Positions 1-64,000 of a stretch of 64,000 nt of DNA are shown here, piece after piece. Below the pieces are notes generated by a model. The model had not been told where the DNA came from. It ran no database searches and was given only the letters and a program-made list of their open reading frames with translations. Positions within the stretch are counted from its first letter, which is position 1. Every line of letters starts with the position of its first letter. The translations under genes were made by a program, and so were the position numbers. Source of the DNA: Saprospiraceae bacterium (GTDB taxonomy: Bacteria; Bacteroidota; Bacteroidia; Chitinophagales; Saprospiraceae); contig JAIPBE010000011.1 of the NCBI GenBank assembly GCA_021738725.1, positions 1 through 64,000 of the forward strand, written 5' to 3'.

Positions 1-3000
1 TAACGGTAGAAGACACTACACCTCCGGTGTTTGACAACAAGCCAGTTGATATCACGGTCGAGTGCGATGCAGTCCCAGTTCCAGAAGTGGTGACCGCGCA
101 TGACAACTGTGATCTCGATGTCGATGTCACCTTTAACGAGGTGAAGACGGACGGTTCATGTCCGGATTATTACACCCTGACTCGCACCTGGATCGCCATC
201 GACAATTGTGGCAATGCATCAACGCATGTTCAGAAGGTAACTGTCGAGGATACAACACCACCTGTGTTTGACAACAAACCGGCAGATATCACTGTCGAGT
301 GTGATGCAGTTCCAGTGGCGGAAGTAGTCACGGCTACGGACAATTGTGATCTGGATGTGGATGTGACCTATAATGAAGTGAAGACGGATGGTTCATGTCC
401 GGATTACTACACCCTGACCCGCACCTGGATCGCCATTGATAACTGTGGTAATGCTGCAACGCATGTACAGAAAGTGACTGTAGAGGATACGACACCTCCT
501 GTGTTTGATAATAAGCCAGTTGATATCACTGTAGAATGTGATGGAGTGCCCGTTGCAGAAGTGGTGACGGCTCATGACAACTGTGATCTGGATGTGGATG
601 TGACCTATAATGAAGTGAAGACGGATGGTTCATGTCCGGATTACTACACCCTGACCCGCACCTGGATCGCCATTGATAACTGTGGTAATGCTGCAACGCA
701 TGTCCAGAAAGTAACCGTAGAGGATACGACACCACCGGTATTTGACAACGAGCCAGCGGATATCACCGTCGAGTGTGATGCAGTACCAGTGGCAGAAGTA
801 GTCACGGCTACAGATAACTGTGATCTGGATGTGGATGTGACGTATAATGAAGTGAAGACGGATGGAAGCTGTCCTGATGCCTACACCCTGACGCGCACCT
901 GGATCGCCATCGACAACTGCGGCAATGCCGCGACGCATGTACAGAAGGTAACGGTTGAAGACACGACACCACCTGTATTTGACAACAAGCCTGTAGATAT
1001 CACGGTCGAATGTGATGCTGTTCCGGTACCCGAAGTGGTGACAGCTCATGACAATTGTGATCTGGATGTCGACGTGACCTATAACAAGGTGAAGACGGAC
1101 GGAAGCTGTCCGGATTACTACACCCTGACGCGTACCTGGATCGCGATTGACAATTGTGGCAATGCGGCAACGCATGTACAGAAAGTAACCGTAGAGGATA
1201 CGACACCTCCTGTGTTTGACAACAAGCCAGCGGATATCACAGTCGAATGTGATGCAGTTCCAGTGCCAGAGGTAGTCACGGCTATGGACAATTGTGATCT
1301 GGATGTGGATGTCACCTATAATGAGGTGAAGACAGACGGATCATGTCCGGATTACTACACCCTGACGCGTACCTGGATCGCGATTGACAATTGCGGCAAT
1401 GCGGCGACCCATGTACAGAAAGTGACTGTAGAGGATACGACCCCTCCGGTATTTGACAACAAGCCAGCGGATATCACAGTTGAATGTGATGCAGTTCCAG
1501 TGCCAGAGGTAGTCACAGCTACGGACAATTGTGATCTGGATGTGGATGTCACTTTCAACGAGGTGAAGACGGATGGAAGCTGTCCGGATTACTACACGCT
1601 GACGCGTACCTGGATCGCGATTGACAATTGTGGCAATGCGGCGACCCATGTACAGAAAGTGACTGTAGAGGATACAACACCACCTGTGTTTGACAACGAG
1701 CCAGCGGATATCACCGTCGAATGTGATGCAGTTCCTGTGGCGGAGGTCGTGACAGCTACGGACAATTGTGATCTGGATGTCCAGGTGACCTATAACGAAG
1801 TGAAGACGGATGGAAGCTGTCCGGATTCCTACACGCTGACGCGTACCTGGATCGCGATCGATAACTGTGGCAATGTGACGACACATGTGCAAACGGTCAC
1901 AGTGGAAGACACAACACCTCCAGTGTTTGATAATACACCTGGAGATGTGACGGTCGAATGTGATGCTGTGCCGACTGCAGAAGTCGTTACGGCGACTGAC
2001 AACTGTGACCTTAATGTAGATGTGACGTATAATGAAGTGAAGACGGATGGTAACTGTCCGGATTCCTATACATTGACACGCACATGGATCGCGATCGATA
2101 ACTGTGGCAATGCGACGACACATGTCCAGAAGGTCAGTGTTGAAGACACGACGCCACCGGTATTTGACAACAAACCAGCGGATATCACAGTGGAATGTAG
2201 TGAGGTGCCATTGCCAGAAGTAGTGACTGCTCATGACAATTGCGATCTGGATGTTCAAGTAACATTCAATGAGATCAAAACCAATGGATCATGTCCGGAT
2301 TACTACACGCTGACACGTACCTGGATCGCCATTGATAACTGTGGTAATGCTGCAACGCATGTACAGAAGGTTACGGTTGAGGATACAACCCCTCCTGTGT
2401 TTGACAACAAGCCAGCGGATATCACCGTCGAATGTGATGCGGTTCCGGTGCCAGAAGTGGTGACGGCTACAGATAATTGTGACCTGGATGTGGATGTAAC
2501 CTTCAATGAAGTGAAGACAGATGGCTCATGCCCGGATTACTATATCCTGACCCGCAGCTGGATCGCCATTGACAATTGTGGAAACGCGACGACGCATGTA
2601 CAGAAGGTCACAGTAGAGGATACGACCCCTCCGGTATTTGACAACAAGCCAGCGGATATCACAGTAGAGTGTGATGCAGTTCCTGTTGCCGAAGTGGTGA
2701 CAGCTACAGATAACTGTGATCTGGATGTCCAGGTGACTTATAATGAAGTGAAGACGGATGGTTCATGTCCGGATTACTACACCCTGACGCGTACCTGGAT
2801 CGCGATCGACAACTGTGGTAATGCGACGACGCATGTACAGAAGGTCACAGTAGAGGATACGACCCCTCCGGTATTTGACAACAAGCCAGCGGATATCACA
2901 GTAGAGTGTGATGCAGTTCCTGTAGCGGAGGTAGTCACGGCTCATGACAACTGTGATCTGGATGTTCAGGTGACCTACAATGAAGTAAAAACGGATGGTT

Positions 3001-6000
3001 CATGTCCGGATTACTACACATTGACGCGCACCTGGATCGCGATCGACAATTGTGGCAATGCAGCGACGCATGTGCAGAAGGTAACAGTGGAGGATACGAC
3101 ACCTCCTGTGTTTGACAACAAGCCTGCGGATATCACTGTCGAGTGTGATGCGGTTCCTGTTGCAGAGGTGGTCACGGCTCACGACAACTGTGATCTGGAT
3201 GTCCAGGTGACATACAATGAAGTGAAGACGGATGGAAGCTGTCCGGATTACTACACATTGACTCGCACGTGGATCGCCATTGACAATTGTGGCAATGCGA
3301 CGACCCATGTCCAGAAGGTAAATGTGGAAGACACCACACCGCCCGTGTTTGACAACAAGCCAGCAGATATTACCGTGGAATGCGATGCTGTTCCAACACC
3401 ACCAGTGGTCACGGCTCAAGACAACTGTGATCTGGATGTCCAGGTGACCTATAATCAGGTGAGAACAGATGGTTCATGCCCGGATTATTACACCCTGACC
3501 CGCACCTGGATTGCGATCGATAATTGTGGCAATGCCTCAACACATGTTCAGAAGGTCACAGTTGAGGATACGACTCCTCCAGTGCTGAACAACAAGCCTG
3601 CAGACATCACCGTAGAGTGTGATGCGATTCCAACAGCTGAAATCGTAACAGCCACTGATAATTGTGACCAGAATGTTCAGGTGACGTACAACCAGGTGAG
3701 AACAGATGGATCCTGCCCGGATAGTTACACCTTGACCCGTACCTGGATCGCGCTAGACAATTGTGGCAACGCAACGACTCATGTGCAAAAGGTGAACGTG
3801 CAGGATACCACACCACCTGTATTCACCAGCACACCTGGTGACATCACAGTTGAATGCGATGGCATTCCACCGGCTCCACCGGTAGCAGCCACTGACAACT
3901 GTGATCTGGACGTGCATGTGACCTACAACGAGGTCCTCACCGCTGGATCATGTGCCAATAATGGCACCCTGACCCGTACGTGGATCGCTATTGATAACTG
4001 TGGTAATGCCACAACACATATTCAAAAGGTAACTATAGAGGATACCACGGATCCAACCTTCGACAATGCTCCGGCAGATATTACGGTCGAATGTGATCTT
4101 GTTCCGGCACCTCCGGTTGTCACGGCATCTGACAATTGTGATCTGGATGTTCAGGTTACCTATTCTCAGGTCAAGACAGATGGCCCTTGTCCGGATAGCT
4201 ATTCTCTATCCAGAACCTGGATCGCTACCGATGAATGTGACAATAAATCGACCCATACCCAGACGATCACTGTACAGGACACCAAACCACCGGTATTCAC
4301 CAATAAGCCGGCGAATATCACTGTGGAGTGCGATGCTGTTCCTGCTCCTCCTGTGGTGACAGCTACGGATAACTGTGATCAGAATGTAGTCGTCACCTTT
4401 ACTGAGGTGCATACAGATGGATCATGTCCGGATACATACATCCTGACACGCACCTGGATCGCCATTGACAATTGTGACAATGCAAGTACACACAGTCAGA
4501 AGGTAACGGTTCGGGATACCAAGTCTCCAGTGTTTGACAACAAGCCTGCAGATATCACCGTCGAATGCGATGCTGTGCCCACGCCACCGGTGGTCACGGC
4601 TACGGACAACTGTGACCAGAATGTAACGGTCACGTTCTCCGAAGTGCGTACGGATGGCAATTGCCCGGATACCTATGTGCTGACCCGCACATGGCTCGCT
4701 CTGGACAATTGCGACAACCCGGCCACCCATGTTCAGAAAGTATCTGTTCGGGATACGAAGGCACCTGTCTTCCTGACCACACCGACAGATCTGACAGTGA
4801 ATTGTGATGAAGTACCACCATTGTTTGTACCTGAGGTCGAGGACAATTGTGATGCCGATGTCATCGTGACCTTGGCTGAAACAGTTCTTCCGGGAAACTG
4901 TACGAACAGTATCATCATCCAACGCGTTTGGACGGCAAAAGACAACTGCAACAATACAGCTCAGGTCAGTCAGAAGATCACAACAGAGGATACCGAGCCT
5001 CCTGTTTTGATCGGCGTTCCTGATGATAATACGGTTGAGTGCGGAGTCGAAGACATCCCACCTGTACCAGTTGTAACAGCAACGGACAATTGCGATCTGG
5101 TTGTTTCTGTGGTTTTCACAGAAGTGATCGTTGATGGAACCTGCCCCGGCAACTATACGGTGATCCGTACCTGGACCGCATCCGACAATTGTGGCAACAC
5201 TTCTTCGGATCAACAGAATATCTTCGTCGGTGATAACAGTGCACCAAGCTTTATCATCCCACCAGCAAATGTGACTGTGGAGTGTGATGCTGTGCCAACA
5301 CCTGCGAATGTGACGGCAGAAGATGCTTGTGATGATGATATTTTGGTATCCTTCACAGAAGTAAAAGAGGATGGCAGTTGTCCTGACTCCTATACCCTGA
5401 TCCGTACCTGGACCGCCACAGATATTTGTGACAATGCCAGTACCCACACACAACGTGTAACAGTGAAGGATACAACACCTCCGGTCTTGAATAACAAGCC
5501 GGCTGACATTACTGTGGATTGCGACGAAACTGTTGCCGTACCAACCATAACAGCAACTGACAATTGTGATATCAATGTGACCGTGACGTACAGCTCTGTC
5601 ATTACTCCGGGTAATTGTCCGGGTAATTATATTGAAACGCGTACCTGGTTGGCTCTGGACAATTGCGATAATCCGACAACGCACGTCCAGAAGATCACTT
5701 TTGTGGACAAGGATCCTCCAGTATTTACCTCAACACCTGCGGATATCACGGTGGATTGCAGTAGTGTTCCACCAGCTGAGGATCTGCAAGCTATCGATGC
5801 TTGTGGCACTGTGTTCATCGCCTTTAATGAAGCATTCTTGCCAGGCATTTGTGCTGGTAATTATACCCTGACACGAACTTGGGAAGCGGTTGATCAGTGT
5901 GGAAACACAACTTCTGTTCAACAGGTCGTGGTCGTGACCAATAACAGTGTACCAACATTTGATAATGTACCTGGAGATATTACTGTCGAGTGTGATAATA

Positions 6001-9000
6001 TTCCGACGGCGCCAACCCTGACAGCCGACAATGATTGCGGTGCGAATGTAGACGTCGACTTTACAGAGACGCGTCAGGATGGAGCCTGCCCAGACAGCTA
6101 TTTGCTGATCCGGGTCTGGACCGCATCCGATGATTGTGGTAATACTGCCAAAGTGACCCAGAACATTACTGTTCGGGACACCAAGGCTCCGGTATTCACG
6201 TTCAAACCTGCTGATGTCACTGTCGAATGTAATGCCGTACCAAATGCGGCAACATTGACCGCGAATGATAACTGTGATATTAATGTCAATGTCACGTTCA
6301 ATGAAGTGAAGACTCCGGGTACCTGTGTGGACAGCTATATTCTGACACGCACCTGGATCGCCATTGACAATTGTGGTAATGCATCTACACATGTCCAAAA
6401 AGTCACGGTAGAAGACAAAACTCCGCCAGTATTATCTGCAATTCCTGAAGATGTGACAGCAGAGTGTGGAGCAATCAATATTCCTACCGTTCCGACAGTT
6501 ACGGCAACGGATAATTGTGATCCATCTGTGTCGGTCTCTTTCTTGGAAACGAAGGTGGATGGTGCATGCCCGGACAGTTATACCCTTTACAGGTTATGGA
6601 CGGCTACCGATAATTGCGGTAACACCACTACTGGACAGCAGATTATTTCTGTGGGTGACAATACGGCACCTGAATTCACGATCAATCCAGGGGATCTCAC
6701 TGTAGAGTGCAGTGCTGTTCCAGGAGTAGCAAATGTAACAGCCACAGATAATTGTGATGTCAATGTGACCGTCACTTTCAACGAGGTGAGGACGAATGGT
6801 AGCTGTCCTGACAGTTACGTGCTGACTCGGACTTGGATCGCAGTGGATAATTGTGACAATGCCAATACACATGTCCAGAAGATCACGGTTCGTGATACAA
6901 CGAAACCAGAACTGGTAGGTGTTCCTGCTGATGTTACAGCTGAATGCGGGATCATCAATATTCCAACAGAACCAGTCGTGACTGCTACTGATAATTGTGA
7001 TGTGGATGTATTTGTTTCTTTCCTCGAAACAACCATTGATGGTGGTTGCCCTGACAGTTATTCAATCATCCGTCGTTGGACAGCTACAGATAATTGTGGC
7101 AATAGCACAAGCGCTGAACAAACTATTTCTGTAGGAGATAATACTCCACCAGAATTTACGACCATCCTAACAGATGTGACGGTCGAATGTGATGCGATCC
7201 CTGGAGCAGGTACGATCGTTGCCACAGATAATTGCGATAACCTGGTTACTGTGTCATACAATGAAGTAGTGACACCGGGTATTTGCGAGAACAGCTATTC
7301 CATCACGCGAACCTGGATCGCTATTGACAATTGTGATAATGCTGCAACACAGGTGCAGAAGATCACAGTGATTGATTCCAAGCCACCAGTATTGGTCGGC
7401 TTACCTGGAGATGTGACGGCTGATTGTGGTTCCAATAATATTCCTCCTGTAGCCACCGTGACAGGTACGGACAACTGTGATGCAGACGTGGCGGTTTCTT
7501 TCAGCGAGACCAAGATTGACGGCAATTGTCCGGACAGCTACACTTTAGTGCGGACCTGGACCGCCACCGACAATTGTGGAAATACTGCAAAAGGTTCTCA
7601 GGAAATCCAAGTGGGAGATATCACGCCACCTGTGTTTGACAGCAAGCCTGCAGATATTACCGTTGATTGTGACGCCGTACCTGGCCCCTCTCTGGTCACA
7701 GCAAATGATGATTGTGATGCAAATGTCACCGTTACCTACAACCAGGTGAAAACCCCTGGTTCCTGTGTCAACAGTTATATCCTCACCCGTACCTGGGTGG
7801 CGATCGACAATTGTGACAACGCCAGTACCCACACCCAGAAGATTACGGTAATTGACCAAACGCCTCCGGTACTTGTAGGTGTCCCGGCGGATATCACAGC
7901 CAATTGTGATGGAGGCGATATACCAACGCCAGCAGTCGTCACCGCTACAGACAATTGCGACAATAGTGTCCAGGTGATATTTGCCGAGACGAAAGTTGAT
8001 GGCTCATGTCCGGATAGCTATACCCTCACACGGGTATGGACAGCGACCGATAATTGTGGCAACACAGTTTCAGGAAAGCAGACCATTTCTGTTGGCGATG
8101 TGACCCCACCAGAATTTGTATCCACACCGGTCGATCTGACTGTGGAGTGTGATGCCATTCCTTCAGCAGGGAACGTTGTTGCTGTGGATGATTGCGATGC
8201 CAATGTCACCGTGACATTCAGTGAAGTGATCACGAATGGAAGTTGTGCAGACAGCTACGTCATCACCCGTACCTGGATCGCCATTGACAATTGTGACAAT
8301 GCCAATACCCACGCTCAGAAGATCACTGTGTTTGATAAAACGCCACCTGTATTGGTAGGAGTGCCAGCTGACATCACAGCAAATTGCGATGGCGGGAATA
8401 TTCCACCAGTGCCAACTGTGACAGCTACAGACAACTGCGACAATAATGTGATCGTCACCTTTACGGAGACGCAGATAGATGGCAGTTGCCCGAATAGCTT
8501 TACCCTGATTCGCAGCTGGACTGCTACGGACAATTGCGGTAATACAACCACTGGAGAACAACAGATCTCTATCGGGGATACCACTCCTCCTGAGTTTGAT
8601 GTCGATCCTGCAGACCTGACGGTCGAATGCGATGCTATCCCGACAGTTACAGCAGTGTCGGCGACTGATAATTGTGATCCGGATGTGACTGTTACATTCA
8701 GTGAGGTCATTACAAACGGTGCCTGTACAAATGAGTTTGTCATCACTCGGACCTGGATCGCGATTGACAATTGTGATAATGCCAATACGCTGGTGCAGAC
8801 CATTACAGTAATTGATGAAACAGCACCCGTACTGGTCAATGTGCCTGCAGATGTCACTTCAGATTGTGATGGTACGAGCATTCCACCGGTTGCGACTGTA
8901 ACGGCTACCGATAACTGTGATACGAATGTAGAAGTCACCTTTGCAGAGACCAAGGTGGATGGGGCTTGCCCCAACAGCTTTACGCTGATCCGTGTCTGGA

Positions 9001-12000
9001 CGGCTACAGATAATTGTGGCAACACTGCGACCGGAGAACAGAAGATTTCTGTAGGGGATACAACACCACCGGAATTTGATGTGGATCCACAAGATGTCAC
9101 GGTACAGTGTGATAATATACCTGGACCAACAGCAGTTTGGGCCACAGACAATTGTGATCCGGACGTCGCTGTCACTTTCAGTGAAGTCATCACACCAGGA
9201 AACTGCACCGATGCATTCAGCATCACGCGTACCTGGGTGGCCATTGACAATTGTGATAATGCCAATACCCTGGTTCAGGTGATCACCGTGATCGATGATA
9301 CGCCTCCGGTTCTGGTTGGTGTCCCTGAAGACATCACAGGTGAGTGCAATGATGATGGAATGCCGCCGCCGATCGCCAATGTATCTGCAACGGATAATTG
9401 CGACGCAGATGTATCCATTACGTTGGTAGAAGTGATGGTAGACGGACCGTGTGAAGGAACGTATGTTCTGACACGCATCTGGACAGCAACGGATAATTGC
9501 GGCAATACCGCATCTGATCAGCAAGTGATCACTGCAGTGGATCAAACACCTCCTGCAGTAGGCGCTATTCCAGCTGATGTGACGGTACAATGCGATGCCA
9601 TCCCGACGGCACCAAGCGTAGATGCATATGACTTGTGTGCAGGTACATTTGTCGCTACACTTTCAGAAGAAGTTTTACCCGGAATCTGTGAAAATGCTTA
9701 TACACTGATTCGGACCTGGACGGCAACCGATCCTTGTGGTAATAGTTCTGCGTTAACTCAGACCATAACGGTTATCGACTCCAAGCCTCCTGTGTTGGGT
9801 CCTGTTCCGAAGGATGTCATGCTGGATTGTGATGGTGGTGATGTTCCACCAGCCAATACGGTCACAGCAACGGATAACTGTGATGCCAATGTCGATGTGA
9901 CCCTTGTCGAAACAGAAACCCCAGGTCTCTGTGACGGATCTTACATTTTGACACGTGTCTGGACTGCCACGGACAACTGCGGTAATACGGCTACGAAAAA
10001 GCAGGTCATCACTGTTGGTGATGCCACGCCGCCTGTATTGGTTGGCTTGCCTTCCGACGCCACCGTCGAGTGTGATGCAGTTCCTGTACCGGCGACTGTT
10101 GTTGCGGATGATGTTTGTGATGACGATGTGGATGTACTGTTCAGTGAACAGATCATTCCTGGCTCCTGCCCGGATGCATTTACGCTGATCCGGACCTGGA
10201 CTGCTGAAGATGATTGTGGCAATGCCACATCTGCCAGCCAGACCATCCTGGTTCAGGATACAAAGGCGCCTGTATTGATCGGAGTGCCTGATGATATCAC
10301 CGCGGATTGTGATGGTGGCGATGTGCCACCGGTAGCGACGGTGACCGCCACTGATAATTGTGATGTCAATGTGACGATCACCTTTACAGAGACAACAGTC
10401 GAAGGTGGCTGTGCAGGATCTATTTTGGTCACGCGCACCTGGACAGCAACGGATAATTGTGGCAACACAGCAACCGGTGTCCAGCTCATTTCGATCGGAG
10501 ATGCTACACCACCAGTCCTGGTCGGTGTACCGGCAGATGCGACCGTGGAATGCGACGAGATCATCGATCCATTGACGGTAACTGCCGAAGATGCCTGTGA
10601 TGACGATGTTGAGGTATCATACACAGAATCGATCATTGATGGTGCCTGCGAAGATTCATATACACTGATCAGGACCTGGGTTGCTTCAGATGAATGTGGT
10701 AACACTTCATGGGCAACACAAAACCTGGTTGTGGAAGACACCACACCACCAATCATGACTGGTGTACCAGTCGATATGACCGGCGAGTGTAACGATGACG
10801 GCATGCCGCCACCGATCGCCAACGTCTCGGCAACCGACAATTGTGATGCGGATGTGACCATTGTCTTGACAGAGACATATGTCGACGGTCCTTGTGAGGG
10901 TACCTACGTACTGACACGCCTGTGGACAGCGACGGACAATTGTGGCAATACTGCCACAGGGTCGCATACCATTACAGCCATCGATGGGCTACCACCTGCA
11001 TTGGGTGCAGTACCCGTTGATGTGACGATCCAATGTGATCAGGCCCTGCCAGCGCCACCTGCTGTATTTGCGGAGGATCTCTGTTCAGGAGATATTGATC
11101 CGATCTTGACAGAGGAAACCGTACCGGGAACTTGTGAAAACAGTTACAAGGTCATTCGGACCTGGACGGCGACCGATCCATGTGGCAATAGTGCGGCACT
11201 GTCTCAAACGATCACAGTGACTGATACCAAGGCACCGGTTCTCGGACCTGTTCCGAAGGATGTCATGCTGGATTGTGATGGTGGTGATGTTCCACCAGCC
11301 AATACAGTTACGGCAACTGACAACTGTGATGCCGATGTCGAAGTGACCCTGGTTGAAACAGAAGCCCCCGGGCTTTGTGATGGATCCTATACAGTTACTC
11401 GTGTCTGGACCGCTACCGATAATTGTGGTAATACCGCAACGAAGAAGCAGGTTATCACAGTGGGTGATGCCACGCCACCGGTTTTTGTCGGCCTGCCTCT
11501 CGACGCCACCGTCGAGTGTGATGCCGTCCCTGTACCGGCTACTGTTGTCGCTGAAGATGTTTGTGATGACGATGTAGATGTACTGTTTAGTGAGCAGATC
11601 ATTCCAGGTTCATGCCCGGATGCATTTACACTGATCCGGACCTGGACTGCTGAAGATGATTGTGGCAATGCCACATCTGCCAGTCAGACCATCCTGGTTC
11701 AGGATACAAAGTCACCTGTATTGATCGGAGTACCTGATGATATCACCGCGGATTGTGATGGTGGCGATGTACCTCCAGTAGCGACCGTAACCGCCACTGA
11801 TAATTGTGATGTCAATGTGACGATCACCTTTACAGAGACAGAAGTCGAAGGTGGATGCGTTGGATCATTCCTGGTCACTCGCACCTGGACAGCAACGGAT
11901 AACTGTGGCAACACAGCAACCGGTGTCCAGCTCATTTCGATCGGAGATGCTACACCACCAGTCCTGGTCGGTGTACCGGCAGATGCGACCGTCGAATGTG

Positions 12001-15000
12001 ACGAGATCATCGATCCATCGACTGTGACCGCCGAAGATGCCTGTGATGACGATGTCGAAGTGACCTATACAGAAGTGGTGATCGAAGGTGCCTGCGAAGA
12101 TTCATATACACTGATCAGGACCTGGGTTGCTTCAGATGAATGTGGTAACACTTCATGGGCAACACAAAACCTGGTTGTGGAAGACACGACACCACCAATC
12201 ATGACTGGTGTACCAGTCGATATGACCGGCGAGTGTAACGATGACGGGATGCCGCCACCGATCGCCAACGTTTCGGCGACCGACAATTGTGATGCAGATG
12301 TGACCATTGTCTTGACAGAGACATATGTCGACGGTCCTTGTGCGGGTACATATGTATTGACGCGCTTGTGGACAGCGACGGACAATTGTGGCAATACAGC
12401 CACAGGGTCTCATACCATTACAGCCATCGATGGGCTACCACCTGCATTGGGTGCGGTGCCCGTTGATGTGACGATTCAATGTGATCAGGCCCTGCCAACG
12501 CCACCTGCAGTATTCGCCGAAGATCTCTGTTCGGGAGATATTGATCCGATCTTGACAGAGGAAACCGTACCTGGAACGTGTGAAAACAGTTACAAGGTCA
12601 TTCGGACCTGGACGGCGACTGATCCATGTGGCAATAGTGCAGCCCTGTCTCAAACGATCACAGTTACCGATAACAAGGCACCGGTTCTCGGACCTGTACC
12701 GAAGGATGTTACTCTGGATTGTGATGGCGGAGATGTTCCACCAGCGATCACAGTGACGGCCACAGACAATTGTGACCTGAATGTAGAGGTGACTTTTACA
12801 GAGACAGAAGTAGCCGGCAATTGTGCTGGTTCGTACACGATCACCCGACTGTGGGTGGCTACAGATAATTGTGGCAATACCTCCAGTAAGGTGCAGCATG
12901 TCTATGTCGGTGATGAATCCGCGCCAGTCATTCTTGGTGTACCGGATGATATCACCCTGGATTGCAGCACAGATGATCCGCCACTTCCAATCGTAACAGC
13001 TGAAGATGTGTGTGATCCAAATGTGAGCCTGACCCTGGAAGAAACCAAGGTGGATGGCACATGTGAGGGTAGTTATACCCTGACCCGCACCTGGACAGCT
13101 ACGGATCATTGTGACAATTCAGCTACGGCTTCCTACACGATCGTGATCGGGGATCAGTCCCCACCGGTCTTCGTTGGAATCCTGCCTGCAGATATAACCA
13201 TCGAGTGTGATGCAGATGTTCCTACAGCTGCTGCATTGACCGCAGAGGATAATTGTGATCCGAATATTGATGTCCTCTTTGATGAGGTGATCACACCGGG
13301 TATCTGTCCTCAATCCTATACGATAACGCGGACATGGGAAGCAGAAGATGATTGTGGCAATGGAGTCAGTCACGTTCAGGTCATTCTGGTCGAAGACACG
13401 ACAGCACCGATCATCGAAGGTGTGCCTGCTGATGTGACCATCAACCTGAGTCTGGGCGAGGTCGTACCGGGTATCCCAATGGATATTGTAGCCACGGACA
13501 ACTGTGATGACAACGTCACTCTATCATTCGATGAAGAAGTTGTAGCAGGAACCTGTGGATATACGCTGGTGCGTACCTGGACTGGAGAAGACAACTGCGG
13601 CAACATGGCCATTCAGTCCCAAACCATTACAGTAATTGACGGACTGGAAGTAGAGTTGACCATCAACCATAAGACCTGTGATAAGCTGGGCGGTATTGCC
13701 GTGACGGTGATCATGGGACAAACACCGATCATCTACAACTGGGCAGATCTGCCAGGCGTGGTCGATGTGGATGTCCGGACCGATCTCGAAGCCGGCACCT
13801 ATAGCCTGACCATCACAGATGCAAATGGTTGTAGCAAAGTGTACGAAGAGATCATCGTTAAGGATGAATGCAACTGCGTCTATCCGGAAGTGGATACGAT
13901 CCTGATCACCCAACCGACTTGTGCGGGAGGTGATGGTATGATCGAGATCCTGTTGGTGAATGACCTTTCAGACTTCCTCTTCATGTGGGAGCCAAACGTG
14001 AGTTCGACCAACAAGGCTTCTCAATTGAATGCCGGTAAATATGACGTTCGAATCGTTTATAAGGATAATCCGGAATGTCTGATCAAGTTGACGATCATGT
14101 TGACCAACCCGGATGCTCCAGAAGCAGAGGTTGTTCATACCACACCAGAGTCTTGTGCAGGAGCTGATGGTTCAGCTACCCTGTCACCGGAGACATACAT
14201 GTACACCTGGTCAGATGGTGGCTCCGGCTACTTCAGAGATGATCTGGAAGCTGGTATGTATTCAGTTGTTGTGACCGATACAGTGACCAATTGTGTCTCT
14301 GAGATCCAGGTTTCTATTGGACAGGTGGACAGTCTCGAGATCGAGATTGTATCTACTACCGCTGAAACATGTGCAGGTGCATACGGAACAGCTCAGCTTT
14401 CTCCTGGCCTATATATATATGTGTGGTCAGATCTTGGAGTAGGAGATGTCCGTGATAACCTGAAAGCTGGAACTTATACCGTAACAGCGACAGATACCAA
14501 AACAGGTTGTACTGCAACTTTGGACGTCACAATTGATCTGGAAAACACCCTTATCACATCTACAGTGATCAACTCAATGCCGACTTGTCAACAAGACAAT
14601 GGCAGTGTTACGATCAATGTGACTGGTGGATCTGGCAGCTATAACTACAGCTGGGGTGCTGGTGCTACCAAGGATAATCTGACTTCCGGTACGTACCATG
14701 TGACGGTAACTGATGAAGTGAGCCTCTGTGAAGATGTGGTCACCTTTACCCTGTTTGATCAGGTGCCAGGTGTGACAGTCCTGGCGGATTCAGTGATCAC
14801 CTTAACCTGCTGGAATAGTGCAAACGGCAAGCTGGAATACCAGCTGGTGCCGGATACTGCATTTGCCTTGCCGGCAACCGTGGTCTTTGTCGATGCCACG
14901 GGCTCGACTGTTGAGAATGGTTCATTGACTGTAGGAGAATACTGCCTGAAGGTGAGCGATGCAAATGGTTGCTTCGCCGGTGAGTTCTGTTTCACAGTAC

Positions 15001-18000
15001 TCGCTCCAGATCCGATCGAGACAGAGATCTCCGTGATCAACGAAACCTGCGACACACTGGGTAGTATCACCCTGGAGGTCACAGGAGGCACGATGCCATA
15101 CAAGTTCGATTGGGATCATCTGCCGGGCACGAATAATGTCCAGAACCTGGTCGATCTAAATGCGGGCATTTACAGCTGCACCATTACAGATGATCATGGA
15201 TGTACTCTTGTATTGGGTGCGATTGTGATCGAGGACATGTGTAATCCTTGCCCACCATCTCTGGATTCACTGACAGTTTATACCAGTAATTGTGATGAAC
15301 CTGGATGTGTCTGTCTGGAGATCCCTCTGGCAAACTACCATGAGTACGTAGTCCTTTGGAACGGTGATCTCTATGACGAGCCGGTTTCCGGTTGCCAGTT
15401 TGATTCAGTCATCGCCTATACGTACTACACACTACTCGGCTTTGGATATGCCGGTCCATATGACCTGCAATCCTGGACGGTTAACGGACAAGTGTATTCC
15501 GGCATCTTCCAGGATGTGGAAGATCTGGTGGATTCGATGAATGTTTGGGATCCAACAGGCAACTGGATGCAATTGCCCAGTCAGTTACTGATCGTTGGAG
15601 GTGACTTCTCCAAAGTCTACGGCATGATGCAGGTGAAGCAATTAGCCTTCCCGAATTCGTATGCAGAAATTGGATTCAATTATGGTATCGTATCTACGAC
15701 TACGAAGCTTCTCTTACCTGTTGGTACTCATGAACTGGTGATCTACAAACAGGGAGAAAACTGTGGAGATACACTGATCGTGACCGTGATCTGCCAGCCA
15801 GATTCTATGCTGACGACAGATACATTATATGTCCAGGTCCCCGTCAATGAGTCGAAGACCACTTGTGTAGAACTTGAACCAGACTTTGATGATGGTCAGG
15901 TGACCTATGCATTGTGTGACGGCTCGACGGATGGAGCCTCCAACTATGGAGAATGGGTTATCGGTGGCGATGGTTGTCTGACATACACCGCCTTCGATGA
16001 TCCGGGTATATTCATCGATGAGATCTGCTTGGTGGCCTGCAATGGTTCGGGTGAATGCGATACAACGATCATCATCGTTTCGATTACCCCCAAAGCTCCG
16101 CCTACCAAGGAGACCTTGTATATGACTCTGCCGGTCAATACCACGGATACGCTCTGTGTGACCCTCGAGCCCATGTTTGATCCATTTACGACCACATTCG
16201 CCCTGGCGGATGGCAGTACAATGAGTGGATCTACATTCGGTTCCTGGACCTTGAGTGAAGCCGGTTGTCTTATCTATAATGCAGGAAACATTCCTGGAAG
16301 TGGTGTTGACACGATCCTCGTGATTGCAACCAATACCATGGGTACCCATGATACCACCTGCATCATTGTGACCATCACGGAAACAATGCCTTGTGAGGTA
16401 TCTGTAGATACGATCCAGGTTTCTATCGAAGTCAATTCCTCGGATCAGATCTGTGTCGAACTGGAAGAATGTATGGATGAGGTGTCCACCTCCTATGGTA
16501 CTTGCTCTGGCGTAAATGCGGGCATTACAAATTATGGCGAATGGACACTCAATGTGAATACCGGATGCATCAATTATGCTTCCGGAACCACAGTGGGTGA
16601 TCAGGTTGACACACTGTGTGTGATCGCCTGTGATTCGGTTGCTAATGTTTGTGACACGACATATGTCATTATTACGATCACTGAAAAAGTGCCTTGCACT
16701 GCTGAGATCGACACCATCGAAGTGAGTCTGGAAGTCAATACACAGTCTACCATCTGCTTAGAATTGGAGCCGTGCATGGATCCATTGATCACGATCCTGT
16801 CAAGCTGTGATGGCTTGACAAGTGGGGTGACCAACTATGGCCAATGGGTGATCGATCCGTTCACCGGATGTATTATCTATACAGCAAGCGATACGCCTGG
16901 TGATCAAGTGGACACGTTGTGTATGGTCGCTTGCGATTCTGTTGCCAATGTGTGTGATACCACCTATATCATTATCACGATCACGGAGGATGAACCTTGT
17001 GAAAGTGAGACCGAAACGATATATGTGAGTATTCCAGTCAATGGTGCAGCATTCGCTTGTGCCAAACTGGAAGCCTGTATGGATTCTACAGCACTTGCCT
17101 ACACAACATGTGATGGCCAGAGTAGTGGAACGACAAACTATGGTAGCTGGACGCTGGATGAAACAGCGGGTTGTCTCAATTATACAGCTGGCGATGTGCC
17201 GGGCTTGTATGTGGATACGCTCTGTGTGATTGCCTGCGATTCAGTGAATAATGTATGCGATACGACCTATGTGATTGTGACCATTACACCGGATTGCCCC
17301 GATATCCTGAAGGATGAGGTGGTCAATATCAATATCATGGATTGTGCTGGTGAAGCCACGTACTGTCTGGATATTCCACTGGATCAGATCGTGAATTACA
17401 CCTTCGAGGAAGATGGATTGCCATTCAACGGAATTGTGGATGGTTGTGACTTCGATTCCTTGTTCGGCTATAATTACTCATTGATCCCGGGTCAGGGGAA
17501 TGCCGGCCCATACCATTTGGATGAATGGTCGATCAATGGAGTGATCTACAGTGGCACATTCCAGGATCTGAATGGTCTTGTCGATTCGATGAACACTTGG
17601 GATCCTGCCGGAAACTGGGTCGTTGATAACGTGATCCTGAATATCATTGGTGGTGATAAAGTCTCCGATTATGGTCCATTACGGATCACTCAGATCAATA
17701 CATTCGTGAAGGCCAATATCCAATTGAATGACTTGTTGCGACCTTTCGGAACATTGGTAGCTGTAGACACCGGTCTGCATGTCATTGTGATCACCGACAT
17801 CGCCACGGGTTGTATGGATACGCTGACATTGAATGTCAACTGTTTCGATTGTCCTGAGCTGTATACTGGTTCAGATACCCTCGAGTTGGCCGATTGCAAC
17901 GATGTTGCTTCCATCTGTCTCGATGTGGATGTAATGGATATTCAGGGTGGTTATACGATCCTGGATAACGGTAATCCATATCAGGGTGGGGTAGAGCCTT

Positions 18001-19757
18001 GCACTGTGGATTCACTCCTCTCGTACAATTACTTCGCAGTTGTGAATGCTGATCCACAAGGCCCTTACACCATTGAATACTGGGTCGTGAATGGACAGTG
18101 GTATGGTGCAGAGGTGGCCGATATTCAGGGATTGGTTGATTCAATGAATATGTGGGATCCAAATGGAAACTGGATATTGGATGAAGCGACCCAAATGATC
18201 ATCGGCGGTAGTGGTCTGAATGACTATGGACTGTTACGGATATTGAAGGGTGGAAATGAGCTTGCAATTCTGCAGCCGAACATCCTCCTGATTCCAGTCG
18301 GCACGAAGATCAGTCTGACACCTGGTACTCACCAGCTGGTCATCACGACGATTGCTACAGGTTGTATGAATACCTACAATATTGAGGTGGAATGTCTGAT
18401 AACTCCACCGGATTACGATGTCATAGATACCCTGGTTGTCCTGGGTGACACCGATACGCTGTGTCTGGATATCGATGACGTGGGTATCATTACCGGATTC
18501 ACGAATCTCTGTCCGGAGTTGTCGGATGGCAACGCCAGCATCCAGTGGTTTACAGGAACGAATTGCTTTGCCTACACCGGCTTGAATATCGGCGTAGATA
18601 CCTTCTGCATCGAGATCTGTGGTGATCTGGGTTGCGATTCGACCATGGTGATCATTCATGTGGTGCCACCGACGATGAGTACGGATACACTGGAGACGAC
18701 GATCCTCATCGGATTTACAGACACCCTGTGTCTGAGCCCGCAGATCACCGGTCAGATCGATACCGTCTACAATATCTGTCCCGCCGCCTCAGGTATGTTT
18801 GCTGACATTGTGTCCATTGATGGAACGCCTTGTCTGGAAATTACTGGGGAAGCGATCGGATCAGATACGGCTTGTATCGTCATCTGCGATGATCTCGGAA
18901 ACTGTGACACCACTATTGTCATCATCCATGTTGTACCACCTACTGGTAATGTGGTGGTCTATAACATTGAAGTAGATCAGGACTCGGTGCATTGTCTGGA
19001 CCTGAGTGAACTCAGTGGTACAGTGGTCAGTGTAACTGATATCTGCGCTGATCCGGAAACGACAGTAGACTGGACCATCAATGACACGACACTGTGTATT
19101 GAATTCACTGGATTGTCAATTGGATCCGACACGGCCTGTATCGTGTTCTGTGATGCAATCGCGTGTGATACCACGATCATCATTGTGAATGTCACACAAT
19201 CGGGAGGTCCTGTTGAAGAACCACCAGTGGCTGTGAATGACTCCGCCTCAGTGAAGGAGAACCGGACCATCATGATCAATGTGATGATGAATGACACGAT
19301 CAATGGAGTATTCACTGGAGGAGGCATCGTCAATGGCCCACAACGAGGTACCGTGACCGGAACATTACCGGGCAACTTTACCTACAAGCCGCAAGTAGGC
19401 TTCTGTGACGGAGTGGATTCATTTACCTACTACATTGCTAATGCAGTCGGAATGGATACGGCAACCGTCTACGTGACAGTGGTCTGCCGGACACTGAAGA
19501 TCTACAGTGGCTTCTCACCGAATGGTGACGACGTCAACGATGTGTTTATGATCGATGGCATCGATGATTATCCAGACAACGAGGTGACTGTCTTTAATCG
19601 CTGGGGGAACCAGGTATACCACAAACGTGGATACACCACCGATGGTGGATGGGATGGACGTTGGGAAGGTAATGACCTGCCAGATGGTACATACTTCTAT
19701 ATCATCCGGGATGGAGAAGGTGAATCCTACTCCGGTTATGTTCAGATCCACCGATAG
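1..19757 (+). CDS. Giant secreted HYR-like repeat adhesin (5' end outside window), T9SS type B cargo
   Basis: The frame is open from base 3 with repeat sequence, so the protein starts upstream; the GTG at 27 is just a repeat valine. At least 6,580 residues are visible. Order: 57 HYR-like units of ~79-81 aa (to ~13642), each normally with four cysteines in the pattern ECD...DNCD...CPD...NCGN; seven SprB-like repeats (13645-15246); a three-copy ~180-aa domain and ~100-aa repeats (15250-19200); a cadherin-like domain beginning PPVAVNDSASV (~19219-19490); and a terminal GFSPNGDDVNDVF...NRWGNQVY domain (19493-19757), the gliding-motility-associated C-terminal (type B) T9SS sorting domain. That tail supports export across the outer membrane and attachment or release at the surface (family knowledge). 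An adhesin or surface-filament role is inference. A PorP/SprF gene follows downstream, as in sprB-sprF pairs. The paired cysteines suggest disulfide-stabilised beta-sandwich beads. Confidence 0.9.
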   Translation, partial: TVEDTTPPVFDNKPVDITVECDAVPVPEVVTAHDNCDLDVDVTFNEVKTDGSCPDYYTLTRTWIAIDNCGNASTHVQKVTVEDTTPPVFDNKPADITVECDAVPVAEVVTATDNCDLDVDVTYNEVKTDGSCPDYYTLTRTWIAIDNCGNAATHVQKVTVEDTTPPVFDNKPVDITVECDGVPVAEVVTAHDNCDLDVDVTYNEVKTDGSCPDYYTLTRTWIAIDNCGNAATHVQKVTVEDTTPPVFDNEPADITVECDAVPVAEVVTATDNCDLDVDVTYNEVKTDGSCPDAYTLTRTWIAIDNCGNAATHVQKVTVEDTTPPVFDNKPVDITVECDAVPVPEVVTAHDNCDLDVDVTYNKVKTDGSCPDYYTLTRTWIAIDNCGNAATHVQKVTVEDTTPPVFDNKPADITVECDAVPVPEVVTAMDNCDLDVDVTYNEVKTDGSCPDYYTLTRTWIAIDNCGNAATHVQKVTVEDTTPPVFDNKPADITVECDAVPVPEVVTATDNCDLDVDVTFNEVKTDGSCPDYYTLTRTWIAIDNCGNAATHVQKVTVEDTTPPVFDNEPADITVECDAVPVAEVVTATDNCDLDVQVTYNEVKTDGSCPDSYTLTRTWIAIDNCGNVTTHVQTVTVEDTTPPVFDNTPGDVTVECDAVPTAEVVTATDNCDLNVDVTYNEVKTDGNCPDSYTLTRTWIAIDNCGNATTHVQKVSVEDTTPPVFDNKPADITVECSEVPLPEVVTAHDNCDLDVQVTFNEIKTNGSCPDYYTLTRTWIAIDNCGNAATHVQKVTVEDTTPPVFDNKPADITVECDAVPVPEVVTATDNCDLDVDVTFNEVKTDGSCPDYYILTRSWIAIDNCGNATTHVQKVTVEDTTPPVFDNKPADITVECDAVPVAEVVTATDNCDLDVQVTYNEVKTDGSCPDYYTLTRTWIAIDNCGNATTHVQKVTVEDTTPPVFDNKPADITVECDAVPVAEVVTAHDNCDLDVQVTYNEVKTDGSCPDYYTLTRTWIAIDNCGNAATHVQKVTVEDTTPPVFDNKPADITVECDAVPVAEVVTAHDNCDLDVQVTYNEVKTDGSCPDYYTLTRTWIAIDNCGNATTHVQKVNVEDTTPPVFDNKPADITVECDAVPTPPVVTAQDNCDLDVQVTYNQVRTDGSCPDYYTLTRTWIAIDNCGNASTHVQKVTVEDTTPPVLNNKPADITVECDAIPTAEIVTATDNCDQNVQVTYNQVRTDGSCPDSYTLTRTWIALDNCGNATTHVQKVNVQDTTPPVFTSTPGDITVECDGIPPAPPVAATDNCDLDVHVTYNEVLTAGSCANNGTLTRTWIAIDNCGNATTHIQKVTIEDTTDPTFDNAPADITVECDLVPAPPVVTASDNCDLDVQVTYSQVKTDGPCPDSYSLSRTWIATDECDNKSTHTQTITVQDTKPPVFTNKPANITVECDAVPAPPVVTATDNCDQNVVVTFTEVHTDGSCPDTYILTRTWIAIDNCDNASTHSQKVTVRDTKSPVFDNKPADITVECDAVPTPPVVTATDNCDQNVTVTFSEVRTDGNCPDTYVLTRTWLALDNCDNPATHVQKVSVRDTKAPVFLTTPTDLTVNCDEVPPLFVPEVEDNCDADVIVTLAETVLPGNCTNSIIIQRVWTAKDNCNNTAQVSQKITTEDTEPPVLIGVPDDNTVECGVEDIPPVPVVTATDNCDLVVSVVFTEVIVDGTCPGNYTVIRTWTASDNCGNTSSDQQNIFVGDNSAPSFIIPPANVTVECDAVPTPANVTAEDACDDDILVSFTEVKEDGSCPDSYTLIRTWTATDICDNASTHTQRVTVKDTTPPVLNNKPADITVDCDETVAVPTITATDNCDINVTVTYSSVITPGNCPGNYIETRTWLALDNCDNPTTHVQKITFVDKDPPVFTSTPADITVDCSSVPPAEDLQAIDACGTVFIAFNEAFLPGICAGNYTLTRTWEAVDQCGNTTSVQQVVVVTNNSVPTFDNVPGDITVECDNIPTAPTLTADNDCGANVDVDFTETRQDGACPDSYLLIRVWTASDDCGNTAKVTQNITVRDTKAPVFTFKPADVTVECNAVPNAATLTANDNCDINVNVTFNEVKTPGTCVDSYILTRTWIAIDNCGNASTHVQKVTVEDKTPPVLSAIPEDVTAECGAINIPTVPTVTATDNCDPSVSVSFLETKVDGACPDSYTLYRLWTATDNCGNTTTGQQIISVGDNTAPEFTINPGDLTVECSAVPGVANVTATDNCDVNVTVTFNEVRTNGSCPDSYVLTRTWIAVDNCDNANTHVQKITVRDTTKPELVGVPADVTAECGIINIPTEPVVTATDNCDVDVFVSFLETTIDGGCPDSYSIIRRWTATDNCGNSTSAEQTISVGDNTPPEFTTILTDVTVECDAIPGAGTIVATDNCDNLVTVSYNEVVTPGICENSYSITRTWIAIDNCDNAATQVQKITVIDSKPPVLVGLPGDVTADCGSNNIPPVATVTGTDNCDADVAVSFSETKIDGNCPDSYTLVRTWTATDNCGNTAKGSQEIQVGDITPPVFDSKPADITVDCDAVPGPSLVTANDDCDANVTVTYNQVKTPGSCVNSYILTRTWVAIDNCDNASTHTQKITVIDQTPPVLVGVPADITANCDGGDIPTPAVVTATDNCDNSVQVIFAETKVDGSCPDSYTLTRVWTATDNCGNTVSGKQTISVGDVTPPEFVSTPVDLTVECDAIPSAGNVVAVDDCDANVTVTFSEVITNGSCADSYVITRTWIAIDNCDNANTHAQKITVFDKTPPVLVGVPADITANCDGGNIPPVPTVTATDNCDNNVIVTFTETQIDGSCPNSFTLIRSWTATDNCGNTTTGEQQISIGDTTPPEFDVDPADLTVECDAIPTVTAVSATDNCDPDVTVTFSEVITNGACTNEFVITRTWIAIDNCDNANTLVQTITVIDETAPVLVNVPADVTSDCDGTSIPPVATVTATDNCDTNVEVTFAETKVDGACPNSFTLIRVWTATDNCGNTATGEQKISVGDTTPPEFDVDPQDVTVQCDNIPGPTAVWATDNCDPDVAVTFSEVITPGNCTDAFSITRTWVAIDNCDNANTLVQVITVIDDTPPVLVGVPEDITGECNDDGMPPPIANVSATDNCDADVSITLVEVMVDGPCEGTYVLTRIWTATDNCGNTASDQQVITAVDQTPPAVGAIPADVTVQCDAIPTAPSVDAYDLCAGTFVATLSEEVLPGICENAYTLIRTWTATDPCGNSSALTQTITVIDSKPPVLGPVPKDVMLDCDGGDVPPANTVTATDNCDANVDVTLVETETPGLCDGSYILTRVWTATDNCGNTATKKQVITVGDATPPVLVGLPSDATVECDAVPVPATVVADDVCDDDVDVLFSEQIIPGSCPDAFTLIRTWTAEDDCGNATSASQTILVQDTKAPVLIGVPDDITADCDGGDVPPVATVTATDNCDVNVTITFTETTVEGGCAGSILVTRTWTATDNCGNTATGVQLISIGDATPPVLVGVPADATVECDEIIDPLTVTAEDACDDDVEVSYTESIIDGACEDSYTLIRTWVASDECGNTSWATQNLVVEDTTPPIMTGVPVDMTGECNDDGMPPPIANVSATDNCDADVTIVLTETYVDGPCEGTYVLTRLWTATDNCGNTATGSHTITAIDGLPPALGAVPVDVTIQCDQALPAPPAVFAEDLCSGDIDPILTEETVPGTCENSYKVIRTWTATDPCGNSAALSQTITVTDTKAPVLGPVPKDVMLDCDGGDVPPANTVTATDNCDADVEVTLVETEAPGLCDGSYTVTRVWTATDNCGNTATKKQVITVGDATPPVFVGLPLDATVECDAVPVPATVVAEDVCDDDVDVLFSEQIIPGSCPDAFTLIRTWTAEDDCGNATSASQTILVQDTKSPVLIGVPDDITADCDGGDVPPVATVTATDNCDVNVTITFTETEVEGGCVGSFLVTRTWTATDNCGNTATGVQLISIGDATPPVLVGVPADATVECDEIIDPSTVTAEDACDDDVEVTYTEVVIEGACEDSYTLIRTWVASDECGNTSWATQNLVVEDTTPPIMTGVPVDMTGECNDDGMPPPIANVSATDNCDADVTIVLTETYVDGPCAGTYVLTRLWTATDNCGNTATGSHTITAIDGLPPALGAVPVDVTIQCDQALPTPPAVFAEDLCSGDIDPILTEETVPGTCENSYKVIRTWTATDPCGNSAALSQTITVTDNKAPVLGPVPKDVTLDCDGGDVPPAITVTATDNCDLNVEVTFTETEVAGNCAGSYTITRLWVATDNCGNTSSKVQHVYVGDESAPVILGVPDDITLDCSTDDPPLPIVTAEDVCDPNVSLTLEETKVDGTCEGSYTLTRTWTATDHCDNSATASYTIVIGDQSPPVFVGILPADITIECDADVPTAAALTAEDNCDPNIDVLFDEVITPGICPQSYTITRTWEAEDDCGNGVSHVQVILVEDTTAPIIEGVPADVTINLSLGEVVPGIPMDIVATDNCDDNVTLSFDEEVVAGTCGYTLVRTWTGEDNCGNMAIQSQTITVIDGLEVELTINHKTCDKLGGIAVTVIMGQTPIIYNWADLPGVVDVDVRTDLEAGTYSLTITDANGCSKVYEEIIVKDECNCVYPEVDTILITQPTCAGGDGMIEILLVNDLSDFLFMWEPNVSSTNKASQLNAGKYDVRIVYKDNPECLIKLTIMLTNPDAPEAEVVHTTPESCAGADGSATLSPETYMYTWSDGGSGYFRDDLEAGMYSVVVTDTVTNCVSEIQVSIGQVDSLEIEIVSTTAETCAGAYGTAQLSPGLYIYVWSDLGVGDVRDNLKAGTYTVTATDTKTGCTATLDVTIDLENTLITSTVINSMPTCQQDNGSVTINVTGGSGSYNYSWGAGATKDNLTSGTYHVTVTDEVSLCEDVVTFTLFDQVPGVTVLADSVITLTCWNSANGKLEYQLVPDTAFALPATVVFVDATGSTVENGSLTVGEYCLKVSDANGCFAGEFCFTVLAPDPIETEISVINETCDTLGSITLEVTGGTMPYKFDWDHLPGTNNVQNLVDLNAGIYSCTITDDHGCTLVLGAIVIEDMCNPCPPSLDSLTVYTSNCDEPGCVCLEIPLANYHEYVVLWNGDLYDEPVSGCQFDSVIAYTYYTLLGFGYAGPYDLQSWTVNGQVYSGIFQDVEDLVDSMNVWDPTGNWMQLPSQLLIVGGDFSKVYGMMQVKQLAFPNSYAEIGFNYGIVSTTTKLLLPVGTHELVIYKQGENCGDTLIVTVICQPDSMLTTDTLYVQVPVNESKTTCVELEPDFDDGQVTYALCDGSTDGASNYGEWVIGGDGCLTYTAFDDPGIFIDEICLVACNGSGECDTTIIIVSITPKAPPTKETLYMTLPVNTTDTLCVTLEPMFDPFTTTFALADGSTMSGSTFGSWTLSEAGCLIYNAGNIPGSGVDTILVIATNTMGTHDTTCIIVTITETMPCEVSVDTIQVSIEVNSSDQICVELEECMDEVSTSYGTCSGVNAGITNYGEWTLNVNTGCINYASGTTVGDQVDTLCVIACDSVANVCDTTYVIITITEKVPCTAEIDTIEVSLEVNTQSTICLELEPCMDPLITILSSCDGLTSGVTNYGQWVIDPFTGCIIYTASDTPGDQVDTLCMVACDSVANVCDTTYIIITITEDEPCESETETIYVSIPVNGAAFACAKLEACMDSTALAYTTCDGQSSGTTNYGSWTLDETAGCLNYTAGDVPGLYVDTLCVIACDSVNNVCDTTYVIVTITPDCPDILKDEVVNINIMDCAGEATYCLDIPLDQIVNYTFEEDGLPFNGIVDGCDFDSLFGYNYSLIPGQGNAGPYHLDEWSINGVIYSGTFQDLNGLVDSMNTWDPAGNWVVDNVILNIIGGDKVSDYGPLRITQINTFVKANIQLNDLLRPFGTLVAVDTGLHVIVITDIATGCMDTLTLNVNCFDCPELYTGSDTLELADCNDVASICLDVDVMDIQGGYTILDNGNPYQGGVEPCTVDSLLSYNYFAVVNADPQGPYTIEYWVVNGQWYGAEVADIQGLVDSMNMWDPNGNWILDEATQMIIGGSGLNDYGLLRILKGGNELAILQPNILLIPVGTKISLTPGTHQLVITTIATGCMNTYNIEVECLITPPDYDVIDTLVVLGDTDTLCLDIDDVGIITGFTNLCPELSDGNASIQWFTGTNCFAYTGLNIGVDTFCIEICGDLGCDSTMVIIHVVPPTMSTDTLETTILIGFTDTLCLSPQITGQIDTVYNICPAASGMFADIVSIDGTPCLEITGEAIGSDTACIVICDDLGNCDTTIVIIHVVPPTGNVVVYNIEVDQDSVHCLDLSELSGTVVSVTDICADPETTVDWTINDTTLCIEFTGLSIGSDTACIVFCDAIACDTTIIIVNVTQSGGPVEEPPVAVNDSASVKENRTIMINVMMNDTINGVFTGGGIVNGPQRGTVTGTLPGNFTYKPQVGFCDGVDSFTYYIANAVGMDTATVYVTVVCRTLKIYSGFSPNGDDVNDVFMIDGIDDYPDNEVTVFNRWGNQVYHKRGYTTDGGWDGRWEGNDLPDGTYFYIIRDGEGESYSGYVQIHR
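27..5003 (+). repeat. 21 tandem HYR-like units of exactly 237 bp
   Basis: Unit starts fall at 27, 264, 501 and so on, every 237 bp to 4767, and the next unit begins at 5004. Phase is kept across all 21 units with no indel. The first 16 (27-3818) are nearly identical at DNA level and differ mainly at a few positions, for example VPVPEV/VPVAEV and TAHDNCD/TATDNCD/TAMDNCD, combined in mosaic fashion. Units 17-21 are more diverged. The array continues to the left window edge, so total copy number is unknown. The pattern fits recent amplification plus gene conversion (inference). Confidence 0.95.
6429..9308 (+). repeat. Six tandem 480-bp two-domain HYR units
   Basis: Corresponding A-type domains start at 6429, 6909, 7389, 7869, 8349, 8829 and 9309, exactly 480 bp apart. 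Each dyad is a longer A unit (243 bp; VPADVTA.C opening, WTATDNCGNT, ending in GD) plus a 237-bp B unit (P.DLTVECDAIP opening, WIAIDNCDNA). Copies are clearly diverged but in perfect register, so duplication proceeded by pairs here rather than by single domains. Confidence 0.92.
9792..12683 (+). repeat. Two tandem 1446-bp six-domain HYR super-units
   Basis: Copy 1 is 9792-11237 and copy 2 is 11238-12683. Landmarks repeat at +1446: GPVPKDV at 9798, 11244 and, less conserved, 12690; and the IMTGVPVDM junction at 10745 and 12191. Reading the two 482-residue copies side by side I count about 20 amino-acid differences. The flanking domains at 9309-9791 resemble the last third of the unit and the domain from 12684 its first, so a more diverged set of six-domain units once extended further on both sides (inference). 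Confidence 0.92.
13645..15246 (+). repeat. Seven SprB-like repeats of the giant adhesin
   Basis: Seven ~75-80-aa modules carry the SprB-repeat signature: an early cysteine in a TC.....G context, an aromatic strand ending YxW or FxW, then LxAGTYxVTxTD and a second cysteine. The same family makes up most of the two other large adhesins in this window. Here the modules are diverged from each other and sit between the HYR-like stalk and the C-terminal modules. Confidence 0.8.
15250..18398 (+). other. Three copies of an unrecognised ~180-aa domain (copies at 15250-15797, 17292-17846, 17847-18398)
   Basis: All three copies share, in order: a cysteine-rich opening with CLxI or CLDV, DS...Y.Y, the core GPY..(Q/D/E).W.(V/I)NG..Y, a D....LVDSMN.WDP.GNW block, an I.GG....YG stretch, and a closing TG.H.(V/L)(V/I)I....GC.(D/N)T segment ending in a cysteine. 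Copies 2 and 3 are tandem. Copy 1 is separated from them by five ~100-aa repeats. I do not recognise the fold or family, and no enzymatic motif is evident. Confidence 0.75.
15801..17291 (+). repeat. Five tandem ~100-aa repeats (VPVN...VELEP...DTLCVIACDSV type)
   Basis: Five ~290-300-bp units begin near 15801, 16096, 16392, 16695 and 16995. Each opens with a D/E-T-(L/I) strand and a PVN or EVN turn, followed by C.(E/K)LE, (T/S)NYG.W, GC..Y.A, VDTLC..AC and TTY(V/I)I.(T)IT. Three shorter related modules (DTLCLDI..., HVVPPT linkers) lie at about 18415-19200. These look like extracellular beta-sandwich repeats. I cannot assign them to a named family. Confidence 0.75.
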
Positions 19758-19764
19758 ACTTTAA

Positions 19765-19804
19765 GAGCGCACCCGTAATTAAAAATGGGTGCGCTCCTTT
19801 TTTA
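19765..19804 (+). terminator. Rho-independent terminator-like hairpin between the giant adhesin and the PorP/SprF gene
   Basis: A perfect 10-bp stem (gagcgcaccc at 19765-19774, gggtgcgctc at 19787-19796) with a 12-nt A/T-rich loop is followed by a T-rich tail (cttttttat). It lies 8 bp after the adhesin stop and ends about 19 bp before the next ATG, so it could end the giant transcript or attenuate read-through. Confidence 0.85.
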
Positions 19805-19822
19805 TCTTAAATCGCCAAGACA

Positions 19823-20830
19823 ATGAAATTCCCTTCTTTACAAACACTGGTCTTTGGTCTGATGCTTGGTCCTGTTTTGTTGGTCGCCCAACAAGATGCC
19901 ATGTTCACCAAATACATGTTTAATACGCTGGTCTACAATCCAGCTTATGCGGGTAGTCACGACCACTTGTCCATCAACGCACTTCATCGCGGTCAATGGT
20001 GGGGGATCGATGGCGCTCCGACCACACAGACGCTCTCTGTGCATAGTCCGGTCAATGACCGTGTTGGATTGGGTCTGTCTTTGATCAATGATAACATCGG
20101 GCCAACGGGTTCCACCCAATTGAATGCGGTTTATGCATACCGGATCCCGATCGGCGTGGGGAAGTTGTCCATCGGTCTTCAGGCGGGGGTATTCCAGTGG
20201 CGTGCTGATTGGAGCAAACTGAATTTTTTTGACCCCCAAAGCCAGGACCCGGCCTATCGAGAGATGCAACCAACTCGATGGCTACCTAATTTTGGGGCGG
20301 GTGTTTATTATCAGTCACCAAAGTTCTTCATTGGCTTCAGCTCTCCTCACCTGGTCAATTATGATTTGCGGAAGAAGGATTCAACGGAGCCAGATAACCT
20401 GCCAGCAGCTCAGATCTATCGTCATTATTATGCGTTTACGGGAGCGGCCATCCCATTAAATGGTGATGCATTGGTCTTCCGTCCGACGTTGTTGGTGAAG
20501 AACGTGGGCCTTTTTGGAGATGCCAAGAATGCTCGTGGGCGTATTGCTGCACCGACCGAGTTTGATCTCGACCTGGCCCTCTTATTTAGCCAGAAGATCT
20601 GGCTGGGCGTGTCTTACCGATCTTCATTTCAAGCCATTGATGGGACCAGTTCTGTGGACTCCGGAGATATTTGGGCAGGTCTGAACCTGCGAAATGGATT
20701 GCGTATCGGGGCCGCCTATGATTACACACTGACAGATCTCCAATCCTTCGCCGGCGGCTCCTATGAACTGATGTTGGGGTATGATTTCAGCTACGAAGTA
20801 GACCGAATCATTACGCCAAGATATTTCTAA
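19823..20830 (+). CDS. PorP/SprF-family T9SS-associated outer-membrane protein
   Basis: This is a 335-aa protein with an N-terminal signal peptide (hydrophobic run ending LLVAQQ). Directly after it comes the family hallmark opening FTKYMFNTLVYNPAYAGS. The rest is typical of a beta-barrel: alternating polar/apolar strands, glycine- and aromatic-rich, ending in YEVDRIITPRYF with a C-terminal aromatic residue. Members of this family (PorP of Porphyromonas, SprF of Flavobacterium) are encoded next to type B T9SS cargo and are needed for export or surface anchoring of that partner, so the likely partner is the giant adhesin just upstream. The ATG at 19823 is chosen because the signal peptide starts there. 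A hairpin separates the two genes, so expression may need read-through or a local promoter I cannot identify. Confidence 0.9.
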   Translation: MKFPSLQTLVFGLMLGPVLLVAQQDAMFTKYMFNTLVYNPAYAGSHDHLSINALHRGQWWGIDGAPTTQTLSVHSPVNDRVGLGLSLINDNIGPTGSTQLNAVYAYRIPIGVGKLSIGLQAGVFQWRADWSKLNFFDPQSQDPAYREMQPTRWLPNFGAGVYYQSPKFFIGFSSPHLVNYDLRKKDSTEPDNLPAAQIYRHYYAFTGAAIPLNGDALVFRPTLLVKNVGLFGDAKNARGRIAAPTEFDLDLALLFSQKIWLGVSYRSSFQAIDGTSSVDSGDIWAGLNLRNGLRIGAAYDYTLTDLQSFAGGSYELMLGYDFSYEVDRIITPRYF

Positions 20831-20837
20831 GGCAGGG

Positions 20838-21917
20838 TCATAAGATCTTGGAACGCAACAATGGATGCTCGATCACCGCTTGATGGAGTGGGGAAGAGGC
20901 ATCCTGGTAATGGAGAAAAACCAGCACCATATTTCCATCTATTTGCGGATCCGACAAAAGGGTGACCAGGTTCTGGATAGCCTTGGGCTGAAGTCGTGGA
21001 TGTTTGGCCAGGTAGTCGATCAATTCCTGTAGGAATTCCAATTTCAAACGAAGACGTTGCTCCCGATCCAGTTGCTGGTCCAATTGCGATAGCCGACTTG
21101 CGGCATCATCCACCTCCAGGAATTCTGCGACATTCAGCCATGCGAACTGATCGAGGTTGATCCATGTGTTGAATCGGTCCGCGTAGGGTGGAGGGAGCAT
21201 GCTGTTCGCGATCAATTGGATCTGCGCTTTCTGATCCTTTGGGATGAGTTGAAATACCTGTAAAAATTGAGCAGCTTCTCTGGGTGAAACTTCCGTTCCG
21301 AGTAGTTCGGGATACCTCGCCAGGAAGCTGAGTCCAGTGATATCGAAATGCTGGTCTCGAGCCCAGCTGAACCAGCTTTGGCGATCGAATTGCAAATGGA
21401 CATGTTGCATCCTTCCGGTGATCGCCTCATCCATGTGAGTGACGGACATATGCATCATCTGGGGATTGGCTGTTGCAACGATCACCCACTGATCAGGTAA
21501 CTCCCAGGAGGCGAGACGACCGTCCTGGAGGAGCGCCAACAGACCATTCAGGATGCGCGCATCAGCTCGGTTGAGATCGTCGAGGAGGAGAATGCCGGGG
21601 CCGGCAACTGTGGGGACCCAGGCGGGAGGGGCCCAATGGGTTTGATGCCCTTCCCGAAAAGGCATGCCGAGCAGATCGCCCATTTCTTCGAACTGTGCAG
21701 GATGGATTACCACCAGCGGAATATTCCTGGATCGAGCGTACGTCTGAACGATCTCAGTCTTACCAACCCCTGGTTGTCCCCATATACACAAGGGCAATCG
21801 TTGACGATCTCGGTATCCTTCGGTGGTATGATAGGTCATCGTCAGATCCAGAACGGATAATAGTTCAGTGGGACTGATCGGGTAGTTTTCCGCAGCAGCT
21901 TGAGGGTTCTGTGGCAT
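20838..21917 (-). CDS. MoxR-type AAA+ ATPase
   Basis: A 359-aa AAA+ protein with Walker A GQPGVGKT (residues 47-54), Walker B ILLLDDLNRA (109-118), a sensor-1 like stretch (VATANPQ) and a GRM arginine-finger candidate. The pattern of a loader domain followed by a helical C-terminal lid matches the MoxR class, whose members usually act as chaperone-like ATPases with a von Willebrand factor A partner. No VWA gene is adjacent here, so the client is unknown. It is convergent with the PorP/SprF gene, only 7 bp between stops. The C-terminal ~150 residues are rich in Leu/Gln and helical in character. MoxR assignment is firm at superfamily level, less so at subfamily level. Confidence 0.82.
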   Translation of the reverse strand: MPQNPQAAAENYPISPTELLSVLDLTMTYHTTEGYRDRQRLPLCIWGQPGVGKTEIVQTYARSRNIPLVVIHPAQFEEMGDLLGMPFREGHQTHWAPPAWVPTVAGPGILLLDDLNRADARILNGLLALLQDGRLASWELPDQWVIVATANPQMMHMSVTHMDEAITGRMQHVHLQFDRQSWFSWARDQHFDITGLSFLARYPELLGTEVSPREAAQFLQVFQLIPKDQKAQIQLIANSMLPPPYADRFNTWINLDQFAWLNVAEFLEVDDAASRLSQLDQQLDREQRLRLKLEFLQELIDYLAKHPRLQPKAIQNLVTLLSDPQIDGNMVLVFLHYQDASSPLHQAVIEHPLLRSKIL

Positions 21918-21963
21918 AGATTTCTATTGAGACGGGGTCCCAAATTAACCAAACTTAAAATGA

Positions 21964-21995
21964 TTTGGTGAATGCAAAGGATGATCGTATCTTTG
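21964..21995 (+). promoter_or_regulatory. Promoter of tRNA-Lys (TTTG / TAnnTTTG type)
   Basis: TTTG at 21964-21967 and TATCTTTG at 21988-21995 are separated by 20 bp. This matches the Bacteroidota -33/-7 consensus (TTTG, TAnnTTTG) exactly. Initiation would fall near 22002, about 13 bases before the mature tRNA. Confidence 0.85.
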
Positions 21996-22014
21996 CAGAG
22001 CTTTTTGAAAAAAT

Positions 22015-22091
22015 GATCTCGTAGCTCAGCTGGTTAGAGCATTTGACTTTTAATCAAAGGGTCATGGGTTCGAATCCCATCGAGATCACCA
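22015..22091 (+). tRNA. tRNA-Lys (anticodon TTT), CCA encoded
   Basis: A full cloverleaf can be drawn. The acceptor stem is GATCTCG (22015-22021) with CGAGATC (22081-22087). The D arm is GCTC/GAGC. The anticodon stem is TTTGA/TCAAA around loop CTTTTAA, with anticodon TTT at 22049-22051. The variable loop has 5 nt. The T arm is ATGGG/CCCAT with TTCGAAT. The discriminator is A at 22088, followed by genomic CCA (22089-22091). Stems are perfect. Confidence 0.97.
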
Positions 22092-22218
22092 CGCTAAAGC
22101 AGGGCCCCGTTCAGAAATGGATGGGGCTCTTCATTTTTCGCGATTTCTTTTTGTCTTCAAGATAATTTCTGAGGATTTTGGCTATCTTTCGCTGGGACAA
22201 ACAACAACAGGAAAACCA

Positions 22219-22311
22219 ATGCTGATTCTTTCAGTCATCGCAATAGTATCATTTCTGGCGGTCGCTTTTTATCTGCTGGAAGCCTACAGCATCAATCGGC
22301 AACGCCGGTAA
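22219..22311 (+). CDS. Possible 30-aa single-span membrane peptide
   Basis: ATG at 22219 opens a 30-codon frame: a strongly hydrophobic stretch (LILSVIAIVSFLAVAFYLL) followed by a short polar tail ending NRQRR, i.e. one membrane span with a positive C-terminus. The stop lies 9 bp from the convergent PorP/SprF stop. A -7-like TATCTTTC lies at 22183-22190 but without a convincing -33 element. The frame extends further upstream to 22117, yet that part looks non-coding. I do not recognise it; it could be chance. Confidence 0.3.
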   Translation: MLILSVIAIVSFLAVAFYLLEAYSINRQRR

Positions 22312-22320
22312 TACTTTTCC

Positions 22321-23367
22321 CTAGAATTGAGGACAGTTAACCCGATATCTTGACTCGTACGGGTGCTCGTAAATAAGGGAGATTTCTACCCCACCACGCG
22401 ACTGTGAGGCCTTTTTTAAGGAAGAATGATTGACATCATAGCTGATGCCAAGATTCCATCGCTCTACCTCCAGGATAAAACTATAGATCAAAGCGTCCAG
22501 ATTGACTCCCTGGTCCAGTTTATTTGCCAATCTAGCCCAGACACCAGCTCGAATCGCTACTTCATACCTATCGTGATTGGTATACCGAAAGTTTGTGCCG
22601 AATACTGTTTCCTGGGAGGGTCCCTGAAAAGCAAACATTGCTCCCGGGAGCATACTGAAATTGGGGTTGAACGGTACTTGTCCCCCTGCATGAATGATAT
22701 ATTTAGAATAGAGTGACTCATCACCATTTTCCTGAAAAGAAATATTCGGACGATTGGCATGCGCAATTGCACCGCCACCATATATGCTGGCATCATCATC
22801 AAAGAGAGCATAATAGAGTAAGCCAGCACTGATGTCCAGAAAGATATTGGTTTTGTCTCCGATCAGTTCGTTGGAGGGCAAGGTGGGATCCACTGTTTCT
22901 GTACCTCCATTATACTGATTGCTGAACCAGAAATTCCCATAGTCCAGAGAGTATTGGCCAAACCCCGCCTGAAGACCGAACGACAGGTATTGATCATTTG
23001 TACGGTATTTTCCGCCGGCCAGTTGTTTCATAAAGCCCAGATTGAGACCGCCTCGGGTTTGTCTCAATTGTCCGGCACCCGCCTGATCCTGCAATACAGC
23101 CACGCCAAAGGTCAGATAGTCATCCTGGAAAACCCGATAACGCATATCTCCGGCAACGGCAATGGTTTGGAAAGCGTCAGTTCCCAGAATACTGGACCAT
23201 TGGTTGCGGTAGTTGGCGGCAACCCTGAACTGGCCATTGAAAATACCAGTCATCGCGGGATTGATCTGCAATGCAGCATTGTAAAACTGGCTGAAATGCG
23301 GGTCTTGTGCCTGCAAAGGCATCGAAAGGAAAAGGAAAGAGAAAACTGCAAGGATGATAAGCCTCAT
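22321..23367 (-). CDS. PorP/SprF-family T9SS-associated outer-membrane protein (second copy)
   Basis: A 348-aa protein with a signal peptide (MRLIILAVFSFLFLSMPLQAQ) and the family opening DPHFSQFYNAALQINPAMTG, the canonical PorP/SprF start. The remainder is a predicted beta-barrel with recurring YRNQW, GLQAGF and VAIRAGVW strands. It starts 12 bp after the stop of the 2051-aa adhesin and is clearly co-transcribed with it as the last gene of a three-gene operon. This matches the sprB-sprF arrangement known from Flavobacterium, where SprF is needed for export of SprB. It is only distantly similar to the PorP/SprF protein at 19823, so the two pairs are probably not a recent duplication. Confidence 0.92.
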   Translation of the reverse strand: MRLIILAVFSFLFLSMPLQAQDPHFSQFYNAALQINPAMTGIFNGQFRVAANYRNQWSSILGTDAFQTIAVAGDMRYRVFQDDYLTFGVAVLQDQAGAGQLRQTRGGLNLGFMKQLAGGKYRTNDQYLSFGLQAGFGQYSLDYGNFWFSNQYNGGTETVDPTLPSNELIGDKTNIFLDISAGLLYYALFDDDASIYGGGAIAHANRPNISFQENGDESLYSKYIIHAGGQVPFNPNFSMLPGAMFAFQGPSQETVFGTNFRYTNHDRYEVAIRAGVWARLANKLDQGVNLDALIYSFILEVERWNLGISYDVNHSSLKKASQSRGGVEISLIYEHPYESRYRVNCPQF

Positions 23368-23379
23368 AGTGAGATTGGT

Positions 23380-26300
23380 TTAGCGAAGAAGAGTTGTCTG
23401 ACCGGAAAAAAGCTGCTTGAAGCCGTCGATGAATTCCACCTCTAGCGTCCAAATATAAACACCACTATTCATTTGCTCCCCTTTGAATGTTCCATCCCAC
23501 CCAATTAGTGGATCGTTGATCGGAAAATCTTGCTGTTCAAACAGTTGTTCTCCCCATCGATCGAAGATCTTGAAGACTATGATTCTGATCCCATCACGTC
23601 CGTGGATCAACAGTTTGTCATTCTGCCCGTCCTGGTTGGGTGTAAATGCAGTAGGTACCAACACAACCAGGTTAGCGTTGACCCAAACAGTAATAAAATC
23701 GACAGCCTCACAGCCGCGATCATCTTCAGCCACCAGTTTATATATGGTGGTGTAATACGGCGTTGAAACAGGTGTGGCACATGTCGTACAACTCAGGGTA
23801 CCACTATAAGGGGCTTGCCAGAACACAAATGGCAGAGTGGATGCATTATGTGAGAAGGATAAAGTAATGCTTTGTCCCAGATCGATGGTCACATCATCGC
23901 CAAGGTCGATTTCAAATGCAAGCGGATCAATTAGATCGACCATGGATTCTGCTGTGCAACCATTTTTATCGGTGAGTCGGACAAGATATTGTCCTGGCCC
24001 CAGAGGCGTGAAGACCTGGTTAGGTGTAAGTGGTCCCGCATTGAGACTGTACATATAAGGGCTTTCCCCCCCTGAACCGATAGCTGTGATCCGACCATCC
24101 TTCGTGTTGGCACATGTTGGAGATACGCCGTCAAGATCGAGAACCAGTGGAGCAGGTTCATCAATTTGAACACTGGATGTCAATGTACATCCGGCATTAT
24201 CTGTGATCGTCACTGAATAGGTGCCGGCCGCCAGATTGCCATTGAGCGCTAACATGTTGCTGTTGCTCCATAGATACTGATAGGTTGGAGTCCCTCCTGA
24301 CACCATGATGGCAATGGATCCATCCGTCAATCCCTGGCAGCTGGGCGAAATTCGATTGGTATTCGTGATTTGCAGGGGAGAAGGTTGAGGTACAAAATAG
24401 TCGTGCACTACGCTACATGCTTGGTCATCCGAAATGGTGACCTGATACGTTCCCGTTGCGAGATCAAGAGCCTGGTTCCCGTTGGAATTGATGATTTTCG
24501 GATCCCAGATGATCTGATAATTTCCGGAACCTCCAGTGATATTGGACAGATCGATCTGACCGTTCTTCTGACCGAAGCACAATACAGGTGTGATCGTCGA
24601 TGTTGCGGTGATGGGAGCCGGCTGTTCCAGGAAATAGGTGGAACTTGTTGTACATCCAGATGGATCAGTCACTGTCACAGTATAGGATATGCCTCCTGCG
24701 AGTCCGCTGGCCAGTTCCCCGGTTTGTGCGGGCATGGTACTCCAGGTATAGGTGTAATTTGCTGGAATGCCCCCTCCGGAGCCACCATCTACGAAAGTGA
24801 CGCCTATGGAGCCGTCTGCCTGGCCAAAACAGGATGGCATCATGCCCGCGACGGATACCAGTACAGGTGGTAAGTCCTGGACCAGAACGGATGCTTCAGC
24901 GGTGCAACCGGCTCCATCTGTGACGGTGACTGCGAAATTGCCAGGTCCCAACCCACTCAACGGATTGGCAGTGTCTCCGGTATTCCAAACATACTGGTAC
25001 CCGCCTCCACTGCCACCTGACGACGTAGCGGTGATTTCATTTTGATCTTGTCCGGCACATCCCGACCCACTTTGTTGGGCCATGATGGTCAGCGCTGTGG
25101 AGGGTTCGGCGACAACCCCACTGCCTACTTGTGTACATTGATTGGCATCCGTGACAGTAACAGTATACATACCCGCAAACAGATCAACGGCGACTTTAGA
25201 GGTTTGACCCAATGGGTCACTCCAAAGATACGTGTAAGGGCCTGTGCCACCTGAGGGCGTGACAGTTAGGCTTCCACCGGATTGACCCAGACAAGGAGCG
25301 GGTGTCGCAACAATATTTACCAGGATCGGTGCCGGTTCTGGTAGATTGATCGAACCTGTAGTTTGGCAACCCAGAGATCCTGTGATGGTGACACCATACA
25401 TGCCTGCGGTAAGACCAACCGCAGGATTGCTCGTTTGAGCGCCCGTATCAGACCATTGAAAGGAATAGATACCGGACCCGCCGGAAACAATTGCCTCCAG
25501 GGTGCCATCGGCACCCTGGAAACAAGTGACCGGAGTGACGTTGATACTGTCCAGGATCAGAGGAGCCTTGGCAGTGATTGTTACTGAATCGACTACAGAG
25601 CAACCATTTTGATCGGTGACGGTAACCATATAAAGCCCGGGGTTGATTCCCATGATGGTATCTGTAGTACTGTTTCCTGCGTCATTCCAGAGATAGCTAA
25701 AGGGGGGTGTCCCTCCGGCAAGCATGACGATAGCGGAACCATCCTGACTATTGATGCAGGTCGCCTCCACAGCACTCATATCTGTGGAAATGGAACCGGG
25801 TGCCCCGACCACCACTTGCGATTTTTGGGTGCAACCCTTTGCATCCGTGACGGTCACAGAATATATGCCCGCATTCAATCCAACAGCCGTCTGTGTCATC
25901 TGACCAGAAGAATCGTTCCATAAAAAAGTAAAAGGTGCGGATCCGCCCGAGACGATATTGACCGTTGCTGTGCCATCGATGACACCCTGGCAACCAACAG
26001 GTGTGCTGCTGGTAGAAAGCTGTATGCTATCCGGGTTGCCAATCGTGACTGAAAGCGTATCCAAACATCCTTTGACATCCATTATGATGACCTCGAAGAC
26101 ACCGGGTGTTAAGGCTAATGCGGTGTCACTCATTTGCATCGCGGGGTCTTGCCATGCAAACACAACAGGTAACGGCGCCTGGATCACTTCCACCCAGGCT
26201 GTGCCGTCCATTCCATTATAACATGAGACCGGTAAAGACTGCGGCTGATACTGGTTGGGGGGGCCTTCATGGACCTCCACCGTGGAGCTGGTTTTACATT

Positions 26301-29300
26301 GATGCGCATCAGTGACCGTGACCATGTACAGTCCCATATCCAGACCGGTAGCCTGTTTCGTGTTTTGCAGATTGCTCCATAGATAGGTATAGGGCATCGT
26401 TCCACCTATCGGGTTGACTGTGGCGGATCCATCCATTTTACCCGGACAGGACACGGAATCCGTCTGGAAGGACAACAGGATCGGGTCTGGTTGGGATATC
26501 GTCACTAGCGTGTCCCGGATGCAGCTGTTATCATCGGTAACGCGCAGGGTATAGGAGCCGGCCTTTACATTGGTCAGCACCGCATTGAATACAGCAGGGA
26601 CAGTAAACCATACATATTGAAAAGGTGATGTCCCACCCTGGGCCATGGCGGTTGCCCCACCGTTCTTCTGATCGTAGCACAACACGGAATCGATGTCGAT
26701 CTGAATGTCGATTGGATCCGGTTGGTCCAACGTGAAATACACAGTATCCATACAGCCCATCGCATCGGTGACGATAACAAAATGATCACCGGCAGCAACA
26801 CTGTTGAAATAGCCGATCCCTTGGGTCTTCACATTGTCCAGATTATAGCTGAACGGGGAAGTGCCATCATATGCAGAGATAAATGCTTCACCATCATTGC
26901 CACTGTAACAAGAGGGCGGCACAGTGTTTTCTACTACCGCGTACATCTGGCAATCCAGAAAACGGCACCCCAGGGTGGCGATCTCATTCGGACAGGCCGG
27001 GTTGATATCCAATACTTTGACTTGTATGGTAATGGAATCACCATTGTTCAGGCCATTGATCAGGTGAGTCAGGTTGGTGGTCGGTGGCACCCACCCGTTT
27101 TGATTGACATTGACGGTATAACCGGCAGCGCCAAGTATCGCCAGCCAATTGATGGTCAGAGTATGATTGGACATATCTCCGCATGTCAACTCAGGCGCAT
27201 CAAATGTCGGATAGATGGTAATTTCAGATGAGGCATTCAAGGTGCAACCATAAGCATCCTCGGCCTCCAGAGAATAGATCCGTGTCGAATCGGTGTTGAC
27301 CACAGGGTTGGGACAATCCGAGCAGCTCAATGCATTGGATGGTGCCCAAGTATAGGTTTGTTGATTGCCCGCATGCAGATTGATCGACCAACTTTCGAGC
27401 AGGCCCATTCGGTTCAACCCGAAATTGTCCGACACGACAAGTTTCCAGTCGCCATTGATTGGAGCGCCAGTCAGATCATTCCAGTCGCCTTCAGGTAGAT
27501 AGACACCTGTGAATGGTGCGGAATTACCTGTGATGCCGGTAGCGGCATTCGGGCTGAAGCAAGTGTTGATATAATTGATGCCATTGCCCCCGTTTCCAGT
27601 CGTCAATTCCAATTGCTTTCCATCGGGTGCTTCCAGGAAGACATTGATATTATTGACGGGATTTGTTCTGAGCGTAAAACACACGGATTCGATTTCTGCA
27701 GCATTTGCAGACAAGGTCAACGGATAGACATTGTCCACCAGGATCGACCCTTTGTACGGATTGGGTGGGGGATTTGTAGAATACCCGATCGGAACCATTG
27801 GATAGCTTGCAAAAGGGATGGTCATTCCCTGGAATCCATTGATAGAAGCGTCCAGACTGAAGGGGTCACCAACACACACTGCCGTATCCGGAGTGATGAT
27901 CAGATCGCCAGTGCACTGATAACAATCCGGATGGGTGGGGGGCAGGACAGCGATGGTCACAAACGTATCTCCCTGGCAAACAAATTCATCTTCATAGGTC
28001 AGAGCAAAAAAGATCTCTCCTGCCGTCGGTGCAGTTGCCTGGATCTCTTTGCCCTTGTTCAGATAGATATTGGGCTGGTTGACCCAATTGAGGTTGGTGA
28101 TGTTCGGCGTGAATGTCTCGATGTTGGGCAGCAGGATTTCATCAAAGGTGATATTCCAGAAAAAGATGAAGCCATTGTCGATCTCCCACAAGTCCTGGAT
28201 GGTCAGCACCCATTCGCCATTCAAGGGGCAGCCGATCAAGCCGCTCAAGTTTTCAAAAGTGTTGTAGTCTCCAGGTGGCAATGTGCCTGGATCATTGGCA
28301 TTGGCATATTCCAGCCAGGTGCCATTCGTCGCACCATATGTCCAGCAATACGTAAAACCCTGGCCAGGAATAGGCTCTGGCAGGAGTTCATCACCTTCAA
28401 AAGGGTTACCCAGGAAGACCTCATCTCCAGTTTCTTCCTGATTAACCAGCGTGACCGATTGGCCGGAAGGGCACGTAAGGGTGATATTAAGGTCACGCAT
28501 CCAGGAGTGTTCCATATTTGCACAGATCGACAAGATCTGATTGGGGTCAGTGAGCACTTTGTCGCTCGGGAATTCAGTGAAGTAGACACTGGTTTGGTAG
28601 GATGCACCATTCCCATCCGGCAGAGCCAATGAATCGGAACGGATCTTGGTCAATTCAAACTTGCTCAATTGGGGAATGACCTGGACATTGGATGTTCCGA
28701 TGGACCCAACCTGTGCGGTCAACGTCAGCGAATCTTGAAAACAGATGGGTCCGGGTAAAACGGGGATGTTCACTTTCGGAGGGGGCGCGACACGCACTTT
28801 TCTGGAAATGATATTGGTATTCCCGCATCCCAGTTGGTCCCGCACATGCAGACTGACGACATATCCCCCGGGAAGATCATATTGATGGGCCACGTTCAAT
28901 CCATTGACAATATTGCCATCGCCAAAATCCCATTCGAACGTGCACAAACCTTCGCTTTGGTTGTATAGAAGGTTATTCTGAAGGAAGGTGGCGCCTGCCG
29001 AAAAGTCAATACTGGTGCCTGGGCAAATATCGATCCACCCGGTATCTGCCGGCACTACTGCCGGATCTGTATTGGTGATCAAGGCATTAAACGCCTGACA
29101 AGCAGGGACACAGTCGATATCGGCGATCCAACCCTTTCCCTGGCCACTGCTTGTGCTCATAAATGTAACTGTGATGCATCCACTGAAATTCAATGGACTG
29201 GCCTGGAGTATAAAAGGTGCACCTGCCTGGTAATCACTGGCGCATCCCAAAGAGGTTCCCAGGATATTGGGGCCATCGAAAAAGCATAGTTCATCTCCGG

Positions 29301-29535
29301 GTTGGAGATCTACTCCTGAAAACCGCAGGCGGGTATGGGTACCTGTAGAGCCATCCGGACAAATAGATATGGTAAAGTTTTCATTGGGTCCATAGTTGCC
29401 CAGGTTGCCGCCACTGTCCACAAAGAAGCCGTCGCAATCGACGATACTTCCATCGGAAATGAGATGGTATTGGGCAGAAAGTGGCAAGGACCACAAACAC
29501 AGCAGAGCAATGAAAAGGAAAATGCGCTTGATCAT
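23380..29535 (-). CDS. SprB-like giant adhesin (2051 aa) with CUB-like head, nested P/PKD modules, 13 SprB repeats, type B tail
   Basis: Order: signal peptide (1-21); CUB-like domain (~25-145, paired cysteines, GDELCFFDGPN); PKD domain (~175-250, FEWDFGDG...HQY); two PKD-like domains each interrupted by a proprotein-convertase P-like domain (~260-530 with insert ~335-465; ~545-776 with insert ~600-722); an FN3-like module (~778-862); 13 SprB repeats (~866-1870); another PKD-like domain; and the type B T9SS tail VPTAFTPNQDGQND...IFDRWGEQLF (~1955-2051). SprB in Flavobacterium is the mobile adhesin of gliding; the same role here is inference. The gene lies 12 bp after the 146-aa secreted protein gene and 12 bp before the PorP/SprF gene, so the three form one operon. 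No protease active site accompanies the P-like domains. Confidence 0.9.
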   Translation of the reverse strand: MIKRIFLFIALLCLWSLPLSAQYHLISDGSIVDCDGFFVDSGGNLGNYGPNENFTISICPDGSTGTHTRLRFSGVDLQPGDELCFFDGPNILGTSLGCASDYQAGAPFILQASPLNFSGCITVTFMSTSSGQGKGWIADIDCVPACQAFNALITNTDPAVVPADTGWIDICPGTSIDFSAGATFLQNNLLYNQSEGLCTFEWDFGDGNIVNGLNVAHQYDLPGGYVVSLHVRDQLGCGNTNIISRKVRVAPPPKVNIPVLPGPICFQDSLTLTAQVGSIGTSNVQVIPQLSKFELTKIRSDSLALPDGNGASYQTSVYFTEFPSDKVLTDPNQILSICANMEHSWMRDLNITLTCPSGQSVTLVNQEETGDEVFLGNPFEGDELLPEPIPGQGFTYCWTYGATNGTWLEYANANDPGTLPPGDYNTFENLSGLIGCPLNGEWVLTIQDLWEIDNGFIFFWNITFDEILLPNIETFTPNITNLNWVNQPNIYLNKGKEIQATAPTAGEIFFALTYEDEFVCQGDTFVTIAVLPPTHPDCYQCTGDLIITPDTAVCVGDPFSLDASINGFQGMTIPFASYPMVPIGYSTNPPPNPYKGSILVDNVYPLTLSANAAEIESVCFTLRTNPVNNINVFLEAPDGKQLELTTGNGGNGINYINTCFSPNAATGITGNSAPFTGVYLPEGDWNDLTGAPINGDWKLVVSDNFGLNRMGLLESWSINLHAGNQQTYTWAPSNALSCSDCPNPVVNTDSTRIYSLEAEDAYGCTLNASSEITIYPTFDAPELTCGDMSNHTLTINWLAILGAAGYTVNVNQNGWVPPTTNLTHLINGLNNGDSITIQVKVLDINPACPNEIATLGCRFLDCQMYAVVENTVPPSCYSGNDGEAFISAYDGTSPFSYNLDNVKTQGIGYFNSVAAGDHFVIVTDAMGCMDTVYFTLDQPDPIDIQIDIDSVLCYDQKNGGATAMAQGGTSPFQYVWFTVPAVFNAVLTNVKAGSYTLRVTDDNSCIRDTLVTISQPDPILLSFQTDSVSCPGKMDGSATVNPIGGTMPYTYLWSNLQNTKQATGLDMGLYMVTVTDAHQCKTSSTVEVHEGPPNQYQPQSLPVSCYNGMDGTAWVEVIQAPLPVVFAWQDPAMQMSDTALALTPGVFEVIIMDVKGCLDTLSVTIGNPDSIQLSTSSTPVGCQGVIDGTATVNIVSGGSAPFTFLWNDSSGQMTQTAVGLNAGIYSVTVTDAKGCTQKSQVVVGAPGSISTDMSAVEATCINSQDGSAIVMLAGGTPPFSYLWNDAGNSTTDTIMGINPGLYMVTVTDQNGCSVVDSVTITAKAPLILDSINVTPVTCFQGADGTLEAIVSGGSGIYSFQWSDTGAQTSNPAVGLTAGMYGVTITGSLGCQTTGSINLPEPAPILVNIVATPAPCLGQSGGSLTVTPSGGTGPYTYLWSDPLGQTSKVAVDLFAGMYTVTVTDANQCTQVGSGVVAEPSTALTIMAQQSGSGCAGQDQNEITATSSGGSGGGYQYVWNTGDTANPLSGLGPGNFAVTVTDGAGCTAEASVLVQDLPPVLVSVAGMMPSCFGQADGSIGVTFVDGGSGGGIPANYTYTWSTMPAQTGELASGLAGGISYTVTVTDPSGCTTSSTYFLEQPAPITATSTITPVLCFGQKNGQIDLSNITGGSGNYQIIWDPKIINSNGNQALDLATGTYQVTISDDQACSVVHDYFVPQPSPLQITNTNRISPSCQGLTDGSIAIMVSGGTPTYQYLWSNSNMLALNGNLAAGTYSVTITDNAGCTLTSSVQIDEPAPLVLDLDGVSPTCANTKDGRITAIGSGGESPYMYSLNAGPLTPNQVFTPLGPGQYLVRLTDKNGCTAESMVDLIDPLAFEIDLGDDVTIDLGQSITLSFSHNASTLPFVFWQAPYSGTLSCTTCATPVSTPYYTTIYKLVAEDDRGCEAVDFITVWVNANLVVLVPTAFTPNQDGQNDKLLIHGRDGIRIIVFKIFDRWGEQLFEQQDFPINDPLIGWDGTFKGEQMNSGVYIWTLEVEFIDGFKQLFSGQTTLLR

Positions 29536-29547
29536 CGTAGTCTGTTG

Positions 29548-29988
29548 TTATTGACCCGAGCTGGGATGGGTGAGCACTCGGGTGTCATTCAAAACCTGGA
29601 TCAGTTTTGTGGATGGAAGAAGCGTCAGGATCTGACGAGTGTTGCCAATTCGATATCGGGAAAAAGAGATCCGGTCCCTGTGGATATGACCCATTAATTC
29701 CAGGTCCAGCGGCGTATATCGATCCCAGAGTTCGGCGCTCAAGACAGGATAGTTCGGTTCACCCTTGCCATCGGGGTAGGCACTCAACTTCCAGCCACTG
29801 GTGGCCATGAGATGCCACCGATCGATCAAAAACGGTTGATGCACTGCAGCACGCTGCAAATCCGAAGTGGAAAGGACCTCACTGTTGGATAAAGCCTGAA
29901 TTTTCGCTTCTATATTTTCGGTCTGTCCCCAAAGATGTTGCGTACCCAATGGGAGCAAAAGGATCAGCCATGCAAATAGTCTCATCAT
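29548..29988 (-). CDS. Unknown secreted protein, first gene of the adhesin-SprF operon
   Basis: A 146-aa protein beginning with a clear signal peptide (MMRLFAWLILLLPLGTQHLWGQ). The mature part is ~125 residues, without cysteine and with no repeat or known motif that I recognise; notable stretches are FLIDRWHLMATSGWKL and LELMGHIHRDRISFSRYR. Two adjacent ATG codons (29988 and 29985) are equally possible starts. It ends 12 bp before the 2051-aa adhesin ATG and leads the operon, so a role in secretion or assembly of that adhesin is possible but only by context. Confidence 0.75.
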   Translation of the reverse strand: MMRLFAWLILLLPLGTQHLWGQTENIEAKIQALSNSEVLSTSDLQRAAVHQPFLIDRWHLMATSGWKLSAYPDGKGEPNYPVLSAELWDRYTPLDLELMGHIHRDRISFSRYRIGNTRQILTLLPSTKLIQVLNDTRVLTHPSSGQ

Positions 29989-30138
29989 GAATACACGGTT
30001 TGACCTCTCTGTGACTGAGAGGAGGACGGTTGCATGGGATGATGCTCAAAGAGCATATTACCTATTGCAAAAACGGGGCCATCTGTGCAGGGTTACGTTG
30101 TTTGACGAAAATCTTAACAGAATGAGCAAGATGTAAAA

Positions 30139-30178
30139 CCAAAGAGGGCGTGCCAGTTATCTGACACGCCCTCTTTGG
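30139..30178 (-). terminator. Terminator of sppA
   Basis: A perfect 14-bp inverted repeat (ccaaagagggcgtg at 30139-30152, cacgccctctttgg at 30165-30178) has a small inner extension. On the minus strand it is followed by TTTTAC. It starts 18 bp after the sppA stop and separates sppA from the downstream minus-strand adhesin operon. A short palindrome (atgctc-aaa-gagcat, 30042-30056) lies nearby. Nothing else is recognisable in 29989-30196. Confidence 0.85.
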
Positions 30179-30196
30179 ATTACTGGACACCTGATA

Positions 30197-31960
30197 TTAC
30201 TCTTTCATCAGGAACGGCAGTCTGGCCTGCGTCCCTTCCAGATTCCGCAAGGACTTGAATTGTTTGTAATACGGGTACATGGATCCCAGTTGCTCTTTGA
30301 TCATGGGAGTACTCATGTCCTCTTCGCCCGTGATCTTGGCGATCAAACGTTGAATGGGGTCCTTCATTTTCGGGTATTCATCGATCCGGTAACCATCGAG
30401 TTTTGCCAATCGGGAGGCACAGGCAATTGCATCATCTGTATAACCCAGTGCATCTACCAGACCGATTTCCAGAGCCTTTCGCCCTGTCCAGATGTGGCCC
30501 TGGGCGATTTCTGCGACATCCGCAATCGGCATTTTTCGCCCTTCGGCTACCTTGCCTATGAAGTCGGCATAAATGTCATCGGTCAGTTTCTGCATGAGTT
30601 GGCGTTCCTTCAGCCCCAATTCATAAACGCCAGTGAGATAGGTCGATGCTTCGGTGGTCCGAACCGTATCGAAGGTGATACCGATCTTGTTGTCCAGGAA
30701 TTTACCCAGGTTGGGGATCATACTGAATACGCCAATCGATCCCGTCAATGTATTCGGTTGTGCATAGATGGAATCGGCATAACAGGAGATATAATACCCT
30801 CCGGATGCGGCATAACGCCCCATGGAGACGACAACCGGTTTGCCGGCCCTCTGGATATTGCGGATCTCCCGCAGGATATTTTCTGATGCCAGGACACTGC
30901 CACCCGGGCTGTTGACACGAAGGACAACGGCTTTGATCTTGTCATCATCACGGATATCCGCTAGCAACTGCTGATAATAATCATCTGTGATCACTCCACC
31001 GGATTCATCCCCTATGATAATCTCACCTTCCAGGAAGACAAGGGCGATCTTGTCTTTGCCACTGAAATCCAGCTTGGAGCCGATTTCCTTGTAATAGTCC
31101 TGAGCATCGATTTTGTTGAGTTCGTCATCTGCAGACAAACCGGTCCGCTCGCGAAGGCGATCTGTCAGTTGATCTTCATAGATCAATCCGTCGAGCAGGC
31201 CCAGGGCGACCGCTGTATCCGGATCGAAGCTTTTCCATGTCTCCGCCATATTGCGGAGATCGGACACAGACACATGCCGGTCTGTGCTGATGTCATCCAG
31301 CATCAGCCCGAAAACATCTTCAATATAAGCCCTGAGTTGGATGCGGTTGGCATCACTCATCCCGGTCATCCGGAAGGGTTCGGTCGCACTCTTGAATTGA
31401 CCCGCATAGAAAACATCCATTTGGATGTCGAGGTTGTCGAGCATCTTTTTGAAGTAGGTGATATCCACGGCAATACCGCGAAACTCCATGGTCCCAACCG
31501 GATTGAGAAAGACACTGTCAGCGACGGAGCAGAGGTAGTAGTTGTTCTGGGTCAGGAACTTACCATATCCATAGACGAACTTTCCACTTTCTTTGAACGC
31601 TTTCAGTGCCCTGCGAATGACCGTAACTTCAGAGGCTGGCAAGGAGGCCATCTCCGGCCGAAGCAGAATGCCCTTGATGCGGGAATCTTCCGCTGCATGG
31701 CGGATCATTTTGTCGTAATCATACAAACCGATGTATTTCTTGTCCGAAAGATCCATCGGTGTATATTCGATATTGTTGGTTTTTTCGGGCATCGCTTCTT
31801 CGAAGGTCAATTCCAAAACCGAGTTAGGGGTAATGGAAGTAATCTTTTCCATACTGGAGATCATTCTGGTGCCGATCAGTAAGAACAGACCGAACAGAAG
31901 ACCGATGCCAATAATGGTCCCGAGACAGGAGGCTGTAAAAAATTTGAAAAACTGACGCAT
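30197..31960 (-). CDS. sppA: Signal peptide peptidase SppA, 67-kDa type
   Basis: A 587-aa inner-membrane serine peptidase of family S49 with two tandem ClpP-like halves, the long (E. coli-like) architecture. One N-terminal membrane span lies at ~9-30. The catalytic dyad candidates are Lys190 in YAGQFKSATEPF and Ser386 in SMGRYAASGGYYIS; the substrate-strand motif RVNSPGGSVLASE lies at 349-360. It degrades cleaved signal peptides and possibly membrane proteins on the periplasmic face. It is monocistronic with a strong terminator, and divergent from the choice-of-anchor L adhesin gene (173 bp between starts). It may help a cell exporting large amounts of signal-peptide-bearing cargo, but that is inference. 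Confidence 0.94.
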   Translation of the reverse strand: MRQFFKFFTASCLGTIIGIGLLFGLFLLIGTRMISSMEKITSITPNSVLELTFEEAMPEKTNNIEYTPMDLSDKKYIGLYDYDKMIRHAAEDSRIKGILLRPEMASLPASEVTVIRRALKAFKESGKFVYGYGKFLTQNNYYLCSVADSVFLNPVGTMEFRGIAVDITYFKKMLDNLDIQMDVFYAGQFKSATEPFRMTGMSDANRIQLRAYIEDVFGLMLDDISTDRHVSVSDLRNMAETWKSFDPDTAVALGLLDGLIYEDQLTDRLRERTGLSADDELNKIDAQDYYKEIGSKLDFSGKDKIALVFLEGEIIIGDESGGVITDDYYQQLLADIRDDDKIKAVVLRVNSPGGSVLASENILREIRNIQRAGKPVVVSMGRYAASGGYYISCYADSIYAQPNTLTGSIGVFSMIPNLGKFLDNKIGITFDTVRTTEASTYLTGVYELGLKERQLMQKLTDDIYADFIGKVAEGRKMPIADVAEIAQGHIWTGRKALEIGLVDALGYTDDAIACASRLAKLDGYRIDEYPKMKDPIQRLIAKITGEEDMSTPMIKEQLGSMYPYYKQFKSLRNLEGTQARLPFLMKE

Positions 31961-32133
31961 GGTGGATTTTTACGCTTTCTTGATGGGTTAAAGGTAATGC
32001 CTTGCACAGGATGCACCTTGCTTTTTCGATGAAGTTGTTAAATTGCCAGATGAATTCCCGTTGCAGGCAACGGCAGTTCCCGAATTGGGCTCTGTTGTCT
32101 TAGGGATTCTCTGTATTTTTTTACCAGGATGAG

Positions 32134-35100
32134 ATGTATTATTCTATGACCTTGAACCGCACATTTGTGAGAAAGACCACCCTCCTCATCACCATGTGGA
32201 TCGCTATGCTGTCCGCCTGGCGTATGGATGCTCAAATGCAAGTATCCACAGGTGTGTTTTCACCACAGGATCTCATTCAGAATGTATTTCTCTCCTCCGG
32301 GGTAGAAGTGTTGGATGTCAAGTATTTCGGTCACCCGCAGTCGATCGGCTATTTCTCTGCAGGACTGACAAACATCGGCATTGAAACAGGGATCGTCATG
32401 TCTACAGGAAGTGCCCTGGACGCAGATAATACCAATGGTTTAGGTGGGAATGGCTTTGCATCTTCTCCGACATCCATGGGACAGTATTCCGATCCGGATC
32501 TGGCCAGTCTGGTGGCGCCCATGTCCATCGGAGACCTGTGCATCTTTGAGATCACCTTCATCCCCTACGCCGATACGGTTGAATTCAACTATGTCTTCGG
32601 CTCTGAAGAGTATGAAGAATACGTCTGTACCCCTTTTAATGATGTATTCGGATTCTTTATCAGCGGTCCCGGCATTTCTGGTCCATTTTCGAACAATGGA
32701 GAAAATATCGCCATCGTCCCTGGGACCAATGATTTTGTGGCCATAGGCACTGTGAATAATGGAAATCCAAACCAGTCTCCCGCCGTTTGCCCTCCCCAGA
32801 ATAATCAATATTTCAACGTTAATCCCAATGGCAGTCAGCCTGTGTATGACGGGTTTACGGACGTGTTCACCGCACGGTCTATCGTTATGGCATGTGACAC
32901 CTATACCATTCGCCTTTCCCTGGCAGATGCCTCCGACTTTATCTTTGATTCCGGAGTATTCTTGCAGGCCAAAAGCTTTGGCACCACGACCATCGATGTG
33001 GAAGTGACCACCGTCTCTTCCAATGAAACCATCGCCGAAGGATGCGCCAATGGAGAAGGTTCCTTTTCCATTCGCTATCCCGCTCCACAGGATATCATCA
33101 TTCCGATCACCTTCATCGGGACCGCCACTTTCGGAGTGGACTATGATATGCAACCCCCGTTTATCACCATCCCCCAGGGGCAAAGTGAGGTGACTGCCAC
33201 GTTTGAAGTCTTTTCTGACAATATCCTGGAAGGCAGAGAATCTGTGGGGATGGTCATTCAACGCGACCCCTGCAAACTGGATACGGTCTGGTTCTACATC
33301 ACAGATGATACCCTACCGAAACCCGATTTGGGTCCTGACCTCCTGGTATGTACCAATGACCTGGTCAACCTGGATGGCACTCTGCCCGTCATGCTGCCCA
33401 GTCCCAAGAAATTTGAGAATCAGAATCCCTATGATCTGATCTCCCCACCGGACAACAGCAGTCCGCTTATACCAGTGTATTCACCCATCCAGGTGAATGG
33501 GGTTTTTCCTAAAGAATTGGGCCCGGGAATGATCGAATATGTCTGTGTGAACATTGATCACAAATGGATCGATGACATCGATATCTATCTGATCGCCCCC
33601 AGCGGTCGTTTCATCGAACTCAGTTCGGACAACGGCAGGGATGGCGACAATTATACCGAGACTTGCTTTAGCCCTCGGGCGACACAGCCGATCGATTACG
33701 GCGATCCTTTTGGTGCGCCAAAGTCGGCGGCGCCCTTCACTGGCACCTTCGAGCCAGAAGGGAAATGGCACAATCTATGGGATGCTCCGTCGAATCCGGT
33801 CAATGGGCAATGGCGCCTCCTGGTGTTGGATGATGCACCCCTCCCCAACGGGACGCTCCTGAACTGGCGGATCTCGTTCAACCCGGAATACAATATCGAC
33901 TACTCCTGGACGCCTGGTGTGGAAGTCCTCTGTGACACTTGTAGCGCTACATCCACCACCCTCGATAATCCGAAAACACTCGTACTGAAAGCACTGGATA
34001 GCTACGGATGTGCGCGGGCAGATACGGTAGCCATAGATCTCATGCCCGATGTGGCCGCACCTGTCATCACTTGTGCAGACATCGGATTTGAACATTTGCT
34101 GATTGACTGGAATGATCAGACGCTCAATGAGAACTACGAGATCAGTGTCAATGGTGGCCCCTGGCAAGTTCCGAATCAGGGCCCTTTTGCCTTCAGACTG
34201 GATGGCCTGAATCTGGAAGATTCCATTACGTTCGTCGTGAAGGCCATTGGCTTATGCAATGAATTACTGGATACGATCGGTTGTAAAACCATGAATTGCA
34301 CACCACCAGAACTGGTGGTGGATAATGTCATTATGCCCTCCTGTTTTGGTCTCACGAACGGAAGTTTTCAGATCGCCATTGGAAACGGTATAAACCCCGT
34401 GAATATTCAGGTCGATGGAAACCCTGCCAATTCCGGAGTCGTCAACAATCTGCCGGCAGGAACACACATGATATCTGCCTCTGATACACTTGGATGTACA
34501 GATGAGATCATGCTGGTTATGACCCAACCGGATCAAATAGAAATTCCATCCATCCAGATCGACACAGTCTTCTGCTTTCAGGCGCAGAATGGACAGTTGG
34601 CCCCGGTCGTACAAGGCGGAACGCATCCTTATGCGTTTACGTGGCAGGATGGCATGACGGACTCCCTGCGGACCGGACTATCGGGTGGACAATATGCCGT
34701 GACCATCATCGATGCGAATGGTTGCTCAGTAGCTCAAGCCATAGACCTGTTTGAATTTGCGGATATTCAGATCGATCCGGTAACCAAAGATCCCACCTGT
34801 GAGAACCTTGCCAATGGAGAGATCAATTTGACCGTCTCCGGCGGAGCAGGATTCTTTCAGTTTGCCTGGGACAAGTCGGGCTTGTCTGGTGCCAATCCGA
34901 CCGGTTTGGCCTCCGGTACGTACACGGTCACCGTGACGGATCAGAATGGCTGCACGGATGTAGAGGCATACCCGCTGATGGCGCCGACGAATATACTGGT
35001 GGATATCACTATTGAGCCGACGAGCTGCTTTGGTGGCAATGATGGCAAGATCACGGTCAGTGTGACCGGAGGGACCCCTCCATATGATTATCAGTGGAGT

Positions 35101-37377
35101 GACGGTGGACCGAATATCAACTTCCGAAATGACCTGGTAGCCGGCACCTATTCCCTGACAGTAACGGACCAGGGTGGTTGTACAGAGATTCGCGATAATT
35201 CACTGATCGTCGCTGACCCTTCACCCATTGTAGTCACTCCGACGATTACAGATGTAAGCTGTTCGGGAGGAATGGATGGATCGATCAGTGTCATAGCCAC
35301 CGGTGGCGGTGGCGGTCATGATTTTGTGTGGAGTACCAGTGATATGGGTCCGTTGATCTCCAACCTGTCAGCGGGAATATATATAGTCACGACAACGGAC
35401 GCCAGCAACTGTTCGGTCATCGATACATTCCTGGTAAACCAGCCACCCCCCATTGTCACAAATACCGGAGGAAAGAATGTCAATTGCTTTGGAGGTTCTT
35501 CCGGTTCGGCAACAGTGGGCGCTTCAGGTGGTGCTGGCGGGTTCGGATTCTTGTGGGATGATCCCTCCAATTCGATGAGTGCTTCAGTGGGAAATCTCCC
35601 GGCAGGTACATATCATGTTACTGTTACGGATATGAACGGTTGCACGGCCATTGATTCAGTGAAGATCACTCAACCGCCGCCCTTTTCCAGTGCTATGATC
35701 ACCGGTCAGATCTCCTGTTTTGGTGTTGCAGATGGTGAGGGTACGGTCACACCACTCGGTGGTACAGGGCCTTATGCCTACCTGTGGAATGATCCTGCAG
35801 GGCAAACAACCATGTCCGCTACGGGACTGTTGAGTGGTATCTATTTTGTGACCGTTACAGATAAGAATGGTTGCACCACCAGCGACACGCTTACTCTGGT
35901 TGATCCTCCACTCCTGACCGCCTCTGTGGATGCTCAGAATATCACCTGCTTTGGTTCAAATGACGGGAAAGCGCAGGCAATTGCCCAGGGGGGCACCCAA
36001 CCGTACAAGTTTTCCTGGTCTAATGGAACACAACAATCCCTCGCTCAGAATCTGACACCGGGAACACATACCGTCACCATCACCGACACCAGAGGTTGTA
36101 CCTCTGTAGCCAGTGGTGTGATCGATCAGGCTCCGGAACTGATCTTGAGTGGTTCTGCCACCAGCGTCAAATGTACGGGAGACAAGGACGGTACGATCGA
36201 TCTCAATGTATCGGGAGGAGCTGGCCCCTATATGTTCAATTGGAATAATGGCGCCACGGTAGAAGATCCCACAGGTCTGGGGCCAGGTATCTATGTGGTC
36301 ACCGTGACCGATGCCAATCAGTGTAAGAAAACGTTCAACCTTCAGGTGACCAGCCCTCCAGGCATGATGGGTGAATACGAATCCGAAGACATTGCCTGCT
36401 TTGGCGATTCAACGGGTGTTGCAACAGCGATCATCACCGGGGGGAGTCCCGATTACAGCTATCTGTGGAGCAATGGTCAGACAACTCCTGAGATCACTGG
36501 ACTCTTGCCTGGTTCTTATACCGTCACCGTCACCGACCAGAATGGCTGTACCCTGGAAAATACACTGGAGATCGCTCAGCCTGGAAATCCATTGATTGCT
36601 GTCATGACAGCGGATTCACTGGATTGCTTTGGCGATGGTGATGGTCGGGTGGTCTTTTCTGTGATGGGAGGGACGCCGGCCTACAAGTACAGTCTGGATG
36701 GGACGACATTCAACGGTTCGAACATTCAGATCGGTCTGAAAGCAGGTACGTATGACGGGTATGTCCGGGACAAACTTGGTTGTGCCTTTTATGTCGGACA
36801 AGTGACCATCCATCAGCCGGAACCTATCCTCATCGGTTTAGATGACGAGCTCTTTATCGAGCTGGGAAAGGATACTCAATTGATCGCTCAGGTAACCAAC
36901 GGGTTTGCCCCGCTGACCTATCAATGGAGCCCTCAGGACAGTAATTTCCTCAGTTGTCTGACCTGCCCGGATCCATTCGTCGAGAATTTGCAATTCACTC
37001 GTTCATTCCGTGTGCTGGTCACCGATGCCAATGGTTGTACCAACGAGGAGGTGGTGACAGTGAATGTGCAGAAAACGCGCGTGATCCTGGTGCCAACTGC
37101 CTTTACCCCGAATGGTGACCTCAACAATGACCGATTGGGTATCGTCGGACGACCCGGGACTCAGATCCTCAACTTCCAGATCTATGACAGATGGGGGGAA
37201 CAGGTGTTTCTGGCTGAAGACTTCCCGATTGAGAACGGGCTGACACCTGCGAACAGCTGGGATGGTAATTTGCGAGGCGAACCCATGAATTCGGCTGTCT
37301 ATGTGTGGAGTCTGGAGGCGCTATTTCCGGACGGTGAACGCACATTCATGAAAGGACAAAGCACCCTGATTCGATAG
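32134..37377 (+). CDS. Large secreted adhesin (1747 aa): choice-of-anchor L head, nested P/PKD module, 11 SprB repeats, type B T9SS tail
   Basis: Order: signal peptide; choice-of-anchor L domain (~40-290, with ETGIVMSTGSALDADN and FNYVFGSEEYEEYV); Calx-beta-like domain (~290-395); a PKD-like domain split by a P-like domain (insert ~431-585); FN3-like (~642-719); 11 SprB repeats (~726-1565); PKD-like; and a type B sorting tail VPTAFTPNGDLNND...IYDRWGEQVF (~1649-1747). From the split PKD onward the order equals that of the 2051-aa adhesin, so the two share a chassis with different heads. The ATG at 32134 gives four extra residues before a second ATG at 32146, which would yield a cleaner signal peptide (MTLNRTFVRKTTLL...); I cannot decide between them. 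No PorP/SprF gene is adjacent. A surface adhesion role is inference. Confidence 0.9.
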   Translation: MYYSMTLNRTFVRKTTLLITMWIAMLSAWRMDAQMQVSTGVFSPQDLIQNVFLSSGVEVLDVKYFGHPQSIGYFSAGLTNIGIETGIVMSTGSALDADNTNGLGGNGFASSPTSMGQYSDPDLASLVAPMSIGDLCIFEITFIPYADTVEFNYVFGSEEYEEYVCTPFNDVFGFFISGPGISGPFSNNGENIAIVPGTNDFVAIGTVNNGNPNQSPAVCPPQNNQYFNVNPNGSQPVYDGFTDVFTARSIVMACDTYTIRLSLADASDFIFDSGVFLQAKSFGTTTIDVEVTTVSSNETIAEGCANGEGSFSIRYPAPQDIIIPITFIGTATFGVDYDMQPPFITIPQGQSEVTATFEVFSDNILEGRESVGMVIQRDPCKLDTVWFYITDDTLPKPDLGPDLLVCTNDLVNLDGTLPVMLPSPKKFENQNPYDLISPPDNSSPLIPVYSPIQVNGVFPKELGPGMIEYVCVNIDHKWIDDIDIYLIAPSGRFIELSSDNGRDGDNYTETCFSPRATQPIDYGDPFGAPKSAAPFTGTFEPEGKWHNLWDAPSNPVNGQWRLLVLDDAPLPNGTLLNWRISFNPEYNIDYSWTPGVEVLCDTCSATSTTLDNPKTLVLKALDSYGCARADTVAIDLMPDVAAPVITCADIGFEHLLIDWNDQTLNENYEISVNGGPWQVPNQGPFAFRLDGLNLEDSITFVVKAIGLCNELLDTIGCKTMNCTPPELVVDNVIMPSCFGLTNGSFQIAIGNGINPVNIQVDGNPANSGVVNNLPAGTHMISASDTLGCTDEIMLVMTQPDQIEIPSIQIDTVFCFQAQNGQLAPVVQGGTHPYAFTWQDGMTDSLRTGLSGGQYAVTIIDANGCSVAQAIDLFEFADIQIDPVTKDPTCENLANGEINLTVSGGAGFFQFAWDKSGLSGANPTGLASGTYTVTVTDQNGCTDVEAYPLMAPTNILVDITIEPTSCFGGNDGKITVSVTGGTPPYDYQWSDGGPNINFRNDLVAGTYSLTVTDQGGCTEIRDNSLIVADPSPIVVTPTITDVSCSGGMDGSISVIATGGGGGHDFVWSTSDMGPLISNLSAGIYIVTTTDASNCSVIDTFLVNQPPPIVTNTGGKNVNCFGGSSGSATVGASGGAGGFGFLWDDPSNSMSASVGNLPAGTYHVTVTDMNGCTAIDSVKITQPPPFSSAMITGQISCFGVADGEGTVTPLGGTGPYAYLWNDPAGQTTMSATGLLSGIYFVTVTDKNGCTTSDTLTLVDPPLLTASVDAQNITCFGSNDGKAQAIAQGGTQPYKFSWSNGTQQSLAQNLTPGTHTVTITDTRGCTSVASGVIDQAPELILSGSATSVKCTGDKDGTIDLNVSGGAGPYMFNWNNGATVEDPTGLGPGIYVVTVTDANQCKKTFNLQVTSPPGMMGEYESEDIACFGDSTGVATAIITGGSPDYSYLWSNGQTTPEITGLLPGSYTVTVTDQNGCTLENTLEIAQPGNPLIAVMTADSLDCFGDGDGRVVFSVMGGTPAYKYSLDGTTFNGSNIQIGLKAGTYDGYVRDKLGCAFYVGQVTIHQPEPILIGLDDELFIELGKDTQLIAQVTNGFAPLTYQWSPQDSNFLSCLTCPDPFVENLQFTRSFRVLVTDANGCTNEEVVTVNVQKTRVILVPTAFTPNGDLNNDRLGIVGRPGTQILNFQIYDRWGEQVFLAEDFPIENGLTPANSWDGNLRGEPMNSAVYVWSLEALFPDGERTFMKGQSTLIR

Positions 37378-37397
37378 GTAATGCTTCGGTTTTATTG

Positions 37398-37440
37398 CAA
37401 AAGAGCCCTGTACGGTTGGACTGTACAGGGCTCTTTTTCT
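37398..37440 (+). terminator. Terminator of the choice-of-anchor L adhesin gene
   Basis: The stem agagccctgtac (37402-37413) pairs perfectly with gtacagggctct (37423-37434) around a 9-nt loop. A-T extensions on both sides give a T-rich 3' tail (ttttct). It lies about 20 bp after the stop. Confidence 0.9.
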
Positions 37441-37466
37441 TTGAGACCCTGTTAAAGTTTAATTAA

Positions 37467-37502
37467 AATGTTGCAACATTAAATGTATATACATTAAATT
37501 TG
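37467..37502 (+). promoter_or_regulatory. Twin palindromic operators overlapping a candidate promoter of marR-yceI
   Basis: Two perfect 14-bp palindromes, AATGTTGCAACATT (37467-37480) and AATGTATATACATT (37482-37495), share the form AATGT-N4-ACATT and lie 15 bp apart centre to centre. A TAAATTTG at 37495-37502 matches the Bacteroidota -7 element, and TTG at 37471-37473 lies 21 bp upstream as a -33. The palindromes therefore cover the -33 and the spacer, an arrangement suited to repression, probably by the MarR protein itself (inference). The -7 is only 4 bp before the ATG at 37507, which would imply a nearly leaderless mRNA. Confidence 0.7.
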
Positions 37503-37506
37503 AGCC

Positions 37507-37962
37507 ATGATTCGATTGGAAGACGCCATTCAACAGAAACATTTTCCGGATATCCACATCAAAGCGGACATCAACATCATGTTCACCGCCTCCTGGCTGG
37601 CGAATTTGAAGAGTAGAGCTTTGAAACCGTACGGCATCAGCTGGCAACAATTCAATATCCTCAGGATACTGAAGGGTTGTCAACCGAAAGCTGCCAGCGT
37701 ACGATATCTCACAGAACGAATGATCGACCAGACTTCCAATGCCTCCCGGTTAGTTGACAAACTGGTGCAGAAAGGTCTGGTGATTCGGAAAGAGTGTCCG
37801 GAAGATCGTCGGCAGGTAGAAATCACCCTGACGGAACACGGGATCGAAGAGATGCATAAAGCCTCGATTGCCATGGAAGGTGATTTGCGGCGGCATCTGT
37901 CACACCTGACCCTGGAAGAGGCGACCCAATTGAATTCGTTACTGGATAAAATTCGTGTGTAA
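37507..37962 (+). CDS. MarR-family transcriptional regulator
   Basis: A 151-aa winged-helix regulator. The helix-turn-helix lies at ~residues 58-85 (SVRYLTERMIDQTSNASRLVDKLVQKGLV), followed by the beta-wing CPEDRRQVEITLTEHG, the standard MarR DDRR-type wing; flanking helices would form the dimer interface. Length is normal for the family. The next gene, a YceI protein, begins 17 bp after its stop, so the two are an operon. Twin palindromes immediately upstream suggest autoregulation. MarR proteins typically release DNA on binding small lipophilic ligands. A YceI protein that binds such lipids would fit a sensor-effector pair, but the ligand cannot be read from sequence. Confidence 0.93.
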   Translation: MIRLEDAIQQKHFPDIHIKADINIMFTASWLANLKSRALKPYGISWQQFNILRILKGCQPKAASVRYLTERMIDQTSNASRLVDKLVQKGLVIRKECPEDRRQVEITLTEHGIEEMHKASIAMEGDLRRHLSHLTLEEATQLNSLLDKIRV

Positions 37963-37979
37963 ATACAAACTTGATTAAT

Positions 37980-38564
37980 ATGAAAATGCTAATTATTATT
38001 TCGATGTTTTTGGGTTGGGTGAATCCCGATCCGGTGAAAGATGTCAAAACGATGTCTGTGGATGTTACTTCCAGTCAAGTGGTATGGAAGGGATACAAAG
38101 TGACTGGTGAACATACCGGGTCAGTGAAGATCAAATCTGGCGATATCGTCATGGAGAATGGTACACTGACTGGAGGTAGCTTTGTCATCGATATGACATC
38201 GATTACCTGTACAGACCTGGAAGGGGAGTGGAGGGACAAGCTGGTCGGCCACCTCAAGTCAGAGGATTTTTTCAATTCCACTGCCTTCCCAACAGCGACC
38301 ATGAAAATTGCTCGCGTGATCCCTCAGGATTCGAAAGGAAATTACAAAGTACAAGGCAACCTGACCATCAAGGGCATTACCAAGCCAGTGAAGTTTTTTG
38401 TCAACATGGGATCCAAAGGGACTACCGCCATCGCCAACGCACAGATCAAAGTTGATCGTTCCGAGTACGATGTACGGTACGGTTCCGGAAGCTTTTTTGA
38501 CAACCTTGGTGATAAGACTATTTATGATGAGTTTGACCTGAACGTCAGTCTCACTGTGAAGTAA
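37980..38564 (+). CDS. YceI-family periplasmic lipid-binding protein
   Basis: A 194-aa protein starting at the ATG at 37980; an upstream TTG in frame adds three residues and is less likely. A short hydrophobic leader (MKMLIIISMFLGW) is followed by a YceI domain: VVWKGYKVTGEHTGSVKIKSG, SFVIDMTSI, the HLKSEDFFNSTAFPTATMKI block and the GNLTIKGITKPVKF strand. YceI proteins are lipocalin-like barrels that bind isoprenoid-type lipids in the periplasm. The leader is short and lacks an obvious cleavage site, so export mode is uncertain. It is co-transcribed with marR. Confidence 0.9.
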   Translation: MKMLIIISMFLGWVNPDPVKDVKTMSVDVTSSQVVWKGYKVTGEHTGSVKIKSGDIVMENGTLTGGSFVIDMTSITCTDLEGEWRDKLVGHLKSEDFFNSTAFPTATMKIARVIPQDSKGNYKVQGNLTIKGITKPVKFFVNMGSKGTTAIANAQIKVDRSEYDVRYGSGSFFDNLGDKTIYDEFDLNVSLTVK

Positions 38565-38589
38565 TCTGATTTCTTGGGATTCAATAAAG

Positions 38590-38624
38590 AAGGGGTGACT
38601 CCAACAGGAGCCACCCCTTTTCCT
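38590..38624 (+). terminator. Terminator of marR-yceI
   Basis: The hairpin arms are aaggggtgactcc (38590-38602) and ggagccacccctt (38607-38619), with one A-C mismatch and an AACA loop, followed by tttcc. It lies 25 bp after the yceI stop and 50 bp before the convergent protease stop. Confidence 0.8.
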
Positions 38625-38674
38625 TTGCACCAGGTCTGTTTGGCCGGTTTACAGTTTACCCTGCTTATACCAGG

Positions 38675-41600
38675 TTATTGCACTTGAAAAGGAAGAACGT
38701 GATAGCTGTTGTTCCGCCACAATCGCATCAGATAACTGCCTGCTGTCAACCGCTGAAGATCAATCGGCATGGACCAGTCTTCTGTCCCAGGAGCACAGGA
38801 CTGTTGCCAGACGACTCTGGTCGACATGTCAAGCACCTCTACGTACAGATCCCCCGATCCACCATGTCCACTTAACCGGCATTGTCCACTGGTTGGATTC
38901 GGCGTTAGCCTGATCATCGAGATACCTGGCTCGGCAGGGTAAACTGCAGTAGTCTTGATGCTTTGAGACAGCGTGTCATCCCCACATGCACTGGAGGCGA
39001 TGAGGGTGATCAGTACTTCATCTTCTGTCGGGATGAGAAAAGGGTCTGCTAGTGTGCTAAATGGCATTTGATTCACCGACCAGCTGTAGGTGCTTCCGTA
39101 GAGTGTAGTATTGGTTAAAAAAAGCGTGTCTGCTTGCATCATCCAGGTAAACTGGGCGTCCGGCTGCGGGCTGACGTAGACCATTTTCGTGGTCGTATCG
39201 AATGCGATCCCGTCTCCGACAATCAGTTGAATGGTCTTCCAACCACTTGTCAGATAAGTGACAAGATGCGGACCACTGAGCTGGGCAGTGGCAGGTACAG
39301 CACTTTCGCCAAATTGCCAATCAAATGTCTTGGGCAACCCGCCGCTGACATCCTCAATGACCAGGGAAAAGCCAATACAAACCGTATCCTGACTGAGACT
39401 GATGCCGGCCTGAAGGGGTGAGGGCATTTCTTCCAAAAAACGGATACGGTCGATCCAGAGATTATTTCCATATCCGGAATGGTTGACAAATCGGATCTGG
39501 ATTTTTTGCCCGGCGAATTCTGTCAGATCGACATGTTCCTCGCGCCACTGGTCGGATGATTCCGGAACCCATGAATCTTCAATAGAGGCGCTATTGGGAA
39601 TGGTGATCAAATCCTGTCCCGTTTTCATATACACGATTTTCTCAATGGTTTCCCCGCAATCGGTGGATATTTCAATGTAGAGTGTATCCAGACCCAGACC
39701 TACGATGCCGCTATAGGAAAGATCAAATCGCAAGGCAGGCTTGTTGACTTTTGTCAGATCGATCTGGGGAGTTGAAAGTATATCAATTTGTCCCAGTTCC
39801 GGAGAGAAAAAGTTGGGCATGATGGCGGCATAATTTGAATCCGGTCCCCCATCATCATATCCGAGGATCATCCATCCTGCAGCTTCGTCCGGATTGGAGA
39901 TAGACCAATTATCAGGCAATACAGAAGCTTCAAACCATTCGGTGTGATTTGGCGTGATCATTCCAGTACTTAGAATTTGAGCTTTGAGTACCACTGACAG
40001 TGTATCATTAAAGCGGAAATCTTCAGCTTCATAGGTGGTCCAGACGCGCAGCGGGATCATCCCTGTTTGGGTGATGTAGGGCTGTTGATCAAATTTGAAT
40101 AGTTTGAATCCGCCAGGGTTGATGGTGCCTGAGATCGTATCTGCAACCGGTGGTTTCTGGTCCTGCTGATAGAAGATCGGCACCTCGGATACAGGGTTGA
40201 TTCCATCATTCCGAATGGACAGGACCATGTTGAACAGAACCGGGTCACAGGATTGGATCGTCAGAGAAGGGGTGACGATTTTATCTGGCCTCAGATCGAA
40301 GGCCTGTTTGCAGAAATAGAGTCCATTTTTATACAGAACAGCCCTGTTTCGCTCCGAAACAAGAGGACCTTCACCAACACTTCGCAAGGCCAGCCAGTTG
40401 TCCGCTAATGGGTTGGCTGTGGGCAGTGTAAACGTAGTAGCGGTTGTCGAACCAATGATTTCCATGGTTTTGGCCCCCATTGTGAAAAGATCATATCCGG
40501 TGGCATGATCAGTCGGCAACCATTCATAGGTAATACTGTCTGGACAGGCTTTGACAACCTTCAGATCAACGGGAGATCCCAACAGCTGAAAAGCAGTTGA
40601 ATGGCTGACTGTAGTGCCTCCCCGATTCAAGCGCACATATGCCTGATGGCTGAAGGTGTCGGGATAGGTGATGTTGACAAATCGGAGGCTGGCAGGTATA
40701 TCTTCGGCTAGGGGCATCCAGGTCGCTCCGGAGTCGAGTGACAGATCAACCGACCAGTTTTCCTGATCGCGCATAGCCTCCCAGTAAATTCTGTTGGCCT
40801 GACCGGGTTCGAAGGATTCGCCGCCTCCCGGATAGACGAGCGTGGGTTCGTCTGTCCTGAACTCCCACAGGAGGTAGGCTCTGGTGCTGCCAAATGGTAA
40901 GGTCAACCCCTGGATATGAATGGCGTAATCTCCGGCGGCAGGGTCACTGATCCGGACCTGTTCCATATTATTCAAGTGGTCTTCACCAGCAACGGCGGGT
41001 GCGTTCAGATTAGTGGCATTGGGGGTCGGATCCAGAATGAGCGGAAGCAGCGCATCAGGAGATCCCGGCGCGAACACCCGCAGTTCCAGATCATTGATCA
41101 GTGCCTTGGTCGCTTGTTGGATGGCAGGAGGATCAGGCCAATAGATCATAAACCGAACCTCAGCAGTATTGGCAGGAACCGTGATCATAGTTGAATAGGT
41201 CTCTCCAGGGTCGAGATCCAGGACTTGATATCGCTGTTCTGTCAGAAGTTGATGGGCTTGGTAGGCATTGACATGGCCCCATCCGAAAATGAAATCAGGT
41301 CCTGGATTCCCCAGGTCACTCGCGGTGGTCAGCAAAGCCCCTTTGAGCAGGGCTGAAGGGGGGATCTCACTATTGTGATCCAACCGGTAGCCTTGATTCA
41401 GTTGTGCCAGAATGCCGGCGATGCCGGGCGCGGCAGCAGAAGTGCCCCCTCCAAGATCGATCGTATGGAAGGGGAAGGTGCTGAGTTGGTTCTGACCATT
41501 GGCCGCAATATCTGGTTTGATCCGACCATCAAAGACCGGCCCCCTACTGCTGGAATTGACCAGCGTGTAATCATTGAAAAGGTTGGCAGTCGCAATAGAA

Positions 41601-42751
41601 TTTTTTCCAGCCTTGTGTCCACCCGTAATATTGCCCCAGAAGGGTCCAGCCCCATAGTCACAATCGGAAGTTCCGGCGTTTCCAGCAGAGAAGACATGCA
41701 TCAATTGGGGATTGTCATATATCTGTCTGTCCACGGTGACTGTATGATTGGTATAACCATCATTGCATCCGTCACTATAGGATGAATTGGTGATCACCAC
41801 TCCTTCATTATTGATGATGTCCATGGTTTGCCCGAGGAAATTGGCGAGGTAATCCTGGGTATAGAGACGGGCTCCGGGTGCCATCCCTCTGACAAACGGC
41901 AGTAGATTGCCAGCCCCCGCGACAATTCCTGAGACCATATCGCCATGTGTCCCATCGGTTGCCGGACGGTAACAATACTGTTGATTCAGCCGGCCAGCAA
42001 AGTCGATATGAGGGCCTATTTGACCATCGTCACGGACGAGAACGCCCACATCATCGCCGTCCAGATGAAGACCTGGTGTAGCCGAGAGATCGATCAGCAG
42101 GTTGGACCGGTGCATAGCCCGACCATAGTTGTCTTCCGGTTCCCCGTTCGAGCGAGTCAATTCTATATATTGGACCACAGGCAGCATGGCCAGTTCCAGG
42201 AGTCGATGTCGAGGAATAGTGACCTCCACCAGAGGTGCACCTTCCAGCATTGAAGCAACACTGAAACCCTCTTCCTTCAGAGCCTGAAGTATCTGGAATG
42301 GATGCAAGGTTTCAAAGTATCGGACAGTGAGATTCAATCGGTCTTTACTGGGTGCGACTTCATCTAGAAAAGGTATGATCTCCGGGGCAACTTTATGCGC
42401 GGGTGCAACGGGCAAAAACCCGGTGATCGGCAGGCGTTGAAGGGGATTTCCTTCAATGTTCACCGGGATGGCAACAAGATAGGTGCCAGGATGCACGTAT
42501 CCTGCAAGATAGACACCAGCCCGATTCAGGTCCTGGAGATGGGCAGTGGTCAATGGCTGCTCACAGTGCATCCAGAAATTCCGATAGCCAAACATTGGGG
42601 ATACTGGGGGCAGTTGATCGTTCAGGGCGGAATGGGAAGAGAATGTGTTTTGAAATGCCAGCAGGCTCCCTTTCAGAGGAACACGCACATCTGTTTGTGC
42701 CTGAACAGAAAAGGAAAAAACAAAACAAATAAGTAAGGCGATACATCTCAT
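38675..42751 (-). CDS. Secreted subtilisin-like (S8) serine protease with type A T9SS tail
   Basis: A 1358-aa protein. Signal peptide 1-19; N-terminal propeptide-like region to ~215; S8 catalytic domain ~225-500 with Asp241 (VLVRDDG), His269 (DGTHGDMVSG), oxyanion Asn358 (FSAGNAG) and Ser438 (GGGTSAAAPGIAG). Beta-sandwich modules follow: one opening YPGGGESFEPGQ, a CARDB-like segment, a jelly-roll segment around FFSPELGQIDILSTPQIDL, and a PKD-like region. The C-terminus (LTPNPTSGQC...YLMRLWRNN) is a type A Por-secretion tail, so it should be exported by the T9SS and processed by the sortase-like PorU. It is monocistronic. Substrate is unknown; extracellular protein degradation or adhesin processing are both possible. 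Confidence 0.9.
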   Translation of the reverse strand: MRCIALLICFVFSFSVQAQTDVRVPLKGSLLAFQNTFSSHSALNDQLPPVSPMFGYRNFWMHCEQPLTTAHLQDLNRAGVYLAGYVHPGTYLVAIPVNIEGNPLQRLPITGFLPVAPAHKVAPEIIPFLDEVAPSKDRLNLTVRYFETLHPFQILQALKEEGFSVASMLEGAPLVEVTIPRHRLLELAMLPVVQYIELTRSNGEPEDNYGRAMHRSNLLIDLSATPGLHLDGDDVGVLVRDDGQIGPHIDFAGRLNQQYCYRPATDGTHGDMVSGIVAGAGNLLPFVRGMAPGARLYTQDYLANFLGQTMDIINNEGVVITNSSYSDGCNDGYTNHTVTVDRQIYDNPQLMHVFSAGNAGTSDCDYGAGPFWGNITGGHKAGKNSIATANLFNDYTLVNSSSRGPVFDGRIKPDIAANGQNQLSTFPFHTIDLGGGTSAAAPGIAGILAQLNQGYRLDHNSEIPPSALLKGALLTTASDLGNPGPDFIFGWGHVNAYQAHQLLTEQRYQVLDLDPGETYSTMITVPANTAEVRFMIYWPDPPAIQQATKALINDLELRVFAPGSPDALLPLILDPTPNATNLNAPAVAGEDHLNNMEQVRISDPAAGDYAIHIQGLTLPFGSTRAYLLWEFRTDEPTLVYPGGGESFEPGQANRIYWEAMRDQENWSVDLSLDSGATWMPLAEDIPASLRFVNITYPDTFSHQAYVRLNRGGTTVSHSTAFQLLGSPVDLKVVKACPDSITYEWLPTDHATGYDLFTMGAKTMEIIGSTTATTFTLPTANPLADNWLALRSVGEGPLVSERNRAVLYKNGLYFCKQAFDLRPDKIVTPSLTIQSCDPVLFNMVLSIRNDGINPVSEVPIFYQQDQKPPVADTISGTINPGGFKLFKFDQQPYITQTGMIPLRVWTTYEAEDFRFNDTLSVVLKAQILSTGMITPNHTEWFEASVLPDNWSISNPDEAAGWMILGYDDGGPDSNYAAIMPNFFSPELGQIDILSTPQIDLTKVNKPALRFDLSYSGIVGLGLDTLYIEISTDCGETIEKIVYMKTGQDLITIPNSASIEDSWVPESSDQWREEHVDLTEFAGQKIQIRFVNHSGYGNNLWIDRIRFLEEMPSPLQAGISLSQDTVCIGFSLVIEDVSGGLPKTFDWQFGESAVPATAQLSGPHLVTYLTSGWKTIQLIVGDGIAFDTTTKMVYVSPQPDAQFTWMMQADTLFLTNTTLYGSTYSWSVNQMPFSTLADPFLIPTEDEVLITLIASSACGDDTLSQSIKTTAVYPAEPGISMIRLTPNPTSGQCRLSGHGGSGDLYVEVLDMSTRVVWQQSCAPGTEDWSMPIDLQRLTAGSYLMRLWRNNSYHVLPFQVQ

Positions 42752-42898
42752 CTAGCGTTCGATTTGTCTGGAGTTGAAGCATGAAGCTAGGGAAAGATAC
42801 CGTCATGCGATGACAGATTCTTGTCGTTTTTTGACGGAGATCATCAATTTGTCCTTTAGAAACTGGCTACCTTTAAGCCGACCTAAATAGAATGTCCA

Positions 42899-44140
42899 AT
42901 GAATTTTCAGCACACCGTACTCGATCGTTTTTTGCGTTACGTCAAGATTGATACTCAATCTGATCCATTTTCTGACACTTGTCCCAGCACAGAAAAACAA
43001 AAGGACCTGGGGCGTTTACTCGTCAAGGAATTGCAGGAACTCGGCCTGGCAGATGCGCATATCGATGAGAACGGGTATGTATATGCCACCCTGGAAAGCA
43101 ACGTCGATAAGAAAGTACCGGTCATTTGTTTTTGTTCCCATATGGATACAGCTCCTGATTGTTCAGGGACGAATGTCAAACCGATCATCCATGAAAATTA
43201 TCAGGGCCAGGATCTGGTTTTGCCAGATGATCCAACACAGGTCTTGCGAGTTGCCAATCACCCCGAACTGGCCAGCAAGACGGGGCATGACATCATCACT
43301 GCCAGTGGTACAACACTCTTGGGTGCAGACAACAAAGCGGGTGTTGCGGCCATTATGGATGCCGTGACCCAAATGCTTCGGCATCCGGAGATTCCCCACG
43401 GACGCATTCGCATCATGTTTACGCCGGACGAAGAGATCGGCCGCGGTGTCGACAAAGCGGATATGACAAAATTGGCTGCTGACTTTGGATATACTATCGA
43501 CGGAGAACGTGTCGGTTCATTAGAAGATGAAACCTTCAGTGCAGATGGGGCAGAGGTCATCATTCATGGCGTTTCCGTTCATCCGGGATTTGCAAAGGAC
43601 AAACTGGTGAATGCCATCAAAATCGCCGGTGAAGTATTGGATGCACTCCCCAAGGATCGGTTGTCTCCGGAAACAACGTCCGGAAGAGAGGGTTTCATCC
43701 ATCCTGTCCACATCACAGGAAATGGAGAAAAGGCCAATATTCAGTTCATTCTGCGCGACTTTACCCGGGATGGTCTGGCACAGCATGGCGAGACGTTGAA
43801 GGCTATTGTGAAGGAGGTGCTGAGTCGTCATCCGAAAGCGACATATGAAGTGCAGATCAAGGAACAGTATCGTAATATGAAGGAGGTCCTCGACCTGCAT
43901 CCCCAGGTGGCAAACTATGCCCAGGAAGCCATCGAGCGTACAGGACTGGAAGTCCACCGCTCCAGCATTCGGGGTGGAACCGACGGGTCCCGTTTATCCT
44001 TTATGGGATTGCCTTGTCCGAATATTTTTGCAGGTGAACACGCCTTTCATTCCAAACAGGAATGGGCGACTCGACAGGACATGGAGAAAGCCGCAGAGAC
44101 CATTATCAATCTGGCTTCGATCTGGGCAGAGAAGTCCTGA
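42899..44140 (+). CDS. pepT: Peptidase T (tripeptide aminopeptidase)
   Basis: A 413-aa M20B zinc aminopeptidase, close to the 408-aa E. coli PepT. It removes the N-terminal residue from tripeptides in the cytoplasm. Metal ligand and catalytic motifs are present: SHMDTAPD (His81, Asp83), LLGADNKAGVA (Asp144) and FTPDEEIGRGVD (Glu178 general base, Glu179 ligand), with GGTDGSRLSFMGLPCPN and GEHAFHSKQEW near the C-terminus. The ATG at 42899 gives the standard N-terminus. It is divergent from the secreted protease (147 bp apart) and convergent with the kinase gene; the two stops abut with no gap. Confidence 0.96.
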   Translation: MNFQHTVLDRFLRYVKIDTQSDPFSDTCPSTEKQKDLGRLLVKELQELGLADAHIDENGYVYATLESNVDKKVPVICFCSHMDTAPDCSGTNVKPIIHENYQGQDLVLPDDPTQVLRVANHPELASKTGHDIITASGTTLLGADNKAGVAAIMDAVTQMLRHPEIPHGRIRIMFTPDEEIGRGVDKADMTKLAADFGYTIDGERVGSLEDETFSADGAEVIIHGVSVHPGFAKDKLVNAIKIAGEVLDALPKDRLSPETTSGREGFIHPVHITGNGEKANIQFILRDFTRDGLAQHGETLKAIVKEVLSRHPKATYEVQIKEQYRNMKEVLDLHPQVANYAQEAIERTGLEVHRSSIRGGTDGSRLSFMGLPCPNIFAGEHAFHSKQEWATRQDMEKAAETIINLASIWAEKS

Positions 44141-44791
44141 TCAGTGGATGCGGACGTGCTGAATTCCGGGACGATGCTCCTGGGCAATCATTTTCAGGAT
44201 CTCCTGATAATAAGCTGCTTCTGTGTGTAGATTGGCTTCCTGCAAATCAAAGATGAGGATTGGGATGACTCCTTCACTCCGGAAATATTCGAAGTAGACA
44301 TTCTGAATCTCCCGTAAATATTCTGCTTTGATCTGTAATTCGTAGGATCTCCCGCGCTTGGCGATCTGTGCCTGAAGAATGTCGATCGGACGATGCAGAT
44401 AAATGATCAGGTCGGGTTTGGGCAGACTGACTTCCAGCGTTTGATAGAGCTTCTGGAATATCCGAAATTCATCCGGAGCCAGATTATTGCGGGCAAACAG
44501 CAATGTCTTGATGAATGTATAGTCCGCAATATGGAAGTTGTAAAACAGATCCTGTTGGGTACCCAATGCCTGGAGTTGCTTGTACCGTTCAGTCATAAAG
44601 AACAACTCCAGAGGAAAGCCATAGCGCTGGGCATCCTCATAGAAGTAGGGGAGGAAGGGGTTGTCGGCAAACTGCTCCAGGATCAAATTGCATTCATAAT
44701 CCCGGGCCATCATTTCAGACAAAGTGGTTTTGCCTGAACCGATATTGCCTTCAATGGCAACATATGAATAAGGGATCTCGGGATGTGTCAT
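44141..44791 (-). CDS. Deoxynucleoside kinase (dNK/dGK-dAK family)
   Basis: A 216-aa salvage kinase transferring phosphate to deoxynucleosides. P-loop GNIGSGKTT near the N-terminus; LILEQFADNPFLPYFYED is the substrate-site stretch; LFFMTERYKQ, LYQTLEVSLPKPDLIIYLHRP and the lid IAKRGRSYE follow, all typical of this family. The start is placed at the ATG at 44791, whose ATGA overlaps the folK stop. An upstream in-frame TTG (44812) would put the start inside folK and is less likely. Translational coupling to folK is probable. Specificity (dA/dG versus dC) cannot be told from sequence. Confidence 0.9.
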   Translation of the reverse strand: MTHPEIPYSYVAIEGNIGSGKTTLSEMMARDYECNLILEQFADNPFLPYFYEDAQRYGFPLELFFMTERYKQLQALGTQQDLFYNFHIADYTFIKTLLFARNNLAPDEFRIFQKLYQTLEVSLPKPDLIIYLHRPIDILQAQIAKRGRSYELQIKAEYLREIQNVYFEYFRSEGVIPILIFDLQEANLHTEAAYYQEILKMIAQEHRPGIQHVRIH

Positions 44792-45297
44792 TGATCTTCT
44801 TCCAAAAGGCAAACGTCCAAGTCTTCCCGGTTGTCGATGTACAACTCCTCTACGGTCAGCTTGGTACCGGGCAAACAGAGGTCGCTGGCAATTTCCATCA
44901 GGGGTATCAACACAAAGTTACGAACTGGGATCCGGGGATGAGGAATTTCAAGGTCTGAATCTGACACGATTTCACGGCCATAGATCAGGATATCCAGATC
45001 GATGGTCCGAGGGCCGTTTTCTTCCAGTCGTTCTCGTCCCATTTCTGCTTCAATGGTCATCAATACCTCGAGCAATGGACGGGGACGAAGGGTGCTTTCT
45101 ACACCGATGACCTGATTGTAAAACCAGGGTTGATCCGACTTTCCCCAGGGTTCGGATTCATAGATGGAAGAAGCTATCACAATGTTGCCGACCCGGTCTT
45201 TGATCAGTTCCCTGGCGTGAGCAAGATGCATGTTCCTGTCTCCAAGATTGCTGCCCAATCCTAAGAAAATCAATTGATCGATCGAGGTCTGAAGCAT
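44788..45297 (-). CDS. folK: FolK, 6-hydroxymethyl-dihydropterin pyrophosphokinase
   Basis: A 169-aa HPPK starting at the ATG at 45297 (MLQTSIDQLIFLGLGSNLGDR); an upstream TTG is less likely. Family motifs: LGLGSNLGDR at the N-terminus, YESEPWG, QPWFYNQVI, and the signature GPRTIDLDILIYG with the magnesium-binding aspartates, then PHPRIPVRNFVL. It transfers pyrophosphate from ATP to 6-hydroxymethyl-dihydropterin in folate synthesis. The neighbour dNK and the nearby thyA together make this a folate/dTMP/nucleotide neighbourhood. It overlaps the dNK start by 4 nt. Confidence 0.95.
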   Translation of the reverse strand: MLQTSIDQLIFLGLGSNLGDRNMHLAHARELIKDRVGNIVIASSIYESEPWGKSDQPWFYNQVIGVESTLRPRPLLEVLMTIEAEMGRERLEENGPRTIDLDILIYGREIVSDSDLEIPHPRIPVRNFVLIPLMEIASDLCLPGTKLTVEELYIDNREDLDVCLLEEDQ

Positions 45298-45395
45298 GAA
45301 TTCCAACTGTTCAATTTGTCAAAATGAGCAGAACTGATCTACACACGTGATATTTACGTTACTATAGGGAGTTCGCAGACCCAAGTATACAGAAA

Positions 45396-46286
45396 ATGAA
45401 GGATCAGTTGGCCGATCAGCATCAGGAAATCAGAACCATTCCGGGATTATTTTTCTGGGGGGCGATTCTGCGTTGGTTGAGCTGGATATCTCCCCGGTTG
45501 GCTAGCAAGTTGGTGCTGTTTTTTTTCACCTTTCCAGGTCGAAAAGCGCGGCATTATCGTCAGGATCATCTCTTCTCTGCTGCCAGGAGGTCCTGGGTGA
45601 TGATGAACGGAAAGCGGTTAAGGGTGTACCAATGGGGGGAAGGACAACGTCGGATACTCCTGCTTCACGGATGGCAAAGTCGAGGCACAGCCTTGCGATA
45701 TCTGGTACCATCATTTGTAGAACGTGGCCTCACGGTGATCGCTATGGATGCACCCGGACATGGCGAGTCATCCGGATGGCGAACCACCCTGGTCTCTTAT
45801 GCAAAAGCGATCCGGGCGGTTGATGATATGCACGGTCCTTTTGAAGGGGCCATTACCCATTCATTCGGAGGAAGGGCGCTGGCTTTTGCGCTGGCTTTTG
45901 AGGACTATCCGTGGCAGATCAAACAGATCGTGATGCTGGCTGCGCCCAACGCTTACGAAGAGATCATCGATACCTTTATGGTTCAATTGGGATTGCCAGA
46001 GAAACTCAAACCGGCTGTCCTCCACAGGATGGCGCAAATGTTGGGCAGATCCGTCACTGAATCAGAGATCTTTTCAATGGGAGAGCTTGTCAAAGCCCGC
46101 ATACTGTTACTCCATGATGAACAGGACCAGATTGTTCCCATGTGGGAAGCCGAACGCATTGCTTCCAGGCTGCCAGGGGTACGCCTGATGAAAACCCGAG
46201 GATATGGACATTTTCGCATGGCCAAATCACCCGAGATTTGGGAAGTCTGTCGCCGCTTCCTCCTCAAAGGCAACTATCAGGAATAA
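45396..46286 (+). CDS. Alpha/beta hydrolase
   Basis: A 296-aa alpha/beta-hydrolase fold protein. The oxyanion motif LLLHGWQSRG, the strand VIAMDAPGHGESSG, the nucleophile elbow THSFGGRA (Ser), an acid in HDEQDQIVP (Asp) and the histidine in GYGHFRM form a complete catalytic triad. A hydrophobic segment near residues 20-45 (ILRWLSWISPRLASKLVLFFF) may bring the enzyme to the membrane, and no signal peptide is evident. Substrate unknown. It starts 98 bp from the folK start (divergent) and is convergent with the symporter gene, 14 bp between stops. Confidence 0.88.
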   Translation: MKDQLADQHQEIRTIPGLFFWGAILRWLSWISPRLASKLVLFFFTFPGRKARHYRQDHLFSAARRSWVMMNGKRLRVYQWGEGQRRILLLHGWQSRGTALRYLVPSFVERGLTVIAMDAPGHGESSGWRTTLVSYAKAIRAVDDMHGPFEGAITHSFGGRALAFALAFEDYPWQIKQIVMLAAPNAYEEIIDTFMVQLGLPEKLKPAVLHRMAQMLGRSVTESEIFSMGELVKARILLLHDEQDQIVPMWEAERIASRLPGVRLMKTRGYGHFRMAKSPEIWEVCRRFLLKGNYQE

Positions 46287-46300
46287 GGAGGTGCGCGCCA

Positions 46301-47899
46301 TTATTCTTTGGGCAGCGAACGTATAGCTTCCAGATATCGACTGACTTCTTTCCGGACCTCCGGAGCAAGGATTATCACGCCAATAATATTGGGGAAGACC
46401 ATCGCAAAGATCATCGCGTCGGAGAAGTCCACCACCGCACCCAGGCTGGCAGAAGCACCCACAACAACAAAGATCAGGAACAGGCCCTTGTAGATCATTT
46501 CATTTTTACGAGTCCGACCAAAGAGGTACAACCAGGATTGTAGACCGTAATACGACCAGGAGATCATAGTCGAAAAGGCAAAAAGCACCACGGCAATGGT
46601 CAGGATATAAGAGAAGTGTGGAATCACTGAATCAAAAGCAGTTGCCGTCAAAGTCGATCCGTTCAAACCATCTCCGGCGCCATAGGTCAGGAAGCCACCG
46701 TCAATATTAGTAATGACAATGACCAGGGCAGTCATCGTACAGACGACGATCGTATCGATGAAAGGTTCCATCAACGCGACCATACCTTCACTGGCTGGAT
46801 ACTTTGTCCGCACGGCAGAGTGAGCGATGGCAGCCGATCCGACACCCGCTTCATTTGAGAATGCGGCTCTGCGAAAACCCTGAACCAATACGCCTACAAA
46901 TCCACCGGCAATTCCAATGGGGGAGAAGGCACCGTCAAAGATCAGACCGATGGCAGTCGGGATCTCACTGAATTTGGAAACCAGAATGATCAACGCTGCC
47001 GCTACATAGATGCCCACCATGAAGGGGACGATCTTTTCGGTCCAGGCGCCGATCCGTTTGATTCCGCCGATGATCACGATCCCTACCAAAACAGCAAAAC
47101 CAATACCGATTAAAAATCCGGCAGAACCGGAGTTGATGTTAAAGGTCCCCGTGAGCATTTCCGCAGCCTGGTTGGCCTGGAACATGTTGCCCCCGCCAAA
47201 CGAACCACCGACACACATGATCGCAAAAAAGACGGCGAAGAACTTACCCAATCTGGCAAGGTTGTATGCAGCCAGACCTTTTTTCAAATAGTACATTGGG
47301 CCACCGTATACTGTGCCATCCGGTCCTATATCCCGGTATTTGACACCAAGTGTACACTCCGCAAACTTGGAAGCCATTCCCAGAAAACCGGCCAGGATCA
47401 TCCAGAAGGTCGCACCCGGACCACCGATGGCGATGGCGATCGCCACACCGGCAATATTCCCCAATCCCACCGTAGCAGAAAGCGCGGCTGTCAATGCTTG
47501 AAAATGACTGACCTCGCCATTATGACCCTCGATCCGGATGGTATCCGGTTGGTCACCATCAACGATGTTGATCTCGGATGGGAGTATTTCTGTTTTAGGT
47601 CCTTCCAGTCCTGAATATTTCCCCCGGATGATATTGACCGACGTTATCAGGTGACGCAGATTGGGAAATTTGAAATAGAAGGTGAAGTAGGCTGCACCGC
47701 CGATGAGGATGATCAACACGATCGGAACGGAGACATCCGGTGACAGGTTGATGCTGTAAAAGACCACATTGCTGATCGCATCCGTTGCCGGTTTGACAAA
47801 GTCATTGATGCGTTCATCCAGGCCTTTCGCCATTGCCATTCCCGGGAAAAAGCAGGCCGTGATCAATAGCCAGAAACTCCTGTAGAATCCACGTTCCAT
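46301..47899 (-). CDS. AGCS-family amino acid (alanine/glycine):Na+ symporter
   Basis: A 532-aa polytopic membrane protein with the AGCS signature region LSATVGLGNIAGVAIAIAIG, then FLGMASKFAECTLGVKYR and GGPMYYLKKGL. About 10-11 hydrophobic spans follow, including the conserved GFRRAAFSNEAGVGSA segment. It imports a small neutral amino acid with sodium. The N-terminus has a signal-like first span and an extended segment (~75-130) before the core, giving a protein slightly longer than the usual 450-500 aa. A good promoter lies 27 bp upstream. It is monocistronic. Substrate choice (Ala, Gly, other) is not determinable. Confidence 0.93.
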   Translation of the reverse strand: MERGFYRSFWLLITACFFPGMAMAKGLDERINDFVKPATDAISNVVFYSINLSPDVSVPIVLIILIGGAAYFTFYFKFPNLRHLITSVNIIRGKYSGLEGPKTEILPSEINIVDGDQPDTIRIEGHNGEVSHFQALTAALSATVGLGNIAGVAIAIAIGGPGATFWMILAGFLGMASKFAECTLGVKYRDIGPDGTVYGGPMYYLKKGLAAYNLARLGKFFAVFFAIMCVGGSFGGGNMFQANQAAEMLTGTFNINSGSAGFLIGIGFAVLVGIVIIGGIKRIGAWTEKIVPFMVGIYVAAALIILVSKFSEIPTAIGLIFDGAFSPIGIAGGFVGVLVQGFRRAAFSNEAGVGSAAIAHSAVRTKYPASEGMVALMEPFIDTIVVCTMTALVIVITNIDGGFLTYGAGDGLNGSTLTATAFDSVIPHFSYILTIAVVLFAFSTMISWSYYGLQSWLYLFGRTRKNEMIYKGLFLIFVVVGASASLGAVVDFSDAMIFAMVFPNIIGVIILAPEVRKEVSRYLEAIRSLPKE

Positions 47900-47926
47900 A
47901 CGATCTTGTTGTGTTGGTTGAGAGGG

Positions 47927-47957
47927 AAAAGATACCTATTTATTGCAATTCTGCAAG
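47927..47957 (-). promoter_or_regulatory. Promoter of the AGCS symporter gene
   Basis: On the minus strand, TTG (complement of 47954-47956) and TATCTTTT (complement of 47927-47934) are 19 bp apart. This is one mismatch from the Bacteroidota TAnnTTTG -7 consensus. Initiation would be near 47920, leaving a ~20-nt leader. The rest of 47958-48107 holds nothing I recognise. Confidence 0.6.
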
Positions 47958-48107
47958 ATTGCTTTTTCCCGTACGACCCTTCCAGGGCATACCAGGTTTA
48001 CTTGCAAATTAAAATACGTTTGTATGCATCTTAAAGTCGGCCTCATTACCACCAAAGCCAGGTGAATTGCATATGATATACTGGGTAGAATGGAACGCCA
48101 TTAGGGC

Positions 48108-49472
48108 TTATTCCGGGATGGTCATCCGGATGCGCCAATGATGTGGGATCAGGTTGTTGATACGACCGGGAATGACCTTGGCCCATCCCAGTCCCCGACC
48201 CTGAAAGGTGACCCGATAGATGCCCTTGGGGCATTCGACGGCCAGGATGGTTTCCTTCTTTAAAAATCGTAATGCATCTTCTTTTTCCAGTTCCAGCTCA
48301 TCTACTTCTGGACGGCAGATTTCGGATAATGCAAGAGCATGGTCAGGGATGAATACGGTCGGTGTTTTCATCTTTCCCACGATCAGACCGGACTGCAGAT
48401 CCAGCGGACTGCCGATCAGATCAGCAGCTTCATTCTGGAGTGTTTGAGGGATGGCACGCCAGTTATCCTGCCGCCCTTGATACCAGTAGAAATCTTCTGC
48501 TTGAATGAAATTCCGGACGTCGGCAGGCGGAGGAGCAGGTACGCCCAAATGCCGGTTTGCCAGCCGAGTGGATGGTTCTGCATCATGGCCTGTTCCCGGT
48601 GAGCTGTTCTTTCGGACCATGCTCATGTACAACCCTTCTCCTGCCAGCAGATGTGGATAGCATCGCACCCCATGGTCAGATTCGACGACACCCCAGTCAG
48701 AATGGATCTGCGGCCGGACCTCTGTACAGTCATATGTACGCAGTAATCCCTCGATCTGTTCTTCATTCTCTCCCCGGTTGAATGCACAGGTAGAATAGAT
48801 CAAATGGCCGCCGGGCCGCAGCAGTGTCATGGCTTGCTCGAGGATGGACTGTTGACGCAAAATACATTTCTGAACCAGTTCCTCAGTCCATTGCCGAAGG
48901 GCAACCGGATCTTTTCGAATCATGCCTTCACCAGAGCAAGGAGCATCGACCAGAATGACATCAAACCGTTCAGGATGTCGACTGGCCAGATCCTCCGAGG
49001 TGCATCGACCGATGATGACACGAGGGTCACCCCATCGGGTCAGATTCTCGAAGAGGATACTGTGTCGGTTGGGATGGATCTCATTGGCTAGCAAGTAGTC
49101 GTCTCCCTGCATCAACGAAAGAAGATGTGTGGCCTTGCCTCCCGGTGCGGCGCACAGATCCAGAAAACTTCGGGATCTAGAGCCAGAAGGAAGCATCTGG
49201 TAAAAAGCTTCCAGGATCATGGACGAGGCCTCCTGGACGTAATAACATCCGGCATGGTACAACGGGTCCAGCGTAAACACCGGCCTTTCCTGGATATATT
49301 CGCCCATAGGCGACCATGGAACGGATCTGTCCTGCTCTACAGATCGAGATCGCTTGAGTGGATGATGACGGATGGACGTCGGGGAAGGCGTTGTCAACGC
49401 ATCTCGGAAGGCATCAAAAGAGTCACCCAATTGAGATCGCATTACGTGTTGGAAAGCCAGTGGTAACTCCAT
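48108..49472 (-). CDS. rRNA (cytosine-5-)-methyltransferase, RsmF/NOL1-NOP2-Sun family
   Basis: A 454-aa SAM-dependent RNA m5C methyltransferase. SAM motif I is FLDLCAAPGGKATHL. Motif IV VDAPCSGEGMIRKDP and motif VI YSTCAFNRGENEEQ each bring one of the two catalytic cysteines. A C-terminal ~170-residue extension ending RINNLIPHHWRIRM resembles the RNA-binding extension of RsmF (16S C1407). The start is placed at the ATG at 49472, 7 nt after the UbiD-family stop; longer readings overlap that gene. It is co-transcribed with the decarboxylase. The exact target base is inference. Confidence 0.9.
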   Translation of the reverse strand: MELPLAFQHVMRSQLGDSFDAFRDALTTPSPTSIRHHPLKRSRSVEQDRSVPWSPMGEYIQERPVFTLDPLYHAGCYYVQEASSMILEAFYQMLPSGSRSRSFLDLCAAPGGKATHLLSLMQGDDYLLANEIHPNRHSILFENLTRWGDPRVIIGRCTSEDLASRHPERFDVILVDAPCSGEGMIRKDPVALRQWTEELVQKCILRQQSILEQAMTLLRPGGHLIYSTCAFNRGENEEQIEGLLRTYDCTEVRPQIHSDWGVVESDHGVRCYPHLLAGEGLYMSMVRKNSSPGTGHDAEPSTRLANRHLGVPAPPPADVRNFIQAEDFYWYQGRQDNWRAIPQTLQNEAADLIGSPLDLQSGLIVGKMKTPTVFIPDHALALSEICRPEVDELELEKEDALRFLKKETILAVECPKGIYRVTFQGRGLGWAKVIPGRINNLIPHHWRIRMTIPE

Positions 49473-49479
49473 GTAGGTA

Positions 49480-51309
49480 CTAAGATAGAATACCTTCCAA
49501 TGGTCCGCCTTTCCGGAACAGATGATCGACGCGTTCAGTGACCGCTGCATCAGGGATCAATGGCGGTGCATGATGTGGTTTTGTGCGGGCATCCAGAACA
49601 AGTGGCCCTTCACAACCCCAATGTTTGTCCCGATAGAAAGACCGCACGCCGTGGATGTCATGCGACGGGTTGGTTCGGGTGAATGTCGTCCACAGAAAGT
49701 TGGACAGATTGGCGGCCGCAAAGGAAGCGTCGTCTTGTAGTAGAATCAGGGGGAAGGCCGTCAGATCGGCTCCTTCCAGTGCTTCGAGGAGGGGAGCCAA
49801 TTGCTTGTCCAGGTCAGAAGGGGACAAGTAGGCGACACCAGACAAAGCGATAACGCCTGGCATCACCAGTTTCGCCTGGTCCCAACCTCCTGGAAGTCGA
49901 AGAGGAGGGAGCGTTGTACCCAATGTTCGAATCGACGGTCCACGACTGGCCATGACGACCTTGGAGCCTGCATTCCATCCGGTGCCGGAATAATCCAGGG
50001 TGTCCATAGTGGTCTGAGTCTGGAAGTGCAGATCACGATCCCACCGGATCCGGGAAAGCACATGCTGAAAGAAGGGTTCGATGGGATGGCAGGTCAGGTC
50101 GGGGTGATCCGAGCCATCTGTGATGATCAGGAATTTCGCCAGCGAGGTCTGCCCTTTGCCCAGGAGGTGATTGGCCTGGGTAAGGATCTCCTCCGGAACC
50201 GGTTCTCGAAAGGGCATATAGCGCTCCGATCCCACCGCCAGAAGGAGCGGATGAACACCAGAGTCATCTACGGCATGGACATCCCGGATGCCGGGAAATT
50301 CACTGGGGAGGAGATCTCCCACCAGGTCGTGGATCAAACGCCCAAAGATGGAATCTTCCTGGGGTGGCCGACCGACCACCGTGAAATGCCAGATGGGGTC
50401 CTTGCGATGGAAGACGTTTTCTACATCCATCACTGGAAAATCATGCTGCAGGCTGTAGTATCCCAGATGATCGCCGAACGGGCCTTCCGGTTTTAAGGCA
50501 TTCTTCCGGATCGTTCCCGTGATACAGAAGTCGGCTTCATTCGCCAGGAAATGGCCATCAAGAAAGTGATAGGGGAATCGATGTCCATTGAGCATACCGG
50601 CGAAGGTCAGTTCTGACAGGCCTTCCGGCAGCGGCATGATCGCTGAAAAGGCATTGGCCGGCGGCCCCCCGACACAGATGGTAGCCCGAAAGGGCTGGTC
50701 CGTTTGATTGTATTGCGTATGATGAATCCCGATCCCTCGATGTAATTGGTAGTGGAGTCCGATCTCTTTATTTATCTGGTAGTCATTACCGGATAGCTGG
50801 ATGCGGTACATCCCCACGTTGGAGGACATGACCTGCCGGCTGCCCGGAGGAAAAGTCACCACCTGAGGGAGGGTGACAAATGCTCCTCCGTCATCCGGCC
50901 AGCTTTTCACCATTGGCAGTTGATCGATGGAGGTTCGACCGTATCTGACCTTCGCCTGCTTCCTTTTTCGGGGTAACCCATGTAGTGCCGCGAAGGGAGC
51001 CTTACGGTAAGACCAGGGATGACGCAGCAATGCCATCGGGTCTCCTTTCAACTGGACCACCTGTTCCACCAGCGGGAAGGTATCCCGAAAGAGATACCGG
51101 GCTCTTTCATAGGTGCCATACAAATTGGACAGTGCCTTGAAGGGAGAACCCACAACCTGGGTAAACAAAAGGGCAGGTCCATCCGCTTCCTGCACTCGAC
51201 GATGGATCTCGGCCATTTCCAGGTTCGAGTCGACCGGGTGATCGACCCGGACGAGCTGGCCGGTTCGTTCCAGATCGTGGGTGGCTGCGGTAAGACTGCG
51301 GTAGGACAT
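49480..51309 (-). CDS. UbiD-family (prenylated-FMN) decarboxylase, menaquinone-type
   Basis: A 609-aa UbiD-like decarboxylase starting at the ATG at 51309 (MSYRSLTAATHDLERTG); an upstream TTG frame is unlikely. Motifs: YRIQLSGNDYQINKEIGLHYQLHRGIGIHH in the prFMN/metal region (split here by description only), ICVGGPPA, and EGPFGDHLGYYS, the conserved acidic loop of UbiD enzymes. The family removes the ring carboxylate of quinone precursors using prenylated FMN. Bacteroidota homologues of this length are annotated as menaquinone biosynthesis decarboxylase. This would supply the quinol pool oxidised by the alternative complex III encoded 1 kb away, though the substrate is not proven. A TATCTTTG -7 element lies on the minus strand at 51332-51339. 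Confidence 0.85.
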   Translation of the reverse strand: MSYRSLTAATHDLERTGQLVRVDHPVDSNLEMAEIHRRVQEADGPALLFTQVVGSPFKALSNLYGTYERARYLFRDTFPLVEQVVQLKGDPMALLRHPWSYRKAPFAALHGLPRKRKQAKVRYGRTSIDQLPMVKSWPDDGGAFVTLPQVVTFPPGSRQVMSSNVGMYRIQLSGNDYQINKEIGLHYQLHRGIGIHHTQYNQTDQPFRATICVGGPPANAFSAIMPLPEGLSELTFAGMLNGHRFPYHFLDGHFLANEADFCITGTIRKNALKPEGPFGDHLGYYSLQHDFPVMDVENVFHRKDPIWHFTVVGRPPQEDSIFGRLIHDLVGDLLPSEFPGIRDVHAVDDSGVHPLLLAVGSERYMPFREPVPEEILTQANHLLGKGQTSLAKFLIITDGSDHPDLTCHPIEPFFQHVLSRIRWDRDLHFQTQTTMDTLDYSGTGWNAGSKVVMASRGPSIRTLGTTLPPLRLPGGWDQAKLVMPGVIALSGVAYLSPSDLDKQLAPLLEALEGADLTAFPLILLQDDASFAAANLSNFLWTTFTRTNPSHDIHGVRSFYRDKHWGCEGPLVLDARTKPHHAPPLIPDAAVTERVDHLFRKGGPLEGILS

Positions 51310-51331
51310 ACTGAAGTAGTTTGAAACGCAA

Positions 51332-51362
51332 CAAAGATATTCCACATGAGTTTGTAGATTTG
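51332..51362. promoter_or_regulatory. Divergent -7 elements between the UbiD-family gene and thyA
   Basis: In the 67-bp divergent gap, the minus strand carries TATCTTTG (complement of 51332-51339), placed for initiation ~15 nt before the UbiD-family ATG. The plus strand carries TAGATTTG (51355-51362), placed ~14 nt before the thyA ATG. Both match TAnnTTTG exactly. Neither has a well-spaced TTTG -33 element, so these are moderate calls. Confidence 0.45.
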
Positions 51363-51376
51363 CCGGCAACCATACT

Positions 51377-52171
51377 ATGAAACAATATCATCAGCTGTTA
51401 CACCATATTCTGGATGAGGGCACAGACAAATCAGACCGCACAGGAACCGGAACCAGAAGTGTTTTTGGTTATCAGATGCGGTTTGATCTGGCTGACGGAT
51501 TTCCTATGGTGACCACCAAGAAATTGCACCTCAAATCCATCATTTACGAATTGCTGTGGTTCCTGAACGGAGATACCAATGTGCACTACCTGCAGGAGAA
51601 CGGTGTGCGCATATGGAATGAATGGGCGGATGAAGGAGGAGAGTTGGGTCCGGTATATGGAAAGCAATGGCGATCCTGGGAAGGGGCAGATGGGCAGACC
51701 CATGATCAGATCCGCGATGCGCTGCATCTGATCCAGAATCAGCCGGATTCCAGAAGGATCATTGTATCCGCATGGAATGTGGGAGATCTGGACAAGATGG
51801 CGCTGAGTCCCTGTCATTGTCTGTTCCAGTTTTATGTCAGTGACGGGAAATTATCCTGTCAGTTGTACCAGCGTTCTGCCGATGTCTTTTTGGGGGTGCC
51901 CTTCAATATTGCCTCCTATGCCTTGTTGACGATGATGATGGCTCAGGCATGTGATCTGAAACCGGGAACGTTTGTCCACACCTTTGGTGATGTGCATCTC
52001 TATGCCAATCATCGAGTTCAGGCAGAATTGCAATTGACCCGGACATGCCGGCCCTTGCCCGAGATGAAAATCAATCCGGAACAAAAAGATATTTTCTCAT
52101 TTTCTTTTGAAGATTTTACCCTTCTGAACTATGATCCACACCCCCATATCAAGGCTGAAGTGGCCGTATAA
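51377..52171 (+). CDS. thyA: Thymidylate synthase
   Basis: 264 aa, the same length as E. coli ThyA, and collinear throughout. It methylates dUMP to dTMP using methylene-tetrahydrofolate. The active-site cysteine lies in [13 protein letters not shown]; the dUMP-binding region is [24 protein letters not shown]; the folate/phosphate arginine is in [18 protein letters not shown]; the C-terminus ends IKAEVAV as in E. coli (AI/V-AV ending). Folate genes (folK) are nearby but not in the same unit. Confidence 0.97.
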
Positions 52172-52172
52172 T

Positions 52173-52193
52173 TATTTAGATAAAATCTAAATA
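52173..52193. promoter_or_regulatory. 9-bp inverted repeat after thyA
   Basis: tatttagat (52173-52181) and atctaaata (52185-52193) form a perfect inverted repeat with a 3-nt AAA centre, starting right after the thyA stop. The A/T-rich stem lacks a following T tract, so it is a weak terminator candidate. It could equally be an operator for the respiratory operon, whose promoter begins 23 bp downstream. Confidence 0.4.
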
Positions 52194-52215
52194 GATGCTC
52201 ATCTTAACGTTTTGA

Positions 52216-52246
52216 TTGGTGCTGCTTGGACCGGATTGTATTTTTG
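52216..52246 (+). promoter_or_regulatory. Promoter of the act-cox respiratory operon
   Basis: TTG at 52216-52218, a 20-bp spacer, and TATTTTTG at 52239-52246, an exact match to TAnnTTTG. Initiation near 52253 leaves a ~23-nt leader before the actA ATG at 52276. Confidence 0.65.
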
Positions 52247-52275
52247 CCGTGACATTAAAATGACAATTCCCTCGT

Positions 52276-53688
52276 ATGGTGAATAAGCGATTGATTATCA
52301 GCTCACTGCTTTCATTGGTCTTCCTTTTGACCGCCTTCGTCAGCTCGGCACAAGTGTCTGTCGAATCAGGAAAGCAGCTCTTCAAAGCCAATTGTGCGCA
52401 ATGCCACAATAGGAATATGAAGGATAATTTGACGGGTCCTGCCCTTGGTGGGATATCCGAAAGATGGTCCGGACGAGAAGAATTGTTATACAGTTGGATT
52501 CGGAACACCCAATCGGTGATCGCCTCTGGCGATCCATATGCGGTGGATCTCTATAATACCTGGAACAAGGTATTGATGAATCCTTTCCCCAATCTGACGG
52601 ACGATGAGATCGGGTCCATCCTGGCCTATATCGATGCGGTCCACAATGGCACGGAAGGAGGCAACGCCGCCGCCGCTGCAGGTGCTGTTGCCGTCGTCGA
52701 ACAACCCAAGACGAATTATACCTTGATCTACAGTGTCCTGGCCATCTTGCTGGCTTTGATCGCTCTGATTCTTGCACGGATCGTCGGCAATCTGGATCAC
52801 ATGAATAAAGTCGCTGCGGGCGATTCCGAAGCCCCACGACCATCTATCCGTGAAATCCTGACATCCAAGTCTGTGATCGCATTCGTGATCTTTGCCCTCA
52901 TCGTGCTCGGTGGTTATACCACGGTCAACAATGCTATTTCATTCGGCCGGCAACAGAACTATCAGCCAGAACAGCCGATTAAGTTTTCACACGCGACCCA
53001 TGCCGGGGTCAACAAGATCGATTGCCAGTATTGTCATGACGGAGCACGTCGGAGCAAGCAAAGTGTTATACCATCTGCGAATACATGTATGAATTGCCAC
53101 AAGGCCATCAAAAAGGGATCGACCTATGGTACAGCGGAATTGACCAAGATCTTCGCTTCTGTCGGATACGATCCCACGACGGACACCTATATAGAGAACT
53201 ACGATCAAATGGCCACCGAGGATATCGAAGCCATCTATAAGAAGTGGATCGCAGACAATTATATCGCGGATAAGGAGCTGGCCTCCCTGGATGCAAAAGG
53301 GGAGAAGGCCGTCAAGGACCAATGGAATAACCTGGTCAATTCATTGACCAGTGAGCATGATCCGAAGATCGGTGGCCCGATCGAATGGAATCGAATCCAC
53401 AACCTTCCCGACCATGTCTATTTCAATCATTCTCAACACGTAACCGTCGGCAAATTGGATTGCCAGCAATGCCACGGCAAGGTGCAAGAGATGGAAGTTG
53501 TCAAGCAGTATGCTACCCTGAGCATGGGCTGGTGTATCAATTGCCACCGCCAGACTGAAGTGAAGTTCATGGACAACGACTACTATAAATCGTATGAGAA
53601 ATACCACCAGGAATTGGCCTCCGGAAAACGGGAAAAGGTCACGGTGGAAGACATCGGAGGTACAGAATGCCAAAAATGTCATTATTAA
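52276..53688 (+). CDS. actA: ActA: multiheme cytochrome c subunit of alternative complex III
   Basis: A 470-aa protein with signal peptide (1-25). An N-terminal class I cytochrome c domain has CAQCH at 40-44. Two membrane spans follow (~TLIYSVLAILLALIALILA and ~VIAFVIFALIVLGGYT), then a multiheme domain with CQYCH, CMNCH, CQQCH, CINCH and CQKCH: six CxxCH motifs in all. ActA relays electrons from the quinol-oxidising part of the complex toward periplasmic acceptors. It is first gene of actABCDEF-coxBA. A pentaheme ActA is what I recall for the family, so the sixth, N-terminal heme domain is worth noting. Confidence 0.92.
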   Translation: MVNKRLIISSLLSLVFLLTAFVSSAQVSVESGKQLFKANCAQCHNRNMKDNLTGPALGGISERWSGREELLYSWIRNTQSVIASGDPYAVDLYNTWNKVLMNPFPNLTDDEIGSILAYIDAVHNGTEGGNAAAAAGAVAVVEQPKTNYTLIYSVLAILLALIALILARIVGNLDHMNKVAAGDSEAPRPSIREILTSKSVIAFVIFALIVLGGYTTVNNAISFGRQQNYQPEQPIKFSHATHAGVNKIDCQYCHDGARRSKQSVIPSANTCMNCHKAIKKGSTYGTAELTKIFASVGYDPTTDTYIENYDQMATEDIEAIYKKWIADNYIADKELASLDAKGEKAVKDQWNNLVNSLTSEHDPKIGGPIEWNRIHNLPDHVYFNHSQHVTVGKLDCQQCHGKVQEMEVVKQYATLSMGWCINCHRQTEVKFMDNDYYKSYEKYHQELASGKREKVTVEDIGGTECQKCHY

Positions 53689-53728
53689 ACCACTCATCCG
53701 TCATCGCCAAATCAGCTAATCACCTTCT

Positions 53729-56700
53729 ATGAAGCAGCCTAGTAAGGAAATGTGGGTTAGTGCCCAGGACCTACGGAATGATCCGGAGCTCCTGGCCGCC
53801 GCAAACCGCGAATTTCCAGAAACCTCCATCGTCGAAGATCTTGGGAAGGAAGGAACCATGGATCGCCTGGAATCCTCTCGCCGTGATTTTCTCAAGTTTC
53901 TTGGATTCAGCCTTGGCGCCGCAACAGTCGCTGCTAGCTGTGAGATCCCGGTGAAGAAGGCCATACCTTATGTGATCAAGCCGGATAGTATTGTTCCAGG
54001 CGTGGCTTCCTATTACGCCAGTGCCTATGTGGACGGTGGTGATTTTCTTCCGGTACTTGTGAAGACCCGCGAAGGTCGGCCAATCAAGATCGAGGGAAAT
54101 GCCATTTCCCCGATGACAGGTGGTGGTACCAGCGCCCGCGCTCAAGCATCCGTCCTCAGCCTGTATGACACCAATCGCCTCCAGTCCGCTGGGAAGGTCG
54201 AAAACGGTCAGGTAGCTGCCATGTCATGGGATGATCTGGATAAGGAAGTGAAGGCCAGTCTGACCAAGGGTGGTGCGATCCGATTGTTGTCGCGCACAGT
54301 TATCAGCCCCAGCGCACAAGCTGCGATCGCGGCATTCTCTGCAAAATATCCCAACACCAGTTGGATCCAATATGACCCGATCTCCTGTTCGGCACTCCTG
54401 GATGCCCAGGAAATGAGCTATGGTGTCCGGGCTTTGCCCTCCTACCATTTTGATGCAGCCGAAGTGATCGTCAGTTTTGACGCCGACTTCCTGGGTACCT
54501 GGATCTCTCCGGTCGAATACGCACGGGCCTATAGTACGGGTCGTAAAGTGAAGAACACGAAATCTGTACGGATGTCTCGCCATTATCAGGTGGAGAGCTT
54601 TATGTCCATGACAGGTTCGAACGCCGACCACCGGATCATGGTCAAGCCTTCGGAACAAGGGGCGGCAATCGCTGCACTATATAATGCGGTGGCCTCTGCC
54701 AATGGGGCAGCGACCATCAATGCGCCTGCTTTGAACGACAAAGCCAAAAAGGCCATGACCAGAGTGGCAGCCGACCTGATGAAGGCAGCCGGCAAGGGCC
54801 TAGTTGTTTGCGGGGTCAATAATCTCGCGGAACAGGTTTTGGTGGCCAAGATCAATGCCCTGCTCGGCAACGATGGCACCACAGTTACCCAAAATGACAA
54901 CAGTTTCCAGCGCCAGGGTTCCGACAAGAACCTGACAGGGTTGATCAATGAAATGAACTCCGGGGCTGTCGGAACACTGATCGTTCTGGATGGCAATCCG
55001 GCTTTCGATCACGCGCAAAGTGAAGCATTCCGCAAGGCAATGGCCAAGGTCGGGACTCGTATTGCCTGTGCCGGAACACTGGAAGAAACAGGCGCATTGA
55101 GTACACATGTGGCGCCTACCACCCACCTGCTGGAAAGCTGGGGAGACGCTTATCCCAAGAAAGGCCAGTTCTATCTGATCCAGCCAACGATCGCGCCATT
55201 GTTCCCTGTTCGTCAATGGGAACTGAGTCTGCTGGTTTGGGCAGAGAGCGCTGAATTGGACAACACGTCTGATCAGCCTTATTACGAATTTGTCAAGAAG
55301 AACTGGGAGCGTTCGGTATATCCGAGCCAGTCTGGTGGCAAGAGCTTTAATTCCTTCTGGGAAAGTTCCTTGCACGATGGTATGCTTCTGGTCAGTAGTG
55401 CACCTTCTGCCGGTAGCAATTCTGCTGATGTATCTTCAGTAGCTTCCGGTTTGACCAGACCTTCTGATGGAGAAGAGATTCAGTTTTTTGAATCCATCAA
55501 TATGGGCGCTGGTCAGTTTGCTGGCAACCCATGGCTGCAGGAACTATCGGATCCGATCACCCGATGTGTATGGGGTAACTACCTGTTCGTACCCATCGGT
55601 TGGGACGGCGGCAACGACTATACCTTCTTCAAAGGACTGGAAGACGGAGACCGTGTCAATCTGGAGATCAATGGTATTTCGCGGACAGTGACCATCGTTC
55701 ACCAGTTTGGTTTAATGCCAGGGACCTATGCCATCGCATTGGGTTACGGGCGTCAGACTGTTGGAAAAGCGGGTCGGGATATCGGCACTAATGTGCAGGA
55801 TTTCCTCACAGTCAACAAGAATGGGTATGCGTCCTCCTATGCGGTTGCTCCGGTTGTTTCCGGAAAAGTCGGTCGGGATAAGGAATTTGCCTGTGTGCAG
55901 CATCATCACACTATGGGTGTGACAGGGGCTGATCCGAAGACCGGGAAGACCATCAATGTTGATGAGAAGACAGTGGCCACTATCGGAGAAGGCTATCAGG
56001 GTTCGCTCGTAGATCGTTCCATCATTTTCCGGGGCAATCTGGCTGAGTTGGATCAACTGGAAGAAAAGATCCATGAAAAGCGGGAGGAGTTCCAGAATCT
56101 CAATGATAAAACCTTATACCCCAGTTATGATGATGTCTATGCGATGGGCCATCACTGGGGCATGCACATCGATCTGAATGCGTGCATCGGTTGCAGTGCC
56201 TGTACGGTGGCCTGTATGGCGGAAAACAATGTGCCGGTCGTCGGTAAGAAAGAGGTGTTCCGCCACCATGAGATGTCCTGGCTGAGGATCGATCGATATT
56301 TCTATGGAGAGCTGGAAAACCCCAATGTGGTTTATCAGCCCATGATGTGTCAGCATTGTGACAATGCTCCATGTGAGAACGTCTGTCCGGTTTCGGCGAC
56401 GAACCACAGCTCGGAGGGCCTGAATCAAATGGCTTACAATCGTTGCATTGGTACACGTTACTGTGCCAACAACTGTCCATATAAAGTACGTCGCTTCAAC
56501 TGGTTGGATTACACCACCGCAGACCTCTTCCCTGCAAACGAACCACGTTTGAATGGTGAGGAAATGCCATTTGGTGCGGACAACCTGACGCGAATGGTGT
56601 TGAATCCAGACGTAACAGTCCGGTCTCGCGGTGTGATGGAAAAGTGCAGTTTCTGTGTACAGCGGATCCAGGAGGGCAAACTGACAGCCAAGCGCGAGGG

Positions 56701-56914
56701 CAGAATACTTCGTGACGGTGACGTCAAATCTGCTTGTATGACCGCCTGTCCAACGGATGCCATCACGTTTGGTGATCTGAATAATAAGGAGAGCCAACTC
56801 AATAAGGATCTGGAATCACCATTGGTGTACCAGGTGCTGGAAGAGGTCAATACACGTCCTTCGGTCAACTACCGTGCGCGTGTACTCAACCGTGACGAAT
56901 CACTCGAAAGCTAA
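53729..56914 (+). CDS. actB: ActB: fused molybdopterin-oxidoreductase-like / 4Fe-4S subunit of alternative complex III
   Basis: A 1061-aa protein. An internal-looking Tat signal sits ~50 residues in (RR at 51-52, SRRDFLKFLG), a known feature of this family's extended N-terminus. A large molybdopterin-oxidoreductase-like region (~80-700) lacks an obvious cofactor-binding cysteine or serine motif, as in known ActB, which binds no molybdenum. From ~815 a ferredoxin-type domain carries four cysteine clusters: CIGCSACTVAC, CQHCDNAPCENVC, CIGTRYCANNCP and CSFCVQ...CMTACP. It conducts electrons from quinol oxidised at ActC to the hemes. 40 bp after actA. Confidence 0.94.
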   Translation: MKQPSKEMWVSAQDLRNDPELLAAANREFPETSIVEDLGKEGTMDRLESSRRDFLKFLGFSLGAATVAASCEIPVKKAIPYVIKPDSIVPGVASYYASAYVDGGDFLPVLVKTREGRPIKIEGNAISPMTGGGTSARAQASVLSLYDTNRLQSAGKVENGQVAAMSWDDLDKEVKASLTKGGAIRLLSRTVISPSAQAAIAAFSAKYPNTSWIQYDPISCSALLDAQEMSYGVRALPSYHFDAAEVIVSFDADFLGTWISPVEYARAYSTGRKVKNTKSVRMSRHYQVESFMSMTGSNADHRIMVKPSEQGAAIAALYNAVASANGAATINAPALNDKAKKAMTRVAADLMKAAGKGLVVCGVNNLAEQVLVAKINALLGNDGTTVTQNDNSFQRQGSDKNLTGLINEMNSGAVGTLIVLDGNPAFDHAQSEAFRKAMAKVGTRIACAGTLEETGALSTHVAPTTHLLESWGDAYPKKGQFYLIQPTIAPLFPVRQWELSLLVWAESAELDNTSDQPYYEFVKKNWERSVYPSQSGGKSFNSFWESSLHDGMLLVSSAPSAGSNSADVSSVASGLTRPSDGEEIQFFESINMGAGQFAGNPWLQELSDPITRCVWGNYLFVPIGWDGGNDYTFFKGLEDGDRVNLEINGISRTVTIVHQFGLMPGTYAIALGYGRQTVGKAGRDIGTNVQDFLTVNKNGYASSYAVAPVVSGKVGRDKEFACVQHHHTMGVTGADPKTGKTINVDEKTVATIGEGYQGSLVDRSIIFRGNLAELDQLEEKIHEKREEFQNLNDKTLYPSYDDVYAMGHHWGMHIDLNACIGCSACTVACMAENNVPVVGKKEVFRHHEMSWLRIDRYFYGELENPNVVYQPMMCQHCDNAPCENVCPVSATNHSSEGLNQMAYNRCIGTRYCANNCPYKVRRFNWLDYTTADLFPANEPRLNGEEMPFGADNLTRMVLNPDVTVRSRGVMEKCSFCVQRIQEGKLTAKREGRILRDGDVKSACMTACPTDAITFGDLNNKESQLNKDLESPLVYQVLEEVNTRPSVNYRARVLNRDESLES

Positions 56915-56941
56915 TTGCCTCAATTAAAAAGCTAGGAATAT

Positions 56942-58357
56942 ATGCACGCTCCTGTTGCACCCGTTAGGGAACCATTGATTGAAGGGCATAAGTCCTATCA
57001 CAATATCACAGAGGATCTCTGTGCACCTACAGAGAAGGCACCCAGTCTTGCCTGGATCATTGCTTTCATCGTCTCTGTAGGGACCATGACTTTTGGCCTG
57101 TTTTGTCTGGCCTGGACGGTTTGGTTTGGCATCGGTTCCTGGAACCTGAACAGGACCATCGGTTGGGGATATGATATTACCAACTTTGTCTGGTGGATCG
57201 GGATTGGACACGCCGGCACCCTGATTTCAGCCGTTCTTTTGCTCTTTCGGCAGAAGTGGCGTACCGGGGTCAACCGGGCGGCTGAAGCCATGACCATCTT
57301 CGCGGTGATCTGTGCCGGTTTGTTCCCGGCTACACACACTGGTCGTCCATGGTTTGACTTCTTCATGTTTCCCTATCCGAATACGCGGGGTCCACTTTGG
57401 GTGAATTTCAATTCTCCACTTCTTTGGGACCTGTTTGCGATCAGTACATATTTTACGGTATCACTGTTGTTCTGGTATACCGGTCTGGTACCTGACTTCG
57501 CAACAGTTCGTGACCGTGCCGTAGGTTTTCGGAAGAAAATGTATAATGTGCTGTCATTTGGGTGGACGGGTTCTGCCAAGCATTGGCAGCGTTGGGAAGC
57601 ACTCTCGCTGGTCCTGGCTGGTCTGGCTACACCTCTGGTCCTTTCAGTACACACGATTGTGAGCTTTGACTTTGCCACCTCTGTTATACCAGGATGGCAC
57701 ACGACGATCTTCCCGCCCTATTTTGTTGCAGGAGCAATCTTCTCAGGATTTGCTATGGTGCAGACCCTGATGATCATCACACGGAAGATCCTCAACCTCC
57801 AGCAGTATATCACCATCAATCACATCGAATCGATGAATAAGGTGATCCTGTTGACGGGTACCATCGTCGGTGTGGCTTACCTCACCGAGTTGTTCATTGC
57901 CTGGTATTCCGGGTATCTCTATGAGCAATTTGCCTTTTTTAACAGAGCTACGGGCATTTATTGGTGGGCCTATTTTGGTATGATGGCCTGTAACGTCCTC
58001 TCGCCGCAGATCTTTTGGGTCAAAAAGTACCGCCGGTCTATTTATATCGCCTTCCTGATGTCCATTTTCGTGAATATCGGGATGTGGTTTGAGCGGTTTG
58101 TGATCATAGCAACGACCCTGGCTCGGGACTATCTGCCTTCAAGCTGGAGTTATTATACGCCTACATGGGTGGAGATTGGGATCTATCTAGGTACCCTCGG
58201 TATCTTCTTTACGCTCTATCTGCTGTTCACCCGCCTGGCTCCCGTTGTGGCTGTTGCGGAGGTCAAGCATATTCTCAAGTCCGCAGGGGATCAATACATT
58301 GGCGAGAGAACCAAGGGTTCCCAAGGATCAGAAGCTATTCATGAATCTGCCCATTAA
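56942..58357 (+). CDS. actC: ActC: NrfD-like quinol-interacting membrane subunit of alternative complex III
   Basis: A 471-aa membrane protein of the NrfD/PsrC family with about ten transmembrane spans. Characteristic stretches: WWIGIGHAGTLISAVLLLFRQKWR, VNRAAEAMTIFAVICAG, HTGRPWFDFFMFPYPNTRGPLWVNFNSPLLWD. The first forms the conserved quinol-site region around the glycine-histidine in GIGHAG. It oxidises menaquinol and may take part in proton translocation. It begins 27 bp after actB and ends 12 bp before the actD ATG. Confidence 0.93.
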   Translation: MHAPVAPVREPLIEGHKSYHNITEDLCAPTEKAPSLAWIIAFIVSVGTMTFGLFCLAWTVWFGIGSWNLNRTIGWGYDITNFVWWIGIGHAGTLISAVLLLFRQKWRTGVNRAAEAMTIFAVICAGLFPATHTGRPWFDFFMFPYPNTRGPLWVNFNSPLLWDLFAISTYFTVSLLFWYTGLVPDFATVRDRAVGFRKKMYNVLSFGWTGSAKHWQRWEALSLVLAGLATPLVLSVHTIVSFDFATSVIPGWHTTIFPPYFVAGAIFSGFAMVQTLMIITRKILNLQQYITINHIESMNKVILLTGTIVGVAYLTELFIAWYSGYLYEQFAFFNRATGIYWWAYFGMMACNVLSPQIFWVKKYRRSIYIAFLMSIFVNIGMWFERFVIIATTLARDYLPSSWSYYTPTWVEIGIYLGTLGIFFTLYLLFTRLAPVVAVAEVKHILKSAGDQYIGERTKGSQGSEAIHESAH

Positions 58358-58369
58358 TTGCCGGAAACA

Positions 58370-58891
58370 ATGAGTCAACACACAAAGGAAGTTTTCTACG
58401 GCCTGTACAACGATGAGGAGGATCTGATCCACGCCATCGAGGAGGCCAATGCACAGCACCTGGATATTATGGATGTGTATACCCCCTTTCCGGTTCATGG
58501 ACTGGAAAAGGTGATGCATCTGGAGGAGTCGCGATTGCATATCGCTGGCTTTGTATTCGGATCGCTTGGGTTTTTTACAGCTTTCGGATTCATGACGTGG
58601 GTTTTTACCCGTGACTGGCCGATCATTTTTGGTGGAAAACCCTATTGGTCTGTCCCGGCGTTCATCCCGATCACCTTCGAGTTGACCGTATTATTTGCGG
58701 CGATCGGAATGGTGGTTTCTTTCTATACAGTATGCGGACTGGGCCCTGGTGTCACAAATCCGGTGCTGGACGATCGAATCACGGATGACAAGTTCTGTAT
58801 CGCTTTCGAAACGGCAAACGCTGATCTGAATGCACTGAAGGCATTTTTTGCCAAAACAGGTGCCGGAGAAGTACATACCAAAACGATATAA
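58370..58891 (+). CDS. actD: ActD: small membrane subunit of alternative complex III
   Basis: 173 aa from the ATG at 58370; a TTG directly after the actC stop is in frame but gives an unlikely start. A soluble N-terminal part (DVYTPFPVHGLEK is the family hallmark) is followed by two transmembrane spans (~56-80 and ~105-130) and the loop WPIIFGGKPYWSVPAFIPITFE. ActD is a peripheral scaffold of the membrane core with no cofactor. Between actC (12 bp) and actE (11 bp). Confidence 0.92.
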   Translation: MSQHTKEVFYGLYNDEEDLIHAIEEANAQHLDIMDVYTPFPVHGLEKVMHLEESRLHIAGFVFGSLGFFTAFGFMTWVFTRDWPIIFGGKPYWSVPAFIPITFELTVLFAAIGMVVSFYTVCGLGPGVTNPVLDDRITDDKFCIAFETANADLNALKAFFAKTGAGEVHTKTI

Positions 58892-58902
58892 ATTTTGGCT
58901 TC

Positions 58903-59697
58903 ATGTATAAAATGATCCTGTTACGACGTAATTCATTTCTCCTGTTTGGAGCCCTGGCCCTGTTGAGTTTGCCAGCCTGTTCTCCTGCAAGTGGAGATGA
59001 GACCGGGCATGAATTCATCCCGGATATGGTGCATCCTGTTTCCTTTGAGTCCAATCTGTACAGTGATTACAGCTTGAATTCATGGGATGATAAAAGTGTG
59101 ATCGACCGACGGACGCTCAGCCAGCCACGGAATCCGGTCAACGGCACCATCGCTCGGGGCTATGCCGGTTCTCGTGCAGATAATGACGCGATCCTCCAGG
59201 GCAGCTTCAATGCCAATACGATTGCTACTCCAGCCAATGGTTCTGTTCCCTACCATTATACCGATACAGAAGAAGAACGGGCGCGGGCGATGGCGGAGAT
59301 CACCACGAATCCGTTTCCGGTGACCACCAATGGATTGGAGCGAGGACAGCAATTGTTTACGATCTATTGTGCCATATGCCATGGTGAAAAGGCAGATGGT
59401 GCCGGCTATCTGGTGCGGGAAGACGGAGGTCTCTATCCGGCACAACCTGCAAATCTGGTTTCGGATGATTTCATTGCCTCTTCTGAAGGGCGATTCTATC
59501 ACAGCATCATGTATGGAAGGAACATGATGGGCGGATACAGTGACAAACTTTCCTATCAGGAACGTTGGGATGTGATCCACTATATCCGCTCCCTGCAGGC
59601 AAAAACGAAAGGAATGACATACGGCCCCTCGGCTGATATGTCTACAGATAGTGCATCACCGGTAGAAGCGTCTGCTGGGATGGAAGGTGCACACTAA
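58903..59697 (+). CDS. actE: ActE: lipoprotein monoheme cytochrome c of alternative complex III
   Basis: A 264-aa lipoprotein with lipobox SLPAC (Cys26 would be lipidated after cleavage). One heme motif, CAICH in QLFTIYCAICHGEKADG, and downstream an axial methionine candidate in YGRNMMGGYSDKL. It is the periplasmic electron exit of the complex, transferring to a cytochrome c or directly to the oxidase encoded two genes downstream. A C-terminal tail rich in Ser/Ala/Glu (~240-264) is probably flexible. Confidence 0.93.
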   Translation: MYKMILLRRNSFLLFGALALLSLPACSPASGDETGHEFIPDMVHPVSFESNLYSDYSLNSWDDKSVIDRRTLSQPRNPVNGTIARGYAGSRADNDAILQGSFNANTIATPANGSVPYHYTDTEEERARAMAEITTNPFPVTTNGLERGQQLFTIYCAICHGEKADGAGYLVREDGGLYPAQPANLVSDDFIASSEGRFYHSIMYGRNMMGGYSDKLSYQERWDVIHYIRSLQAKTKGMTYGPSADMSTDSASPVEASAGMEGAH

Positions 59698-59735
59698 ACG
59701 AAAGGAAACCAAACACGCAACACTCTAATTCACGG

Positions 59736-61025
59736 ATGGAAATGATGAGCGGAGACCATTCTTTTACAATGACCGGCCGGGAGCGAAATGTGCTCTTCGG
59801 ATTTATGGGTCTTGGGCTACTCTGCATTGTACTCACCTTGATTGGTGACGATGCAGTGCATTCGCGGTTTTGGTCAAATTACTTGATCAATGCGGTATTC
59901 TTTACCGGAGTATCCTTTATCGCACTCTTTATCATAGCAGCTTTTACCACCACTTATACAGGTTGGTATATTGTTGTAAAACGGATCTGGGAGGCATATG
60001 CACAATTTCTGTGGGTAGGCCTGATACTCATGCTCGTTCTGATCGCCGGTATCTGGGGACATTTTCATCACCTTTATCACTGGGCGGATGAAGCAGCTGT
60101 TGCTGAAGACCCCGTCCTCCTGGGTAAATCGAGCTTCCTCAACAAATACTGGTATACGTTTGGCACATTAATCATCCTGGGCACCTGGTATTTTTTCTTT
60201 GCCCGCCCCATGCGGAAGATGTCTTTGAAAGAAGATGCCGAGGGCCACGATACCAGCTTCTCCCTGTATCGCAAGTACAAAAAGTATGCAGCCATTTTCC
60301 TGCCCATTGGTGCGTTCACCAGTGCTGCCATGATCTGGCAATGGGTGATGTCTGTAGATGCTCATTGGTATAGCACCATGTATGCCTGGTATGCCACATC
60401 CAGTTGGTTTGTCGCGTGTCTGGCGCTCACCATCATGATGGTGATCTACCTGAAAGGTCGTGGAGTGCTTCCTTTTGTGACCACCGAACACCTGCATGAC
60501 CTGGGTAAATACCTGTTCGCATTCAGTATTTTCTGGACCTATCTATGGTTCTCACAATACATGCTGATCTGGTATGCCAACGTCGGCGAGGAAACAGTTT
60601 ATTTTCATACACGGATCAATGAATACCCGGTGTTGTTCTACGGCAACCTGGTCCTCAACTTCGTCGTGCCGTTCTTTGTCCTGATGCGGAACGATACAAA
60701 GCGCAAAACGGGTTCACTGTTCTTTGTCGCATTTGTCGTTCTTCTGGGCCGGTTTCTGGATTTTTTCCAGATGGTCAAGCCTGGAGTCCTTCATACCACT
60801 CATGAAGCTCTGGCTCATCACGGAGAAGAGGCGGCAACGGAAGCAGCTCATCACGCCAGTACGTTCACAGCGGGATTTACCATCCCAGGACTGCTGGAGA
60901 TCGGTACCTTCCTGGGCTTCCTGGCCTTCTTTATATTCTTCGTGTTCAAACAGATGGAGAAGGCTCCATTGGTGCCGAAGAATGACCCCTATTTGGCTGA
61001 AAGTTTGCATCACCACGTACAATAA
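59736..61025 (+). CDS. actF: ActF: second large membrane subunit of alternative complex III
   Basis: A 429-aa polytopic protein with about ten spans, a diverged NrfD-like fold typical of ActF (e.g. WYIVVKRIWEAYAQFLWVG, FFFARPMRKMSLKEDAEG, SVDAHWYSTMYAWYATSSW). It pairs with ActC to form the membrane core and carries a proposed proton path. A His/Glu/Ala-rich loop (~355-375) precedes the last span. 10 bp before coxB. It starts with the ATG at 59736; an ATG three codons later is also possible. Confidence 0.9.
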   Translation: MEMMSGDHSFTMTGRERNVLFGFMGLGLLCIVLTLIGDDAVHSRFWSNYLINAVFFTGVSFIALFIIAAFTTTYTGWYIVVKRIWEAYAQFLWVGLILMLVLIAGIWGHFHHLYHWADEAAVAEDPVLLGKSSFLNKYWYTFGTLIILGTWYFFFARPMRKMSLKEDAEGHDTSFSLYRKYKKYAAIFLPIGAFTSAAMIWQWVMSVDAHWYSTMYAWYATSSWFVACLALTIMMVIYLKGRGVLPFVTTEHLHDLGKYLFAFSIFWTYLWFSQYMLIWYANVGEETVYFHTRINEYPVLFYGNLVLNFVVPFFVLMRNDTKRKTGSLFFVAFVVLLGRFLDFFQMVKPGVLHTTHEALAHHGEEAATEAAHHASTFTAGFTIPGLLEIGTFLGFLAFFIFFVFKQMEKAPLVPKNDPYLAESLHHHVQ

Positions 61026-61034
61026 TCTACCCCA

Positions 61035-62531
61035 ATGACGCCATTATTGATACTCATCTGCCTTGTCCTGATCACAATCGTTGTGATCCAGATCGGAAAG
61101 GTGACCGAATTGGCCTCCTCTATCCGGGGAGAAGAAGACACTCAAGTAGAGATCAACCGCTGGAGCGGGATACTGTCTCTTGTCTTTGTTGTGGTTTTCC
61201 TCATCGGATGCGTCTATTCGGCGGCTTACTACAAAAACTACATGTTGGGGTACGGGCCACACGATGCGGCCTCCGCTCATGGTAGTTCGATCGACTTCCT
61301 CTTCGATGTGACACTGTTCTTTACAGGGATCGTGTTTGTGATCACGCACATAGCCTTGTTCTGGTTTGCATACAAGTACCAGGGGAAGAAAGACAGACAA
61401 GCCGAATTCATTTCACACAACAATAAGCTGGAAGTGATCTGGACTCTGGTGCCGGCCATCGTGATGACATTATTGGTCATCAGCGGACTGGACGCCTGGA
61501 ATGAGATCATGCCAGATGTAGGAGATGACGAAGACTATATCGAGATCGAAGCGACGGGCGTTCAATACAACTGGCTCCTGCGTTACCCCGGCCCGGACAA
61601 TTTGTTGGGTACCCGGAACTTCAAACTGATCACCGGGGTAAACCCACTTGGTCAGGATTGGACGGATCCGAAGAACCAGGATGATCTCCAGCCCTCTGAG
61701 ATCGTCTTACCTGTCAATAAAAAGGTCAGAGTTCGAATTACCTCACGTGATGTTCTACACAGCTTCTTCCTACCGCACTTCCGTGTGAAAATGGACGCTG
61801 TTCCAGGAATCCCGACATACTTCATCTTTACCCCTACAAAAACCACAGAGGAGTACCGACAGTCATTGAGCTACTATCCTGAATATCAGGTGCCGTCGGA
61901 TCCCGATGATCCGGAAGGCCCTCAACGGTGGGAAACATTTGAGTACGAACTGGCTTGTGCAGAACTCTGCGGTATGGGTCATTTCAGTATGCGGAGGGTG
62001 GTTCGGATCGTTTCTGAGGCCGAATATGAAGCATGGCTGTCTCAGCAGAATTCCTACTATTTGGGGAATATTCGCAATGGTGATGAAGATCCACTGAAAG
62101 GCAAGCTCCTGGACGTGGAGATCACACAACACAAGAAGGAATTCACATCGGCCTTGAACCTGGCCCTGTCTGCACCTGATTCTGTCGAGAAAGTGGTTCA
62201 ACTCAACTATGTACAGTACGAAACAGGCGCCGCCAATTTGACTTCTGACAGCCGATATGAACTGGATAATCTGGTCGAGGCATTGAAGGCGAACAGCAAT
62301 ATGCGGATTGAAATCGCCGGACATACCGACAATGTGGGGGATGCTGTGAACAACATGGCATTGTCGCAATCCAGAGCTAATGTGGTTGCCGAATATCTGC
62401 AAAAGCAGGGTGTGGATGCCAGCCGGTTCACAGCTCGAGGTTATGGGCAGACCCGGCCTTTGGTCAGTAATGACACTGATGAAAATCGTGCGAAGAATCG
62501 TCGCACTGAATTTAGAATTCTTTCAAATTAA
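61035..62531 (+). CDS. coxB: Cytochrome c oxidase subunit II with C-terminal OmpA-like domain
   Basis: A 498-aa protein. Hydrophobic segments lie at ~2-20, 44-66, 88-113 and 133-152, then the periplasmic CuA cupredoxin domain (~165-330) with all expected ligands: His242 (DVLHSFFLPHF), Cys308, Glu310, Cys312, His316 and Met319 (CAELCGMGHFSM). It accepts electrons at CuA and passes them to subunit I. Unusually, after a ~50-residue linker, residues ~386-498 form an OmpA C-terminal domain (IAGHTDNVGD, MALSQSRANVVAEYL, RGYGQTRP, NRRTEFRI) with the peptidoglycan-binding candidates Asp432 and Arg447. The reading frame is continuous, so this is a genuine fusion as sequenced. It would tether the oxidase to the cell wall (inference). 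Confidence 0.93.
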   Translation: MTPLLILICLVLITIVVIQIGKVTELASSIRGEEDTQVEINRWSGILSLVFVVVFLIGCVYSAAYYKNYMLGYGPHDAASAHGSSIDFLFDVTLFFTGIVFVITHIALFWFAYKYQGKKDRQAEFISHNNKLEVIWTLVPAIVMTLLVISGLDAWNEIMPDVGDDEDYIEIEATGVQYNWLLRYPGPDNLLGTRNFKLITGVNPLGQDWTDPKNQDDLQPSEIVLPVNKKVRVRITSRDVLHSFFLPHFRVKMDAVPGIPTYFIFTPTKTTEEYRQSLSYYPEYQVPSDPDDPEGPQRWETFEYELACAELCGMGHFSMRRVVRIVSEAEYEAWLSQQNSYYLGNIRNGDEDPLKGKLLDVEITQHKKEFTSALNLALSAPDSVEKVVQLNYVQYETGAANLTSDSRYELDNLVEALKANSNMRIEIAGHTDNVGDAVNNMALSQSRANVVAEYLQKQGVDASRFTARGYGQTRPLVSNDTDENRAKNRRTEFRILSN

Positions 62532-62551
62532 CTTTTGAACGTATCGTAGCT

Positions 62552-64000
62552 ATGGCAAATACGAGAACATACGACGAAGATGTCCTGATCGAAGAACATG
62601 GATTTGAAGATCATTTCCATGATCATCATCATGGGGATAAGTATCAGACCAGTTTTCTGACCCACTATATCTTCAGTCAGGATCACAAGATCATTGCCCG
62701 ACAGTTTCTGATCACCGGTATTTTCTGGGGATTGATCGGCGCAATGATGTCAGTGATCTTTCGCCTTCAATTGGGTTTCCCTGAAGAAAGCATGGCCTGG
62801 ATCAAGCCACTGTTAGGAAAATGGATCACTGTCAATGAAGATGGGTTTGGGACGCTGGCTCCGGAATTCTATTATGCCCTGGTCACCATGCATGGCACCA
62901 TTCTGGTCTTCTTTGTCTTGACGGCAGGTCTATCCGGGACATTTGCCAATTTGTTGATTCCGTTACAGCTGGGTGCGCGCGATATGGCGTCACCGCTGTT
63001 GAACATGTTCTCCTATTGGTTCTTCTTCCTGGCGGGCGTGATCATGTTCTACTCCCTTTTTCTCAGTACAGGGCCATTTGCCGGAGGGTGGACAGCATAC
63101 CCCCCTTTGAGCATCTTGCCTCAGGCATCCAGTGGATCGGGAGCTGGGATGACCCTCTGGACACTCAGTCTGGTCCTTTTTGTGGTTTCTGTGCTGCTCG
63201 GTGGGATCAACTATGTGACCACCATCTTGAATTTGCGGACGAAAGGCATGAATATGTGGCGGATGCCACTGACCATCTGGGCGTTATTTCTTACCGCCAT
63301 CCTGGGTATCCTTTCTTTCCCTGTCCTGGCTGCCGGTTTCTTTTTGCTGATGTGCGATCGTACCCTGGGTACCAGTTTTTATATCAGTGAGATCTTTGTT
63401 GGAGGCCAGGCACTCGAGAATGTCGGCGGTAGCCCCATCCTCTACCAGCATTTATTCTGGTTCCTCGGACACCCGGAAGTATACATCATTATCCTGCCAG
63501 CCATGGGACTTGTATCCGAAGTTCTGGCGGTGCACTCCAGGAAGCCGATTTTCGGCTATAAGGCCATGGTCTTCTCCATGCTGGCCATTGGATTCCTGTC
63601 CTTTATCGTCTGGGCCCACCATATGTTCATGTCGGGTATCAATCCATTCCTGTCCAACTTCTTTGTGGTCTTCACCTTGATCATTGCGGTGCCCTCGGCG
63701 GTGAAGGTGTTCAACTGGATCACGACCCTCTACAAAGGGAATATTCGATTTACGGCGGCCAGCCTGTTTGCCATAGGATTCGTGTCGATGTTTATTTCCG
63801 GTGGTTTGACAGGTATATTCCTGGGTAACTCCGTCCTGGATATTCAATTGCATGATACTTATTTTGTAGTTGCCCACTTCCACATTGTGATGGGTGTAGC
63901 CGCATTTTTTGGCATGTTTGCCGGCGTGTACCACTGGTTCCCCCGGATGTTTGGCCGTTTCATGAATGAGACATTGGGCCGGATCCATTTTTGGGGTACC
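62552..64000 (+). CDS. coxA: Cytochrome c oxidase subunit I (3' end outside window)
   Basis: The first 483 codons of a heme-copper oxidase subunit I, from the ATG at 62552 in an uninterrupted frame to the window end. Key residues: His114 (MHGT, low-spin heme), Asp144 (LQLGARDMASP), the Cu-B/cross-link motif GHPEVY (His307, Tyr311; the Glu309 that marks A1-type oxidases), HH at 356-357 (Cu-B ligands), and HDTYFVVAHFH with His442 (high-spin heme) and His444 (low-spin heme). It reduces oxygen to water with proton pumping. The His/Asp-rich N-terminus (EEHGFEDHFHDHHHGDK) is an extension before the first span. 20 bp after coxB, so part of the same operon. Confidence 0.96.
   Translation, partial: MANTRTYDEDVLIEEHGFEDHFHDHHHGDKYQTSFLTHYIFSQDHKIIARQFLITGIFWGLIGAMMSVIFRLQLGFPEESMAWIKPLLGKWITVNEDGFGTLAPEFYYALVTMHGTILVFFVLTAGLSGTFANLLIPLQLGARDMASPLLNMFSYWFFFLAGVIMFYSLFLSTGPFAGGWTAYPPLSILPQASSGSGAGMTLWTLSLVLFVVSVLLGGINYVTTILNLRTKGMNMWRMPLTIWALFLTAILGILSFPVLAAGFFLLMCDRTLGTSFYISEIFVGGQALENVGGSPILYQHLFWFLGHPEVYIIILPAMGLVSEVLAVHSRKPIFGYKAMVFSMLAIGFLSFIVWAHHMFMSGINPFLSNFFVVFTLIIAVPSAVKVFNWITTLYKGNIRFTAASLFAIGFVSMFISGGLTGIFLGNSVLDIQLHDTYFVVAHFHIVMGVAAFFGMFAGVYHWFPRMFGRFMNETLGRIHFWGT

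Follow-up and report, generated by a model that had tools for sequence, protein, structure and literature searches.

Repeat units of one, two and six domains in a giant Ig-like gene of a Saprospiraceae bacterium

How does one coding frame come to contain tandem repeats of one, two and six domains, and in what order were they added? The question is raised by a gene in the window, the 64,000-nucleotide stretch of Saprospiraceae DNA analysed here (contig JAIPBE010000011.1 of GCA_021738725.1). Its giant open frame (3..19757, + strand, as for all features below) encodes at least 6584 amino acids, with 57 or more Ig-like domains of the HYR_4C type. Base 1 of the window is also base 1 of the contig (G000:C65) and falls inside the array, where the frame is already open; the window contains no start codon for it. 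The three residues before the first domain (TVE) are the tail of another unit, so the array extends upstream and the N-terminus lies outside the assembly. A 711-base query from the 237-bp array found no 5′ continuation elsewhere in the genome (best match outside C65, 75% over 93 bases on C106), and the first 20 contig bases have no second occurrence on the + strand of the window. The copy number of the array domains rests on the assembly.

Nested periods within the array

Domains D00–D56 were cut at a conserved Trp motif, with one absent anchor placed by hand and one boundary moved by one residue. The starts lie 15 bp upstream of those marked in an earlier note (27..5004, 6429..9309 and 9792/11238/12684), and the exact spacings of 237, 480 and 1446 bp that it reported all hold. 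HYR_4C (PF23237) exceeds its curated cut-off in each of four pieces that together cover D00–D56 (191.8, 184.4, 182 and 360 bits), and 52 stretches pass alone (12+11+11+18). Four cysteines occur in 56 of the 57 domains, and three in D56. Pfam rows for DUF3613 and Njmu-R1 within the array, with no stretch passing alone, were set aside.

The cut, lag identity and the profile delimit twenty 79-aa (237-bp) HYR_4C domains at the start of the array (D00–D19, 12..4751). Starts follow 12+237k from D00 (12) through D20 (4752) to D21 (4989). Raw DNA identity at a lag of 237 bp is 78.1% in 1–4988, compared with a mean of 25.2% over all lags, and none of 100,000 random domain reorderings reaches the lag-1 mean observed for D00–D19. 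The units are about 83% alike, with 81–83% DNA identity at lags 1–5 in D00–D15. There, dN/dS is ~0.05, which indicates a coding array under purifying selection. In four same-genus draft genomes a 948-base query from this array matched at best 73% over 151 bases, an absence that proves little. Diverged domains follow (D20–D26, 4752..6413, from the cut and lag identity), of which D21–D26 lack a super-period and have irregular lengths (81, 79, 79, 78, 79 and 79 aa) that match none of the three periods.

Six dyads of an 81-aa A and a 79-aa B domain come next (D27–D38, 6414..9293), defined by the cut, lag identity and the tree. Their starts follow 6414+480k from D27 to D39 (9294). Raw DNA identity in 6414–9293 is 65.6% at a lag of 480 bp versus 42–43% at 237 and 243 bp, and only 32 of 100,000 random reorderings match the lag-2 mean of D27–D38. 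Odd and even domains of this block separate in 100/100 when analysed alone, giving the alternating clades that the earlier note had proposed as a check. On the DNA tree of all 57 domains, 6 changes are required for A and 4 for B, and the long row D20 breaks up D43/D49.

The six-domain register begins at 9777, 11223 and 12669. It comprises two full copies (D41–D46, 9777..11222, and D47–D52, 11223..12668, both recognised by the cut, lag identity, divergence and tree) and the opening domain of a third (D53), not a long array. Each hexad nests three A–B dyads. D53, the third X1-type domain, and the end domains D54–D56 (12669..13637) are collinear with the ortholog in a genome of the same genus (G001). 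Upstream, divergence and trees identify D39–D40 (9294..9776) as older lag-6 relatives of D45–D46 and D51–D52. Raw DNA identity at a lag of 1446 bp is 70.0% in 9294–13395 and, by aligned domain, lag-6 identity is 90.9% in D41–D52; no reordering in 100,000 reaches the lag-6 mean of D39–D53. The DNA tree analysis (a first tree with 30 of the 57 domains, D05, D11, D18 and D27–D53, and a second with 12) resolves the hexads into six starred sister pairs, the other clade pattern that the earlier note had asked for, and these pairs recur in a protein tree built without D20, D24 and D56. Domains thus group by their position in the unit, as in the multi-domain super-repeats of titin.

Order of the amplifications and a chimeric domain

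Were the youngest amplifications on the N-terminal side, as the earlier note proposed? Synonymous divergence ranks otherwise. The C-terminal hexads have the smallest values (pS 0.20–0.30 for D42–D46 vs D48–D52, and 0.55 for D41/D47), the 237-bp units come next (mean 0.62 for D00–D15 and 0.53 for D00–D06), and the dyads have the largest (0.72–0.79, saturated). A trend toward N-terminal youth is found, unevenly, inside the 237-bp block alone (0.55 for D00–D04, 0.49 for D03–D07, 0.67 for D06–D10, 0.60 for D09–D13 and 0.75 for D16–D19), where homogenisation of an array away from its edge would explain it just as well. By this ranking the proposed age order is rejected for the gene as a whole, and the most recent event is the C-terminal duplication of the hexad.

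D47 is a chimera. It is D53-like through 11246 and D41-like from 11252, and none of 20,000 permutations gives as good a partition. The partner switch (11246..11252, equivalent to 9800–9806 in D41) separates 63 sites vs 4 on its left from 44 vs 15 on its right. Such a pattern is expected from unequal crossover if equivalent domains already stood six apart, and we infer a crossover point there. The 15 sites on the right run contrary to the break and, together with a D41/D47 pS above that of the other five pairs, make later exchange likely.

A joint tree with G001 domains (46 of 75 rows, without e0, e9, f5, f7, D56 and D00–D26 except D05, D11 and D18) bears on timing. Each of the six window pairs forms a starred group that excludes the G001 domain, D39 and D40 fall outside the groups of G001 plus window pair, and D53 groups with G001 e6. 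The ortholog places the D47-junction duplication after the species split and the older lag-6 duplication before it.

We consider it very probable that the array was built by unequal homologous recombination acting on several unit sizes. The A–B dyad would be the oldest register, and amplification of one B-like domain, as the unrooted tree suggests, would have generated the 237-bp units. Recombination between corresponding domains six positions apart, within the dyad-organised part, may then have produced the older, partial lag-6 repeat and, after the split from the sister species, a full six-domain tandem copy with its junction in D47. The periods, the tree and the D47 crossover point bear out the earlier picture of successive amplifications with different unit sizes, nested as in satellite DNA but within one coding frame.

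Could the two hexads instead be old, their likeness maintained by gene conversion (concerted evolution), with the D47 switch marking the edge of a conversion tract? Conversion could also give copies a young look, and an older lag-6 repeat is present (D39–D41 vs D45–D47 and D53). Moreover, a second giant gene in two sister species (G003 and G004, 31 detected domains each) contains a six-domain unit twice in both, with copies alike within, not between, genomes (pS 0–0.25 within G004 and 0.31–0.49 in five of six domains within G003, but 0.61–1.03 between the two). However, all six window units are paired and there is a single sharp switch at homologous positions, as one tandem duplication predicts. 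The second full hexad is also not seen in G001, where e1 follows an e2-like, not a D41-like, domain, though the G001 contig ends at that point. We regard conversion as unlikely and favour unequal recombination.

It is doubtful that block amplification is the family's way to lengthen a stalk yet keep adjacent domains unlike, with the super-repeat selected and renewed at the six-domain register. Large multidomain proteins are described as usually holding neighbour identity below 50%, a proposed limit on misfolding (PMC8201768). Protein identity between adjacent domains is 48% in the dyads and 44% in D41–D52, compared with 69% two apart and 96% six apart. Contrary to a selected arrangement, adjacent domains of the 237-bp block share 92% protein identity, and in the irregular D16–D26 identity is 50.5% for adjacent domains vs 49.4% for those two apart.

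A putative Type IX-secreted stalk

What might such a protein do? Structure prediction (14 and 30 three-domain stretches) gave beta-sandwich models with pLDDT of 91.1 and 95.3. Among the 50 Foldseek matches listed, cadherins predominate and SraP is second; E is as low as 2.7e-10, and TM to the model does not exceed 0.47. VIA Z is 8.7 and 8.3 for SraP and below 8 for all others. A sequence search of the PDB gave no match at E 0.1. By profile matches, the C-terminal part (13638..19757) carries SprB repeats, Big_9 and a CHU_C Type IX secretion signal (85.5 bits). A hairpin with a 12-bp stem and then a T run (19765..19796) separates the giant gene from a PorP/SprF-type carrier gene (19823..20830, 335 aa, 244.4 bits), and SprA is encoded in the genome (SprA_N, 462 bits). 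CHU_C, the adjoining PorP/SprF and genomic SprA predict a type B Type IX-secreted surface protein. Judged from sequence, it looks like a stalk with a PorP/SprF carrier, and a stalk or adhesin role is probable.

These same features, with the great size, the SprB repeats and a GldJ-like protein that falls under its curated cut-off (358.6 vs 458.2 bits), could suggest an SprB-like gliding adhesin travelling over the cell surface. SprF of Flavobacterium johnsoniae is reported to need a C-terminal Cys-X-Cys for gliding (PMC12635249), and the window carrier contains no cysteine at all; the tail is absent from 4/4 genus carriers examined. A static adhesin is therefore likelier, and gliding improbable. 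The window system shares with SprB/SprF a huge repetitive CHU_C-type substrate and an adjoining PorP-like partner gene (PMC9143113, PMC12635249), and differs in its HYR_4C array and in the carrier tail.

Parallels with known repeat proteins

Super-repeats are already known from titin (connectin), with reported 6-Ig and 10-Ig units in the I-band and 7- and 11-domain units in the A-band (PMC12241362). The window adds a bacterial case with a located crossover. Shared with titin are Ig-like domains, a single coding frame, trees that group by unit position and, as described for titin, unit numbers that vary among lineages (PMC12241362). Unlike titin, the window protein is bacterial, is not exon-built, lacks evident sequence relation, has two full hexads only, and combines one-, two- and six-domain units within one array. 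Periscope proteins are likewise bacterial surface stalks of tandem folded domains, which carry a functional N-terminal domain at a distance from the cell and whose length is altered by recombination, varying between strains (PMC8201768); their repeats are described as highly identical single domains, whereas those of the window are 81–83% alike in DNA in the 237-bp block (lags 1–5, D00–D15) and arranged in super-units. The MpAFP ice adhesin, with about 120 identical 104-aa Ig-like repeats, is also a giant array with diverged edge repeats and growth attributed to unequal recombination, but its repeats are DNA-identical with a single period, and Type I secretion is suggested (PMC3492233). A search of openly licensed literature for super-repeats in bacterial adhesins returned mucin-related matches only (a reference in PMC3257693; MUC2), from which absence from print is not claimed.

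Alpha-satellite higher-order repeats also have nested periods, a new unit being seeded at an older register. Unlike these, the window array is coding, under purifying selection, and has two copies only.

Titin-style super-repeats can thus arise in a bacterial stalk. In giant surface proteins, repeats frequently interrupt draft assemblies, and the sister genomes are examples. Those of the window gene have diverged enough to be read, and they record the order of events: first the pair register, then expansion of single domains, an early duplication of six domains and finally a recent one whose crossover point is preserved. That the hexad copy or unit order is an artefact of this metagenome-assembled genome is very hard to credit: the contig begins inside the array and matching contigs of G001, G002, G003 and G004 likewise end or begin within the gene, but the copies differ, the longest exact same-strand repeat in 1–13700 is 122 bp (the next 101 bp; lags 237–3999), the frame is open throughout, and two other genomes also have a lag-6 unit, in a different gene.

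The gene family is suited to measuring domain gain, homogenisation and neighbour divergence. Across the order, 4 of 119 genomes have PF23237 at E ≤ 1e-15, a count that is uninformative because the window's own genome has none at that threshold. Among 14 arrays of at least 8 domains at other loci, a set that includes the G001 and G004 orthologs of the window gene, eight have no near-copies at ≥70%, one has them at lag 1, three at lag 2 and two at lag 6. The two lag-6 cases are one gene in two species: the six-domain register recurs in G003 and G004, in their second giant gene.

Three repeat periods in one coding frame

The window starts with the first base of contig G000:C65, part of a 4.18 Mb genome in 109 contigs, and carries a giant open frame on the + strand (3-19757) that reads through as a single frame. 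The first 13.6 kb encode 57 domains (D00 to D56 from the N-terminus) that match Pfam HYR_4C across the array, with 52 stretches passing alone when it was searched in four pieces. An earlier note described spacings of 237 bp, 480 bp (domain pairs, or dyads) and 1446 bp (six-domain units, or hexads). All three hold to the base, shifted throughout by 15 bp relative to the domain cut used here, and lag-identity and domain-reordering tests leave no room for chance in the three periods. The hexad region comprises two full copies (D41-D46 and D47-D52) and the first domain of a third (D53), and each hexad is internally three A-B dyads. The alternation of 81 and 79 aa runs through all of D27-D38, then through D39-D52 with slight length shifts (82, 80); no period class includes D21-D26.

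The predicted clades were recovered in a tree of 30 of the 57 domains, where odd and even members of D27-D38 separate (99/99; 100/100 when only those twelve are included) and every hexad position forms a starred sister pair. The six hexad pairs are kept in a protein tree of 54 domains (SH-aLRT 84-95). The full 57-domain DNA tree is less clean: class A takes 6 changes and class B 4, and the D43/D49 pair is split by the long row D20. Three further starred groups, (39,(45,51)), (40,(46,52)) and (53,(41,47)), show that equivalent domains at a distance of six predate the hexad copying. In the 30-domain tree, its three 237-bp domains and the B domains of D28-D38 form one group (99/99), which makes the 237-bp block look like a putative expansion of a B-type domain, as far as an unrooted tree can suggest.

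Relative order of the duplications

By synonymous differences per site (pS), the hexad copy is the youngest event and sits on the C-terminal side, which overturns the earlier view that the array is youngest toward the N-terminal side. Hexad pairs of D42-D46 differ, in order, by 0.30, 0.24, 0.20, 0.20 and 0.25, and D41/D47 by 0.55. The dyad classes reach 0.79 (A) and 0.72 (B), and the C-terminal tail differs from the ortholog in the same-genus genome G001 by 0.70, with 80% protein identity. The 237-bp units average 0.62 over D00-D15 (12-3803; range 0.23-0.88, close to saturated) and 0.53 over D00-D06, and the block is not a recent burst. Neighbors within D00-D15 are 92% alike in protein and 83% in DNA, with a dN/dS of about 0.05, so selection held the protein while silent sites drifted. 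The most diverged units adjoin the irregular zone, although the course is uneven. In MpAFP, by contrast, stalk repeats are identical in DNA, whereas silent sites here are near saturation.

The G001 contig stops inside the gene, leaving ten domains visible (e0-e9). Their order and the tree both match e1-e5 to D42-D46 and e6-e8 to D53-D55; e9 is matched to D56 by order only. All six window hexad pairs form starred groups that exclude the G001 domain, which places the hexad copy, or its last homogenization, after the species split; beyond that, the tree fixes no nearest partner for e1 and e2. D39 and D40 fall outside the groups formed by e4, e5 and the respective window pairs, and D53 is sister to e6, a pattern that puts the older lag-6 duplication before the split. 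A separate pair-wise repeat lies where the G001 contig stops: e0 and e2 are identical over 114 bases, which may reflect an assembly overlap. Dyads are repeated in another same-genus genome, G004.

Probable recombination at a fixed register

Site-by-site comparison of D41, D47 and D53 located a junction. Through the end of D46 and up to base 24 of D47, the sequence resembles the following copy (63 sites vs 4); from base 30 onward D47 resembles D41 (44 sites vs 15). The best break lies at 9800-9806 in D41 coordinates (11246-11252 in D47) and is equaled in none of 20,000 permutations, which take sites as independent. Such a switch of partner would be expected if two equivalent domains six positions apart had undergone unequal crossover. 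Later exchange is suggested by the 15 sites that disagree and by the greater divergence of D41/D47.

G003 and G004 share another giant gene (L033 and L035; 31 detected domains each), in which a 491-aa six-domain unit occurs twice. Copies within a genome differ by pS 0-0.25 in G004; in G003 five of the six domains differ by 0.31-0.49 and the first is unlike (0.74). Copies between the genomes differ by 0.61-1.03. Gene conversion acting on an old duplication explains this pattern best and makes the gene a candidate for concerted evolution; two independent duplications are possible. The window is thus not the only place where recombination has kept to a fixed multi-domain register. Near-copies are absent from 8 of the 14 arrays examined. 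At the end of contig G004:C5, array L036 switches from a block of 80-aa units to one of almost identical 82-aa units that runs off the contig.

Super-repeats within one coding frame, six-domain units among them, are described for titin (PMC12241362), and single-domain expansion for bacterial stalks (PMC8201768, PMC3492233). For a bacterial array that combines units of one, two and six domains, with their relative ages and a mapped crossover, we found no precedent in searches of open-access literature, from which absence is not provable.

Structure, secretion and possible role

Predicted models of D11-D13 (pLDDT 95.3, pTM 0.72) and D35-D37 (pLDDT 91.1, pTM 0.68) are chains of beta-sandwiches, with fold matches to cadherins and the staphylococcal adhesin SraP that are weak over whole chains. 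Four cysteines are conserved in 56 of the 57 domains, from which we infer disulfides. Beyond the array lie SprB repeats, Big_9 and the Type IX secretion signal CHU_C. The next gene encodes a PorP/SprF carrier (19823-20830). Given the CHU_C tail, the adjoining PorP-like protein and SprA encoded in the genome, the giant protein fits a type B Type IX substrate. In F. johnsoniae, SprB is a substrate of this type to which its PorP-like partner SprF binds (PMC9143113), and gliding through SprF depends on a Cys-X-Cys tail (PMC12635249). Unlike SprF, the carrier in the window lacks this tail, as do three same-genus carriers. We therefore read the giant protein as a static stalk or adhesin, where adhesion itself is what we infer.

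A hairpin at 19765-19796 separates the giant and carrier genes and may set the ratio of their products. A strong hairpin occupies this position in all four genomes examined (the window, L060, L061 and L062), with stems that differ in sequence; for each, none of 200 shuffled sequences folds as strongly. A T run follows it in the window, L060 and L062 and is absent in L061. A second pair on the - strand combines a PorP/SprF gene (22321-23367) with a 2051-aa protein (23380-29535) bearing SprB-repeat, PKD, P_proprotein and CHU_C domains, and a third SprB-repeat protein (32134-37377, + strand, 1747 aa) also has a CHU_C domain.
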